In this document: one piece after another, positions 1 to 64,000 of the stretch | Layout: every line of letters begins with the position of its first letter | Numbering within the stretch: position 1 is the first letter of the stretch | Origin: Procambarus clarkii | Lineage: Eukaryota > Arthropoda > Malacostraca > Decapoda > Cambaridae | Assembly (NCBI RefSeq): GCF_040958095.1 | Contig: NC_091188.1 | Coordinates: forward strand, 6,330,716-6,394,715 | Length of the DNA stretch: 64,000 bases | Direction of reading: 5' to 3' | Notes under the pieces: model-generated | What the model was told of the DNA's origin: nothing | Seen by the model: the letters and a program-made list of their open reading frames with translations, nothing else | Database searches by the model: none | Program-made: the position numbers and the translations under genes

Positions 1-1360
1 ACATTATCCCACTCTGACTTAACCTCATTTATACTAACTCTGTTTCCTTTGGAATAGCCATGCCCTAATCCAACTTTATTATAGCACCCCCAATACCATG
101 AGCCTCTATTTTTTTAATCAGTCTTTTATGTGGCACTGTATCAAATGCTTTTCTAAAGTCAAAATACAAAACATAACAATCCTTACCACTATCAACTGCC
201 TCAACTATACTGGAATAAAAAGATAGCAAATTTATTAAACATGAACGGCCATTTGTAAACCCATGTTGCGACTCATTTATTAATTTATGTTTTTCAAGAT
301 GAAGACGAATTGTATTTGCAATTATCGATTCAAGTAACTTTCCTATAATAGACGTTAGGCTAATTGGCCGATAGTTTGAAGGAAAGTGATCTATCTCCTT
401 TCTTAAAAATTAATACCTCATTAGCTACCTTCCATGGCTCTGGCACTCTGCCTAACTCTATTGATTTGTTAAATGTGGTAGACAGTGGCTCGGAAAGCTC
501 CTCTTTGCATTCTTTAAGCACCTTGACAAACACTTCATCCGGCCCTGGGGATTTGTTCAGTTTTAGTTTTACTATTTGTTTAATTACATCCTCCCTGGTA
601 ACTGCTAAACTAGTTAACCTGTCCTCGTCCCCACCCATATAGACTTGTTCGGCATATTGTCAAGTTCCTTTTTAGTAAATACAGATATAAAATATTTATT
701 ATAAATTCTACTCATCTCGTCATTATTCGTTATTTGACCTGTCTCAGTTTTAATGGACCTATCCCTTCCCTAGTCTTAGTTTGATATAACTGAAAAAAAC
801 CTTTAGCATTTGTCTTCCCTTGCCCTGCTATGCGAACTTCATAGTTTCTTTTTGCTTTCTTTATCTCTTTTATAACATTTCTAACCAGTTGTGCGAATTC
901 TTGTTCTAAACTGACTTCCCCATTTTAAATCCTTTTATACCACGGTGTCTTTTTACCTATAAGGTTCTTCAGATCCTTTGTTATCCACTTTGGACCATTA
1001 TTCGATCTATTGAATTTGTATGGTATACTGCGTTCCTGTGATTTGCTTAGAATATTCTTAAATAAGTTATATTTTGAATACACATCGAAATCCTCCTTTA
1101 CGTCACCTATCGCTGGGTTCATGTCCCCCTCCAAGACTGGCCCACATCCCATGCCCAATACTTTCCAATCTATTTGACCCAAAAAACTTCTTAGGCTATT
1201 GAAGTCAGCTTTTCGAAAATCTGGCACTTTAACAGAATATTCTCCTATAGGTTTATTCCATTCTATGCTAAATCTGATTTCTTTGTGATCACAGTTCCCT
1301 AGCTCACTCCCTATTTCGATGTCATTAATTTGTGTTTCCCTGCTAGTTAACACTATGTAT
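1..1360 (-). mobile_element. CR1-like LINE fragment, endonuclease C-term to reverse transcriptase
   Basis: Read on the minus strand, 1,353-925 encodes the end of an apurinic-type endonuclease and a linker, with the motif LGNCDHKEIRF typical of CR1/Jockey elements. 638-360 encodes the start of the reverse transcriptase (KLNKSPGPDEV). The frame then breaks and continues as HGFTNGRSC and YLDFRKAFDTVPH-like sequence down to position 1. The element is decayed, with several frame changes, and runs off the window. Family placement rests on these motifs and on the octamer 3' tail seen in sister copies. Confidence 0.85.
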
Positions 1361-1399
1361 TAGTTTTTTCAAGTCAATTTTTCAGACTTTCCTTTATGC

Positions 1400-1930
1400 T
1401 GTTGATAATCAATTTCTTTCTTTATTATGCTCCCCATACGCATCCCGTGGGCGATGGTGTGAAGGATTACACCTAATCGGTTCAGGAACTGAACCCTCTA
1501 GTTCGTTTAGCTAAGCAAATAACAATTTTTAACGCTAGTTACACAATTATCAATGTTGTATATACATGTACATACTCATACATATATGAGTATATACAAG
1601 TACATACGTACATCTATGTACGTATGTCTTATGTATCAAACTGCTGGTCATTTTGATACACTTATAATCACGCATATCAATCACCTACACAAATACACAC
1701 ATCATTCACCTACATAAATACACACATCATTCACCTACACAAATACACACATCATTCACCTACACAAATACACACATCAATAATCTTTTGTATCACAAAT
1801 GATTCAACAAGAGGCTCACAAGTCACTATACATCTATGGTGAGTCACACACCCACAGGGTTTGCGGGTGTCTTGCTGCCACCCAACTGGGCGGCAGCTTT
1901 ACAGTCGTGTGCATGCATCCCTACAGTAAG
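1400..1930. repeat. Dispersed repeat with internal 25-bp minisatellite (unit 1 copy)
   Basis: This block starts near the motif CATCCCGTGGGCGATGG and ends near CAGTCGTGTGCATGCATCC. It recurs at 7,270-7,790 and 15,285-15,790, in part at 33,955-34,015, and in diverged form at 61,185-61,820. About four copies of a 25-bp unit (core CACCTACACAAATACACACA) lie at 1,682-1,780. No coding potential is visible. I do not recognise the family. Confidence 0.7.
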
Positions 1931-2059
1931 CAAATTTTAGATACTTCGCTAAGATAGCAATGGTTAGAGTGCTTCGAATACCCGAAAGCACTCAATGAGA
2001 AGAGAACACCGATAGTTTTCAACAAATCAGTCACCTATTAAGGAGAACGCTAGCCTCAC

Positions 2060-2155
2060 AATATACAATCGACTTGAGAATCGTAGCAAGGCCGGACCGA
2101 AACGACGTCGTCCCTTCACGTTGTAGTGTGGTCGTACACTGAGACTCGCGTTCTC
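2060..2155. repeat. MITE-like repeat fragment
   Basis: Contains the words CAATCGACTTGAGAAT, GGCCGGACCGAAACG and GTCGTCCCTTCACG, which recur at 7,918, 11,555, 15,400, 15,918, 22,020 and 40,035. The most complete copy (22,015) is self-complementary. This copy is partial. Confidence 0.6.
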
Positions 2156-2159
2156 CTAA

Positions 2160-2822
2160 TAATATAATTGTAATGTATTCGTTTATTGTAATGGTAACCT
2201 CATTTTTCAATCCATTCTTCACCGTTAGACAATATAACAACTACGGACTATCGACAACGTTAATTCAAACAAATAAAAAACATTTTTTCCAAATTATAAA
2301 TTAATTTTATTTTCATGTACATTAAAATTTATTTTATGAACAGTACATAGAATTATATACATAATTCATGTACAGTTAGAGTTCCAACCCCAAGAAAAGG
2401 GTGGAAATGTGTTTAATTATTGAGGAAGTGTTTACGGGATAGGCTACACAATAATATTATATAAATATTTAAATACGTCAATGCTGTTAAGATAAAATTT
2501 ATATGAAAATAACAGATAAAATTTATATGAAAATAAAAAAATATACATTCTGAAATGAAAATATACAAAAACTTAATATATATACAGTATATATATACAT
2601 ATATAATATAAAAATTCCCCACTTGATCTAATAATACTGTATCCTAGATCATATATTAAACGTTTTTCGTAGAACGAGAAAAGCATCGTCATTATCCAGG
2701 GTGAAGAAGGCCGGCTGACCGACGTAGAGAGAGCCAACCCTAGAACCTGAGTCATCCAATACCAGGCTCCGTATCCTCCTGAACCAGCTGTCTCTCCACA
2801 TGCCCGCTGGAACCCGCTCGCC
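2160..2822. other. AT-rich 3' flank of Kunitz gene 1
   Basis: AT-rich DNA with short TA runs. On the minus strand, 2,815-2,660 still encodes the C-terminal tail seen in gene 3 (motifs DSWFRRI, LYVGQPAFFTLD), but it lies beyond the stop codon of gene 1. Nothing else is recognised. Confidence 0.6.
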
Positions 2823-3350
2823 TTACGGTAAAGGTTGCTGAGTCAGTGGCACACGTTGTTGAGTTGGTAGCGCTTTCTTTAGTTGTAGAAGCGACTGTAA
2901 GGTTTGTGGCGCTGGTTGGATGGTTTGTGGTGCAGGTTGAAGGATTTGTTGCGCTGGCTGTATGTATGAAGGGTCTGTGGGATCCTGTGGTATCTGCGTC
3001 GGCCTTACAGAGTCCTTGATAGCGTCCAACACCTCTTTGTTCGCCAGCGGGTTGAAGTGTCTAAAGACTTTGTCACACTCGACAATATTTTCCTGCAGAC
3101 TAGGTAAGACGTTGCAAGTTCTCATGCACTCATCCAGAGTGTCGAATCTGTTCTCGTTGCCCTTACATCCGCCGTACACGAAGCAGTCGCAAGCATGTGT
3201 CTCCGGGTTGTAGAAGAAGGAGGTAAAGTGAGCCCGGCAGAATCCCGTAGTTGGAGGAAGGAAACAGATGTTCGACGTGTCAGGTATAACTTCCTGGCCG
3301 CACACAATCACAGCGGCCAAGTGCAGCATCAAATATTTCAAATTCGTCAT
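2823..3350 (-). CDS. Secreted Kunitz-domain protein, paralogue 1 (premature stop)
   Basis: A predicted secreted serine-protease inhibitor of 175 aa. The start is the ATG at 3,350 (MTNLKYLMLHL), which opens a hydrophobic signal peptide of about 19 residues. The upstream in-frame codons hold no other ATG. One Kunitz (BPTI) domain follows, with the six usual cysteines, FVYGGC, GNENRF and ECMRTC. The reactive-site P1 residue is Arg (GFCRA), which in this family favours trypsin-like targets. Two extra cysteines are present, one in the ACDCF motif and one after the domain (VECD). Only two proline/glutamine heptads (ILQPAPQ type) follow. The frame ends at TAA where gene 3 has CAA (Q), so the conserved tail of about 50 residues is cut off, though it stays readable downstream. 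It may be a recent pseudogene or a truncated but secreted inhibitor. Single-exon structure is assumed. Confidence 0.75.
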   Translation of the reverse strand: MTNLKYLMLHLAAVIVCGQEVIPDTSNICFLPPTTGFCRAHFTSFFYNPETHACDCFVYGGCKGNENRFDTLDECMRTCNVLPSLQENIVECDKVFRHFNPLANKEVLDAIKDSVRPTQIPQDPTDPSYIQPAQQILQPAPQTIQPAPQTLQSLLQLKKALPTQQRVPLTQQPLP

Positions 3351-3835
3351 TTTAGTTTTTATCTGAATCAAATACAGATATTTAGGGAAGAAGGAGCGGG
3401 TGTTTTTTCTCGCACTTTAAATTATTTGAAAAGATTTCACCGGTTCACCCATAAAACAACTTGGGGCGTAGAATGTAAAATGCACAATATGTATAACGTA
3501 AAATGTTGTGGTTCGTTAGTGTTGCAACAGACCAGTGTTCACGAGACGATGTTCTGGTCTCTACTGACTGACTGCTGCCGTTGCGGGCGTATATGTAGTG
3601 TTTCGTTGGTGTGGTGTTGAAACAGGTCACGGGTTTACGACACGACGTCCTGGCCTCTACTGACTGATTGCTGCCTGTTGTTGTTGTTGTTTTAGATTCA
3701 GCTACTCGGAACAAAACGTTCCAAAGTAGCACGGGCTATGGTGAGTCCGTAAAACCGTTTGCTGCCGTTTGAGGTTGTATATATGAGCGCGAGTCTTTAT
3801 AACGCTTGCGTGTTATTGTTGCGGGATTTTGGCGC
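3351..3835. promoter_or_regulatory. Conserved upstream flank of Kunitz gene 1
   Basis: This is the 5' flank of the minus-strand Kunitz gene and is kept closely in all three units (9,364-9,850 and 17,476-17,900). It contains a (GTT)n-like tract near 3,677-3,692 and direct repeats built on CTCTACTGACTGACTGCTGCC. It probably includes the promoter. I see no convincing TATA box and cannot place the transcription start. Confidence 0.35.
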
Positions 3836-3837
3836 CA

Positions 3838-4262
3838 CGTTGCAACTTCCCGGCTCGATTGTTTCAGGCGTGGGTTGGGCATGCATGTAAGTGGGATTGG
3901 GTGGTTGTAAGTGGGAGCTACCTCGTGTGGGCCTTCTGCAGTTGCCTTTGTTCTTATGTTCTTAACAAAGGGGGATAGTAATACGATATTAAAAGTATCA
4001 ACACAAGACAGAACACGAAACAATGGGTATAAATTAAATAAGTTTAGGTCTAGGAAAGACATTGGATAAATACTGGTTTGGTAACTGGGTTGTTGATTTG
4101 TGGATTCAATTAGCGCGTAACATAATAGAAGTAGGATCCATTGATTGTTTCAAGCATAGGTTAGACATATATGAATGTGATTGGGTGGATATAAATAGTA
4201 CCTGCTTCGTATGGGTCTTGTACAGTTACCTTCAATCTAAGGTTCTTATGTCATTGCATATT
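3838..4262 (+). mobile_element. Two joined CR1-like LINE 3' ends
   Basis: Two successive plus-strand 3'-terminal pieces of the CR1-like LINE. 3,838-3,963 ends in the tail motif CTTTGTTCTTATGTTCTTA. 3,964-4,262 begins with coding text equal to KVSTQDRTRN and ends with a similar tail. Both encode only the last part of the LINE polyprotein (family motif LDxYxxxxGW). 5'-truncated copies of this kind are the normal product of CR1 insertion. Confidence 0.75.
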
Positions 4263-4365
4263 AGGGTTGATAGAAGGCGGTTCTTTCATCCTTTTAGTTT
4301 AATATCGAAAGTGGGAATAAATATGAAAATGGGGTTAAATATGTTATCACGGAAAAACAGAGTTA

Positions 4366-4631
4366 TTGAGGATGATGACTGGTGATGTCATTGGAAAATT
4401 AGGGGAATCAGATGCTGAGGTAACGAAAAATTACCCGGATGTAGGAAACAGAGTTAGTATAAATGGGGTTGAGTCAGAGTGGGAAAATATTGTAAGTGGA
4501 GTGCCTCAAGGCTCTGTCTTGGGGCCTCTGTTGTTTCTAATATATATAAATGATTCAGATTCAGGTTTAAGTAGCAACATTTGCAAATTTGCCGATGATA
4601 CGAAAATCGGTAGGGAAATTAACACGGGAGA
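4366..4631 (+). mobile_element. CR1-like LINE reverse transcriptase fragment
   Basis: Plus-strand coding remnant with the reverse transcriptase motifs [14 protein letters not shown] and [13 protein letters not shown] (the FADD catalytic box). It is cut at 4,631, where a LINE copy in the opposite orientation begins. The same junction recurs in unit 2 near 11,308, so it predates the duplication. Confidence 0.8.
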
Positions 4632-7205
4632 ACATAAGAACAAAGGTAACTGCAGAAGGACTATTGGCCTATACGAAGCAGATATTATCTATAACCACCC
4701 AATCCCACTCATAAACATGTCCAACCCACGCTTGAAACAATCGAGGGACCCCACCACCACGTTACACGGTAATTGGTTCCACAAATCAACAACCATGTTA
4801 CCGAACCAGTATTTACGCAAGACTTTCCTAAATCTAAACTTATCCAATTTATACCAATTGTTTCGTGTTCTGTCTTGTGTTGATACTTTTAATACCCTAT
4901 TAATATCCCCTTTGTTATGTCCATTCATCTACTTGTAAACCTCTATCATGTCACCCCTAACTCTTCGCCTTTCCAGTGAATGCAACTTAAGCTTTGCTAG
5001 TCTTTCTTCATATGAAAGATTTCTAATTTGGGGAATTAACTTAGTCATCCTACGTTGGACAATTCAAGTGAATTTATATCCATTCTATAATACGGCGACC
5101 AAAACTGAACTGCATAATCTAAATGGGGACTAACCAGAGCAAGATATAGCTTAAGAACCACACCAGGTGTCTTGTTACTAACGCTTCGATTAATAAATCC
5201 CAGTGTCTTATTTGCCTTATTACGAACATTCATGCATTGATCCTTTTGTTTTAAATTCTTACTAATCATAACTCCCAGATCCCTTTCGCAATCTCAACAC
5301 CATCTAGTTCGTATCTTGTAACTCCATCATTACCTAGCCTCAGAACTTTACATTTATCAGCATTAAACTGCATCTGCCAATCTTTTGACCATTTGAAATC
5401 CTTATTTAGATCAACATGAAGTGATAGTGAGTCTTCTTCCGTGTTAATTTCCCTACCGATTTCTGTATCATCTGCAAATTTGCAGATGTTGCTACTCAAA
5501 CTTGAAATTAAATCATTTATATATATATTAGGGTATTAAAAGTATCAACACAAGACAATACCAAACAATGGGTATAAATTGGATAAGTTTAGATTTAGGA
5601 AAGACTTGGGTAAATACTGGTTCGGTAACAGGGTTGTTGATTTGTGGAACCAATTTCCGCGTAACGTGGTGGAGGTGGGGTTCCTCAATTGTTTCAAGCG
5701 CGGGTTGGACAAGTATATGAGTGGGATTGGGTGGTTATAGATAGGAGCTGCCTCGTATGGGTCAATAGGCCTTCTGCAGTTACCTTTGTTCTTATTATAA
5801 ACAACAGAGGTCCCAGGACAGAGCCTTGAGGCTCTGACCACTAACAACATTATCCCACTCTGACTTAACCCCATTTATACTAACTCTGTTTCCTTTGGAA
5901 TAGCCATGCCCTAATCCAACTTTATTATAGCACCCCAATACCATGAGCCTCTATTTTTTTTAATCAGTCTTTCATGTGGCACTGTATCAAATGCTTTTCT
6001 AGAGTCAAGGTACAAAACATAACAATCCTTAAAACTATCAACTGTCTCAACTATACTGGAATAAAAAGATAGCAAATTTATTAAACATGAACAGCCATTT
6101 GTAAAACCATGTTGCGACTCATTTATTAATTTATGTTTTTCAAGATGAAGACGAATTGTATTTACAATTATCGATGCAAGTAACTTTCCCACAATAGACG
6201 TTAGGCTAATTGGCCGATAGTTTGAAGGAAAGTGATCTATCTTCTTTCTTAAAAATTAGTACCTCATTAGCTACCTTCCATGGCTCTGGCACTCTGCCTA
6301 ACTCTATTGATTTGTTAAATGTGGTAGACAGTGACTCGGAAAGCTCCTCTTTGCATTCTTTAAGCACCCAGGCAAACACTTCATCCGGCCCTGGGGATTT
6401 GTTCAGTTTTAGTTTTACTATTTGTTTAATTACATCCTCCCTGGTAACTGCTAAACTAGTTAACCTGTCCTCGTCCCCACCCATATAGACTTGTTCGGCA
6501 TATTGTTAAGTTCCTTTTTAGTAAATACAGATATAAAATATTTATTATAAATTCTACTCATCTCGTCATTATTCGTTATTTGACCTGTCTCAGTTTTAAT
6601 GGACCTATCCTTTCCCTAGTCTTAGTTTGATATAACTGAAAAAAACCTTTAGCATTTGTCTTCCCTTGCCCTGCTATGCGAACTTCATAGTTTCTTTTTG
6701 CTTTCTTTATCTCTTTTATAACATTTCTAACCAGTTGTGCGAATTCTTGTTCTAAACTGACTTCCCCATTTTAAATCCTTTTATACCACGGTGTCTTTTT
6801 ACCTACAAGGTTCTTCAGATCCTTTGTTATCCACTTTGGACCATTATTCGATCTATTGAATTTGTATGGTATACTGCGTTCCTGTGATTTGCTTAGAATA
6901 TTCTTAAATAAGTTATATTTTGAATACACATCGAAATCCTCCTTTACGTCACCTATCGCTGGGTTCATGTCCCCCTCCAAGACTGGCCCACATCCCATGC
7001 CCAATACTTTCCAATCTATTTGACCCAAAAAACTTCTTAGGCTATTGAAGTCAGCTTTTCGAAAATCTGGCACTTTAACAGAATATTCTCCTATAGGTTT
7101 ATTCCATTCTATGCTAAATCTGATTTCTTTGTGATCACAGTTCCCTAGCTCACTCCCTATTTCGATGTCATTAATTTGTGTTTCCCTGCTAGTTAACACT
7201 ATGTA
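4632..7205 (-). mobile_element. CR1-like LINE, near full-length of the pol region, decayed
   Basis: Read from 7,199 down to 4,632 on the minus strand: the endonuclease C-terminus (7,199-6,771), the reverse transcriptase start (6,484-6,206, NKSPGPDEVF), the palm (YLDSRKAFDTVPH, 6,192-5,911), SGVPQGS-like sequence, the FADDTEIGREIN box (5,499-5,266), the thumb (MISKNLKQKDQCMNVRNKANK, 5,269-5,045), and the C-terminal DRTRNNWYKL...WNQLP region (4,928-4,689). The 3' tail lies at 4,632 as a reverse-complemented TTCTTATG octamer. A plus-strand piece of the same LINE interrupts it at 5,525-5,800. Stops and frameshifts break the reading frame at several points. Order and motifs place it in the CR1 clade. 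Confidence 0.85.
5525..5800 (+). mobile_element. CR1 3' fragment nested in opposite orientation inside a CR1 LINE
   Basis: A plus-strand piece with the CR1 3' terminal coding region (start KVSTQDNTK, then WNQFPRNVV and MSGIGWL) ends at TTTGTTCTTATTATAAAC. It sits in the minus-strand LINE at a TATATATA site within the reverse transcriptase. The same nested piece occurs in unit 3 at 13,575-13,850, so it predates that duplication. Confidence 0.75.
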
Positions 7206-7269
7206 CTAGTTTTTTCAAGTCAATTTTTCAGACTTTCCTTTATGCTGTTGATAATCAATTTCTCAATTT

Positions 7270-7790
7270 CTTTCTTTATTATGCTCCCCATACGCATCCC
7301 GTGGGCGATGGTGTGAAGGATTACACCTAATCGGTTCAGGAACTGAACCCTCTAGTTCGTTTAGCTAAGCAAATAACAATTTTTAACACTAGTTACACAA
7401 TTATCAATGTTGTATATACATGTACATACTCATACATATATGAGTATATACAAGTACATACGTACATCTATGTACGTATGTCTTATGTATCAAACTGCTG
7501 GTCATTTTGATACACTTATAATCACGCATATCAATCACCTACACAAATACACACATCATTCACCTACACAAATACACACATCATTCACCTACACAAATAC
7601 ACACATCATTCACCTACACAAATACACACATCAATAATCTTTTGTATCACAAATGATTCAACAAGAGGCCCACAAGTCACTATACATCTATGGTGAGTCA
7701 CACACCCACAGGGTTTGCGGGTGTCTTGCTGCCACCCAACTGGGCGGCAGCTTTACAGTCGTGTGCATGCATCCCTACAGTAAGCAAATT
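7270..7790. repeat. Dispersed repeat with internal 25-bp minisatellite (unit 2 copy)
   Basis: Same element as at 1,400-1,930, here with four very regular 25-bp units at 7,532-7,632. The surrounding text is almost unchanged from unit 1. Confidence 0.7.
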
Positions 7791-7917
7791 TTGGATACTT
7801 CGCTAAGATAGCAATGGTTAGAGTGCTTTCTCTTTGCGAGTGCTTTTGATACCCGAAAGCACTCAATGGGAAGAGAACATTGATAGTTTTCATCAAACCA
7901 GTCACCTAGCCTCACAA

Positions 7918-8025
7918 TATACAATCGACTTGAGAATGGTAGCAAGGCCGGACCGAAACGTCGTCGTCCCTTCACGTTCTAGTGTGTGGTCTGCTCAACT
8001 CACAATGAGTTTGTCCTACACTGAG
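7918..8025. repeat. MITE-like repeat fragment
   Basis: Unit 2 copy of the foldback-derived repeat, with GGCCGGACCGAAACGTCGTC and TTCTAGTGTGTGGTCTG. It ends in the same order as the other copies in the window. Confidence 0.6.
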
Positions 8026-8029
8026 AGAC

Positions 8030-8724
8030 TCGCGTTCTCCTAATAATATAATTGTAATGTATACGTTTATTGTAATGGTAACCTTATTTTTCAATCCATT
8101 CTTTACCATTAGACAATAGAACAACTACGGACTATCGACAACGTTAATTCAAACAAATAAAAAACATTTTTTCCAAATTATAAATTAATTTTATTTTCAT
8201 GTACATTAAAATTTATTTTATGAACAGTACATAGAATTATATACATAATTCATGTACAGTTACAGTTCCAACCCCAAGAAAAGGGTGGAAATGTGTTTAA
8301 TTATTGAGGGAGTGTTTACGGGATAGGCTACACAATAATATTATATAAATATTTAAATACATCAGTGCTGTTAAGACACAACAGATAAAATTTATATGAA
8401 AATCAAAAAATATACATTCTGAAATGAAAATATACAAAAACTTAATATATATACAGTATATATATACATATATAATATAAAAATTCCCCACTTGATCTGA
8501 TAATACTGTATCATAGATCATATATTAAACGTTTTTCGTAGAACGAGAAAAGCATCGTCAAGATCCAGGGTGAAGAAGGCCGGCTGACCGACGTAGAGAG
8601 AGCCAACCCTAGAACCTGAGTCATCCAATACCAGGCTCCGTATCCTCCTGAACCAGCTGTCTTCCCACATGCCCGCTGGAACCCGCTCGCCTTACGGTAA
8701 AGGTTGCTGAGTCAGTGGCACACG
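8030..8724. other. AT-rich 3' flank of Kunitz gene 2
   Basis: AT-rich spacer parallel to 2,160-2,822. The minus strand at 8,690-8,560 still reads as the C-terminal tail seen in gene 3, beyond two stop codons. Nothing else is recognised. Confidence 0.6.
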
Positions 8725-9363
8725 TTAAATTGGTAGCGCTCTCTTTAGTTGTAGAAGCGACTGTAAGGTTTGTGGTGCTGGTTGGAGGATCTGTGGCGCT
8801 GGTTGAAGGATCTGTGGCGCTGGTTGAAGGATCTGTGGCACTGGTTGAAGGATCTGTGGCGCTGGTTGAAGGATCTGTGGCGCTGGTTGAAGAATCTGTG
8901 GCGCTGGTTGAAGGATCTGTGGTGCAGGTTGAAGGATCTGTGGCGCGGGTTGAAGGATTTGTTGCGCTGGCTGTAGGTATGAAGGATGTGTAGGATCCTG
9001 TGGGATCTGCGTCGGCCTTACAGAGTCCTTGATAGCGTCCAACACCTCTTTTTTCGCCAGTGGGTTGAAGCGTCCCAAGACTCTGTCACACTCGGCAGTA
9101 TTTTCCTGCAGACTAGGTAAGACGTTGCAAGTTCTCATGCACTCATCCAGAGTGTCGAATCTGTTCTCGTTGCCCTCACATCCGCCGTACACGAAGCAGT
9201 CGCAAGCATGTGTCTCCGGGTTGTAGAAGAATCTGGTAAAGTAAGCCAGGCAGAATCCCGTAGTTGGAGGAAGGAAACAGATGTTCGACGTGTCAGGTAT
9301 AACTTCCTGGCCGCACACAATCACAGCGGCCAAGTGCAGCATCAAATATTTCAAATTCGTCAT
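8725..9363 (-). CDS. Secreted Kunitz-domain protein, paralogue 2 (premature stop, P1 = Leu)
   Basis: A predicted secreted 212-aa protein. It starts at the ATG at 9,363 with the same signal peptide as its paralogues, followed by one Kunitz domain with all six cysteines and the extra cysteine of ACDCF. The reactive-site P1 residue is Leu (GFCLAYF) where genes 1 and 3 have Arg. This is one base change (CGG to CTG) and in this family suggests chymotrypsin- or elastase-like targets instead of trypsin-like ones. About nine ILQPAPQ heptads follow, encoded by a 21-bp tandem repeat at 8,775-8,970. The frame stops at a TAA not present in gene 1, next to a 3-base deletion, and the TAA shared with gene 1 lies a little further on. 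It is either a young pseudogene or a truncated inhibitor; transcript data would be needed to tell. Confidence 0.75.
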   Translation of the reverse strand: MTNLKYLMLHLAAVIVCGQEVIPDTSNICFLPPTTGFCLAYFTRFFYNPETHACDCFVYGGCEGNENRFDTLDECMRTCNVLPSLQENTAECDRVLGRFNPLAKKEVLDAIKDSVRPTQIPQDPTHPSYLQPAQQILQPAPQILQPAPQILQPAPQILQPAPQILQPAPQILQPVPQILQPAPQILQPAPQILQPAPQTLQSLLQLKRALPI

Positions 9364-9850
9364 TTTAGTTTTTATCTGAATCAAATACAGATATTTAGGG
9401 AAGAAGGAGTGGGTGTTTTTTCTCGCACTTTAAATTATTTGAAAAGATTCGACCGGTTCACCCATAAAACAACTTGGGGCGTAGAATGTAAAATGCACAA
9501 TATGTATAACGTAAAATGTTGTGGTTCGTTAGTGTTGCAACAGACCAGTGTTCACGAGACGATGTTCTGGTCTCTACTGACTGACTGCTGCCGTTGCGGG
9601 CGTATATGTAGTGTTTCGTTGGTGTGGTGTTGAAACAGGTCACGGGTTTACGACACGACGTCCTGGCCACTACTGATTGCTGCCTGTTGTTGTTGTTGTT
9701 TTAGATTCAGCTACTCGGAACAAAACGTTCCAAAGTAGCACGGGCTATGGTGAGCCCGTAAACCCGATTGCTGCCGTTTGAGGTTGTATATATGAGCGCG
9801 AGTCTTTATAACGCTTGCGTGTTATCGTTCCGGGATTTTGGCGCCACGTT
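9364..9850. promoter_or_regulatory. Conserved upstream flank of Kunitz gene 2
   Basis: Nearly the same as 3,351-3,835. It presumably carries the promoter of the minus-strand gene, but no clear core element can be named. Confidence 0.35.
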
Positions 9851-10272
9851 GCAACTTCCCGGCTCGATTGTTTCAGGCGTGGGTTGGGCATGCATGTAAG
9901 TGGGATTGGGTGGTTGTAAGTGGGAGCTACCTCGTGTGGGCCTTCTGCAGTTGCCTTTGTTCTTATGTTCTTAACAAAGGGGGATATTAATACGATATTA
10001 AAAGTATCAACACAAGACAGAACACGAAACTATGGGTATAAATTAAATAAGTTTAGGTCTAGCAAAGACATTGGATAAATACTTGTTTGGTAACTGGGTT
10101 GTTGATTTGTGGATTCAATTACCGCGTAACATAATAGAAGTAGGATCCATTGATTGTTTCAAGCATAGGTTAGACATATATGAATGTGATTGGGTGGATA
10201 TAAATAGTACCTGCTTCGTATGGGTCTTGTACAGTTACCTTCAATCTAATGTTCTTATGTCATTGCATATTA
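9850..10272 (+). mobile_element. Two joined CR1-like LINE 3' ends (unit 2)
   Basis: Unit 2 counterpart of 3,838-4,262, with the same joint at CTTATGTTCTTAACAAAGGG. It reads KVSTQDRTRN followed by a diverged C-terminal region. Confidence 0.75.
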
Positions 10273-10399
10273 GGGTTGATAGAAGGCGGTTCTTTAATCC
10301 TTTTAGTTTAATATCGAAAGTGGGAATAAATATGAAAATGGGGTTAAATATGTTATCACGGAAAAAACAGAGTTATTGAGGAAGATGGCTGGTGATGTC

Positions 10400-11308
10400 A
10401 TTGGAAAATTAGGGGAATCAGATGCTGAGGTAACGAAAAATTACCCAGATGTAGGAAACAGAGAGTTAGTATAAATGGGGTTGAGTCAGAGTGGGAAAAT
10501 TACAAGACCCCTCCCCCATCTGTCCTACTAGTCAGACTCCCTCCCAGCCACGGCCCAGCACCCACTCCTCAATAATTCACACTAGTCGATAAACGTTCCT
10601 GATTAAACCAACTAGAGCAATTTTCTGGTTTGGTATTAGAGAGAGACTACAGAAGGCGAACAGGGTGGGAGGAGTGTGTGAAGTATTTTGTGGAGGAGAA
10701 ACTGTCAGAGTCAAGTAGTGTGTGAGAGAGGAATTCAAGAGTGTCAGTATCTTGGAGTATGTGGGTGAGAAGGTTGTCAGTATATGGTAGAGTGTGTGGG
10801 TGAGAGGAGTGTGAGAGTGGGGTTTCAAAGTAGAGTAAATGGAGGATAATGTGTTGGTGTTATTTCTTAGCCACATGAGAAGATATCACAGAACAGGACA
10901 AGACAGAACACGAAACAATGGGTATAAATTGGATAAGTTTAGATTTAGGAAAGACTTGGGTAAATACTGGTTCAGTAACAGGGTTGTTGATTTGTGGAAC
11001 CAATTGCCGCGTAACGTGGTGGAGATGGGGGTCCCTCGTTTATTTCAAGCGCGGGTTGGACATGTATATGAGTGGGATTGGGTGGTTATAGACAGGAGCT
11101 GCCTCGTATGGGCCAATAGGCCTTCTGCAGTTACCTTTGTTCTTATGTTCTTATGTTATGTTCTTAAATATTGTAAGTGGAGTGCCTCAAGGCTCTGTCT
11201 TGGGACCTCTGTTGTTTCTAATATATATAAATGATTCAGATTCAGGTTTAAGTAGCAACATTTGCAAATTTGCCGATGAAACAAAAATCGGTAGGGAAAT
11301 TAACACGG
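10400..11308 (+). mobile_element. CR1-like LINE RT fragment split by an insertion
   Basis: 10,400-10,500 matches 4,390-4,490 of unit 1. The matching continuation (ATTGTAAGTGGAGTGCCTC, encoding [10 protein letters not shown] and then [13 protein letters not shown]) resumes at 11,168. The catalytic box has changed from FADD to FADE, so this copy is dead. Confidence 0.75.
10501..11164. mobile_element. Insertion into the unit 2 LINE, with a CR1 3' end
   Basis: Absent from unit 1. 10,501-10,880 is purine-rich and unrecognised, with many GAG/GTG words. 10,885-11,160 is a plus-strand CR1 3' end ([20 protein letters not shown] to the TTCTTATG octamer tail). The 3'-anchored structure suggests a LINE insertion that carried or captured unrelated DNA. 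Confidence 0.55.
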
Positions 11309-11412
11309 AAGAACATAAGAACAAAGGTAACTACAGAAGGACTATTGGCCTATACGAGGCAGCTACTATCTATAACCACCCAATCCCACTCATAAACATG
11401 TCCAACCCAACC

Positions 11413-11459
11413 CGTGGTGGTGGGGTCCCTCGAAACAATCGAGGGACCCCACCACCACG
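11413..11459. repeat. Perfect 21-bp hairpin (template-switch scar) in LINE
   Basis: Two perfectly complementary 21-bp arms (beginning CGTGGTGGTGGGG) enclose a 5-base loop AACAA. Sister LINE copies have only the right arm and carry GCGCTTGAAAC where the left arm lies. The left arm therefore looks like an inverted copy made in place. Confidence 0.85.
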
Positions 11460-11551
11460 TTACACGGTAATTGGTTCCACAAATCAACAACCATGTTACC
11501 GAACCAGTATTTACCCAAGTCTTTCCTAAATCTAAACTTATCCAATTTATG

Positions 11552-11625
11552 TTGACCACTAGAAGTTGAAGGGACGACGACGTTTCGGTTCGTCCTAGAC
11601 CATTCTCAAGTCGATTGTGATGAGG
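11552..11625. repeat. MITE-like repeat fragment
   Basis: Contains GAAGGGACGACGACGTTTCG and GACCATTCTCAAGTCGATTG, in the opposite orientation to the copy at 2,060. It marks the left edge of the insertion in the unit 3 LINE. Confidence 0.65.
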
Positions 11626-11639
11626 AGAGAAGAGAGAGA

Positions 11640-11810
11640 GAAGATTAAGCCACCCAAAAGGTGGCTTGGGCATGAATAGCCCATAAGTGGTGGCCCTTTT
11701 GAGCCATTTCCAGTATCAATAGATGATACTGGAGATCTGTGGAGGTGCGACTGCACCCTGCGTGACGGGAGATGTCTCCCGTGGTGATGAGGAGATAAAG
11801 ATTGATTGAT
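11640..11810 (-). mobile_element. Short SINE-like element with LINE-type 3' tail
   Basis: On the minus strand it starts near 11,810, passes through paired motifs (CAGTATCATCTATTGATACTG is self-complementary), and ends in the two-hairpin tail (GGGCTATTCATGCCC-like, then GCCACCTTTTGGGTGGC, then ATCTT). The same body and tail are seen at 40,230-40,395 on the plus strand. The tail is shared with the RNase H LINE next to it. Confidence 0.6.
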
Positions 11811-12790
11811 AAAGATTAAGCCACCCAAGAGGTGGCACGGGCATGAATAGCCCGTAAGTGGTACAATTTTTTTTCTCTCAGTATTCTGAGGTTGCATTTA
11901 TCCATCAAGCTGTTATCGCGGGGGAGGATACTGCTTCACAGTCTTTGAGGGTGTCCAGCTGCTGGACACCTTTGTTGACCAGGAGAGTGGCTGTGTTGAT
12001 GGCTTCAGGGTGGCCACTGCATGATTCAGGAACTCTTAAAGCTCTTCTAAGGTCATTGGTTGCTTCACATTCCAGAAGATAGTGAAGTAATGGCTTTTCT
12101 GTGACAGTTTGGCAGAAGATGCACTCTCTCTGTCGGGGTTCACCAATCTCCCAGTTGCATCTGTAACCTAGACGTAGTCTATATAGCCTAACTGCTATTT
12201 CCCTGTGGATTCCTTTTGGGATATTTAACCTTTCTAATTTGGTTGCCTGAAGATACCATGTTGCAGATGGCGAACCTTCAGCTATTCTCTGGTGCAGGTA
12301 GGCTTTGTTGAGATGTGAGAGTTTTTTGGTGATGATGTTTTTTATGTTCTCTAGGCTGGGTTGAATTGTTTTATGTATCACTGGATGGCGAGTTGCCAAT
12401 TTAGCAATTTCATCAGCTTTTTCATTTAATGGGATGGGATCCAGTTGAAAGATTCTGCTAGATTAAGGACCTGCCCGAAACGCTGTGCGTACTAGAGGCT
12501 TTACAAGAATGAAAATACTGTACTATCCAATGTATTCTCACAAACCCAATGTACCTTCTTGTATATATATAAATAAATAAATAAAGTTATGTTGAGTTCT
12601 TTGCCTTTAGCGACTGCTCCAAGATACAAAATGGTGGTAGTTATTTCCACATTATCTTTCCACTGTTTTTGTCCTAGTATTTGAAGTGCAGCTTTTGAGT
12701 CTGTGTGTATGATTGCATTTTGAGTGTTTTGTGCAATCACATATGCGAATGCCTGTTGTATGGCAAACAGCTCAGTGATGAGGAGGTAGG
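11811..12790 (-). mobile_element. Non-LTR retrotransposon 3' part with RNase H domain
   Basis: Read on the minus strand: RNase H text (TELFAIQQAFAY, then AIIHTDSKAALQILG, 12,780-12,600), the NEKADEIAKLA end of RNase H near 12,425, and a C-terminal region (12,399-11,905) with LRLGYRCNWEIGE and a zinc-knuckle-like CIFC...HYLLEC. After the stop come a short 3' UTR and the two-hairpin tail GGGCTATTCATGCCCG + GCCACCTCTTGGGTGGC, ending in ATCAATCA repeats at 11,811. RNase H plus a C-terminal zinc knuckle is usual in the I/R1/Ingi-Jockey group, which is a different family from the CR1 copies. A SINE tail interrupts it at 12,440-12,598. The 5' part is missing. Confidence 0.75.
12440..12598 (+). mobile_element. 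SINE 3' end inserted in RNase H LINE
   Basis: Contains GGACCTGCCCGAAACGCT, GCGTACTAGAGGCTTTACAA and a TATAAATAAATAAATAAAG tail. The same body is found complete, with its tRNA-like head, on the minus strand at 27,213-27,512. It breaks the RNase H reading frame between 12,425 and 12,600. Confidence 0.65.
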
Positions 12791-12884
12791 GACAGGCAAT
12801 AAATAGGCAAGAGAGAGCTGAGGAGGAAAGTAAGGTGTAGGGGATAGTAGTAATAATGAGAACTGCAGAAAGCCTCCAATTTAT
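12785..12884. other. Unrecognised junction DNA
   Basis: About 100 bp of purine-rich DNA between the RNase H LINE remnant and the resumption of the CR1 LINE at 12,885. No feature recognised. Confidence 0.4.
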
Positions 12885-13574
12885 ATATCCAATTTATACC
12901 CATTGTTTCGTGTTCTGTCTTGTGTTGATACTTTTAATACCCTATTAATATCCCCTTTGTTATGTCCATTCATCCACTTGTAAACCTCTATTATGTCACC
13001 CCTAACTCTTCGCCTTTCCAGTCAATGCAATTTAAGCTTTGTTAATATTTCTTCATATGAAAGATTTCTAATTTGGGGAATTAATCGTCCTACGCTGGAC
13101 ACATTCAAGTGAATTTGTATCCATTCTATAGTATGGCGAGCAAAATTGAACTGCATAATCTAAATGGGACCTAACCAGAGCAAGATATAGCTGAAGAACC
13201 ACACCAGGTGTCTTGTTACTAACACTTCGATTAATAAATCCCAGTGTCTTATTTGCCTTATTACGAACATTCATGCATTGATCCTTTTGTTTTAAATTCT
13301 TACTTATCATAACTCCCAGATCCCTTTCGCAATCTCAACACCATCTAGCTCGTATCTTGTAACTCATTACCATTCATCATTACCTAGCCTCAGAACTTTA
13401 CATTTATCAGCATTAAACTGCATCTGCCAATCTTTTGATCATTTCAAACCCTTATTTAGATCAACTTGAAGTGATAGTGAGTCTTCTTCCGTGTTAATTT
13501 CCCTACCGATTTTTGTATCATCTGCAAATTTGCAGATGTTGCTACTCAAACTTGAAATTAAATCATTTATATAT

Positions 13575-13850
13575 ATATTAGGGTATTAAAAGTATCAACA
13601 CAAGACAGAAAACGAAACAATGGGTATAAATTGGATAAGTTTAGATTTAGGAAAGACTTGGGTAAATACTGGTTCGGTAACAGGGTTGTTGATTTGTGGA
13701 ACCAATTACCGCGTAACGTGGTGGAGGTGGGGTCCCTGGATTGTTTCAAGCGCGGATTGGACAAGTATGAGTGGGATTGGGTGGTTATAGATAAGAGCTG
13801 CCTCGTATGGGCCAATAGGCCTTCTGCACCCACCTTTGTTCTTATTATAA
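13575..13850 (+). mobile_element. CR1 3' fragment nested in opposite orientation (unit 3)
   Basis: Same nested plus-strand piece as 5,525-5,800, at the same site in the LINE. It encodes [20 protein letters not shown] and WNQLPRNVVEVG in one open frame. Confidence 0.75.
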
Positions 13851-15284
13851 ACAACAGAGGTCCCAGGACAGAGCCTTGAGGCACTCCACTAACAACATTA
13901 TCCCAATCTGACTTAACTCCATTTATACTAACTCTGTTTCCTTTGGAATAGCCATGCCCTAATCTAACTTTATTATAGCACCCCCAATACCATGAGCCTC
14001 TATTTTTTTTAATCAGTCTTTCATGTGGCACTGTATCAAATGCTTTTCTAAAGTCAAGGTACAAAACATAACAATCCTTACCACTATCAACTGCCTCAAC
14101 TATACTGGAATAAAAAGATAGCAAATTTATTAAACATGAACGGCCATTTGTAAAACCATGTTGCGACTCATTTATTAATTTGTTTTTCAAGATGAAGACG
14201 AATTGTATTTGCAATTATCGATTCAAGTAACTTTCCCATAATAGACGTTAGGCTAATTGGCCGATAGTTTGAAGGAAAGTGATCTATCTCCTTTCTTAAA
14301 AATTAGTACCTCATTAGCTACCTTCCATGGCTCTGGCACTCTGCCTAACTATATTAATTTGTTAAATGTGGTAGACAGTGGCTCGGAAAGCTCCTCTTTG
14401 CATTCTTTAAGCACCTTGACAAACACTTCATCCGGCCCTGGGGATTTATTTGGTTTTAGTTTTACTATTTGTTTAATTACATCCTCCCTGGTAACTGCTA
14501 AACTAGTTAACCTGTCCTCATCCCCACCCACATAGACTTGTTCCGCTGAAGGCATATTGTTAAGTTCCTTTTTAGTAAATACAGATATAGTAAATTTGAC
14601 CTGTCTCAGATTTAATGGACCTATCCTTTCCCTAGTCTTAGTTTGATATAACTGAAAAAACCCTTTAGCATTTGTCTTGGCCTGCTATGCGAACTTCTAT
14701 GCGTTTCTTTTTGCTTTCCTTATCTCTTTTATAACATTTCTAACAAGTTGTGCGAATTCCTGTTCTAAACTGACTTCCCCATTTTAAATCCTTTTATTCC
14801 ACGGTCTCTTTTTACCTATAAGGTTCTTCAGGTCCTTTGTTATCCACTTTGGACCATTATTCGATCTATTCAATTTGTATGGTATACTACGTTCCTGTGA
14901 TTTGCTTAGAATATTCTTAAATAAGTTATATTTTGAATCCACATCGAAATCCCCTTTTACGGCACCTATCGCTGGGTTCATGTCCCGCTCCAAGACCGGC
15001 CCACATCCCATGCCCAATACTTTCCCAAAAAATTTCTTAGGCTATTGAAGTCAGCTTTTCGAAAATCTGGCACTTTAACAGAATATTCTACTATAGGTTT
15101 ATTCCATTCTATGCTAAATATCACTTCTTTGTGATCACAGTTCCCTAGCTCTCTCCCTATTTCGATGTCATTAATTTGTGTTTCCCTGCTAGTTAACACT
15201 AAGTGGGAAAATATTATTCCCACCTACCATTGCAGACTTTCCTTTATGCTGTTGATAATCAATTTATCAATTTCTTTCTTTATT

Positions 15285-15790
15285 ATGCCCCCCATACGCA
15301 TCCCGTGGGCGATGGTGTGAAGGATTACACCTAATCGGTTCTGAACCCTCTGGCACTTGTACATTCATTGATGTACAAGTATGTACATCAATCGACTTGA
15401 GAATGGTCCAGGACGGACCGAAACATCGTTGTCCCTTCACCTTCTAGTGTGTGGTCTGGTCAACATACTTTAGCCATGTTATTGTGACTCATCGCCTGTA
15501 CATACTCATACATATATGAGAATATACATACTATGTCCGTATGTTTTATGTATCAAGCTGCTGGTAAATTTGATACACTTATAAAGACACTTATAAAGAA
15601 AAATCAATCACCATTTAATCAACTACACAAATTAATAATCTTTTGTATCACAAATGATTCAACAAGAGACTCGCAAGTCACTATACATCTATGGTGAGTC
15701 ACACCCACAGGGTCTGCGGGTGTCTTGCTCCCACCCAACTGGGCGGCAGATTTACAGTCGTGTACATGCATCCCTACAGTAAGCAAATTT
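15285..15790. repeat. Dispersed repeat (unit 3 copy) with inserted MITE-like piece
   Basis: Counterpart of 1,400-1,930. The minisatellite is mostly lost (one remnant near 15,615), and a MITE-like segment interrupts the block at about 15,375-15,500. Confidence 0.65.
15385..15500. repeat. MITE-like repeat
   Basis: Runs from CAATCGACTTGAGAATGG through GGTCCAGGACGGACCGAAAC to GTGTGGTCTGGTCAACATAC, then the conserved trailer GTTATTGTGACTCATCGCCTG. Units 1 and 2 have none at this site, so it came in after the duplication. Confidence 0.7.
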
Positions 15791-15909
15791 TGGATATTTC
15801 GCTAAGATAGCAATAGGAAGAGTTTTCGATACCCGAAAACACTCAATGGGAAGGGAACACCGATAGGTTTCATCAAATCAGTCACCTATTAAGGAGAACG
15901 CTAGCCTCA

Positions 15910-16015
15910 CAATATTCAATTGATTTGAGAATGGTAGCAAGGCCAGACCGAAACGTCGTCGTCCCTTCAGTTTCTAGTGTGGTCTGGTCAACTCACAATG
16001 AGTTTGTCTTACACT
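15910..16015. repeat. MITE-like repeat fragment
   Basis: Unit 3 counterpart of the repeats at 2,060 and 7,918, with GAATGGTAGCAAGGCCAGAC and ACGTCGTCGTCCCTTCAG. Confidence 0.6.
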
Positions 16016-16563
16016 GAGGCTCGCGTTCTCCTAATAATATAATTGTAATGGTAACCTCATTTTTCAATCCATTCTTCACCATTAGACAATAGAACAAGTA
16101 CGGACTATCGACATCGTTATTTACACAAATAAAAAACATTTTTCTAAATTATAAATTAATTTTATTTTACAGGTGTTCATGTACATTAAAAAATTATTTT
16201 AAGGACAGTACATAGAATTATATACATAGTACATGTACAGTTCCAACCCCAAGAAAAGGGTGGAATTAATTACAACAATGTGTTTAATTACAACAATTCG
16301 GGCAGTGTTTACGGGATAGGCTACACAGTAATATTATATACATCAATGCTGTTAAGAGAAATTAACAACAGATATAATTTATATGAAAATCTAAAATATA
16401 CATTCTAAAACGTAAAATATACATTCTGAAATGAAATAATACAAAACTTAAAATATATATATACATATATAATATAAAAATTCCCCACTCGATCTGATAA
16501 TACTGTATCATAGATCATATATTAAATGTTTCTCCTAGAACGAGAAAAGCATCGGTATGATTT
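16016..16563. other. AT-rich 3' flank of Kunitz gene 3
   Basis: AT-rich spacer that probably contains the 3' UTR of the minus-strand gene. An AATAAA on the minus strand lies near 16,157, about 400 bp past the stop; whether it is used cannot be told. No other feature seen. Confidence 0.4.
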
Positions 16564-17475
16564 CTAGTCATCATCGTCATGATCCAGGGTGAAGAAGGCC
16601 GGCTGACCGACGTAGAGAGACTCAACACTGGAATCTGAGTCATCCAATACCAGACTCTCTATCCTCCTGAACCAGCTGTCTGTTGGCATGCCCGCTGGAA
16701 CCCGCTCGCCTTGCGTTAAAGATTGCTGAGTCAGTAGCGCACGATGTTGGGTTGGTAGCGATTTCTGTAGGAGTTGCAGAAGCGACTGTAAGGTTTGTGG
16801 GGCTGGTTGGATGGTTTGTGGTGCAGGTTGGAGGATTTGTGGCGCAGGTTGAAGGATCTGTGGTGCTGGTTGAAGGATCTGTGGTGCTGGTTGAAGGATC
16901 TGTGGTGCTGGTTGAAGGATCTGTGGGGCTGGTTGGAGGATCTGTGGGGCTGGTTGGAGGATCTGTGGTGCTGGTTGGAGGATCTGTGGGGCTGGTTGGA
17001 GGATCTGTGGCGCTGGTTGAAGGATCTGTGGCGCTGGTTGAAGGATCTGTGGCGCTGGTTGAAGGAATTGTTGCGCTGGCTGTAGGTATGAAGGACGTGG
17101 AGGATCCTGTGGGATCTGCGTCGGCTTTACAGAGTCCTTGATAGCGTCCAACACCTCTTTTTTCGCAAGTGGGTTGAAGCGTCCCAAGACTCTGTCACAC
17201 TCGGCAGTATTGTCCTGCAGACTAGGTAAGACGTTGCAAGTTCTCATGCACTCATCCAGAGTCTCGAATCTGTTCTCGTTGCCCAAACATCCGCCGTACA
17301 CGAAGCAGTCGCAAGCATTTGTCTCCGGGTTGTAGAAGAAGGAGGGAATGTTAGCACGGCAGATTCCCTTAGCTGGAGGAAGGAAACAGATGTTCGACGA
17401 GTCACGTATAATAACTTCCTGGCTGCACACAATCACAGCGGCCAAGTGCAGCATCAAATACTTTAAGTTCGTCAT
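16564..17475 (-). CDS. Secreted Kunitz-domain protein with Pro/Gln heptad repeats, paralogue 3 (complete)
   Basis: A 303-aa predicted secreted protease inhibitor, the only complete member of the three. The start is the ATG at 17,475, and residues 1-19 form a signal peptide (LKYLMLHLAAVIVCSQ). The Kunitz domain spans about residues 28-81: Cys 30, 39, 55, 63, 76 and 80 in BPTI spacing, P1 = Arg40 (GICRA), YGGC at 60-63 and GNENRF at 65-70. Two more cysteines, C57 (ACDCF) and C93 (TAECD), are kept in all paralogues and could form a fourth disulfide. A linker leads to about 13 proline/glutamine heptads (ILQPAPQ) encoded by a 21-bp tandem repeat at 16,800-17,075. The tail has DSWFRRIESLVLDDSDSSVE and ends in an acidic DHDDDD. 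Function beyond protease inhibition is unknown; cuticle, venom-like or immune roles would be guesses. Single-exon structure is assumed because one frame runs from signal peptide to stop. Confidence 0.85.
   Translation of the reverse strand: MTNLKYLMLHLAAVIVCSQEVIIRDSSNICFLPPAKGICRANIPSFFYNPETNACDCFVYGGCLGNENRFETLDECMRTCNVLPSLQDNTAECDRVLGRFNPLAKKEVLDAIKDSVKPTQIPQDPPRPSYLQPAQQFLQPAPQILQPAPQILQPAPQILQPAPQILQPAPQILQPAPQILQPAPQILQPAPQILQPAPQILQPAPQILQPAPQILQPAPQTIQPAPQTLQSLLQLLQKSLPTQHRALLTQQSLTQGERVPAGMPTDSWFRRIESLVLDDSDSSVESLYVGQPAFFTLDHDDDD
16800..17078. repeat. 21-bp coding minisatellite (Pro/Gln heptads)
   Basis: About 13 units of 21 bp (plus-strand core GGTTGAAGGATCTGTGG) inside Kunitz gene 3. 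The homologous arrays are at 8,775-8,970 (about 9 units) and 2,890-2,950 (2 units). Confidence 0.85.
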
Positions 17476-17815
17476 TTTCGTTCTTATCTGAATCAAATAC
17501 AGATATTTAAGGAAGAGGGAGCGGGTGTTTTTTCTCGCACTTTAAATTATTTGAAAAGATTTCGCCGGTTCACTCACAAAAATTCGGGGGCGTAGAATGT
17601 ATAATGCACAATATGTATAACGTAAATTGTAGTGGTTCCTTAGTGTTGCAACAGACCAGTGTTCACCAGACGGCGTTCTGGTCTCTACTGACTGACTGCT
17701 GCCCTTGAGGGCGTATATGTAGTGGCTCGTTGGTGTAGAAACTGGTCAGGTGTTCTCGGGACGACGTTCTGGTCTTTACTGACTGACTGATGCCTGTTGT
17801 TGTTGTTGTTTTAGA
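17476..17815. promoter_or_regulatory. Upstream flank of Kunitz gene 3
   Basis: Same conserved flank as in units 1 and 2, with CTCTACTGACTGACTGCTGCC repeats and a GTT tract at 17,797-17,811. Probable promoter region; no core element is certain. Confidence 0.35.
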
Positions 17816-17968
17816 TTTAGTTACTCAGAGCGAAATGTCCATGTAGCACGGGCTATGGTGACCCCGTAAAACCGATTGCTGCCGTTTGAAGTTTTATATA
17901 TGAGCGCAAGTCTTTACAACGCTCACCATAGCCCGTGCTACATGGACACTTCGTTCTGAGTAGCTAAC
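17816..17968. repeat. Inverted repeat, arms about 44 bp, unique to unit 3
   Basis: 17,818-17,861 (ends GTAGCACGGGCTATGGTGA) is complementary to 17,925-17,968 (starts TCACCATAGCCCGTGCTAC), with a loop of about 62 bp. Units 1 and 2 have only the first arm and continue with other sequence. A local inverted copy made after the duplication is the simplest reading. Confidence 0.8.
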
Positions 17969-17974
17969 CTCCAC

Positions 17975-18400
17975 CTCCACCGCGTAACTTGGTGGAGGTG
18001 GGGTCCCTCGATTGTTTCAGGCGTGGGTTGAGCATGTAAGTTGGATTGGGTGGTTGTAATTAAGTTGGAGCTGCCTTGTGTGGGCCGGTGGGCCTTCTGC
18101 AGTTGCCTTTGTTCTTATGTTCTTAACAAAGGGCGATATTAATACGGTATTAAAAGTATCAACACAAGACAGAACACGAAACAATGGGTATAAATTGGAT
18201 AAGTTTAGATTTAGGAAAGACTTGGGTAAATACTGGTTCGGTAACATGGTTGTTGATTTGTAGAACCAATAACCGCGTAACGTGGTGAAGGTGGGGTCCC
18301 TGGATTGTTTCAAGCGCGGGTTGGACATGTATATGAGTGGGATTGAGTGGTTACAGATAGGAGCTGCCTCGTATGGGCCAATAGGCCTTCTCCCTGAAGC
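17975..18400 (+). mobile_element. CR1-like LINE 3' ends
   Basis: Two plus-strand 3' pieces in series: 17,985-18,126 ending TTTGTTCTTATGTTCTTA, and 18,127-18,395 with KVSTQDRTRNNGYKLDKF and [11 protein letters not shown]. The second is cut off by a TA microsatellite. Confidence 0.7.
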
Positions 18401-18403
<3 letters not shown>

Positions 18404-18483
<80 letters not shown>

Positions 18484-18484
18484 A
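18404..18484. repeat. (TA)n microsatellite
   Basis: About 70 bp of perfect TA, then an imperfect end. It adjoins a LINE 3' piece. Confidence 0.95.
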
Positions 18485-18745
18485 TAGTTTAGCCCTTCCT
18501 TCCCCTTGCTTGTAAGAGACTTTTTATATAGTTTAATAAAATGGCAACACTGTAAAGTTGTCTGACGCCAAAGAGGTTATTAATTGACATTAAATGTTTG
18601 GGGTTCCGCGATCATCTTTCATCCAGAGATCTCGTTAACCCTGGCATATACTAACAAAACAGCAGAGAGACCTCGTTACACCTGATATTTATTGACGTTG
18701 AATAGCCTCTACGTCTATAGCATAGACGTAGTTACAGCCCCACTC
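18485..18745. other. Unrecognised DNA
   Basis: No coding or repeat feature recognised. A short self-complementary word (CTACGTCTATAGCATAGACGTAG, split here by its centre) occurs near 18,710-18,732. Confidence 0.4.
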
Positions 18746-18748
18746 CTA

Positions 18749-19258
18749 AGAACATAAGAACAAAGATAACTGCAGAAGGCCTATTGGCCCATACTAGGCA
18801 GCTCCTATTTATAACCACCCAATCCCACTCATAAACATGTCCAACCCGCGCTTGAAACAATCGAGGGACACCACCTCCACCACGTTACGCTGTAATAGGT
18901 TCTACAAATCAACAACCCTGTTACCGAACCATTATTTATCCAAGTCTTTCCTAAATCTAAACTTATCCAATTTATATCCATTGTTTCGTGTTCTGTCTTG
19001 TGTTGATACTTTTAATACCCTATTAATATCCCCCTTTATTATGTCCATTCATCCACTTGTAAACCTCTATTATGTCACCCCTAACTTTTCGCCTTTCCAA
19101 TGAATGCAATTTAAGCTTTGTTAATCTTTCTTCATATGAAAGATTTCTAATTTGGGGAATTAACTTTGTCATCCTACCCTGGACACGTTCAAGTGAATTT
19201 ATATCCATTTTATAGTACGGCGACCAAAACTGAACTGCATAATCTACATATACCAGCA
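18749..19258 (-). mobile_element. CR1-like LINE 3' end
   Basis: A minus-strand copy whose tail starts at 18,749 (reverse-complemented octamers). On the minus strand it encodes DYAVQFWSPYYKMDINSLE, LSYEERLTKLKLHSLERRK and VRGDIIEVYKWMNGHNKG (19,255-19,023), followed by the DRTRN region. 5'-truncated. Confidence 0.8.
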
Positions 19259-19279
19259 CCCACTCGCTTCCCCCGCCAT

Positions 19280-19345
19280 AAGACCATAAGAACAAAGGCA
19301 ACTGCAGAAGGCCTATTGGCCCATACAAGGCAGCTCCTATTTATA
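19280..19345 (-). mobile_element. CR1 LINE 3' terminal scrap
   Basis: About 65 bp of the LINE 3' end (CATAAGAACAAAGGCAACTG onward), followed by unrelated DNA. Confidence 0.55.
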
Positions 19346-19436
19346 ACCACCATGACGTGTAACCTGGGTCCAGTAGAGTACACCCCGCTCTTACACCATG
19401 ATATACTACCTAATGACCAACAAGAACCTCTTGTTG

Positions 19437-19632
19437 GTTGTAAATACTGGTTCAGTAACAGGGTTGTTGATTTGTGGAACCAATTACCGCGTAACGTGGT
19501 GGAGGTGGGGTCCCTCCATTGTTTCAAGCGCGGGTTGGACAAGTATATGAGTGGGATTGGGTGGTTATAAATAGGAGCTGCCTCATATGGGCCAATAGGC
19601 CTTCTGCAGTTGCCTTTGTTCTTATGTTCTTA
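19437..19632 (+). mobile_element. CR1-like LINE 3' end
   Basis: Plus strand, encodes WNQLPRNVVEVGS and FKRGLDKYMSGIGWL and ends in the tail TTTGTTCTTATGTTCTTA. Facing LINE pieces surround it. Confidence 0.7.
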
Positions 19633-19705
19633 AGAACATCGTTCTTAAGAACGATGTTCTTAAGATCGTTCTTAAGATGAAGATCGTTCTTAAGAACGAT
19701 CGTCT
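19620..19705. repeat. Cluster of GTTCTTAAGAAC palindromes
   Basis: Four or more overlapping copies of GTTCTTAAGAAC or its half-site in about 85 bp, directly after a CR1 3' tail. It resembles rearranged and inverted copies of the TTCTTATG tail octamer. Confidence 0.7.
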
Positions 19706-20205
19706 TTTCTTTCCTGTGAAGCTGGGAAACCTCATCAGTTTACGACAATTACCTCAAGGAGGTATTAGGGACGCCGAATAAAAAATCTCCAGCATGTGGA
19801 GCTGCCATCACTGGAAGATAGGTTCTATCCCACCTAGAAGCATTGTTGATGTTTTTTTTTTTTCATTTTAGAATAATTCCAGCGGTTTATGTTTGATTTT
19901 TAGGGGTGCTGAGCGAGGTGAGGGCGAGGCAATGTGGTCCCACTGATTGGCTGCATCTGTGAACTTAATTAGGATCACGTATTCTAATTCGTTCTCTTGT
20001 GTGATCTGATAGGAATCTTCTCTACCTACTCGCTGGCAGCAATGCAGGAAAACATGAATGCCGGAAGTGGAATCTGCGTTTCCCTTACCGTAGTCGTATT
20101 CCAACACTGCCATTCTGACTGGCAGTGTTGCGTGGCTCCACAGGCTGTCATACGTTTGGAGGTTGAGTGTCTGAGTGAATATGATGTCGGGAGATCGCGC
20201 ACCTC
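19706..20205. other. Unrecognised DNA with an open minus-strand frame
   Basis: The minus strand at 20,113-19,868 is open for 81 codons (MAVLEYDYGKGNADS start), and a short inverted repeat (GCCAGTCAGAATGGCAGTG) lies near 20,107-20,125. I do not recognise the product. It could be a fragment of a mobile element gene. Confidence 0.3.
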
Positions 20206-20211
20206 AGGAAA

Positions 20212-20332
20212 TATGTTCTTACAAGCGCGGGTTGGACATGTTTATGAGTGGGATTGGGTGGTTATAGATAGGAGCTGCCTCGTATGGGCCAATATGCCTC
20301 TGCAGTTACCTTGTTCTTATTGTCTTATGTTA
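20212..20332 (+). mobile_element. CR1-like LINE 3' terminal scrap
   Basis: Encodes [13 protein letters not shown]-type frame text and the DNA core GAGTGGGATTGGGTGGTTAT, then a degraded tail TTGTTCTTATTGTCTTATG. Confidence 0.65.
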
Positions 20333-20576
20333 ACCTGAGCCAGTTGAGGCACACTGTGAGCGGGCACACGGCGTCGTGAGCATCCAAATTGAGTATTCTC
20401 TATTCCATCTTCTTCAAGTCATTCAATTTCTCGTCGAGCGCAGCGCCTGTAGCACTGGCACCCAGCGGTGCTTCAAGCAGTGAGCAAAATGGTTGCGGCT
20501 TCGGTTAAAACGGATCTTATTGTATGAAATTCTCTCTCAAACACACACACTGTTATTTTCAAATATTTCTGTCAAA

Positions 20577-20578
<2 letters not shown>

Positions 20579-20649
<71 letters not shown>

Positions 20650-20658
20650 CGTGTGTGT
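20579..20658. repeat. (GT)n microsatellite with GC interruption
   Basis: About 80 bp of GT with a short GC block at 20,641-20,650. The long cysteine/valine frames here are artefacts. Confidence 0.95.
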
Positions 20659-20659
20659 T

Positions 20660-21005
20660 CTATCCTGAACCACAAACACTTTTTCTTGACCCGTCAGGCT
20701 GAAGGCTACGGTGAGAGCTGATACATGTGCTGCCCCCCTGGGCGGCTCAGGAGCAGTAGTCTGGTTCCTGGACGTTCAAGGTCAAAACTGACCTACAAAA
20801 TATCCCTCCAACATCCTGCATGGTGAGCTGTTGATGGTGGTGGTGAGAGGCACGGTGTCCTAGTCTCCTGCCTCCATGGCTGCCCTTCCCTCGCTGCCTC
20901 TAGTGCCTTCCTCCCCTCCCTACTGCCTCCCGCTGGTGTCTTTTACCCCTTACCTCAGCCCAATGATCTACTATATGCCATATTCCTGGATGCCTCTACC
21001 ACTAG
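20660..21005. other. Unrecognised DNA
   Basis: No gene or repeat recognised. CT-rich toward the right end. Confidence 0.4.
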
Positions 21006-21014
21006 TGTGTGTGT

Positions 21015-21076
<62 letters not shown>
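21006..21076. repeat. (GT)n(CT)n microsatellite
   Basis: A short GT run at 21,006-21,018 passes into about 58 bp of CT. Confidence 0.95.
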
Positions 21077-21078
<2 letters not shown>

Positions 21079-21307
21079 CCTCACCTCCCGTGCACCACTA
21101 GACCACTTGTCCCCCTTGAGTCCTGCCTCACACCCACACCATGTCACCAGCAGTGCCACTTTCTCCGCTGCTCGACCTCTTCACAAGTGGCACTCGGTTT
21201 CATCTGCTCGAGTCTACGATATACTGCCTGTGTGTTCCTGTCCCGCTTCCCAGTCACTCTCCACACTCTACGGCTCAACCCCCTTCCTAAAACAAAAGCT
21301 TCGACTA

Positions 21308-21495
21308 GCGTTTAAGGGCACTGTGTTTGCTACAAGCGCTTCAGGGCACTGTGTTTGCTACAAGCGCTTCAGGGCACTGTGTTTGCTACAATCGCTTCAG
21401 GGCACTGTGTTTGCTACAAGCGCTTCAGGGCACTGTGTTTGCTACAAGCGCTTCAGGGCACTGTGTTTGCTGTTAGCACTTTAGGACACTGTGTT
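21308..21495. repeat. 28-bp minisatellite, about 6 units
   Basis: Core GGGCACTGTGTTTGCTACAA repeats with a 28-bp period, the last unit diverged. As the period is not a multiple of 3, the translated repeat rotates through frames and is not a protein. Confidence 0.9.
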
Positions 21496-21654
21496 TAGTA
21501 CTGGCTCCTGAAATTTATGAAGTTCGCAATATTATTTCTCACGTCTCTTTGATCGTATATCGCATAAGTAATCAGTTTTTGCCAGAGTCTAGGCGAATGT
21601 TTCTCGTTTGTTTCATTTGGTAATTTATTATCATTACTTTATTTCTCACTTTCA

Positions 21655-21885
21655 TGTAAATGGGGAGACAGAACCTGGAAACATTAGGAAAGCGATAGAA
21701 CGTATGGATAAAATAATAAAGAGTAATACAGAAAGCCTTTTGTTCCACGCGAGACAGATCCTATTTAGAACCCTCCAAATACAGTCATATATGTCTAACC
21801 TACGCTCGAAACACTTCAGCGACCCCACATCCATTATGCTACCCGGTAGTTTTTTCATAAGCGTGCAAGCTTACTTTCAAATCAG
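21655..21885 (-). mobile_element. Diverged CR1-like LINE 3' end
   Basis: The minus strand encodes KKLPGSIMDVGSLKCFERRL, matching the family core LPRNVVEVGSLDCFKRGLD with many changes. An older or different subfamily than the copies at 1-19,600. Confidence 0.6.
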
Positions 21886-22009
21886 ATTGATCATTATCTT
21901 TCTCTGAATCCGAATATATTCAATTTGCACGCCAAATAAGATTACTGAGACTCAACAGTGCAGAGTAAGTTGTTAAACTTACACTGGACATAAATAATCT
22001 TACAGAACC

Positions 22010-22168
22010 GACCACACACTAAAAAGTGAAGGGACGACGACGTTTCGGTCCGTCCTGGACCATTCTCAAGTCGGACCGAAAGATCGTCGTCGTCCCTTCA
22101 CTTTCTAGTGTGTGGTCTGGTCAACATACTTCAGCCACGTTATTGTGACTCATCGCCTGCAACCTTAC
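22010..22168. mobile_element. Foldback MITE-like element (best copy)
   Basis: Left arm ACCACACACT...GAAGGGACGACGACG is complementary to right arm GTCGTCGTCCCTTCACTTTC...AGTGTGTGGT, around a short centre (GGACCATTCTCAAGTCGG). The trailer CAACATACTTCAGCCACG follows and also trails the copies at 15,470 and, inverted, 40,030. No coding capacity. No target-site duplication could be fixed. Confidence 0.7.
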
Positions 22169-22169
22169 A

Positions 22170-23015
22170 GAAGCCAACATAAGTCACAAATACTCATCCA
22201 CCGCCCGGGACAGAAGTGAGTGGTAGCACTTAATAGTTTAGCCCTAGGCTTAGGGACCATACGGGAATATACCTGAAAAAGGTAGTAGCCACCGTTTCGG
22301 ACTTCCTCGGTTTTTTTTCCTGATTGGGGCTCGAGTTAAGAATGGCCGTCATGATTCTGTCCTTCGGACGTCATTTTATTTGTTCAACTGGCCAGAGCTT
22401 ATAGTACGCCTGACGCCTTGTCGTCTGGGGTCACCGATGTCAATAAGTGTTCCTGGTACTCTGTGTGGCGTCGGGATCCGGCGCCAACCTTTGCCAAACA
22501 TCTCCCTGACAATGTCTTTGTCTGCCGTAAGGCACAGTAGGTTTCCGCCGACAGGCGACGTCTGCATAGGCGAAAGGTTTTCCTTTCTACCCTACACGGG
22601 AACGGCGGACACATCCGTCACTTGTTCCGTGACCCTCTCCCCCCTACTATGTATAAAAAACAACACGTATGTATCCACAACAACAACAACAACACCCCAC
22701 AACTTCATATAGCCTCACAGAGCCCCAACACTTCAGAATGTCAGTAAGAGCCTCACCCGACCGCCCATATCAACATTAACGCTCCAGTGAGTTACGGTAT
22801 AAAAACATGTTAGATATTCACTACGGCCTCCTGGCCCAGCGCCCTATACCACTTACGTGGACTAGTGTCTTTGAAGTTTACTTTAGTGTGGTGTTGTAAA
22901 TATTATACTGTTTAATAAATCTTATATTATTTGTTTAACGGGGGAGAAAAATTTCGAGTTTACATATCTGAATTTTCTTCACGTTGTCTGCTGCGTCTAT
23001 CTGTACACTCTGGAT
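22170..23015. other. Unrecognised DNA
   Basis: No convincing gene. Frames of up to 110 codons overlap on both strands at 22,376-22,712 without recognisable motifs. A CAACAA-rich run lies at 22,677-22,694. Confidence 0.35.
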
Positions 23016-23017
23016 GA

Positions 23018-23232
23018 TTTGACAAACTGTGAGGGACTTGAAGTGTACTGTGAGGGACTTTCACACAATGCAACCCACAACAGTCACCTACATCCCAGGT
23101 AACTATTATTACTGCTAGGTGAACAGTTATATCAGATGAAAGGAAATGTGCCCATCCGTTCCCGTTCTGCCCTGGGAAAGACCCCGGGTCCCCCCTCGAC
23201 TGTGCGTGAAGGACGATATATAGACCAGTGTG
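23018..23232 (-). mobile_element. tRNA-derived SINE (decayed)
   Basis: On the minus strand: CGAGGGGGGACCCGGGGTC near the head, then TGTTCACCTAGCAGTAATAA and GGGTTGCATTGTGTG toward the 3' part. This is the same order as the SINE at 40,594-40,778 (CTGTTACCTAGCAGTAAAAT, CGGGCTGCTTCCTGGGG). Confidence 0.6.
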
Positions 23233-23246
23233 ATACATTTAACTAT

Positions 23247-23304
23247 CTTACGGGCTATTCATGCCCGTGCCACCTCTTGGGTGGTTTAATCTTCATCAAT
23301 CAAT
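23247..23304 (+). mobile_element. LINE/SINE two-hairpin 3' tail
   Basis: CTTACGGGCTATTCATGCCC followed by GCCACCTCTTGGGTGG and TTTAATCTTCATCAATCAAT. It matches the 3' end of the RNase H LINE at 11,811 and 54,083. Only the last ~60 bp are present. Confidence 0.7.
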
Positions 23305-23556
23305 GTAACTATCATATGTTTCGCAGGACATTGATCCAATTGGGTTGTTAGACTACGGTCCGAAGTGGGGGAGGTGTTCTCCCAGCCGCATGGGAGGTGA
23401 GGTGACCACAGGAGGCAGCTACCCACCTTTCTGAAGGTCACCTGGCCCCCCCATCCACCACCCTTGCCAGGAATGTTGCTTCAGCTGTTGTTGACCCCTC
23501 CCCTGCTAAGAATGCGTCTGTCTGTCTGTCTACCTCAGTTTCAGTCTCTGTATCTG

Positions 23557-23561
<5 letters not shown>

Positions 23562-23592
<31 letters not shown>
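23562..23592. repeat. (CT)n microsatellite
   Basis: About 30 bp of CT. Confidence 0.9.
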
Positions 23593-23595
<3 letters not shown>

Positions 23596-23599
23596 CAGT

Positions 23600-24805
23600 A
23601 GCACAAATCTATAACACTATAAGAACACATACAAAAGTTGTTTCATCAACACACAGTCCAAAAATCTAAGGGGAAAAATTCAAATCATCAATATTTGTTG
23701 GATTTAAATGATTAGTATTATGATTAAAATTATTTAATTTTCGTGTGATCAGTGCATTGTTTCCGATATTAAAAAAAAAATTAATACTAATTCAGAGTCG
23801 AGTCATATAATATTGTGAGATTTCTCATGGGAGTGACGTTAGCATGTTACATGGCACTTTTTTCTTTGACACTAATCCTGACCTGCCCATGATATGTACA
23901 TACCCGACAGCAATTACTGAGAAAAATTGCGTGAAGCATCTGACTTCCAACGACAGACAGACATTTAAATTTATAGATATAATGTGCTTATATCATTATG
24001 AAATAAAAGAACAACGCGAGGGACTGGCCTCAGACTACCACCACACCACGAGCAGTTAAAAATTGCATCATTAATGGATCAGCTGCCCTTATTAGAGTGT
24101 TGAAGGTTATCTACCTCTCCACCATCCATATTACAACCACTTTTTGTCTAAAATCTCCCCACTGCTCACTTGTGGGGAGAGGTAGAGGTTCTCGACGCTT
24201 GGTCTCTCACCCTATATGTGTAAGTTGAGATTCAGACTGGAGTGATTGTAATGCTAAGATATGTAACGTCCTCTATAACGTTTAGTAATGTACTAAATTG
24301 CCCGAACCTAACCTAACCGAGAGCCCACGAATAGAAAACGTAACAGCACGTCAGTTCAACGAGCTGCTGCTGTGATTTACAGTACATCATATTTTGATGC
24401 AGGGGAAATTTGTGCTCACAGCCTGCCTTCTTGCTGTGGTAAAACTGGTCGTGCAGTAAACACTTACTCAAACCTCTAATACAATATTTAATTGCCACCA
24501 TTCATTTCTTAGTATAAATATAACATCCTAGCTTTACAACACACTACACAACATAGCATCACAGTGTATCTAATTATAGCTATAGGAGCACCAATTAATC
24601 TTACATCTGGCAGGGACTTAACCACCCGCTATTTCCGATTTAAAGTAAATTTTCTACATTCTTCAAAAGATATACAAACACTTCTTTCATAAACCATGCC
24701 TACATAACTAGCCCTATAATTTCACCAATACAATTCTCACAACACTCAGGGACTATGATAATAAGAGACATAACCTAAGGGTCCCCTCACAGTCTCAGTG
24801 TAAAC
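23600..24805. other. Unrecognised intergenic DNA
   Basis: AT-rich, with no frame longer than about 70 codons carrying a recognisable motif. Two short CCTAACCTAAC-like words occur near 24,307. Nothing else supported. Confidence 0.4.
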
Positions 24806-24809
24806 AACT

Positions 24810-24957
24810 CCATAATAGGAAACATATGTTTTCCTATTATGGAGAAAATGCTTTCATGAAACATTTGTTTTCCTATTATGGAGGAAATGCTTTCATGAAA
24901 CATTTGTTTTCCTATTATGGAGGAAATGCTTTCATGAAACATTTGTTTTCCTATTAA
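24810..24957. repeat. 39-bp minisatellite with palindromic ends
   Basis: Three full units and a partial one, core GGAAATGCTTTCATGAAACA with TTTTCCTATTATGG. The first unit forms a near-perfect palindrome (CCATAATAGGAAA...TTTTCCTATTATGG). Confidence 0.9.
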
Positions 24958-24959
24958 CA

Positions 24960-25440
24960 GTCGACCACATATTCTCACCGTGTGTTGTAGGCTTTTGCCG
25001 AATTTTTTCGTTCCATAAATGAATTTGTTTCCATCAGTCGGAGGATTTTAAAGATTCTAATTTGTCGTTGTCTACTTGTTTAATATTATTTGTATTATTA
25101 TTTGGGATGCTTTTAGGGAAAGTGAAGGCTACGAAATATGGCTCCTCGCTACCGCTTGTTACGGTAACATAGCGACTCTGATGCCCTAGTTACCGCTAAT
25201 AGGAAAAGACGGACTCTCCCGGAGCGTGGCGTCAACTTCCGGGCAGAGGAGAGGGAGCTGGCAGATGTGGCAATATTTCATTAAAGGATGATGCCACCTC
25301 GATATTTAGGAAAGTTGGGGTTGCAAAATATGTGATGTTTAAAGAGATATGACAGCACGTACAGAGATGGATGGTGTGTACAGATATGAATGTCGAGTAC
25401 ATAGAGAAGATATTTAATCATATTTAATCACTGCACATCC
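24960..25440. other. Unrecognised DNA
   Basis: No gene recognised. 25,120-25,280 is more GC-rich than its surroundings (ACGGACTCTCCCGGAGCGTG), without identifiable function. Confidence 0.35.
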
Positions 25441-25449
25441 TCTCAAGTG

Positions 25450-25715
25450 TACTGTATTTATAGATAAATCCCTGAACTACAATGCTAATCCCGACCATAA
25501 ATGCTTCCTAGAGGGCTGTAACGGAACCCATGGGCACTTTACTAGAAATAAATATCTATTTGATATTACAAGAGTGAGACTTAACCAAAGCAAAAATGCT
25601 CTGCAAATCAGGATCCCAAAATGTAGAATGACCTCACTAATCACATCAAAGACTGTCCTTCTCTCAACCAGTTTAAAAGAGAAACTTGGAGCTACCTAAT
25701 AAACTCTATGTAACC
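25450..25715 (+). mobile_element. Possible LINE pol C-terminal remnant
   Basis: The plus strand reads HGHFTRNKYLFDITRVRLNQ and then LQIRIPKCRMTSL, in the manner of the extreme C-terminus of non-LTR polyproteins (TRN...P+xRxxxxxxS). No catalytic motif is present, so the call is weak. Confidence 0.3.
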
Positions 25716-26195
25716 TACATTACTTTCTAAATGTCAGCCTATGTTTTGCTGTTATGGAAATTTAATTCCTGAACCTATACTACTGCCAGCTGTTATCTGT
25801 CATATAACAATTAATAAAGAATTGTATTCTTTCTGTTTATGCTGTAAAATAGGGTTATATACCAATGGAACTGCATACTCCCTGAAGCCGTAAATGCCCT
25901 AGATACTGCTGCAATTTAAGATTTAAATAAATAAAATTATCAGGACAAATGGAAGACATTTGATAAGCCGCCGGCATCGTCGAAGCCACTGTAGATATAG
26001 TGGCTTTCAGGTAAATTCAGGTAAATATACATATTAGGCTCATATCGAGATGCCGCTAAGGTCGAATTACTGTGTAGCGAGTAGATTACCCATTAATATA
26101 CTCGCTCCAAACTCATTAGCCTAATGGGAGAAGCAAAGCTCTCATTAGTACTAATTACAGAACTCAAACCTTTTCTCTACTTACAGGTAAAATTC
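25716..26195. other. Unrecognised DNA
   Basis: AT-rich DNA with a short inverted word near 25,985-26,010 (GAAGCCACTGTAGATATAGTGGCTTTC). No gene seen. Confidence 0.4.
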
Positions 26196-26199
26196 CTTC

Positions 26200-26415
26200 C
26201 AACCTTTGGAGCTGTTACAACTGACCCTCTCCAGGATGGGACCCCGCAACAAGCTGAGTAACTCCTGGGTACCTGCTTACTGCTAGGTGAACAGGGGGGG
26301 GGGTCATTAGGTGATAGAAAAGGGTCCCGGTTGTACAGTCAGGTTCGTTCACGATACACAATCGAAAATTCTGGGTTCGAATCGCAGGCGTGACAGAAAT
26401 GGTTGGGCACATTTT
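26200..26415 (-). mobile_element. tRNA-derived SINE, minus copy
   Basis: On the minus strand: CGCCTGCGATTCGAACCCAG (B-box-like GATTCGAACCC), then CTGTTCACCTAGCAGTAAGC and GTTGCGGGGTCCCATCCTGG. A G-homopolymer at 26,296-26,304 lies inside it. Confidence 0.6.
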
Positions 26416-26439
26416 CTTTCACTTAATTCTTCTGTTCAC

Positions 26440-26640
26440 CGAGCAGTACGCGCGTAGGTGCTCCTGAGTTAGCTTGTTGTGGGGTTGCATCCTGGGAAGG
26501 GTCAGTAATTCGACACTGATGGGGGGGGGGGATCGAATTACGGGGTTCGAGCCCGGAATTATGAGTCGAATACGAACCGGACTGTACAAACGTAATCAGC
26601 CCGTCCACCAAACAAGTGTTTCATTGACGAATTTTGTTCG
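26440..26640 (+). mobile_element. SINE-related sequence, plus copy
   Basis: GTTGTGGGGTTGCATCCTGG repeats the 3' body of the SINE at 26,200, in the opposite orientation, followed by a run of ten G and GGTTCGAGCCCGG. It forms an inverted pair with the previous element. Confidence 0.45.
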
Positions 26641-26759
26641 AACCACAACGCTATAAATGTGCTACAAATACAAATAATCGCCAACAGAACCTAAACACCT
26701 AACCTAACCCAACCTATGCCTATATAGATGCACAATATGCTAATATATTATAATATTAA

Positions 26760-26880
26760 TTTATATTTGAGAAAATTCCCGTTTTGAATGAACAACATGT
26801 AAAAATTATGAATGCGTCTGTGGGGTCGACCGCTGGATGTAATGGACTCGAGTCGAGGACGGGTTGAAACGTAATATATT
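26760..26880 (+). repeat. Dispersed ~115-bp repeat, copy 1
   Basis: GAGAAAATTCCCGTTTTGAA to GTCGACCGCTGGATGTAATG and GAGGACGGGTTG. Two more copies are found at 38,853-38,960 (plus) and 39,893-40,005 (minus). Confidence 0.75.
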
Positions 26881-26999
26881 AAAAAAAAAAAACCCGTCGT
26901 TGAAGCAGCTTCATCCATAACTTTAAAGCAAGGCAATACAACAAGGATCAGAGAGTCGAATCAGAGTCGCAGGTCAGAGAGAGTTAGAGCAGCTCCCTC

Positions 27000-27212
27000 T
27001 TTATTTTTTTTTAAATTTTCCCCCGAGGGGTGAGTTTATTGGGCAGCACCACTCATCTTGTGAGTGGACACACCGCCATAGCAGCATGTACAACACTCCC
27101 CAATAGGAAGAAAACCCGCTGGGTTGTTCCTCCTGTCACTTGTACCCAGACACAGCTGGGACTTGCTTAACTGTCTCAAGTGAACAGCTCCTCAAACAAG
27201 AAGATTAACATC
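27000..27212. other. Short unrecognised segment
   Basis: Contains a T-rich stretch and GGGTGAGTTTATTGGGCAGC. Possibly part of another repeat, but no second copy is seen in the window. Confidence 0.3.
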
Positions 27213-27214
27213 TA

Positions 27215-27245
<31 letters not shown>

Positions 27246-27512
27246 CTTTTTTTTTTTTGAGATGTATACAAGAGTTGTTACATTCTTGTACAGCCACTAG
27301 TACGCGTAGCGTTTCGGGCAAGTCCCTGGAATACGATCCCCTGCCGCGAAGAATCGTTTTTTCATCCAAGTACACATTTTACTGTTGCGTTAAACAGAGG
27401 CTACAGTTAAGGAATTGCACCCAGTAAATCCTCCCCGGCCAGGATACGAACCCATGACATAGCGCTCGCGGAACGCCAGGCGAGTGTTTTACCACTACAC
27501 CACGGAGACTGT
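27213..27512 (-). mobile_element. tRNA-headed SINE with poly(A) tail
   Basis: The minus-strand head TCCGTGGTGTAGTGGTAAAA (A box TGGTGTAGTGG) is followed by a B box (GGGTTCGTATCCTGG), a body with CTTGCCCGAAACGCTACGCG, and an A-rich tail (the T run at 27,213-27,260 on the plus strand). This looks like the complete form of the family whose 3' end sits at 12,440-12,598. Confidence 0.8.
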
Positions 27513-28028
27513 CAACCCTTAAAAGCTTACGTTATCTTGCGGGTGCAAAATGGGGAAATCTTTTAAGAACAGTATCAATATTTGACAAATAGTGGTTTCC
27601 TTTAGTCAGGTAAGCACCAACAAGTACGTCTGCTTCGCTGATCTTAGCGCAAGTGTGATGATGTGTAGCGGTTTGTGCTGGAGTAGCCCGCGACCGCATT
27701 GTTTACATAGTGGTCGCTGCTCGCTTCTGGGCGTCTCGTCACGCTGTTGTTCCTCACTCTTTTCTCCACACACCACAACTGGCAGTGGTATCCTCTGGAA
27801 CACATATTTTACGAAACTGAAGTAAAGGCTTATATAGAACCAATTCTGTTTCAGCCCTCTAATTGAAGCAAGGATACATCTCGTAGCCTGCAGAAGACAT
27901 TTTCTGGCCCCAGGACGTACCATCAAGGTGTGAGAAAAAGAAACACTGAAAGACAGCTTGATCTAGAGCAACGTCTTTTTCCAGCAGAAACAATAAAACA
28001 GCAGCAATTGGAAAAAGCGCAGTAAAAA
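27513..28028. promoter_or_regulatory. 5' flank of the MRM3 gene
   Basis: This is the region directly upstream of the MRM3 start. An in-frame TAA lies two codons before the ATG (28,023-28,025). It is relatively GC-rich at 27,640-27,760. No clear TATA box is seen, and the transcription start cannot be fixed. Confidence 0.35.
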
Positions 28029-28212
28029 ATGTTTACATTTCGAGTGCAGTTGTGTGCTCTAGTAAAAGATTCTATCCAGGCCTCGAGGAATTATCGAAAA
28101 CTTGTAAGGCAGCCCGTGAGAGTACATACACCTACAGTCAATGAAGAGGAAAAAGTATTGAAGCAATATGAAGAGACTATTTCAGTAATTAGCTCTAATA
28201 CTAAAACAAAAG
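28029..28212 (+). CDS. MRM3: MRM3 exon 1
   Basis: Start codon and presequence. Donor AAAG/GTAAAT at 28,212/28,213, phase 1. An in-frame stop precedes the ATG, fixing this as the first possible Met. Confidence 0.88.
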
Positions 28213-31200
28213 GTAAATAGAGTCAGCCAAGTACCTCATCATCGTGTCTGTTAGAGAAAGGTTGGGTGACTGTACTGACAACTAAGATTGCTTGATTTGC
28301 AAAGATTTATATCTACAAAGCATGTGTGTGGCTGTGTGTGTGTGTGTGCTCTACTGCCAAAATGGGGACTGTTACTACTGGTAACTTCTATACAAACAAA
28401 ATGGAACCTTTATTTACATATAACCTAGTGTAGTGTGCAAGCTAACATGTAATACCCTGTATGATAACTTTAAAGAATATATATATCCCACATGCCTCAA
28501 AATCAATTGTTTACAGTAGTACTTTCTCCTTCAAGTTTGACCCTTATGTTGTAGATGGTAGGGGACAGGGGGTAATGCCAATTTACCTTATGTGGTTTTA
28601 TTATCAAAGTGTATATCTTGCAATCTCATTTTCCTCCTAATTAGCTATATTAATGTACTGTAGCTTCCTTGAAATATATTTATTACTGTTGGTCTAGTCT
28701 GATAGTCAGCTTTCTCAAGATGCACATGCCATAAAGTACTTGAGCATGGTGTCTATTGACACCATGCCACTGTTGTCTCGTATAGCAAGCTTTTAGACAA
28801 GTTCCTGGGTCTTTTCTTTATTTCTTTTCTTTTATTTGAGCACTACAATAACACAACTTGGTCTAGTTTTTCAGACAACAGTTTAATGTAATACTTCTGG
28901 TGCTACTGATCACAGAGAATTCTTTGTTCTTGGATATGTTTCTGGTTTGGTAGTTAAAATTTTCCTGATGTTGGCTGGTACTATTGTGTTGGCATAATTT
29001 TTGGTATATATCTTTTGTTTTCACTACAGTGAGAGTTAAATTAGATCACTGCAATTTATTTTTCCATCTGCTGTGTTACACTTTGAGTTCACTCGCTGTG
29101 TTATGTCACTAACACTTAAATGTTCTGAGATACTCTGTACAAATATTTAAATACCGTACACAGCACCCAATATATGAGGTATGGTCTTGATTCCATCAGC
29201 AGGGTTCTCTATGCTATAATTTATGTCCCAAGCAGTGGCTTCCTGATAACTCCATATCTAAATTAATGCTATTGCATAAACTTGTTGTGGGTGACTTAAG
29301 ACTCTGGCCCATTTAGCAAATGTTAAAATCCTTACATGTTGGCTTTTCTCCTCCAAGTATGATCTTGCCTAGTAAGCAAGGATTTTTGTATAAGATTTAT
29401 ACTGTGTTGTATATTCTGTTGCAGTTTCGGTAGTTTCTTGCTTAATGTCTGTTGGAGAAAAGTTAAATTGAACAGAACTTATAATTTCAAGATTATTCTT
29501 TTATTTAAATTATAATTATAGATTTTATATTGTGGAAACTCTAAGGGAAGGTTTATTTGCAGAATCAAGACCGAAGAAGGAATTAAACAGCCATGAAGTG
29601 TACAGCGAGTCTTCCAAAAAATCTTGGAATATTGTGAATGAAATTCAGTACACACATTTAGCAAAAGCTAAGAACTATATAAGGTAAAAGCAGTTATGAA
29701 TGTTGTTCATAATTATACAATGTACTTTTTTCTTAATAATTGCTTTGCTGGCTATACATCTTATATTAGGCCTGCTAATATGTACTTTGCTGTAACTCTG
29801 ATTTCTTAGACATAAAATTTGTATGTGGTTGTCTTTTTTTTCCTCTGAAGACTGACAATTATCTTTATTGATAATACACTTCTTATTGAGAATACAGTCA
29901 GTATATTTAAATGAACAAATCCACAAGGGCCGTGACAAGGATTCGAACCTGCACCCGAGAGCATCCCAGACACTGCCTTAATCGACTGAGCTACGACAGA
30001 GTTAAAAGAGTTGAAACCGAAGTTCTACTGAACTTGCTGGATTCCATAGCCTCTCCGAGGCACAAACTAGGGGTTTTACACAACTCCCCCCTGCACTCGA
30101 GCTATGTCAATAGGCCGTTCTCCCTCTTCGCCCTCTCCCTTGATGCATCACGTTAGTGTGATTTCTGTGTGTAATGATGTAAGGGCGAAGAGGGAGAACG
30201 GCCTATTGACATAGCTCGAGTGCAAGGGGGGAGTTGTGTAAAACCCTGGTTTGTGTATCGGAGAGGCTACGGGATCCAGTAAGTTAAGTAGAACTTCGGT
30301 TTCAACTCTTTTTAACCCTGTCGTAGCTCAGTCGATTAAGGCAGTGTCTGGGATGCTCCCAGACGCAGGTTCGAATCCTTGTCTCGGCCCTTGTGGATTT
30401 GTTCATTTGATGCATCACGTTAGTGTGATTTCTGTGTGTACAGTATATTTATTTTCCTCTATAATATCGTGTGTGTTATGGTCCGTTTTCCTGTAGAAAA
30501 TATTAATTGTCTTTCGAAGTGTTATTAACCATACTGACAGAAGGTTAAAAAAAAATATCTACTTTTAAAATTCATTTGTTGATTTGAAACATAGGGTATA
30601 ATCATCAGCACCTGGACTCTGATGGAAAAAACCTGCAACAACGGCACCAGTGAATGTACAGAACCACAAATTTCATCAGAACTTGTCCAATATACTTCCA
30701 TAACACATTGAAACATTAAAGGTATCAAATACGAATGTGCAAGATAAATATTAAAGTACATGACATGTTATTCATGGACCTTTGGAGGACAACCCAAAAG
30801 TAGTAGATTTATTTTTGTTAAAAAAAAAAATTTCCTCTGCAAATGTAGACAGAACTGAACAATAATTATTGTTGATTGTATGGGGAAGATTTTTTGATTT
30901 GTTGTTGAATACAGGAAGAAACTGAGACAATGGAACCCTCTTGAGTTGCTGAGGAAGGTACTACAGAAGATGGTGAAGCACGTGTGTGTGGTGCTAGGAT
31001 AGAATAAAGTGATGAGGCCACAGTATTATATTGAGTATGAAAGATGTTAAATCTCAAAATTGAAAGAAGAAAGGCTGGAATGGTTCAAGTGTGTTTTCTG
31101 TTTATTATGTTCCCTCGTGTTTGTATGTTTCAATAGATATTGCAGAAAACTTGAACTCGTTGTGTGTCTGTTCCCCCTAATGATTTTTTGCCTTACCAAT

Positions 31201-34200
31201 ATATACTGCATATATTATTTTTTTTTACAGGGGAATACTTAATAATGTCAACTCGCAAAAGTTCAGAGCTGAAAACAAGATTTTTGTGGCAGAGGGTCAT
31301 CGCATTGCAAAGGAAGCGCTAGATGCTGGTGTTACTCCTGAAGCTATCTACTTTAGTCGACTCAGTGATCTTGCTCATCTGAAATCTGGACCCTCTGATT
31401 TTGGATTAAAAGAACTTGAGGAACTAAATAAATTGCCTCTCTTCAAGACCCCTTACAAGACACTGCAGATGTGGTCCTCGCTTTCAACTTGTCCTGGCAT
31501 TTTGGGTATGAGCCACATTTAATGATTTAAATGCAATCTATTTTCTATACAAAGTTTATGGATGTGGCTATTAATGATAGCAATTTATTACAAAAAAATG
31601 TTTGGAGGAATTTACATTTACGGTACAGTATATAGATGCATTAAGGTGGAATACCTATTTTTTAAATCCCACTTGATACACAGTATTTTGTAACTTAATA
31701 GTGGTTTACATAGACAAACTTAGGCAAATACTAAATACTTGAAGATGCACATTATTAAAGTCATTATTGCTTTATTCATTCTTAGTCCCCTAACCCATAA
31801 GTTGTGGAGATTGTAATATTAAGTTTTCTGTGTTTGACCACTGGATCATATTAAATTTTACCCTTTTGCGAGCAACCTATGGCATTTAGGTTGAGTGTTA
31901 CCTTCTAAATGCTATTTTGGAGGGCCTTCATAATAGCTTTCCAAGCTTATGTGGTAGTATAGCCAAGCTTTAAGAAGCACACAAAGTCTACGAGACTCCA
32001 GGACCAAAATTGTCATTTTCTATAAGGCAAAAGAGGCTTAGGAGTCAAAAAATCGATGCAAAACCAAGAAAAATCCTACCTAGAAAGGTTGGACAAAATA
32101 AAACAAAAGCTACGGCTTGGCAGAAAGGAGCTGAAAGGAGCCGAGGCAAAAAGGGAAATAATCATTTCTGTGGGGTCGGCAAGCAACCTTAAGGATGTGC
32201 GGACCCACAATTGGAATATGGTTCAGGTTATACAGGGGTCCTGAACGGCAGCCTATTTCACATACCTAGTGTTGTCATAGACACATCACTCTGCTGGGGA
32301 CCATTGAGTGACTGCTATTTCCAGCTAAGTAGTGTTGGCTATCCCTAGAACAGCTGTTCCAATATGTTCCAAAGGCCAAGGCAAACCAACCTACCCCAAG
32401 CCCAGAACCACAAATGCACAGATCAGATTAGACCTTAGACCAAGGCAAACAGCCTATGAATCTCCATACACACTGCAAAAAAATGAGCTCAAGAAAATAA
32501 CCACATGAAGCACTTGAAAGCAAACAAGGAAGTCAAAAGTAAATAACATACGTGCCTTAGGCATGTACGTTATTTATTTGTTCAAAGAAAATTGGCATGC
32601 TCTAACCATACCAATTTGTATGTAACATTAATTGCTCTAATTAAATTTAGAAGCTAGAGTGTTGTCCTACACTTTCGTTGTAACGTTTCACTTGTGATCC
32701 CAACTCTCGTAGCTTCTCTTCCATTGAATTACAAATGAATGACCATTGCATGTATTTATATAGTGAGAGGCATAACCAAATACATTTCTTATGTTATAAT
32801 ATTTGTTAATTGTTTATTATTTGGTGTGTACATTGCAGGTGTTTTCAAGCAACCAGAATGTAAACAAATTCATCATACTTCCCAGAATCTTCCATTAACT
32901 GTAATCCTTGATGAAATCCGAGAACCTGGAAACATAGGTGGAATTCTACGTACAGTCGCATCAGTTGGAGTTGATCATGTAATTCTTACAAAAGGTATGC
33001 AAGAGATTATATTTGACAGTTTGTGCAAAATGAGTAAACTGTGACAGTTTTGACAGTTTATTTATAAATAAATAAATATATCTCATGATTGAGCCCAATC
33101 TCATTGGGCTATCATGGTGACATCACAACCATTGCATACTCTTGCATTGATTTCAAAGCTTTCATTAAATACTCCATTAGCTCTCATTCATATAATACTC
33201 TTTGCATAAAAGTTTTTCAAAGCATTTTATAACCTTTATCAAACTCAGTGAATGCTCAATACTCTTCAGGTACCCTTATGTTTTTCACTTTTTTATATGC
33301 TTTCACCAAGTCCATATATGCCATAACCACCTCATAATCTTTCTTGTATGTTTTTTCTAATAGCTGTCTAGGTACAATTATATGATCCATGATACTGCTT
33401 TCATTATGAAAGTCACTTTGTTTATCACCAGCTAAATTCTTAGGAATTTTTTGTACTCTTCTAGTTGTTATTGCCAAACTCTTTGACCACTTCACTTGGT
33501 AAACTAATTCTTCTATACCATAGTTCTTACATCAGCTAATCACACATTTATTTATATACTGAATGAAGCTACAATGAGAAATATTTTCCATCATCTTGCA
33601 CACAACCATTTTGTGATGCTTTCAGACAAATGATCCACTTCTGTTGCATTCTTTTCTCTCTGCTGTATTTCGTAATTGTTTTATTTGCCTCATCAGTGTT
33701 TAAAATATGGTGGATTGGCAAGTGCCATTTACTAAATCTTAAGGCAACTCTTTCTTTAATGGTTCCATGTCCTCTCTGGGCCGATGCTTCACCTTCCACC
33801 TCTTTTTGGACGGAGACATAGGCCTTCTGTATGGAATCGGCTGAATGTGCATGGAAAATAACAATGAAGCTGAATACCACCCACCAATGAACCTGGATAG
33901 GGAAGGGATGGGGAAAGGACCAGGGAGCCACTGAGGCCCAATGAGAATTTTAAGTTTTTCTTTATTATGCACCCCATACCCATCCTGTGGGCGGTGGTGG
34001 AATGGGTTACAGAGAAAGAAGTATTTTATTACATTCAACTTTGTATATTTGCTGAAGTCACTCTAAAATTAGATGTACGGCTTTGCTCTTGGACTACCTA
34101 TTTCTTGTGAAAAAGATTTTTAAATAGCAAGTGTTTATAAACCACAGTTTATGTATTGAATGTTTTATAGTTTAATTTAATTATAGCAGTTGTCTTGATG

Positions 34201-35043
34201 CAGCATCATAACATGTGCAACACCAGTTATTATACTGCAATTATTGTACTAAAACATTGCTGAATATACCTTCACATAATAATATTTATATGAGGGTGTA
34301 CAGTTATCCATGCCCATTTTATGGTACAGTATAATGTAGTATGAAAAATACAAGCTTGCACTTGAATTCTGTGGTGCAAGTCATATAATTTTGTTTTTTT
34401 TCTAGGATGCTGTGATCCATGGGAATCCAAGGTTTTGCGAGCAGCATGTGGAGCACATTTTCGGCTGAAGCTAACATGCAAAGTAACCTGGGACATCATG
34501 AAGAGTTATATTCCTGACAGTACTCCACTCTTGTTAGCTGATGTGTGTCGAGACCAAAAAGATCTTAATACTATAAGTGAGAGTGAAAATGTACAGCAAC
34601 AACAAGACTTGGCAGTTGAACCGTCGACTAAAAAACAAGAGTCTGTAGTTTATGATGATGAAATGGTAAGCTCATATGAAATGGACAGTGACGGAAGCAA
34701 ATTTATTATTGATTCGAGTTATGTTGATGAAGAACATCTTTCTAATTATAAAAATGTGAAACTTCCTGTCCATTATTATGACGAACCAGAAATTACTCGG
34801 ATGATCAACGGCATGAGACTCGGTGCCTGTATTATTATTGGTGGGGAGACTGGCCTCAGCAATGCTGCCAAGAAATTCTCGTATTGTAATGGAGGTATTC
34901 AAATCGCAGTTCCAGTGGCCAATGGTATGGACAGTTTAAACACAAGTGTTGCTGCAGGTATTATTCTCTATGAAATTCAAAAGCAGTATCGTCAGCATTA
35001 CCTGCATCGGCAAAATATTGCGACCAATGAAAGGTCTTCGTGA
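28029..35043 (+). CDS. MRM3: rRNA methyltransferase 3, mitochondrial (five exons)
   Basis: SPOUT-family 2'-O-ribose methyltransferase. In human cells MRM3 methylates a guanosine of the mitochondrial 16S rRNA peptidyl-transferase region. The coding join is 28,029-28,212, 29,563-29,683, 31,231-31,505, 32,839-32,994 and 34,406-35,043: 1,374 nt, 457 aa, with all introns GT-AG (phases 1, 2, 1, 1). The N-terminus (MFTFRVQLCALVKDSIQASR) is basic and lacks early acidic residues, as expected of a mitochondrial presequence. A substrate-binding domain follows (about residues 105-200, FVAEGHRIAKEAL, IYFSRL, CPGILGVF). SPOUT motif 1 is LDEIREPGNIGGILRT (217-232), motif 2 is IIIGGETGLS (388-397), and motif 3 is IAVPVANGMDSLNTSVAAG (411-429). 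An acidic insert of about 100 residues separates motifs 1 and 2; the human protein has a similar one. The human protein has about 420 aa. No stop or frameshift is seen, so it appears intact. Confidence 0.93.
28213..29562 (+). other. MRM3 intron 1
   Basis: GT-AG intron of 1,350 bp. Contains a short TG run at 28,320-28,350 and nothing else recognised. Confidence 0.75.
29563..29683 (+). CDS. MRM3: MRM3 exon 2
   Basis: Acceptor TTTATTTGCAG/AATC. Encodes SRPKKELNSHEVYSESSKKS, then WNIVNEIQYTHLAKAK, and ends at ATAAG/GTAAAAG, phase 2. Too short to stand out as an open frame; identified by phase fit with exons 1 and 3. Confidence 0.82.
29909..30134 (-). mobile_element. tRNA-like SINE, left arm of an inverted pair in MRM3 intron 2
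   Basis: On the minus strand the head reads TAGCTCAGTCGATTAAGGCA (A box) and, after TGTCTGGGATGCTC, GGTTCGAATCC (B box). The element ends GGCCCTTGTGGATTTGTTCA. It pairs with 30,182-30,408. A diverged copy lies at 61,330-61,625. Confidence 0.75.
30182..30408 (+). mobile_element. tRNA-like SINE, right arm of an inverted pair in MRM3 intron 2
   Basis: Complementary to 29,909-30,134 over about 226 bp with few differences, and a loop of about 47 bp. The tRNA-like region is 30,312-30,388. The anticodon loop lacks the universal U33, so it is not a working tRNA. The flanking word TTGATGCATCACGTTAGTGT occurs after both arms. Confidence 0.8.
31231..31505 (+). CDS. MRM3: MRM3 exon 3
   Basis: Acceptor TTTTTTACAG/GGGAAT, donor ATTTTGG/GTATGA. 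Encodes the substrate-binding domain (KFRAENKIFVAEGHRI, SLSTCPGILG), aligning well with human MRM3 (LLEGRRLISDALKAG, LVTPQGIMG). Confidence 0.92.
32839..32994 (+). CDS. MRM3: MRM3 exon 4
   Basis: Acceptor ACATTGCAG/GTGTT, donor ACAAAAG/GTATGC. Encodes the linker and SPOUT motif 1 (REPGNIGGILRT) to VILTKG. Confidence 0.92.
33240..33500 (-). mobile_element. Non-LTR reverse transcriptase scrap in MRM3 intron 4
   Basis: The minus strand encodes MDHIIVPRQLLEKTYKKDYE, then VVMAYMDLVKAYKKV, matching the reverse transcriptase finger/palm motif (RQ...EK...FIDLEKAYDxV) with the catalytic-region Asp-Leu kept. A short fragment of a family different from the CR1 copies. Confidence 0.6.
33765..34015. repeat. 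Dispersed repeat fragments in MRM3 intron 4
   Basis: 33,955-34,010 (TTTATTATGCACCCCATACC, CCTGTGGGCGGTGG) repeats the start of the block at 1,400. The rest of the segment is unrecognised. Confidence 0.5.
34406..35043 (+). CDS. MRM3: MRM3 exon 5 (terminal)
   Basis: Acceptor TTTTTTTCTAG/GATGC. Encodes CCDPWESKVLRAACGAHF, the acidic insert, motifs 2 and 3, and the stop TGA at 35,041-35,043. Confidence 0.93.
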
Positions 35044-35622
35044 AAATTTGCTTCTCAATTAAGGTTTTAAGGGAAAAAAAAAAAAATTGTATTTTTTGAA
35101 AAAGTATTCTCTACATAATTTCTTGGTGACCTTATAAGTGTATGTGTTACTAAGGGCCATATATACATTTGTAAAAGCATATACTGTATACAGCATATGT
35201 ATATGTATGTATTTATGTGTATATATAATTTTATACTTTGGATCAGTGCAGGCAATTGCATCAATTGCTACATTTTTATGGAATATGAATATACAGTATT
35301 TCTGGCAGTAACTTATAACATTCTAAAAATTAAGAGAACATAATTTTAGCACATTGAACATTGTATGAAATAAGTATAAAGCATGCATATAGGTAGCTAT
35401 GCTGACTAGATGCTCATATGCTACTATTGACGAGTCTTGCTCCAGTATCAAGTTCTTAATGTAAGTAAAAGTAAATTTTGTAATTTCACACCAACTTAAT
35501 TCACAATGTTTTCTTATTGTCCATCTGACCCACCCCCTCTGTATGTCTGTCCATATTTTTTTTATGCCATATTTACCAATATTTTGTTAATTCAAGTGTA
35601 AGTTATATTTGCTTATTCCCAT
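35044..35622. other. MRM3 3' flank
   Basis: A-rich, T-rich 3' region with a run of 13 A at 35,074-35,086. I see no canonical AATAAA close to the stop. No other gene. Confidence 0.45.
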
Positions 35623-35624
35623 TA

Positions 35625-36558
35625 CAGGGGTACCTCAGTTTAAGAATTTAATCCGTTCCTGGAGACGGCTTGTAACCCAAAAATTTGTTAACCGAAGCTA
35701 ATTTCCTCGTAAAAAATAATGGGAAATGAATTAATCCATTCCTAACTACCCAAAAACTTCACTTCAAACTAAATTGTATACCTAAGTCATCCAAATCTAC
35801 ACTGCAAAAGCATGTTCAAGTTATTACTTACCCTTGCTGATGACTCCTGTTGGTGTATGGAAGATGGTGAGGAGGGGGGAGGAGGAGAGGTGTTACTGTT
35901 TTGAAGGGAAGTTCCCTTTCCATTATAACATCAAGCAGTAAAGATTTTTCTGGAGTGCACTCTGGCACATTTTGCCTGCATACCACTAGGTCCTGGTTGT
36001 GGCTCACTGCTTGATTTTCTCACAACGAAACGATCCATTGAAGATTGTTTTTCCCCTTCTTTGCAACACTTGTCTGTAGTAAGACATCACCTTGTCATTT
36101 AAAAGGTCAGTGCAACGACCTGCTACAGCTTTATCTGGGTGAGTTTTTTCAACAAAACTTTGCAGTTCTTCCCATATTTCACACATTTTCTTAATGAGGA
36201 AGGGACATCCTCTACTGTCTCTGCTCACAACTATTTTCTTAGGTTGAACCTAACCACTGGCTTTCTTGGGACCCATAGCGAGATATATAATAACAACTTT
36301 TGTGCTCAAATGGCCAAAAATACGAAAAAAAACTGTAAATCCTTGTAAAGAATTCAGGTGGGATAGTCACTGGGCGTGAGGCACTGGTAAATTGAGGTGC
36401 GATCGCTGTGCCACCATGCGCTAGGTCAGCCCGTACGCATATCAACAAACTCGTAACCAGATGCAATGCTCGTATCCCGATGCAAATTTTCCAAACAAAT
36501 CGAGCTTGTAACCCGAAAAACTCGTAAATAGGGACGCTCGTAACCCGAGGTTCCACTG
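35625..36558 (-). mobile_element. Tigger/pogo-type DNA transposon, internally deleted
   Basis: 934 bp with terminal inverted repeats (left CAGGGGTACCTCAGTTTAAG, right complement CAGTGGAACCTCGGGTTACG) and TA on both sides, as in Tc1/mariner-type insertions. The minus strand at 36,228-36,004 encodes FVEKTHPDKAVAGRCTDLLN, then DKVMSYYRQVLQRRGK, which resembles the C-terminal end of Tigger-like transposases. The catalytic DDE core is absent. Confidence 0.8.
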
Positions 36559-36560
36559 TA

Positions 36561-37595
36561 TTTGGTAAATATTGTACAGTTTAGCATCCAAAATGGTTGG
36601 GTTTAAGCCAATCGTAAATCAATTTCAGATATTGTATAATTCTTGGTAAGTGTTACCCCTTCATGCAAGCTTAACATGACATGGCTTTTCAAATGTTATT
36701 TGATTTACCCAAGAAGTTTGTTATATTTACATTGATTAATTCTTTTTAATATTGATAGATTCATTATTATACAAAATAATCTTTTATTAATTAACTTAAC
36801 AAGTGGGAATAATTGCACGAGTGAATGGGAGTAATGTCTTGAGAGCTAATGTACTCGACCAAATTTTTCCACTTAACCTCCACACATTAAAAATTGTACT
36901 AAGCAAACTCGTTAAGTTATTTCATTATGTATAAAGAAAAAATATGTTAGAAATACAATCTTTGCACGATAAATTATGTAAGTGCAGTAAAACATTAAAA
37001 ACTAGACGCTGTTAGTGGTGACACGAGTCGTCGTCTTCTCTCTTTGGCCCTCTGCTTCCCCTCACCAATAGATGGCAGTTTGCACTCCATAAGAAATATT
37101 CTGTAAGCACCCATTCCTAGCTATTTCACTGTAAATAAATATGAAATGGTATTTAATTTTGTTTATATTGCCCAAAAAATTGGTTTTGAGTGTACAGTAC
37201 TGTATATGAGAAACACATTTCTGAATATACCGTAAGAGCTTGATACTTCGGATTCCAGTAACCCAAATCTTGGAGTAATTCGTCAGAATTCACACTTGTG
37301 TTTTTTACCCTTTTTGGGCCTTTTAACCCAAATGAGGATTTGTATTTTTGTGATATACAGAATGAGAAACTAAATGTATTTAAGTACCAATGTTTTACTT
37401 TGTAACTCGTAGCCAATTTGGGTTACCACAATTTTGTCATTGATTGGTGAAAAAAATGTGGTGACTTATGCCCATAACACATTAAAACTTTCCTAGTCAA
37501 CTTTCGTAACCATGTGATCTCTTCCCTTGCATGGTTCTACAGTGCTGCTCTGGTACTGAAAGATTTTCTTTGTGTTTGCTGTAATAGAATTTTTT
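36561..37595. other. Unrecognised intergenic DNA
   Basis: AT-rich, with no gene or repeat recognised in about 1 kb. Confidence 0.45.
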
Positions 37596-37607
37596 TTTTT
37601 GCTAAGA

Positions 37608-38820
37608 CCATGTCTGGTAGCAGCAGCAGTTGGCTTGGAGCAGTTAAAAGAAAGCAATTTATGCTATCCAGTAAAGATAAGCTACGAGTGGTTAAATTTT
37701 GAGAAAAATGGCTGCTCCGCTGTGTCTGCAAGGATTTTGTTCTAGGCACAAGTACCAATTCTGATGTAAGAAAATGTTAACATTATATATACATACAATA
37801 AATAACTACTGGTGAGAGTTGAGGGAACAAGCACTAGCAGAAGTTGTAATAGAAAAGCCTTGAAGCCTTCATAAAATGCACAATTGGTTGAGGATGTGTA
37901 TAAATGGTTTGCACAGCATCACCCAGTGGTGATGTCTGGAAGCTCCTACTGAAGCCAGTCCTTTTATCTATTTTTATTTTACCCACAAGCACTCGGGTGG
38001 AAGGGCAAAGTGGTCCTACACCTTACGTCCCAACTTCAGAAACACACAAATCACATTAACGTAATATATACTGTATATCGATGAGAAAATTCACTCTGAC
38101 TATAGGTGGGTGCGAACCTTTCACCCAAGTGCTTGTGGGTCATACGTAGAAACTTGTACTGGCTTCAGTAGGGGCCTCCAGACTTTGTGATTTCAGTAGG
38201 AAACCAGTTGTATGACTTTTACAAGTTAGCGGTGGTCTAGTGGTCGAGTAGAGTATGCTACTGCAATTCCGGGTCATAGGTTTGTGCCTACCTATAGTCC
38301 CAGTGGATTTTCTCATTGATATATATTACGTTAATATGACGTGTGTGTTTTTGATCAAGAGGAAGATTATAGGTGAAAAATTGAGTACAGATATGAGCAG
38401 GGCTGAGCCATTCAAAAATTAATTTAGAATGTTCCTTTTTGCTAACAATCTATATCGGCATCAAATCTATAATGATGATGAAACAGTCGGTACTGAAGGA
38501 GATTGCCTGAAAAAGCTAGCTCCGAGGAGTGAGGCAAGTGTGCCAGGGCATAAAGTGAATGAGGACAGGCTGTTGGCAATGATGTGAAACACAGCAGGTG
38601 TCACACACATGACCATGTGTGCAATTGTTTAGTAAATCTAAAAAGCAATAGCATTAAATCATTGTTTGAACAATCTGTGAAATATTATAGCTCAAAGAAT
38701 ACGTGGGTTACACAGGAGATCTTTCTTTCATGGTTTCATTATGTTTTTTTATAAGGAATATTGTGACCATCACATCAAGAAACAGAATGAGGCCAAGCGA
38801 AGTTTGGGCTTAGCTTATGC
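37608..38820 (+). pseudogene. Tigger/pogo-type transposase relic
   Basis: Plus-strand pieces in order. 37,608-37,770 encodes KRKQFMLSSKDKLRVVK and LGTSTNSDVRK-like text, the CENP-B/Tigger helix-turn-helix start. 38,400-38,620 encodes LYRHQIYNDDETV and SVPGHKVNEDRLLAMM, around the first catalytic Asp. 38,640-38,760 encodes VKYYSSKNTWVTQEIFLSWF. In-frame stops occur in each piece (for example after RVVKF and after LLAMM), and the third catalytic block is not found. A foreign segment (about 37,960-38,375) splits it. The gene is dead. Confidence 0.75.
37960..38375. mobile_element. SINE-like insertion in the Tigger relic
   Basis: Contains an inverted pair (CACAAGCACTCGGGTG / CACCCAAGTGCTTGTG; TACTGAAGCCAGT / ACTGGCTTCAGTA) and a tRNA-like head at 38,225-38,300 (GCGGTGGTCTAGTGGTCGAG). 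It ends near TTGATATATATTACGTTAAT, which is repeated in inverted form at 38,055. Confidence 0.55.
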
Positions 38821-38852
38821 TTGATCACGCCCATATTGACACCTTAACCTAT

Positions 38853-38960
38853 TTTGAGAAAATTCCTATTTTGAATGAACAGCATATTAAAATTTATGAA
38901 TGTGTCTTTGGGTTCGACCGCTGGATGGAATGAAGTTGTCCTGAGAATGGGTTGCAGTGG
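38853..38960 (+). repeat. Dispersed ~115-bp repeat, copy 2
   Basis: GAGAAAATTCCTATTTTGAA to GGTTCGACCGCTGGATGGAA and GAATGGGTTG; the same family as 26,760. Confidence 0.75.
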
Positions 38961-38964
38961 GCAG

Positions 38965-39380
38965 AAGACCATACAGGTAAGGTAATTATCAGAAGGCATT
39001 AAGCCAGTATGACTAGACATAAAGTTAGCAGAGATCAATATCAGTCATAAACTGTTATGTGGGATTATTATTTTTGTTAACGTGGGTGTTTGTGTGTCTC
39101 ATAGAGTATCTTTGGTACATTCCTTTAAGGATAATGGTGTGAGACTCCAATTAGCTTTCCCAACTGTCTCATATCACCTTTTATTTTTAATTCTCTGCTA
39201 CTGCCTGTCTCTGACCCCTGACGTAACGACATCTCTGTCTGGTCTTGTCCATTCTTTTCCCCAAGAGTGACGTGACCAATTAGAGTTGTCTCCAGATGAG
39301 TTTTGTTTCTCATTGTTAGATTCCCCATCTGTGTGAAACCTAACTCTCCCCCTCAATCATCCTCTGGCCTCAAGCAACCC
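38965..39380. other. Unrecognised DNA
   Basis: No gene or repeat recognised. Confidence 0.4.
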
Positions 39381-39384
39381 AACT

Positions 39385-39745
39385 TTAGTAAGCTTTCATA
39401 AATTTAATATTTCCCAAGCCTTGCAAGCTTTCATAAACTAAATAAGCTTTCCCAAAGCTATAAGTATTCCCAAGCTTAGTAAGCCTTTGATAAGTTTAAA
39501 AAAGCTTTCTGAAACTTATTTATTGTATTAAGTATTGGGCTTATGAAGCTTATTAGGATTATGAAAGCTTGAGAAATTGTGTTAAGCTTATAACTTACAG
39601 CTTATTTGAGTTTTAGCTTTATAAAAGTTTGCTCATTAAACCGATGAAAAAAACTTACTGACATTTAAAAAGCTTGCTAAACTTGGGAAAACTTACTAAG
39701 TTTGGGAAAGTTGGTTAAGTTTGGGAAGCTTATTACGCTCTAACT
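39385..39745. repeat. AAGCTT-rich degenerate repeat block
   Basis: The word AAGCTT and its neighbours (AAGCTTTCATAAA, AAGCTTTCCCAAAGC, AAACTTGGGAAAAC) recur every 20-40 bases, in both orientations, over 360 bp. A worn short-period satellite. Confidence 0.7.
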
Positions 39746-39892
39746 TATTACGCTCATAACTAAATAGTTCAAAATCTATGTAAATCAATATCCATTGAAA
39801 TTACCAAGAAAATATAGCATAAATAAAAAAATATACAGAAGTAAAAATCCAATTATATTCCAGCTAGAAAATAAAATATGAAAAGGCCTAAC

Positions 39893-40005
39893 AGCCAACC
39901 CGTCCTCAGACAGTCAATTCCATCCACTGATCGACCCCAAAGAAGCATTCATCAATTTTAACATGCTGTTCATTCAGAACAGGAATTTTCTCAAATATAA
40001 ATTAA
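39893..40005 (-). repeat. Dispersed ~115-bp repeat, copy 3
   Basis: Minus-strand copy of the repeat at 26,760: CAACCCGTCCTCAGACAGTC to AGGAATTTTCTCAAATATAA. Confidence 0.75.
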
Positions 40006-40014
40006 CATTTGCAG

Positions 40015-40120
40015 GCGATGAGTCACAATAACGTAGCTAAAGTAAGTTGACCAGACCACACACTAGAAGGTGAAGGGACGACGACTTTTCGGTCCGTCCT
40101 GGACCATTCTCAAGTGATTG
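40015..40120. repeat. MITE-like repeat
   Basis: GCGATGAGTCACAATAACGT, GACCAGACCACACACTAGAA, GGGACGACGACTTTTCGGTC and GGACCATTCTCAAGTGATTG, in the opposite orientation to 15,385. Confidence 0.7.
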
Positions 40121-40227
40121 ATAAATTAACATTGTTATATATTAGCATATTGGGCATATTTTGGCATTAGTTAAGTTAGATGTTTAGGTTCTGTTGGCGA
40201 TTATCTGTATTTATAGTACGTGGGTGA

Positions 40228-40395
40228 AGCATTTACACAGAGGCCACGACCTCTCCGCAGGGTGCAGTCGCACCTCCACAGATCTCTCAGTATCAGCTAA
40301 TGATACTGGTAATGACTCCAAAGGGCCACCACTTACGGGCTATTCATGCCCGTGCCACCTTTTGGGTGGCTTAATCTTCATCAATCAACCAATCA
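40228..40395 (+). mobile_element. Short SINE-like element with LINE-type tail
   Basis: Head GGGTGCAGTCGCACCTCCAC, a paired centre (CAGTATCAGCTAATGATACTG), then CTTACGGGCTATTCATGCCC and GCCACCTTTTGGGTGGC, ending in ATCAATCAACCAATCA. Same build as 11,640-11,810. Confidence 0.65.
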
Positions 40396-40514
40396 GCATT
40401 TACAGCGTTGTGGTTCAAACAAAAGTCGTCAGCAAGGCACTTGTTCAGGAAGTGATAGGACGTCATCAGTTGTGAGTCATGTGTAAACCGTTTTTAATTC
40501 ATAACAGGGGGTTT

Positions 40515-40593
40515 GGCGGGTGCATGGATCCTGGTCAAAAAAGGTGTCCAGCAGCTGGACACCCTCATAAAGACTGTCAAGCAGTATCCTCCC
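40515..40593 (+). mobile_element. RNase H LINE 3' end, left half
   Basis: CTGGTCAAAAAAGGTGTCCA and GCAGCTGGACACCCTC...AGCAGTATCCTCCC match the end of the LINE coding region at 11,985-11,915 (minus). The element stops at CCTCCC (40,588-40,593) and resumes at 53,945 after the nested insertions. Confidence 0.85.
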
Positions 40594-40778
40594 GAGTCCC
40601 GGCCGGTCCGGTTGGCCAAGCGGACATCACGCGGGACTGTGGTCCTGGGTTCGATCCTAGGCGCCAGCGAGAAACAATGGGCAGAGTTTCTTTCACCCTA
40701 TGCCCCTGTTACCTAGCAGTAAAATAGGTACCTGGGTGTTAGTCAACTGTCACGGGCTGCTTCCTGGGGATGGAGGCC
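40594..40778 (+). mobile_element. tRNA-derived SINE, left half
   Basis: Head with A box TTGGCCAAGCGG and B box GGTTCGATCC (Leu/Ser tRNA-like), then body CTGTTACCTAGCAGTAAAAT, AGGTACCTGGGTGTTAGTC and CGGGCTGCTTCCTGGGG. It is broken at GAGGCC (40,773-40,778) and resumes at 53,885. Confidence 0.8.
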
Positions 40779-40844
40779 AGTAGTAGGGTTGGCGCCACAC
40801 AGACGAATTTTTTTTTCTGGGAGAAAAATCCCCTGTGCGCCCCA

Positions 40845-40945
40845 AGGGTTTCAGGTCCAAAGGGAAAAAAGGTACCTGTGCGCCCCAAGGGTTTCAGGTA
40901 AATTTAGAATATCCCCTGTGCGCCCCAAGGGTTTTCAGGTAAATT
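40845..40945. repeat. Subterminal GC-rich direct repeats of the palindrome
   Basis: Three copies of a unit with core TGTGCGCCCCAAGGGTTT (about 40,852, 40,880 and 40,918), mirrored at 53,720-53,820. They stand out from the AT-rich arm and lie within 170 bp of each end, where transposase binding sites of other elements are found. Confidence 0.85.
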
Positions 40946-41559
40946 TTGTCAGTCGCAGATTTTAGAAGTAAGGATTTCTTATAATGAAAAATAATGGCAT
41001 ACGAGTTTGTTAAGTTCTTATGAGAAAAATAATTTCCGAGACTTAGAAGTTTGTTAAGGCCTTATGGGAGAAATTCAAATAACGTGTGTAGCACTTTAGG
41101 GCTTCCAGGAGAACTCTACGGACATATTTTACATGTTTTCAACTTACAAAATCGTCTATGTAAGCCTTAGTTATTCATATAAATTTAGAAAATCACCTGT
41201 GTAAGTCATTGTTTTCAGGGTTTCGTACATCACACCCCCCTCCCTCCCCCGTACCTCGCAATCTGTCGCCTCACCTGTGTTTACTTTACGCCCGGTCAGC
41301 CAGACCTCTTATCTTATGTTATCTTCTCATAATATCTGGACCGTCCCTCCTCTCTCTCTCTCCTTTCATTCAGTTCAACTATTTTCCAACATCGTATGTT
41401 TGCTCCTTTTCATTAAGCAAGTCAGTATGTTTGCTCCTTTTCATTAAGCAAGTCAGTTTTACACAAATAAATCATGTTAGTAAGCAAGTTCTAGCTCACG
41501 TTCCCCACCTTAGTCCCCTGTCGTATAAAGAATACTATCATTCCAATCCCTCTAAAATT

Positions 41560-42600
41560 TAAAAATAATCATATTTCAAACGTAGTTCAATACAGTAATT
41601 AGTTACCAAGCTCCAGCTCTTGTCCTCCGCCTTAGCTCTCTCTCGTATCTTCGTTAGTATCAGTCCAATTTCCCTGAAATTTCTACCCTCTGTATTTCAG
41701 ACATAGTTTAGTAAATGCAAACAATTATCAAACTCTAGCTCTTGTCCCCAGCTTAGTTCATTTGTACAAAATCATTAGTAACAGTCCAAATTTCCCTGAA
41801 ATTTCTACCCTCTGTATTTCAGACATAGTTTAGTAAATGCAAACAATTATCAAACTCTAGCTCTTGTCCCCAGCTTAGTTCATTTGTACAAAATCATTAG
41901 TAACAGTCCAAATTTCCCTGAAATTTCTACCCTCTGTATTTCAGACATAGTTTAGTAAATGCAAACAATTATCAAACTCTAGCTCTTGTCCCCAGCTTAG
42001 TTCATTTGTACAAAATCATTAGTAACAGTCCAAATTCCCTGAGATTTTTAGCCTCTGTATTTCAGACACCGTAAATAAGATCAAAACAGTTACCAAGCTC
42101 CAGCTCTTGTCCTCCACCTTAGCTCTCTCTCGTATCTTCGTTAGTAACAGATCAATTCCCCTGAAATTTCTACCCTCCGTATTTCAGACACCGTAAATAA
42201 AATCAAAATAGTTATCGAGCTCCAGCTCTCGTCCCCCGCCTTAATTCTCTTTCGTATCTTTGTAAATAAACCATCAATTTCCCTGAAATTTTTACCCTCT
42301 GTATTTCAGACATAGTAAATATGAAGTAAACAATTATAAAACTCTAGCTCTTGTCCTCTGTCCAAGCTCACTTTTGTAAAATCATTACTCTCAGTCCAAA
42401 TCACCCAACTACATTTTCAGACATAGTAAATAAAAAACCAGTTCAGTTATCAAGTTTCAACTCTTGTGCCCCAGCTTAGTTCATTTGTACAAGTTCTTTA
42501 TTTCCAACTAAATCACCCTGAGATTTAAGATCACCTTATTTCTAACGTAGTAAAATTAATCAGGGCATTAACCAAGCTACATTTCCTCAGCCTTAGATCA
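41560..42600. repeat. ~122-bp tandem repeat layer of left arm
   Basis: Core CCCTGAAATTTCTACCCTCT ... GACATAGTTTAGTAAATGC. Three units at 41,669-42,035 are almost identical with a period of 122; outer units vary in length and sequence. Mirrored at 52,063-53,103. Confidence 0.85.
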
Positions 42601-42724
42601 TCAAACATAAATATTTTCGATCAAGTCCGTCTCCTGCCTATCTGTTTATCAGAATAATTACATTACCCTCCCCTCCCCAACGTATCCAAAACTTCAATAA
42701 TCGTACTGTATTTGCATATTTTCT

Positions 42725-43255
42725 CTATATTCAGCTGTGTTCTTCACATTTTGTCCATGTTTTCTATGTTCACTCCATGTTCTTCAAATGTTCACAGTCC
42801 CATTCAGTTCATATTTTCACAAGTATCTCCATTTTTTCTGTAATCTTTCTCTTAGTGTCATTACTTTCTCTACAAATTCTAGTCATATTTTCTATGTTTT
42901 CATGTTCATCACATGTTCTCTTTACAACTTTTATACTCAATATTCATGCTAACTTCCATATTTTGTGTTCTTTGCAATATTCATGTTCCTCTACAAGTTC
43001 ATGTTCCGCACAAGATCACTTCGTTTTTTCACCTTCACTTACATGTTTTCTACATTCTTTGTCATATTCTCCATGTTCTTCACAAATCCATTGTTCATTC
43101 TTTGTATTCCCTATTCCCCTTATCATGTTTTCATGTTCTCTGTAAGTTCATATTCCCAGCATGTTCACTGTATTCATCAACTTTTCTTACATATGTTCTT
43201 TGCCATGTTCCCCATATGTTCTCTAGGTTTTTCCCCTTACATGTTATCTAACGTT
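42725..43255. repeat. Short CATGTTC/TTCTCC-type repeat layer of left arm
   Basis: The words CATGTTCT, TTCATGTTC and TTCACATGTTC recur every 10-25 bases. Mirrored at 51,408-51,938. The Phe/Ser-rich frames across it are by-products. Confidence 0.7.
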
Positions 43256-44245
43256 CCTTAACTAAAAAATCTTTCACCAATCAACTAAAAACATAGTCAC
43301 TTTCGTCATTTCTCAACTAAACTTATTATCCAGTCAACTAAAAATAGTCAGAAATAGCCTCGTTCAACACTGTTCTTAACTAAAACAACCTTTCTCTTAG
43401 CTAAAAATTGTCAAAGGAAACTTTTTTCAGCACTTTCTTAACAGGCGCTATGTTTCATCAAGAAAAAAATTGTCAATGGAAACTTTCCAAAACTGTTCAT
43501 AACTAGCTTTTATCCATCGTCAATCAACTAAAAATAATAACTTTCATCATTTCTTAACTAAACTTATTCCCCAGTCATCAGAAAATAACCGTGTTCATCA
43601 TGTTTCATTGTCATTTCATAACTAAAATTATCTGCCAATCATCAGAAAAAGTCACTTTCATCATTTCTTAACTAAACTTATTCCCCAGTCATCAGAAAAT
43701 AACCGTGTTCTTCATGTTTCATTGTCATTTCTTATCTAAAAATTATCCGCCAATCATCAGAAAAAGTCATGTTCATCATGTTTTGGCTTTTGCTCAACTA
43801 AAAGTATTCATCGGTCAACTAAAAATAGTTACTTCATCGTGTTTCCTTGTCATTTCTTAACTGAAATATCACTTCTCTCATCTGAAAATAGTCAGGATTA
43901 ACCTCATTCAACACCGTTCTTAACTAAAGTAACCTTTCGCTTAGCTAAAAATTGTCAAAGGAATCTTTTCAGCACTGTTCATAACTAACTTTATCCATCG
44001 TCAAGTAAGAAAATATAGTCAAAGATATCTATCATCGTCGTTCTTAACTGACATTTATACTTTGCGGAGCACTAAAATAGTCACTGTCATCATATTTGTC
44101 TTTTTCCTCAACTAAAGAGTCAAATGTAACTTTTTCACCACTTTCGTAACTAAAATTATATGTCGCTAAGTAAGAAAAAATAGTCAAATGTAACTTTTTC
44201 AACACTTTCGTAACTAAAATTATATGTCGCTAAGTAAGAAAAATA
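43256..44245. repeat. CAACTAAA/CATCAGAAAA repeat layer of left arm
   Basis: Degenerate repeats with CAGTCATCAGAAAATAACC, CATTTCTTAACTAAA and TCAACTAAAAATAGTCA, including two 60-70 bp near-copies at 44,125-44,245. Mirrored at 50,418-51,407. Confidence 0.75.
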
Positions 44246-46120
44246 GTCAAAGGTGCTCTCCGTTACACAAAAGTTACTCTTCGAGAAATCAAAGACACTC
44301 TTCAATACATCAAGGACTTACTCAAAGACACCAAAGTTACACTCTAAGACATCCTTCGAGACATCAAAGACATCCTTTAAGACTTCAAGGGCACTCTTCG
44401 AGATATCAAAAGACACTCTCAAACACTCAAAAATTTACTCGCATCCCTCAAAGTTATTCTCGGAGCTATCAAAAAAGTTAATCTCTAAAACAACAAAAGT
44501 TAATCTCGGTCATCAAAGTTGATCTGCAAGATATCTTCGAGTCATCAAAGTTACTTTTTCATTACATCAAAGACGCGTTCAAATACTACCCATGTTCTCA
44601 GAAGTCATTCTCAAAGTTATTCAAAGAGCTAACAAAAGTTATTCTCAGAGTCACCTTCGTTCTTCAGAGAAACTTTCCAAAACATCTTTGTTCATCAAAG
44701 TTATTCTCAGAGTTAACAAAGGTAATCTCTAACTCACTCTCAGTCATCAAAGTTAATCCAAGAGACGTCAAAGTTAATCTAAGACATCATCTTTCATCAA
44801 AGATATTCTCTCTAAGCCATCAATGTTCTTCTCTAAGACATAAAAGTTATTCTCTATGTCAACAAAAGTTATTCTCTGAGCTAACAAAATACTACTCATG
44901 TTCTCAAAGACATTCTCCAATTCATCAATGTTGTTTCAAAGACATCAAAGTTAATCTCAGAGTTATCCAAAGACATTCTCAAAGTCATCTAAAGTTATTC
45001 TCTAAGACATCAAAGATATTCTAAGAGTTATCAAAAGTTATTCTCAGTCATGTTATGTTATTCTCTAACTCTCTTCCATTCATCAAAGACATTCTCTAAG
45101 CCCTCAAAGTTATTCTCTAAGACAACAAAGTCATTCCCAGAGTCATCAAAAGTTATTCTTCGAAACATAAAATTTGCTCTGTAAGATATCTTCGTTCATC
45201 AAACTTATTCTCCGAGATATCTAAAGTTATTCTCAGAACAATCAAAAGTTATTATAAGACAACAAAAATTTATTATCAGAGCTACCCAAAGCTATTCTCA
45301 GAGTCACCTTCGTTCGTCAGAGAAACTTTCAAAACATCTTTGTTCAACAAACTTGTTTTCAAAGTCATCAAAAGTTAATCTAAGACATCTGCTTTCATCA
45401 AAGTTATTTTCAGAGACATCTAAAGTTATTATGTAAGACATAAAAGTTATTCTCAGAGACATCAAATGTTATTCTCGAAGTCATCAAAGATATTTTCAGA
45501 GACATCTAAAGTTAATTTCTATGTTATAAAGTTATTCTCAGAGACATCTAAAGTTAATCTTGGTCATCAAAGTTGTTCTCTAAACATCAATGTTGTTCTC
45601 CAAGACATCAAAGATGTTCTCAAAATCATAAAAGTTATTCCCAGAGCTATCAAAGTTAATCTCAGAGTTATCCAAAGATATTCTCATGTCCACAAAAGTT
45701 ATTCCAAGAGACGTCAAAGTTGTTTCAAAGACTTCAAAGTTAATCTCAGAGTTATCCAAAGACATTCTCAGAGACATCTAAAGTTATTCTCTAAGACATC
45801 AAAGTTGTTCTAAGAGTTATCAAAAGTTATTCTCAGTCATGATATGTTATTCTCTAACTCACTTCCATTCATCAAAGACATTCTCTAAGTCCTGAAAGTT
45901 ATTCTCTAAGACAACAAAGTCTTTCTCAGAGCTACCAAAGATGTTCTCTAAATCATAAAAGTTAATCTTAACTCACCTTCGTTCATTAGAGAAACTTTCC
46001 AATCCATATTCGTTGACCAGAGTTATTCTCAGAGTCATCAAAGCGATCTCTAATTCATCTTCGTTCTCCAAAGTTGTTCTCTAAGACACCTTCGTTCATC
46101 AAAGAAACTCTCCTTCTTCC
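44246..46120. repeat. ~20-bp CATCAAAGTTATTCTC repeat layer of left arm
   Basis: Roughly 90 degenerate units built on GACATCAAAGTTATTCTC(T/A)GA, the largest layer. Mirrored at 48,543-50,417. Confidence 0.85.
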
Positions 46121-46309
46121 ATCATGTTATTCTTTAAGACATCTTCAGTCATAAAATTTTCTCTCCAAAATGTAACTAGTTCAGCTTTTCATACCAAACC
46201 TGCATTTCTGTTAAAACATATTTTCTTAGACATTTTACCTTTTAAACTGTTCTCTGAACTACACTGTTCAAACCTACGTAACCTATCCTCTCCACCCAAT
46301 GTTACTTAG

Positions 46310-46650
46310 TTAACGTAACGTTCCTAAACCTAGCTTTACCTATCCTAACATACCTTACCTTACCTTCCCTATCTTACCTAACTTTACCTATCCTAACATA
46401 ACTTACCTTACCTTCCCTATCTTACCTAACTTTACCTATCCTAACATAACTTACCTTACCTTCTCTAACTTAACCTAACTTTACCTATCCTAACTTAACT
46501 TACCTAACTTATTCTGCTTAACATAACTTACCTTCATATCTTACCTAACTTTACCTATCCTATCCTAACCTAACTTGTCTTACATAACTTAATCTTACTT
46601 TCCCAAACTGATGTATCCTAACTTATCTAGTCCAACCAGACATGATCTAA
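46310..46650. repeat. TTACCTAACTTTACCTATCC repeat layer of left arm
   Basis: Degenerate units of CTAACTTTACCTATCCTAAC. They include CCTAA words, like the arthropod telomere repeat, but are not a clean telomere array. Mirrored at 48,013-48,353. Confidence 0.75.
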
Positions 46651-46679
46651 CTTAAGTATTCCTTCTTGTCTTTGTGTTT

Positions 46680-47095
46680 CGTCAATCATTGTCTCATATT
46701 CATTTACTCATTTCAAGGGTTAATTTCTCAAATGGTCACTTATGCATTTCAAGTGCTATTTGTTAGAGATTGGATATTTAAGCATTTCAAAGAATTATAA
46801 TTTCTCAAATGGACGTTTTTGCATTTCAAGTGCTATTTGCTAGAGATTGAATATTTAAGCATTTCAAAGAATTTTTGTTATATATGGGCATTTACTCGTT
46901 TCAAGGGCTAATTTCTCAAATGGTCATTTTTGCAGATCAAGGGTTATTTGTTAAAGTTCATCAAGTTGCCCATAAGTTGTATTAGTAGGTTCTATCTTAT
47001 GTTCTTATTCCCCAACCCTTTAACCTAACCTTTCAGATGTAGTTTGTTGAATATATTATCCTTTTCCTAACCTTTCAGATGTAGTTTTGTTTCTC
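46680..47095. repeat. Inner ~75-bp and ~45-bp repeat layers of left arm
   Basis: Units with GGGTTAATTTCTCAAATGGTC and GCATTTCAAGTGCTATTTG (46,710-46,950), then two units with CCTAACCTTTCAGATGTAGT (47,025-47,085). Mirrored at 47,578-47,983. Confidence 0.75.
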
Positions 47096-47578
47096 CTTTG
47101 TATATTTTTACCCAAACCTTCTTTCCTTCTTTTACTTTGATTCTCCTACTCCTTCTAACCCTCCTTTTCTATCTCTCTCCCTTATTCTCTCTCTTCCTCC
47201 CCCTCTCTCTCCCTCATTTGCTCAAATGCTCTCTTGTTTCTCAAATTCATGTCTTATTGCTCCCATTCTCACACCCTCATTCTCATTCACTTAGTTTTTC
47301 TTTTTCTCAATTCAAGTCTTAGTGCTCCCATGCCCACACTCTCTCTCATTCTCTCTTCTTTGGCCCCATTTTCTTCCGCCCCCTCTCTCTTACTCCTTGC
47401 TCTTCTTTCATGCTCTCACTCCCTTGAGCTCTTGTTTCTCAATTTCAAGTCTTAGTAGATCTGATTCTTTACTATTGTAATTTTATTATTACTAAGATAA
47501 AGAATGAACTTATATGTGAAAACAAAGTAAAGAAGGAAAGATGGTTTGGGTAAAAATATACAAAAAGGAGAAACAAAG
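47085..47578. other. Central spacer of the palindrome
   Basis: Similarity between arms fades over about 50 bp on each side. The rest is unique: CT-rich low-complexity DNA (CTCTCTCTCCCTC words) at 47,150-47,460 and AT-rich DNA to 47,520. No gene. Confidence 0.75.
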
Positions 47579-50500
47579 CTACATCTGAAAGGTTAGGAAA
47601 AGGATAATATATTCAACAAACTACATCTGAAAGGTTAGGTTAAAGGGTTGGGGAATAAGAACATAAGATAGAACCTACTAATACAACTTATGGGCAACTT
47701 GATGAACTTTAACAAATAACCCTTGATCTGCAAAAATGACCATTTGAGAAATTAGCCCTTGAAACGAGTAAATGCCCATATATAACAAAAATTCTTTGAA
47801 ATGCTTAAATATTCAATCTCTAGCAAATAGCACTTGAAATGCAAAAACGTCCATTTGAGAAATTATAATTCTTTGAAATGCTTAAATATCCAATCTCTAA
47901 CAAATAGCACTTGAAATGCATAAGTGACCATTTGAGAAATTAACCCTTGAAATGAGTAAATGAATATGAGACAATGATTGACGAAACACAAAGACAAGAA
48001 GGAATACTTAAGTTAGATCATGTCTGGTTGGACTAGATAAGTTAGGATACATCAGTTTGGGAAAGTAAGATTAAGTTATGTAAGACAAGTTAGGTTAGGA
48101 TAGGATAGGTAAAGTTAGGTAAGATATGAAGGTAAGTTATGTTAAGCAGAATAAGTTAGGTAAGTTAAGTTAGGATAGGTAAAGTTAGGTTAAGTTAGAG
48201 AAGGTAAGGTAAGTTATGTTAGGATAGGTAAAGTTAGGTAAGATAGGGAAGGTAAGGTAAGTTATGTTAGGATAGGTAAAGTTAGGTAAGATAGGGAAGG
48301 TAAGGTAAGGTATGTTAGGATAGGTAAAGCTAGGTTTAGGAACGTTACGTTAACTAAGTAACATTGGGTGGAGAGGATAGGTTACGTAGGTTTGAACAGT
48401 GTAGTTCAGAGAACAGTTTAAAAGGTAAAATGTCTAAGAAAATATGTTTTAACAGAAATGCAGGTTTGGTATGAAAAGCTGAACTAGTTACATTTTGGAG
48501 AGAAAATTTTATGACTGAAGATGTCTTAAAGAATAACATGATGGAAGAAGGAGAGTTTCTTTGATGAACGAAGGTGTCTTAGAGAACAACTTTGGAGAAC
48601 GAAGATGAATTAGAGATCGCTTTGATGACTCTGAGAATAACTCTGGTCAACGAATATGGATTGGAAAGTTTCTCTAATGAACGAAGGTGAGTTAAGATTA
48701 ACTTTTATGATTTAGAGAACATCTTTGGTAGCTCTGAGAAAGACTTTGTTGTCTTAGAGAATAACTTTCAGGACTTAGAGAATGTCTTTGATGAATGGAA
48801 GTGAGTTAGAGAATAACATATCATGACTGAGAATAACTTTTGATAACTCTTAGAACAACTTTGATGTCTTAGAGAATAACTTTAGATGTCTCTGAGAATG
48901 TCTTTGGATAACTCTGAGATTAACTTTGAAGTCTTTGAAACAACTTTGACGTCTCTTGGAATAACTTTTGTGGACATGAGAATATCTTTGGATAACTCTG
49001 AGATTAACTTTGATAGCTCTGGGAATAACTTTTATGATTTTGAGAACATCTTTGATGTCTTGGAGAACAACATTGATGTTTAGAGAACAACTTTGATGAC
49101 CAAGATTAACTTTAGATGTCTCTGAGAATAACTTTATAACATAGAAATTAACTTTAGATGTCTCTGAAAATATCTTTGATGACTTCGAGAATAACATTTG
49201 ATGTCTCTGAGAATAACTTTTATGTCTTACATAATAACTTTAGATGTCTCTGAAAATAACTTTGATGAAAGCAGATGTCTTAGATTAACTTTTGATGACT
49301 TTGAAAACAAGTTTGTTGAACAAAGATGTTTTGAAAGTTTCTCTGACGAACGAAGGTGACTCTGAGAATAGCTTTGGGTAGCTCTGATAATAAATTTTTG
49401 TTGTCTTATAATAACTTTTGATTGTTCTGAGAATAACTTTAGATATCTCGGAGAATAAGTTTGATGAACGAAGATATCTTACAGAGCAAATTTTATGTTT
49501 CGAAGAATAACTTTTGATGACTCTGGGAATGACTTTGTTGTCTTAGAGAATAACTTTGAGGGCTTAGAGAATGTCTTTGATGAATGGAAGAGAGTTAGAG
49601 AATAACATAACATGACTGAGAATAACTTTTGATAACTCTTAGAATATCTTTGATGTCTTAGAGAATAACTTTAGATGACTTTGAGAATGTCTTTGGATAA
49701 CTCTGAGATTAACTTTGATGTCTTTGAAACAACATTGATGAATTGGAGAATGTCTTTGAGAACATGAGTAGTATTTTGTTAGCTCAGAGAATAACTTTTG
49801 TTGACATAGAGAATAACTTTTATGTCTTAGAGAAGAACATTGATGGCTTAGAGAGAATATCTTTGATGAAAGATGATGTCTTAGATTAACTTTGACGTCT
49901 CTTGGATTAACTTTGATGACTGAGAGTGAGTTAGAGATTACCTTTGTTAACTCTGAGAATAACTTTGATGAACAAAGATGTTTTGGAAAGTTTCTCTGAA
50001 GAACGAAGGTGACTCTGAGAATAACTTTTGTTAGCTCTTTGAATAACTTTGAGAATGACTTCTGAGAACATGGGTAGTATTTGAACGCGTCTTTGATGTA
50101 ATGAAAAAGTAACTTTGATGACTCGAAGATATCTTGCAGATCAACTTTGATGACCGAGATTAACTTTTGTTGTTTTAGAGATTAACTTTTTTGATAGCTC
50201 CGAGAATAACTTTGAGGGATGCGAGTAAATTTTTGAGTGTTTGAGAGTGTCTTTTGATATCTCGAAGAGTGCCCTTGAAGTCTTAAAGGATGTCTTTGAT
50301 GTCTCGAAGGATGTCTTAGAGTGTAACTTTGGTGTCTTTGAGTAAGTCCTTGATGTATTGAAGAGTGTCTTTGATTTCTCGAAGAGTAACTTTTGTGTAA
50401 CGGAGAGCACCTTTGACTATTTTTCTTACTTAGCGACATATAATTTTAGTTACGAAAGTGTTGAAAAAGTTACATTTGACTATTTTTTCTTACTTAGCGA

Positions 50501-53500
50501 CATATAATTTTAGTTACGAAAGTGGTGAAAAAGTTACATTTGACTCTTTAGTTGAGGAAAAAGACAAATATGATGACAGTGACTATTTTAGTGCTCCGCA
50601 AAGTATAAATGTCAGTTAAGAACGACGATGATAGATATCTTTGACTATATTTTCTTACTTGACGATGGATAAAGTTAGTTATGAACAGTGCTGAAAAGAT
50701 TCCTTTGACAATTTTTAGCTAAGCGAAAGGTTACTTTAGTTAAGAACGGTGTTGAATGAGGTTAATCCTGACTATTTTCAGATGAGAGAAGTGATATTTC
50801 AGTTAAGAAATGACAAGGAAACACGATGAAGTAACTATTTTTAGTTGACCGATGAATACTTTTAGTTGAGCAAAAGCCAAAACATGATGAACATGACTTT
50901 TTCTGATGATTGGCGGATAATTTTTAGATAAGAAATGACAATGAAACATGAAGAACACGGTTATTTTCTGATGACTGGGGAATAAGTTTAGTTAAGAAAT
51001 GATGAAAGTGACTTTTTCTGATGATTGGCAGATAATTTTAGTTATGAAATGACAATGAAACATGATGAACACGGTTATTTTCTGATGACTGGGGAATAAG
51101 TTTAGTTAAGAAATGATGAAAGTTATTATTTTTAGTTGATTGACGATGGATAAAAGCTAGTTATGAACAGTTTTGGAAAGTTTCCATTGACAATTTTTTT
51201 CTTGATGAAACATAGCGCCTGTTAAGAAAGTGCTGAAAAAAGTTTCCTTTGACAATTTTTAGCTAAGAGAAAGGTTGTTTTAGTTAAGAACAGTGTTGAA
51301 CGAGGCTATTTCTGACTATTTTTAGTTGACTGGATAATAAGTTTAGTTGAGAAATGACGAAAGTGACTATGTTTTTAGTTGATTGGTGAAAGATTTTTTA
51401 GTTAAGGAACGTTAGATAACATGTAAGGGGAAAAACCTAGAGAACATATGGGGAACATGGCAAAGAACATATGTAAGAAAAGTTGATGAATACAGTGAAC
51501 ATGCTGGGAATATGAACTTACAGAGAACATGAAAACATGATAAGGGGAATAGGGAATACAAAGAATGAACAATGGATTTGTGAAGAACATGGAGAATATG
51601 ACAAAGAATGTAGAAAACATGTAAGTGAAGGTGAAAAAACGAAGTGATCTTGTGCGGAACATGAACTTGTAGAGGAACATGAATATTGCAAAGAACACAA
51701 AATATGGAAGTTAGCATGAATATTGAGTATAAAAGTTGTAAAGAGAACATGTGATGAACATGAAAACATAGAAAATATGACTAGAATTTGTAGAGAAAGT
51801 AATGACACTAAGAGAAAGATTACAGAAAAAATGGAGATACTTGTGAAAATATGAACTGAATGGGACTGTGAACATTTGAAGAACATGGAGTGAACATAGA
51901 AAACATGGACAAAATGTGAAGAACACAGCTGAATATAGAGAAAATATGCAAATACAGTACGATTATTGAAGTTTTGGATACGTTGGGGAGGGGAGGGTAA
52001 TGTAATTATTCTGATAAACAGATAGGCAGGAGACGGACTTGATCGAAAATATTTATGTTTGATGATCTAAGGCTGAGGAAATGTAGCTTGGTTAATGCCC
52101 TGATTAATTTTACTACGTTAGAAATAAGGTGATCTTAAATCTCAGGGTGATTTAGTTGGAAATAAAGAACTTGTACAAATGAACTAAGCTGGGGCACAAG
52201 AGTTGAAACTTGATAACTGAACTGGTTTTTTATTTACTATGTCTGAAAATGTAGTTGGGTGATTTGGACTGAGAGTAATGATTTTACAAAAGTGAGCTTG
52301 GACAGAGGACAAGAGCTAGAGTTTTATAATTGTTTACTTCATATTTACTATGTCTGAAATACAGAGGGTAAAAATTTCAGGGAAATTGATGGTTTATTTA
52401 CAAAGATACGAAAGAGAATTAAGGCGGGGGACGAGAGCTGGAGCTCGATAACTATTTTGATTTTATTTACGGTGTCTGAAATACGGAGGGTAGAAATTTC
52501 AGGGGAATTGATCTGTTACTAACGAAGATACGAGAGAGAGCTAAGGTGGAGGACAAGAGCTGGAGCTTGGTAACTGTTTTGATCTTATTTACGGTGTCTG
52601 AAATACAGAGGCTAAAAATCTCAGGGAATTTGGACTGTTACTAATGATTTTGTACAAATGAACTAAGCTGGGGACAAGAGCTAGAGTTTGATAATTGTTT
52701 GCATTTACTAAACTATGTCTGAAATACAGAGGGTAGAAATTTCAGGGAAATTTGGACTGTTACTAATGATTTTGTACAAATGAACTAAGCTGGGGACAAG
52801 AGCTAGAGTTTGATAATTGTTTGCATTTACTAAACTATGTCTGAAATACAGAGGGTAGAAATTTCAGGGAAATTTGGACTGTTACTAATGATTTTGTACA
52901 AATGAACTAAGCTGGGGACAAGAGCTAGAGTTTGATAATTGTTTGCATTTACTAAACTATGTCTGAAATACAGAGGGTAGAAATTTCAGGGAAATTGGAC
53001 TGATACTAACGAAGATACGAGAGAGAGCTAAGGCGGAGGACAAGAGCTGGAGCTTGGTAACTAATTACTGTATTGAACTACGTTTGAAATATGATTATTT
53101 TTAAATTTTAGAGGGATTGGAATGATAGTATTCTTTATACGACAGGGGACTAAGGTGGGGAACGTGAGCTAGAACTTGCTTACTAACATGATTTATTTGT
53201 GTAAAACTGACTTGCTTAATGAAAAGGAGCAAACATACTGACTTGCTTAATGAAAAGGAGCAAACATACGATGTTGGAAAATAGTTGAACTGAATGAAAG
53301 GAGAGAGAGAGAGGAGGGACGGTCCAGATATTATGAGAAGATAACATAAGATAAGAGGTCTGGCTGACCGGGCGTAAAGTAAACACAGGTGAGGCGACAG
53401 ATTGCGAGGTACGGGGGAGGGAGGGGGGTGTGATGTACGAAACCCTGAAAACAATGACTTACACAGGTGATTTTCTAAATTTATATGAATAACTAAGGCT

Positions 53501-53884
53501 TACATAGACGATTTTGTAAGTTGAAAACATGTAAAATATGTCCGTAGAGTTCTCCTGGAAGCCCTAAAGTGCTACACACGTTATTTGAATTTCTCCCATA
53601 AGGCCTTAACAAACTTCTAAGTCTCGGAAATTATTTTTCTCATAAGAACTTAACAAACTCGTATGCCATTATTTTTCATTATAAGAAATCCTTACTTCTA
53701 AAATCTGCGACTGACAAAATTTACCTGAAAACCCTTGGGGCGCACAGGGGATATTCTAAATTTACCTGAAACCCTTGGGGCGCACAGGTACCTTTTTTCC
53801 CTTTGGACCTGAAACCCTTGGGGCGCACAGGGGATTTTTCTCCCAGAAAAAAAAATTCGTCTGTGTGGCGCCAACCCTACTACT

Positions 53885-53944
53885 GAGGCCTGGTCGAGGA
53901 CCGAGCCGCGGGGACACTAAAGCCCCGAAATCATCTCAAGATAA
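53885..53944 (+). mobile_element. tRNA-derived SINE, right half
   Basis: GAGGCCTGGTCGAGGACCGA, GCCGCGGGGACACTAAAGCC and CCGAAATCATCTCAAGATAA, in the same orientation as 40,594-40,778. From memory, decapod SINEs join these two halves directly. Confidence 0.75.
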
Positions 53945-54083
53945 CCTCCCCCGCGATAACAGCTTGATGATTAAATGCAACCTCAGAATACTGAAAAGAA
54001 TTACTGAACAAAAAATTGTACCGCTTACGGGCTATTCATGCCCGTGCCACCTCTTGGGTGGCTTAATCTTTATCAATCAATCA
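53945..54083 (+). mobile_element. RNase H LINE 3' end, right half and tail
   Basis: CCTCCCCCGCGATAACAGCT, TTAAATGCAACCTCAGAATACTG and the two-hairpin tail continue exactly where 40,593 left off, compared with the uninterrupted copy at 11,811-11,985. Confidence 0.85.
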
Positions 54084-54084
54084 G

Positions 54085-54680
54085 GGTGCATGGAATAGAC
54101 TTTGGCCTTTGTTTATGAGGACGGGCTGTAACAGCATATTTCGTCCGGACGTAGATCAGTGTAAAGTTTACTTGAAGTCTCGAACCGTTAACTCGGAGTC
54201 TCGTTCTTTCCATCGATACCGAGTCAAAGATGTTGAAATCTTGTCGAAATGCATTGGAAATCAGAACAGAGAAATCTCTGTGAGTGAGATGGTTACCCAT
54301 TTCTTCACAGTGACCCTTGACAGAGGGGGACGCAACTTGCTTAAGTCTGTGAGGAAAGTGATACCTATGTGCTCATATATATAGTGTTTAAAATTTTGTG
54401 AGGTATTTCCCCCACGTATTAAATTTTTCTTTTCGAACATTTACAATGATAAACAACATCAAATCTAAGGTCAAAAGGTTAATATATAAAAATATAAATA
54501 CACACACAGCAATTTACTCGTTATCCCTACATTTCTCGTGTCTATTTGACCATTTTACATTTTCTCCCTCGCTTTCTGTTGAGGATAATCTGACGTTTCC
54601 CTACAGTAGGAAGGGGATTAACTCCATTTTCAGTTGCATTTCTATTTTGGCGCGTGTATCACTTAATTCTTGAATATACT
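54085..54680. other. Unrecognised DNA
   Basis: An open plus-strand frame of 91 codons (54,109-54,384, MFMRTGCNSIFRPDVDQCKV start) has no motif I recognise. No other feature. Confidence 0.35.
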
Positions 54681-54681
54681 G

Positions 54682-54682
<1 letters not shown>

Positions 54683-54735
<53 letters not shown>

Positions 54736-54738
54736 GCT
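54683..54738. repeat. (CT)n microsatellite
   Basis: About 50 bp of CT with one interruption. Confidence 0.9.
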
Positions 54739-54739
54739 A

Positions 54740-55980
54740 AAATATTAAAACAAAGGAGGCTTGGGCTACGAGCCCCTCTTGTACCGTGAGTACTTGTGTA
54801 TATATATATTTAAAGGACGGAAGTGATTGCGTGTCGAAGTCTGCATGTTTAACCCATTACACAGTCAAAATATATTTCTTACTTCAGGGGCTCCAACATG
54901 CTCGAATGCCCATGAATGTTGAGTTTACCGCAGTGTTGACGTCAAACACAGCATAGTCCGCTCTAGCTGTTTTGATCAAAATAATAACATAATTTCCCTC
55001 GGACCATTTTTAACTGCACGAAATTGGTTATTTTGTGTGTGTATATTCCCCTGATGGTGTAATGGCCTCCCTGGCACGGGTTAACCAACACGTCCGTTAC
55101 AAGAGGCACTCACGGGCAAGTTTCACGAGGCTTGCACCAAGTGCGGGTTCTTTTTATACACAATGCCAACCACATATATCCCTCGTCCCTCGTCAAAGTC
55201 CCTCGTCTTTTGCCCTCCGTGGACAGGGTTACTCGACAATCAATTATACAGAGGGTGGTTGAAATGATTTTTCAGTTTACCATTTACAAGTTTAATCATA
55301 TACCATTTCCGTGTGTGTTGTGTAGATAAGGCTAGACAACACCCTCAGCTGTCCCTTGTCGGGGAAGACTCTCGTGTTCCCATGTCTTGCTCATCTCTTT
55401 GTACGATATTGATGAAATTATATATATTTTTGGGGTATTAAACACGTCACGCGTCGTTCGCAATAACAAGAAATGCATTAACATGGACCCTTTTTATAAC
55501 TATTGTAGAGTATCAGGGGGTGGGGGGGGGGGAGATTTTGTACTACAACAAAGCCAGATAAGCAGTCAATATATCGTCACTGTGGGTTTGAAGCAGCGTT
55601 ATAACTGTTTCTAAAATCACTTTTTCTACATGTGAAGTATATGGCAGCGCCTCTTATGATATTAACCTTTCCGTGGTACTCTGAACATGCACCTCAAATA
55701 CTCTAGTTTACTCACGGTAAAATACCTGGGATATAGTCAGTAGTGCACAGTCTTGAGTTATCTGGTACACGGGGGTCACCGTAGGGGCGTGTACCACACA
55801 CAGAGCTCCATCTTAACCAAATATACCATTTAGCACCTGGCTTAACGAGTCGTTGCGATGCTTAGGCTTCTAATAATATTTGATGCTCCGTTCTCTGCCT
55901 TCGGTAATGCCTTCAATAAATGCCTTACGGGCGTCTAGTGTCTCTCTCTCTCTGCTAGAGACACGAGAGCCCATGGCCTT
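54740..55980. other. Unrecognised intergenic DNA
   Basis: No gene recognised in about 1.2 kb. A run of G (55,523-55,532) and a short CT run (55,943-55,953) are the only simple tracts. Confidence 0.4.
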
Positions 55981-55984
55981 GTCT

Positions 55985-56175
55985 GGCCACGTGCCTGCTA
56001 CGACAGCTGCTACTACGTCCTGGCCCTGCCAGAGTGGGGCCCGGGCTCAATCTCCGGGTAGGACAGAGACGTTTGGGGATATTTCCTTTCCCCTGGTGCC
56101 GCTGTTCATCTAGCAGTAAAAAAAATACCCGGGATTAAGGCAACTGTTGTGAGTTACATCATGGAAAAGGTCAGT
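55985..56175 (+). mobile_element. tRNA-derived SINE (decayed)
   Basis: GGCCCGGGCTCAATCTCCGG (B-box region), CTGTTCATCTAGCAGTAAAA, ACCCGGGATTAAGGCAACTG and GAGTTACATCATGGAAAAGG, in the same order as the SINE at 40,594. Confidence 0.6.
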
Positions 56176-56690
56176 AGTTCAACCCGTTCTCGCGAGCGTT
56201 CCCAGCGTCAAAAAACTATTGTACTAAAGTGTCTTATGCCAACCTACCACAGGACCCACGAACAGAAAACGGGACATTATGACAGTTTCGCGAGCCGCCT
56301 CCCATTTTCTTGTACGACAGTTTATGGCCTCGGGTAAAGTATACGTCAAAATGTGACGTGATATTTTGATGACGGGTTGTGCAGTTAGCTTACAGGGACC
56401 TTGATAAGTTTAACCACAGGCTCCCTGTTCACAACAACGGGAATTATAACGTTACCAACTTTTTCTAGTTTAATAGAATAATTAATAAGAAAAGCAATTT
56501 AATCACTGTTAAATTAATAATAGTAATTTGTATAATGTGTGTGTTTTGCGGAGCAGAAGGATTAGTTACTCACAGTAACCTCACTCGCGTCGAGTCTTCC
56601 TGGAGGTAATGTGAGGTAATTATGAGGAGAGACCTAAGCCAGAATGAATATGTAGCGCCTGGAAGACACGTAAGGAGCTGGGATATGAAG
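56176..56690. other. Unrecognised DNA
   Basis: No gene or repeat recognised. Confidence 0.4.
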
Positions 56691-57095
56691 AGCTGAAATA
56701 TGAGGCCGGGACAAGTAGCTGGGATATGAGAACACGTAGCTCGGATATGAGGACACGTAGCTGGGATATGAGGACACGTAGCTCGGATATGAGGACAGGT
56801 AGCTGGAATATGAGGACAGGTAGCTGGGATATGAGGACACGTAGCTGGGATATGAGGACAAGTAGCTGGGATATGAGGACACGTAGCTGGGATATGAGGA
56901 CACGTAGCTCGGATATGAGGACACGTAGCTGGGATATGAGGACAGGTAGCTGGGATATGAGGACAAGTAGTTGGGATATGAGGACAAGTAGCTGGGATAT
57001 GAGGACAAGTAGCTGGGATATGAGGACAAGTAGCTGGGATATAAGGACAAGTAGCTGGGATATGAGGACAAGTAGCTGGGATATGAGGATAAGAT
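56690..57095. repeat. 21-bp minisatellite, about 18 units
   Basis: Unit core GTAGCTGGGATATGAGGACA with variants (TCGG for TGGG, CACG/CAGG/CAAG). Because 21 is a multiple of 3 and no frame holds a stop, long frames appear on both strands (such as repeated TCPHIPA). No ATG-led protein is supported. Confidence 0.95.
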
Positions 57096-57895
57096 GCTGG
57101 GGAAAGGAGCAGGAATATTAGGGCGAGAAACCATAGCGCTTCTGATAACGTCATTTGTTCTGAGGCTCGAGGCATTATATCAGCACTTAAAGCTAGTGCA
57201 TGTAAGGTATATATTGAGCTATATATACCTAAGCTCTCGTTCCCAGTGAACTGAACTATTACCCTGATGCGCGTTCCCAGTAAACTGGGATAATGACAAA
57301 CCGGGGAAACCAACTAATCGATAAGAATTGCGTAATAGGGACAGATAGTTGGACTAGAGTCCAATAGATGGCAGAGTGTGTGTCAACACCGCTGGAATAA
57401 CATCACAAGGCCACACGGAGCGCGTACGGCTCTATGCCCTTGTAACAACAAAGAGAGGGAAAAAACCCTACAGTATTTTTGTAAACAAAGAATTTCATTC
57501 AGTTTCCGTTTTCAGTGGAGTTATGCCCTGTGCAACCTGTACAGCAGAGGTGCCCCAGGCGCCGCGTACTGGCTCCCAACATTCAGTACACCTGAATGTT
57601 ATATATTCAGGTGTACTGAATATGGAAACCCCCCCCCCAAATAGGAATGTAAACATTCACGTATTTTTTTGATTGCTACAATTCTTCGTCCACTTGTATA
57701 CAGCAAACTACGAAAAATTATAGACTGATTGCAAGTGTAAAGACATGTACGCAGAATGAACATGTAGCGAATATGTAAAAAAAAAATAAAGAATATTTTT
57801 GAAAGACTGAAAAAAGCCTTGATATATATAATGCAAAAACGAAATTGAAGGTTATGAAATTGAAAGAAAACAGTCAGAACTCCAGGTTAGGATCG
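57096..57895. other. Unrecognised DNA
   Basis: Includes a short inverted repeat (TTCAGTACACCTGAATGT / ATATTCAGGTGTACTGAA) near 57,580-57,620. No gene recognised. Confidence 0.4.
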
Positions 57896-57904
57896 TTCGT
57901 TATA

Positions 57905-58210
57905 TGGTGGTCGTTATGGGACCCCCTACATGATGGCGACTGTTATATGGGACCCCTACATGATGGCGACTGTTATATGGGACCCCTACATGATGGCGAC
58001 TGTTATATGGGACCCCTACATGATGGCGACAGTTATATGGGACCCCTACATGATGGCGACTGTTATATGGGACCCCTACATGATGGCGACAGTTATATGG
58101 GACCCCTACATGATGGCGACTGTTATATGGGACCCCTACATGATGGCGACTGTTATATGGGACCCCTACATGATGGCGACTGTTATATGGGACCCCTACA
58201 AGAGGGCGGC
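57905..58210. repeat. 30-bp minisatellite, about 10 units
   Basis: Core ACATGATGGCGACTGTTATA + TGGGACCCCT. Nearly perfect; only an ACTG/ACAG alternation varies. Confidence 0.95.
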
Positions 58211-58239
58211 CATGATGGTTTATAAGACTTGAAAGTGTC

Positions 58240-58392
58240 CAGACAATGCCCCAGCAACCATCCGGTCAATGCCCCAGCAACCAATCGGTCAATGCCCCAG
58301 CAACCAATCGGTCAATGCCCCAGCAACCGTCCGGTCAATGTCCCAGCAACCGTCCGGTCAATGCCCCCAGCGATCGTCCAGACAGTGCCACC
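58240..58392. repeat. 23-bp minisatellite, about 6-7 units
   Basis: Core GGTCAATGCCCCAGCAACC. The period is not a multiple of 3, so the proline-rich frames are not proteins. Confidence 0.9.
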
Positions 58393-58639
58393 CCCTCCCT
58401 CCAACGTAAAACAACATCCTATATATTTTCCAGAATTTTGCTCTGAGCGTCATCTTTTTAGTTTCACTCGAAGAGGCACAACCTGTAAATCATTCCAGCT
58501 CCGATGGCGACGTTCAGAGATCGACGAACCAATAGAATCCTCGTCGGACAGAATCCCCGACCGTCCACCAAGTGGTTGGGCACCATTCCTTCCCCCGCGT
58601 CCCATCCCAAATCCTTATCCTGACCCCTTCCCAGTGCTA

Positions 58640-58765
58640 CATAGGCGTAGTAGCTTGGCGCTTTCTCCTGAATATTCCCTTCCCTGATGTACAGACGGTC
58701 CTGTTGAAGGGAAGGGAAGTATCAGAAGAGAGCGCCAAGCTATTATGACTATATAGGTCCTGTTG
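58640..58765. repeat. Imperfect hairpin, arms about 45 bp
   Basis: TAGTAGCTTGGCGCTTTCTC...TTCCCTTCCC is complementary to GGGAAGGGAAGTATCAGAAG...GAGCGCCAAGCTATTATGA. Confidence 0.65.
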
Positions 58766-58769
58766 AAGC

Positions 58770-60045
58770 GACAGTCAGTGTCTCTAGGGCGGCTGATGGG
58801 GTGATTTCCACTCCGTATCAACAGTTAAGGAACCATTGCAGCGGCCAGTTTTATCAGGACGTCGCCTCCACTCACAGTGGGCGTCACGCCCCACAAGAGA
58901 GGCAGCATTATCTGAATGCGTGAAGTATCTTTAGTGCATATATATATATGGCTGATAATATAGATAGTTAATGTAACTGGTGGCTGCTTTTAATTATAGT
59001 TAATATGTTTTTGTACGGAGATTCCATTATATTTCACTTAACTGTTATATACTGCAATTTTTTGGAAGCACCAATGAGATATTTTTATGTCTGTACCCGA
59101 GCAGCACCAATGCCACCTCCCAGCGGCACCAACGCCACCTCCCAGCGGCACCAACGGCACCTCTCAGCCACAGTTACACACACCACTATCTTTAATCAGA
59201 TACACTGTAGTCTCTGACTACTCCCCCCTCCCCCCCACCACCACCCACTCCTCACCACACGTCTCAGCTGGCCAGCATCCTCACAGACCAACACTCATCT
59301 CGTCTAACACCTCACCTTTAGTCATCTTCCCTACCTGGACTTGCACCCCAAATTCGCCGTGTAGTGCCTTTGCTGTCCTCTACCATGCAGACCTCCTCTA
59401 TTGTACCTCTACCACATTTTCTCCTCTGGTGGCTACCTTGGTCTTGTTTGCAGTAAGCCACAAAGCCCAGACAAAGAGACCCTTCTTCCACTGGAGTCTT
59501 ATAATAATGTGTCCTCAGTTTCTACACACAAAACATTGTTTTTCCTGTCTCGAGACTTTAAAACAGACTAACATAGACGGTTTTATAGAGTCCTTCCCCA
59601 CGGCGTGTGTTTATGGAGGCAGGCGGATGCGCACATTGTCAGTGGACCTCGCAGAAATAGCCTAAATAGCCATAAAGGGTCGAAATAGCCTAAGCTACTC
59701 TATCCTTTTGAGATGTATGTTAGTGTCTCAATAAACTTGCTTGAATTTGAACTTCATAGGGTTAAGTCACCAGGTATTTATGACCAGAAGGCGCCAGGTA
59801 ACTTGAATCCAGAGCCGAGCATTGAAGCTCGTCTTAATTATCTCTTTCGTTTTAGAAGTTTGGTGGGAGCTTTCTAGAGTGTGTGTCAGAGCGATGGTGG
59901 GGGATTGTGTGTTGTGGGAGGATGTTGTGAGTGTGTGTTGTGGATATTGTGAGTTGGTTTAATATCCAGGAACTGAATGCTTTAATATCGTATGGCAGAG
60001 TCAATCACAATCACGGAAACCGCATGAATAACATGCGTAAACAAG
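58770..60045. other. Unrecognised DNA with a small 22-bp repeat
   Basis: 59,100-59,162 holds about three units of CAGCGGCACCAACG(C/G)CACCTC. No gene is recognised; frames of up to about 190 codons at 59,087-59,665 lack motifs. Confidence 0.4.
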
Positions 60046-60046
60046 C

Positions 60047-60171
<125 letters not shown>

Positions 60172-60577
60172 GTCTGGGGCGCCGAGCAGGACCCAGATAA
60201 ACATTCAGAGTTAGGTTGTCTGGGAGCAACACTACCAAATGCCCTCCATTAGGAGGAGTCAGGAGGAGCTGCGGCCGCCAGACAGTCACTAATGAGGCGG
60301 GTTCGCGCCCCGGGCTCCAGTGAGGTAAGTCGAGCTCTCTAAGTCGCAATTTAAGAGAAAATCGGTATAGATGAGACTGAAACTTTTGTTAAGAGTCCAA
60401 TACGCCGTGTTATGCAGCACCATTTGGTCACTTGAGCCTTTTGCGCCATTTTGATGTAAATTGCGTGTTTGTGCTCGCCTGTTCATTTCTTGCGAGGAAG
60501 TTATTAGCTTGTGGGCCGCGCCTTGAAGCCGGGGAGCTCTTACTCCAGTGGCTCCAGATCTTATTGCTTATGATAAG

Positions 60578-60748
<171 letters not shown>

Positions 60749-60749
60749 G

Positions 60750-61180
60750 AAGAATGTGACAGTGGATTAAAGAAGGAATCCACTATCACATTCAATTGAA
60801 GGAAGGATTAAGACAGGAATTTCCTTTAACAGTCCGTCCTCCAATTCTGAGTGTCTTGACAGAAAACGAGGAGAATAAATGGGGAGATAAATGTAACGGC
60901 ACAAGTTAGTGTAATTATGTACTATTCCTAACAGTCAGAAAATGAACTAATTACACTTAGTATTAAACCGTACTCTCAATTCGGAAGATGGGTTGCCTTA
61001 AGTACCTTCGAATTTAATAATACATCATCAGAAGGATCGTATTTAATCTTCAACATCTTCAGAATTTCGTATTATGAAATACGGAAGTACTTGAGGAAAT
61101 TCCTGTCTTACTCCTTCGTTCGTGGTCTGATACTGTCACATTGTTCATCACGTCTTAATTTCTTCGTAATTTACACACAC
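60750..61180. other. Unrecognised DNA
   Basis: No gene recognised. Short inverted words (GTGTAATTA/TAATTACAC) near 60,910-60,957. Confidence 0.4.
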
Positions 61181-61184
61181 GAAG

Positions 61185-61820
61185 AGTCCACTAACGCCCA
61201 CCGTGGGCGGTAATGAACCCATTAACCATCCCGTGGGCGGTAGTGGAAAATACTAGAGATACACAAAATAATGGAAATAACTGAACACCACAGTTCATTT
61301 AGCTAAACAAGTAACAATTTTATAAACACATCCACAAGGGCCGTAACGAAGGTTCGAAGTAAAGGCGAAGAGGTAGAACAGCCTATTGAAAGAGCCCGGG
61401 TGCATGTGGGGAATTGTGTAAAATCCTGGTTTGTGTCTCGGAGAGGCTGCAGGATCCGAGTAAGGTCAGTAGAACTTCCGGTTGCAATTCTTTTTTCCAT
61501 GTCGTAGCGGAGTCGATTAAGGCAGCGTCTGGGATCCTCTCGGACGTAGGTTCGAACCCTCGTCACGACCCTTGTGTGGAATTTGTTCATTTGATGCATC
61601 ACGCTGTTGTGATTTCTGTGTGTAGTATAAAGCAACAATGTTTTGAGGCAAGTTACACAATTTAATATGCATATTAATAGTCTTTTTTTATGTCACAAGT
61701 GGTTCAAGAAGAGGCCCCATAACAGCCTCTCAACAGCGTATTTGACATCTGTGGTGAGCCAGTGTTATAGTTCCTGATCAGGGTCCAAATTCCCAGCCAT
61801 TGGACGGCAACTGTGGACAA
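61185..61820. repeat. Dispersed repeat (diverged copy) split by a SINE
   Basis: 61,195-61,330 (CCGTGGGCGG, AGTTCATTTAGCTAAACAAG) and 61,645-61,820 (TCACAAGTGGTTCAAGAAGA, GGACGGCAACTGTGGACAAT) correspond to the two halves of the block at 1,400-1,930. A SINE (61,330-61,625) lies between. Confidence 0.6.
61330..61625 (+). mobile_element. tRNA-like SINE
   Basis: Contains GTAGCGGAGTCGATTAAGGC (A box region), GTAGGTTCGAACCCTCG (B box) and the 3' end CTTGTGTGGAATTTGTTCAT, then TTGATGCATCACGCTGTTGT. Same family as the inverted pair in MRM3 intron 2. Confidence 0.7.
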
Positions 61821-62302
61821 TTTACAATCATGTGAAAATTTACAATCACGTGAAAATTTACAATCACGTGAAAATGTACAATCACGTGAAAATGTACAAT
61901 CACATGAAAATGTACAATCACATGAAAATTGACAATCACGTGAAAATTGACAATCACGTGAAAATTGACAATCACGTGAAAATTGACAATCACGTGAAAA
62001 TTGAGAATCACGTGAAAATTGACAACCACGTGAAAATTTACAATCATGTGAAAATTGACAACCACGTAAAAATTTACAATCATGTGAAAATTTACAATCA
62101 CGTGAAAATTTACAATCACGTGAAAATTTACAATCACATGAAAATGTACAATCACGTGAAAATGTATAATCACGTGAAAATGTACAATCACGTGAAAATT
62201 GACAATCACGTGAAAATGTACAATCACGTGAAAATTGACAATCACGTGAAAATTAACAATTATGTGAAAATTGACAATTATGTGAAAAGTTATTATCATG
62301 TG
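61818..62302. repeat. 18-bp minisatellite, about 27 units, with CACGTG
   Basis: Unit AATCACGTGAAAATTTAC or ...TTGAC/TGTAC. Most units carry the palindrome CACGTG; the rest have CATGTG, CACATG or TATGTG. The (KIYNHV)n-type frames are by-products of a period divisible by 3. Confidence 0.95.
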
Positions 62303-62514
62303 CCTGCACCACCTACAGCTAGCAAAGCTTAGCTATTTGGATAAGATTTCTGGTAGTACGTTATTTTGAATGAAGTACTTTTAAATATTTCTTGAACATT
62401 TGTAATGAAGATATTTCTGAATCCTACGATTGTTACCTAAATTATAAAGCAATAGGCTCAACGAGGGTGATAGGCCGGGAGCTAGACCTCACTTCCCCGT
62501 GGTCACTGATAGGT

Positions 62515-62518
<4 letters not shown>

Positions 62519-62600
<82 letters not shown>

Positions 62601-62657
62601 CAAAGAGCCAAAGCTCAACCCCCGCAAGCACAATTAGGTGAGTACAATTAGGTGAGT

Positions 62658-62688
<31 letters not shown>

Positions 62689-62690
62689 CA
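62519..62690. repeat. (CA)n microsatellites flanking a short spacer
   Basis: 62,519-62,597 and 62,658-62,690, separated by a segment with AATTAGGTGAGTACAATTAG (a direct duplication of AATTAGGTGAGTAC). Confidence 0.95.
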
Positions 62691-62739
62691 CTGTAATATG
62701 TAGAAATATATGTAGATATATAATGTAGTGGCGCCTGGT

Positions 62740-63074
<335 letters not shown>

Positions 63075-64000
63075 AGTTAGAAATATATGCAGTACACATG
63101 ATAACGGAAAAATAGGTCAGGAGTCAACAATGATAGAAAGTTAGAAAGGCGGGGTCCAGGAGCTTACAGTTCGATCCTGCAAACTAAAAATGTCACAAAC
63201 ACACACACAACTTCATGACGTGGGTTCGGATCCCTCAAGCTCGCAGTTATTAGCGGATAAGTTACTCGCTGCCGTGAAAGCCTTCAAACCTCCGGGTTGA
63301 ATATATATGTAATAAGATTAGCCTCCCACTCAGTCACTCTGAGACAAGGGTGAGGACTCCCGCCTCCTCACCCTCAGGCCAGCATCCACGCTTATCTTGA
63401 GGTCAACATCTGCAATAGTTCATATTTGCTTAGAACCTGTTTGCAATATTACTTCGCCAAGTGTTTGTTTAAACCAAGTGTCATCAACCTCTGGACACTT
63501 GCCCCCATGCCATTGCTCTACCATTTTTGTTCCATGAAAGCATTTTTTTTTTGCGCTATCTTGGAACTCCTACGCGGAATTCTTGGCTTTCATCTTAGGA
63601 GATAAACTCTGAGCTTTTGCAAAGGCTGCAAGTGCGTGCAATGCCGCCAATTTGCATACGGCAGCCTGCTCAGCAAGGGTTGTCAATGGCAAGATCTGTT
63701 ACCTGGCCAGGAGGCAGCTTGTCGAGTTAGAGTATATCTTGTCTTCATAGAGAGTATATCTTGTCCTCAGTGAGTATATCCTTACACAGACACGTGAGTG
63801 TGTGTGTGTGTGTGTGTGCCGCACCTGGTCGTGATCCACCGGCTTGTTAGTATCTCTCCAGTGCACGGGGCAACCTAGAGGATTATCCAATCGCGTCCTA
63901 CGTCAATAAATTCAGTTTTGATTCGTGATATTAGACTATAGTTTTTTTTTAAATCCCCAGGACTGACTTAAAGATTTAACTCAATAAGTGTAATAGACCT
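63075..64000. other. Unrecognised DNA with a short TG tract
   Basis: A (TG)n of about 20 bp at 63,798-63,818 and a short direct repeat (AGAGTATATCTTGTC, twice at 63,730-63,765). No gene recognised before the window ends. Confidence 0.4.

What the first reader, a model, noticed from the sequence alone, without database searches (positions are those of the whole stretch)
40779..53884. Giant 13.1-kb near-perfect palindrome that is a discrete insertion
Arms of about 6.3 kb pair base for base (coordinate sum 94,663 throughout) around a centre of about 0.5 kb. It is not a random inverted duplication: the LINE and SINE that flank it continue in the same orientation on both sides, and the flanking 6 bp are duplicated. 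No known crustacean foldback element of this size is familiar to me. The near-identity of the arms means it is either very young or homogenised by arm-to-arm gene conversion. Inference: a new class of giant foldback transposon.
Basis: partly seen in the sequence, partly recalled or inferred. Interest (0 to 1): 0.92.

Follow-up and report, generated by a model that had tools for sequence, protein, structure and literature searches.

The report
Giant palindromic hitchhikers of Maverick elements
A 13-kb gene-free mirror-image DNA element, one of many in this decapod-like genome, carries the same ends, the same insertion signature and nearly the same length as virus-like Maverick (Polinton) elements of the same genome, which suggests that it lives off their copying and insertion machinery.

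Summary
The palindrome is real: 40,779-53,884, arms about 6,364 bp (0 mismatches in 6,293 aligned positions), centre 377 bp, 6-bp duplication GAGGCC, inserted in a SINE-like repeat. It is neither an artefact nor unique: 40 elements of the same genome were recognised as this palindrome (8 read whole, 32 by midpoint probe), mean 12.7 kb. 'New foldback transposon' is half right. Missed was the owner of the ends: Polinton/Maverick elements here (DNA polymerase B, A32-type packaging ATPase, retroviral-type integrase) carry the same termini (78 of 78 bp in C307), the 6-bp duplication, and measure 13.4-13.6 kb. The outer ~0.6 kb of each arm is Maverick terminal repeat; the rest is noncoding tandem repeats without blastn match to the Maverick pieces held. 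Both kinds share a covarying terminal hairpin (15 chosen termini), and palindrome termini mix with Maverick termini. Best reading: a non-autonomous satellite of Mavericks, inserted by their integrase, probably copied by their polymerase, possibly packaged. Snap-back copying that restores symmetry is inferred; gene conversion is a rival.

The parts
   Evidence: joined-flank blastn: the two parts are adjacent at window 11,984-11,800 with no SINE-like part between
40594..40778 (+). SINE-like repeat, left part, ending in TSD GAGGCC (40,773-40,778)
   Evidence: two copies in L019 span the junction uninterrupted
40779..40788 (+). terminus AGTAGTAGGG, contains the (AGT)2 end motif of Mavericks
   Evidence: same 10 bp at both ends of 8 of 8 palindromes read with both ends and at Maverick ends; motif described in PMC8097293 (passages)
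40789..40845 (+). terminal hairpin (stem 40,789-40,811 with 40,824-40,845)
   Evidence: covariation on 15 chosen termini, 50 double-changed cells against 17.7 +/- 2.9 shuffled; same 75 bp in Mavericks C307 and C72
40779..41362 (+). Maverick-type TIR part of left arm (about 584 bp; a short match also at 41,435-41,471)
   Evidence: blastn to the TIRs of Mavericks C307, C16a and C16b, 84-86%; best Maverick identity 0.95 for this copy and up to 0.97 for others over arm bases 191-580
41363..47142 (+). left arm, noncoding tandem-repeat stuffer (arrays of 122-, 114-, 64-, 21/43-, 48- and 77-bp units)
   Evidence: TRF; no coding-looking ORF; no blastn match of arms beyond base 700 to 17 Maverick pieces
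47143..47519 (.). asymmetric, pyrimidine-rich centre
   Evidence: not mirrored; best conserved segment among the 9 copies, which were chosen by their centre
47520..53884 (-). right arm, mirror of left arm, ending CCCTACTACT
53885..53944 (+). TSD GAGGCC (53,885-53,890) and SINE-like repeat, right part
53945..54082 (.). outer repeat, right part

Best explanation
The palindrome is a non-autonomous, protein-free satellite of the Maverick/Polinton elements of this genome. SHOWN: it has the Mavericks' termini, terminal hairpin, outer TIR, TSD length and nearly their genome length, and it encodes no recognisable protein. INFERRED, step 1: the Maverick integrase recognises the AGTAGT...ACTACT ends and inserts the linear element with a 6-bp staggered cut. 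INFERRED, step 2: the Maverick protein-primed polymerase starts at the (AGT)2 ends by jumping back, as proposed for Mavericks and adenovirus, and copies the satellite as a linear DNA. INFERRED, step 3: a strand that stops past the centre, or a displaced strand, folds back on itself and copies its own arm, so each round can re-make both arms from one; recombination between satellites near the conserved centre makes hybrids (such as C22) that this step re-symmetrises (such as the window copy C39). INFERRED, step 4: the length held near 13 kb without genes to protect it reflects a capsid-size limit, so the satellite may be packaged with the Maverick's ATPase.
For: (a) Three PolB hits lie inside intervals bounded by inverted copies of the palindrome's 92-bp terminus: C307, C16a, C16b; a C7-type terminus lies 3.57 kb from PolB at C52; midpoint probes added C72 and C147. 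(b) Of 19 sites fetched where a terminus was predicted 3.57 kb upstream of PolB, 15 show AGTAGTAGG exactly, 2 AGTAGTGGGG, 1 none, 1 is masked; the twentieth site, C52, was known beforehand. (c) Gene pieces: Pox_A32 33.6 bits and rve 37.2 bits, both over cut-off; the PolB C-part in that piece is under its cut-off (23.1 of 25.8) but the PolB hit of C307 in the genome search is over it (42.5). (d) 6-bp TSD: 7 of 8 palindromes read whole 6/6 and 1 of 8 5/6; 6 of 6 further palindromes and 3 of 4 Mavericks 6/6. (e) Length: 40 palindromes 12,743 +/- 597 bp, 5 Mavericks 13,448 +/- 98 bp. (f) Hairpin covariation score 0.363 against 0.121 shuffled and at most 0.130 slid. (g) Of 9 palindrome termini, 6 have a Maverick as clear nearest neighbour, 2 (C7, C171) each other and then Maverick C52, 1 (C45R) a tie at 0.80; labels do not separate (193 of 2,000 permutations reach the observed separation). 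(h) C22's left arm plus centre matches the window copy over 6,908 bp with 0 mismatches while its other arm differs (354 substitutions in 5,359 arm to arm). (i) End motif, jumping-back and size constraint of Mavericks: passages of PMC8097293.
Against: No replication intermediate, virion or transposition was observed. Three of 9 palindrome termini (C16 0.86, C67 0.83, C45R 0.80) lack a close Maverick among the 22 Maverick termini sampled. Inside the TIR (arm bases 191-580) 8 of 11 palindromes are slightly closer to another palindrome than to any of the 4 Mavericks compared. Nine of 26 distinct termini do not fold below all of 100 shuffles, and the 15 termini were chosen among those that do. The capsid gene is only a guess from position: the 445-aa family has no Pfam, PHROG or PDB-sequence match and could not be folded. 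C22's arms differ, so symmetry is not obligatory. Chromosomal gene conversion would explain arm identity equally well. Similar lengths could reflect common descent instead of packaging; palindromes vary more (CV 4.7%) than Mavericks (0.7%), average 0.7 kb shorter, and four elements of 8.6-10.8 kb show arm sequence but no centre at their midpoint.
Confidence: 0.85

Rival explanations
1. Same satellite of Mavericks, but the arms are kept alike by ordinary chromosomal arm-to-arm gene conversion after insertion, not by snap-back copying during replication.
For: Arms differ by 0-0.27% substitutions in 8 of 9 copies although copies differ from each other by up to 29% in places; large palindromes on sex chromosomes do this (recalled).
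Against: C22 keeps 6.6% arm divergence with both 6-bp TSDs intact, and the window copy looks like a doubled C22 left half. Neither settles it: C22 may be young.
Confidence: 0.4
2. Integration-only hitchhiker: a foldback transposon that uses the Maverick integrase by cut-and-paste, is never copied by the Maverick polymerase and never packaged; its length is inherited.
For: Only the ends (about 0.6 kb) are Maverick by blastn; non-autonomous DNA transposons commonly share only ends with helpers (general knowledge).
Against: Gene-free elements usually shrink (general knowledge), yet all 40 palindromes counted lie between 11.1 and 13.9 kb; reading I saw no inverted pair of termini closer than 8.6 kb, hairpin self-matches aside.
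Confidence: 0.3
3. An independent giant foldback family (Galileo/P, Mutator or another superfamily) with its own transposase, whose ends resemble Maverick ends by chance.
For: Architecture like Galileo: long, internally repetitive inverted repeats, chimeric copies (PMC3573991, passages).
Against: 78 of 78 bp identity to Maverick ends, same TSD length, same hairpin, shared TIR; Galileo has 7-bp flanks and TIRs up to 1.26 kb.
Confidence: 0.03
4. Assembly or read fold-back artefact.
For: Fold-back reads are a known artefact (PMC12870357, seen in the search listing only); arms identical in the window.
Against: Inverted pairs at many loci, 14 palindromes with their own TSDs, and copy-specific small arm differences.
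Confidence: 0.01

Closest known systems
Maverick/Polinton elements (vertebrate Mavericks, PMC8097293, passages)
   Same: (AGT)2//(ACT)2 end motif, 6-bp TSD, TIR, constrained genome size; the helper here has PolB, A32-type ATPase and integrase
   Different: the palindrome has no recognisable genes; its inverted repeat is 6.36 kb, not 46-1,447 bp; centre and stuffer are its own
Foldback transposons: Galileo (PMC3573991, passages), Tetris (PMC4079207, listing only), FB (recalled)
   Same: Galileo: long inverted repeats, some with internal tandem repeats, chimeric copies, non-coding members
   Different: Galileo is a P-superfamily element with 7-bp flanks and TIRs up to 1.26 kb; here 6-bp TSD, Maverick ends, arms five times longer
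Snapback subgenomes of adeno-associated virus (PMC8235507, passages)
   Same: self-complementary genome that replicates when Rep and helper functions are supplied
   Different: those carry the parent virus's own sequence; here the arms beyond the TIR have no blastn match to the helper pieces, and the copies are chromosomal
Virophages and transpovirons (satellites of giant viruses; recalled)
   Same: satellite living off a larger DNA virus, some integrate
   Different: those encode proteins; this one has no recognisable protein

Membership tests
Maverick/Polinton (as a non-autonomous member) | (AGT)2//(ACT)2 or (AG)3//(CT)3 end motif | tested here: met
   AGTAGTAGGG...CCCTACTACT at 8 of 8 palindromes read with both ends, of 11 read; motif from PMC8097293
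Maverick/Polinton (as a non-autonomous member) | 6-bp target-site duplication | tested here: met
   13 of 14 palindromes 6/6, 1 of 14 5/6; C7b, C9 and C19 lie in repetitive flanks, so theirs are weak
Maverick/Polinton (as a non-autonomous member) | terminal sequence shared with autonomous Mavericks of the same genome | tested here: met
   78/78 bp with C307; nearest Maverick 0.80-1.00 for 9 termini, three of them below 0.90
Maverick/Polinton (as an autonomous member) | encodes PolB, integrase, ATPase, capsid genes | tested here: not met
   only simple-repeat-like frames of at most 182 aa in the palindrome; no blastn match of arms beyond base 700 to the Maverick pieces held
Galileo/P-type foldback | 7-bp flanking duplication and P-type transposase relatives | tested here: not met
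   6-bp TSD; no transposase-like frame in the element. Transposase relatives elsewhere in the genome were not searched
Mutator-type foldback | 8-11 bp TSD (recalled) | tested here: not met
   6-bp TSD
Satellite virus genome | packaged in helper capsids | not testable with these tools
   only indirect: similar genome length and a packaging-type ATPase in the helper; exact 27-mer of the centre has 0 matches in viral contigs
Snapback genome | both arms copied from one arm | tested here: inconclusive
   C39 equals a doubled C22 left half; direction of descent not shown

The most novel reading that the evidence does not exclude
A gene-free satellite virus: a palindromic, capsid-length parasite of an endogenous animal Maverick virus that re-makes both arms by snap-back copying at every cycle, and that changes its terminal hairpin to match whichever Maverick lineage is active, a lock-and-key race at the replication origin. 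It would be direct genomic evidence that Mavericks of animals replicate as linear DNA and fill capsids.
Probability: 0.4. Interest if true: 0.93.

Novelty: new variant of a known kind. Interest (0 to 1): 0.85.

Why it matters
Whether Mavericks are working viruses is open because particles have not been observed (start of the abstract of PMC8097293). A passenger without genes, yet held near the helper's genome length, is independent evidence for a size limit on their genomes and makes the question directly testable by looking for protected palindrome DNA. The elements are also among the longest near-perfect palindromes forming a mobile family that I know of (recalled), which bears on how a genome tolerates dozens of 6-kb inverted repeats. 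The covarying terminal hairpin in helper and satellite points to an origin-recognition code in Mavericks; I did not search for an earlier report of it. The library search for 'non-autonomous' or 'nonautonomous' Maverick or Polinton found no paper with those phrases (3 papers, all for 'Polinton-derived').

Tried and rejected
Rfam over 40,000-54,500: 0 matches at gathering score. ARAGORN over the window: 0 tRNA genes. ORFs in the arms: only simple-repeat-like frames. An independent foldback superfamily was considered and rejected on ends and TSD. Confirming the capsid: of 7 Maverick protein pieces scanned with Pfam, 3 hit PolB, A32 and rve, the 413-aa capsid candidate only two families under their cut-offs, 3 pieces (314, 144 and 536 aa) nothing; no PHROG or PDB-sequence match for the 445-aa family; its named relatives, in Procambarus clarkii and Penaeus japonicus, are 'uncharacterized'. 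Virus contigs: 0 for the centre 27-mer, and 143 pattern stretches with no confirmed relative for the capsid-candidate family. A donor for C22's right arm: best of the 40 scored is 96% over the full 601 bp, 98% over partial matches. A gradient of arm divergence from the centre, seen in BLAST pieces, did not hold in the end-to-end alignment and was dropped. tblastx without filter gave weak matches of the window arm at 1,849-2,335 to sequence just inside Maverick TIRs (20-32% identity, repeat-rich); I did not count these as homology. Terminus searches for C67 and C81 types did not complete.

Rows dropped before counts: inverted pairs 27.6 kb (C77) and 42.6 kb (C79) apart were not counted as elements. 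Other pairs visible (C94:4.0 Mb, C60, C45:17.9 Mb, C68, C30, C1565, C8, C43:38.1 Mb, C65, C70:18.5 Mb, C35, C185, C307:157 kb, C873 and more) were not probed at the midpoint and are in no count. Copies without both ends (C5, C45:26 Mb, C261) are left out of TSD and length counts (C5 is in the arm count). For one search, 15 of 26 distinct termini were used, chosen among those with a clear hairpin, so its percentage paired is biased upward; over all 26, 17 fold below all of 100 mononucleotide shuffles and 9 do not (my notebook entry says 19, which was a miscount). The 9 copies were picked by their centre, so centre conservation there is biased; in 32 copies found by their ends the longest match to the central 661 bp is 85-98% identical.
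Full report
OBSERVATION. The mirror symmetry is exact: 62 of 63 hundred-base blocks from 40,800 to 47,099 pair 100 of 100 at coordinate sum 94,663, the last 99 of 100; self-alignment extends the arms to 47,142 and 47,520 with 3 mismatches and 2 gap openings, and the outer 6,293 aligned bases have none. The centre is an asymmetric pyrimidine-rich 377 bp. The element begins AGTAGTAGGG, ends CCCTACTACT and is flanked by GAGGCC twice. Removing it restores a SINE-like repeat, two copies of which in L019 span the junction, and that repeat itself interrupts another one present without it at 11,800-11,984.

IT IS A FAMILY. The window lies in an unnamed 4.03-Gb assembly. The terminal 601 bp, the centre and the terminal 92 bp each ring at many loci, often as inverted pairs; 40 candidates are scored per DNA search, so numbers are lower bounds. 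Ten copies, chosen from the 40 scored centre hits, were read in two halves each. With the window copy, 8 of these 11 have both termini; all 8 have the AGTAGTAGGG ends, 7 of 8 perfect 6-bp TSDs and 1 of 8 five of six. The other three (C5, C45, C261) lack at least one end. Midpoint probes of 40 further elements bounded by inverted termini gave 32 with palindrome-centre sequence at the midpoint, 4 with arm sequence but no centre (8.6-10.8 kb), 2 Mavericks and 2 of a third kind. These 40 were found with palindrome termini as queries, so the ratio of palindromes to Mavericks is not a census.

ARMS. Within a copy, arm-to-arm substitutions are 0/6,293 (C39, the window), 1/6,446 (C81), 2/6,257 (C5), 2/5,963 (C19), 4/6,050 (C67), 2/5,258 (C171), 8/5,828 (C16), 15/5,467 (C7) and 354/5,359 (C22); besides, 0-4 gaps per copy occur, the larger ones 68-257 bp, and 61 in C22. 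Between copies the arms are mosaics, about 71-98% alike by segment. C22 shares its left arm and centre with the window copy over 6,908 bp with 0 mismatches and 1 gap, while its right arm belongs to another lineage from about 165 bp beyond the centre outward. Inference: C22 is a hybrid formed by exchange near the centre, and C39 is either its parent or a re-symmetrised descendant.

THE OWNER OF THE ENDS. A search with Pfam PF03175 (polymerase B) gave 95 matches (91 candidates scored of 1,428 from the first look), many with open frames of about 1,300 aa. Three of them lie inside inverted pairs of the palindrome's own terminus: C307:204,325-217,732, C16:14,774,296-14,787,834 and C16:15,706,915-15,720,274; a fourth, C52, starts with the C7-type terminus. 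Separate gene pieces show the C-terminal part of PolB (23.1 bits, under the cut-off of 25.8 for this part alone), an A32-type packaging ATPase (PF04665, 33.6 bits, cut-off 22.8) and an rve integrase (PF00665, 37.2 bits, cut-off 32.6). A protein family of about 445 aa further on, with named relatives in Procambarus clarkii and Penaeus japonicus and otherwise unnamed contigs, sits where a capsid protein would be expected; this is unproven. The relatives suggest a decapod, probably crayfish-like, host (inference). Maverick TIRs here are about 0.92 kb, and the first 0.55 kb align with the first 0.58 kb of the window palindrome at 84-86%; the terminal 78 bp are identical in C307 and C16b. Of the 4 Mavericks read at both ends (C307, C16a, C16b, C72), 3 have perfect 6-bp TSDs; C16b does not (2 of 6) and looks chimeric. 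Twenty PolB-proximal ends were fetched, 19 by prediction and C52 already known: of the 19, 15 exact AGTAGTAGG, 2 with one change, 1 none, 1 masked; C52 exact.

SHARED HAIRPIN AND MIXED ENDS. Behind AGTAGTAGGG follows a hairpin whose stem letters differ between lineages while pairing is kept. On 15 of the 26 distinct termini (chosen for a clear hairpin; palindromes and Mavericks together), 83.4% of cells pair, 50 cells carry changes on both sides (shuffled 17.7 +/- 2.9; 0 of 500 reach it) and the covariation score is 0.363 against 0.121 shuffled and 0.024-0.130 slid. One measure is ordinary: further pair types 22 against 19.8 +/- 2.2 (105 of 500). The shuffle control ignores relatedness; the slide control keeps it. 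Over all 26 termini, 17 fold below all of 100 mononucleotide shuffles and 9 do not. Comparing 9 palindrome termini (the window plus copies found by their centre, so not chosen by their ends) with 22 Maverick termini over bases 11-75: nearest Maverick identities 1.00, 0.95, 0.95, 0.94, 0.93, 0.91, 0.86, 0.83, 0.80, and label permutation does not separate the two kinds (193 of 2,000). The C19 type, 0.91 there, has a closer Maverick in C147, 96-97% over 92 bp at its two ends. Inside the TIR (arm bases 191-580) the best of 4 Mavericks matches the 11 palindromes compared at 0.54-0.97 (C261 0.54 and C16 0.72 aligned poorly, the other 9 are 0.90-0.97); 8 of 11 are slightly closer to another palindrome, 1 ties and 2 are closer to a Maverick. 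Beyond arm base 700 no palindrome arm with an intact end matches the 17 Maverick pieces held by blastn (0 hits at E 1e-5); unfiltered tblastx gave weak repeat-rich matches at arm 1,849-2,335. These pieces do not cover a whole Maverick, and 8 of them are PolB loci of other elements.

LENGTH. Forty palindromes measure 12,743 +/- 597 bp (11,139-13,891), five Mavericks 13,448 +/- 98 bp. PMC8097293 (passages) reports a constrained size, about 10% variation, for vertebrate Mavericks, 6-bp TSDs, (AGT)2 ends, and the expected jumping-back role of the end repeats.

MECHANISM. Shown: shared ends, TSD, hairpin, TIR and near-equal length; no recognisable genes; symmetry in 8 of 9 measured copies. Inferred from the families involved: integration by the Maverick integrase; protein-primed copying from both ends; snap-back or panhandle copying that restores symmetry; possible packaging. 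Gene conversion between arms in the chromosome is a serious alternative for the symmetry alone. The closest working analogy is the snapback subgenomes of adeno-associated virus (PMC8235507, passages).

NOVELTY. Non-autonomous elements sharing ends with a helper, foldback elements and snapback genomes are each known; a helper-length, gene-free, palindromic satellite of Mavericks did not appear in the listings shown by the library searches (listings are cut to the best rows) nor in two decapod repeat papers searched within for Maverick, palindrome, inverted repeat and foldback (PMC13130569, PMC10454600, passages). Most subscription journals and repeat databases such as Repbase are not held, so absence there is unknown.

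Noticed in passing
G000 C39:28,562,366-28,574,199 and C59:27,511,001-27,524,755 (midpoints L115, L123): A third kind of element with the same kind of termini carries a long open frame (267 aa without stop in L115, 264 in L123); L115 has no Pfam, PHROG or clear PDB match. A macro-domain look is my recollection only. Possibly a gene-bearing satellite.
   Followed up: partly
G000 C873:5,923-62,635: Five termini of the family on one small contig, two inverted pairs about 12.5 kb long: a cluster of elements.
   Followed up: no
G000 C84:13,474,498; C83:10,022,694; C3:39,774,318; C12:29,629,656: Shorter elements (8.6-10.8 kb) with palindrome-arm sequence but no centre at the midpoint, probably deletion derivatives.
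   Followed up: partly
window 1,676-4,343 and 7,530-10,352: Several of the same tandem repeats occur twice about 5.9-6.0 kb apart, as in a direct segmental duplication.
   Followed up: no
window 46,328-46,595 and mirror 48,066-48,336: CCTAA/TTAGG-like degenerate array, resembling the arthropod telomere repeat (recalled), in the inner arm.
   Followed up: no
L045/L046 (C16:15,706,915-15,720,274): A Maverick whose two TIRs differ and whose flanks do not match: likely a recombinant between two insertions.
   Followed up: partly
L019 (C45:26.15 Mb): This copy has no recognisable left arm beyond the inner 0.94 kb that is still mirrored; two SINE-like copies lie in that left half.
   Followed up: no
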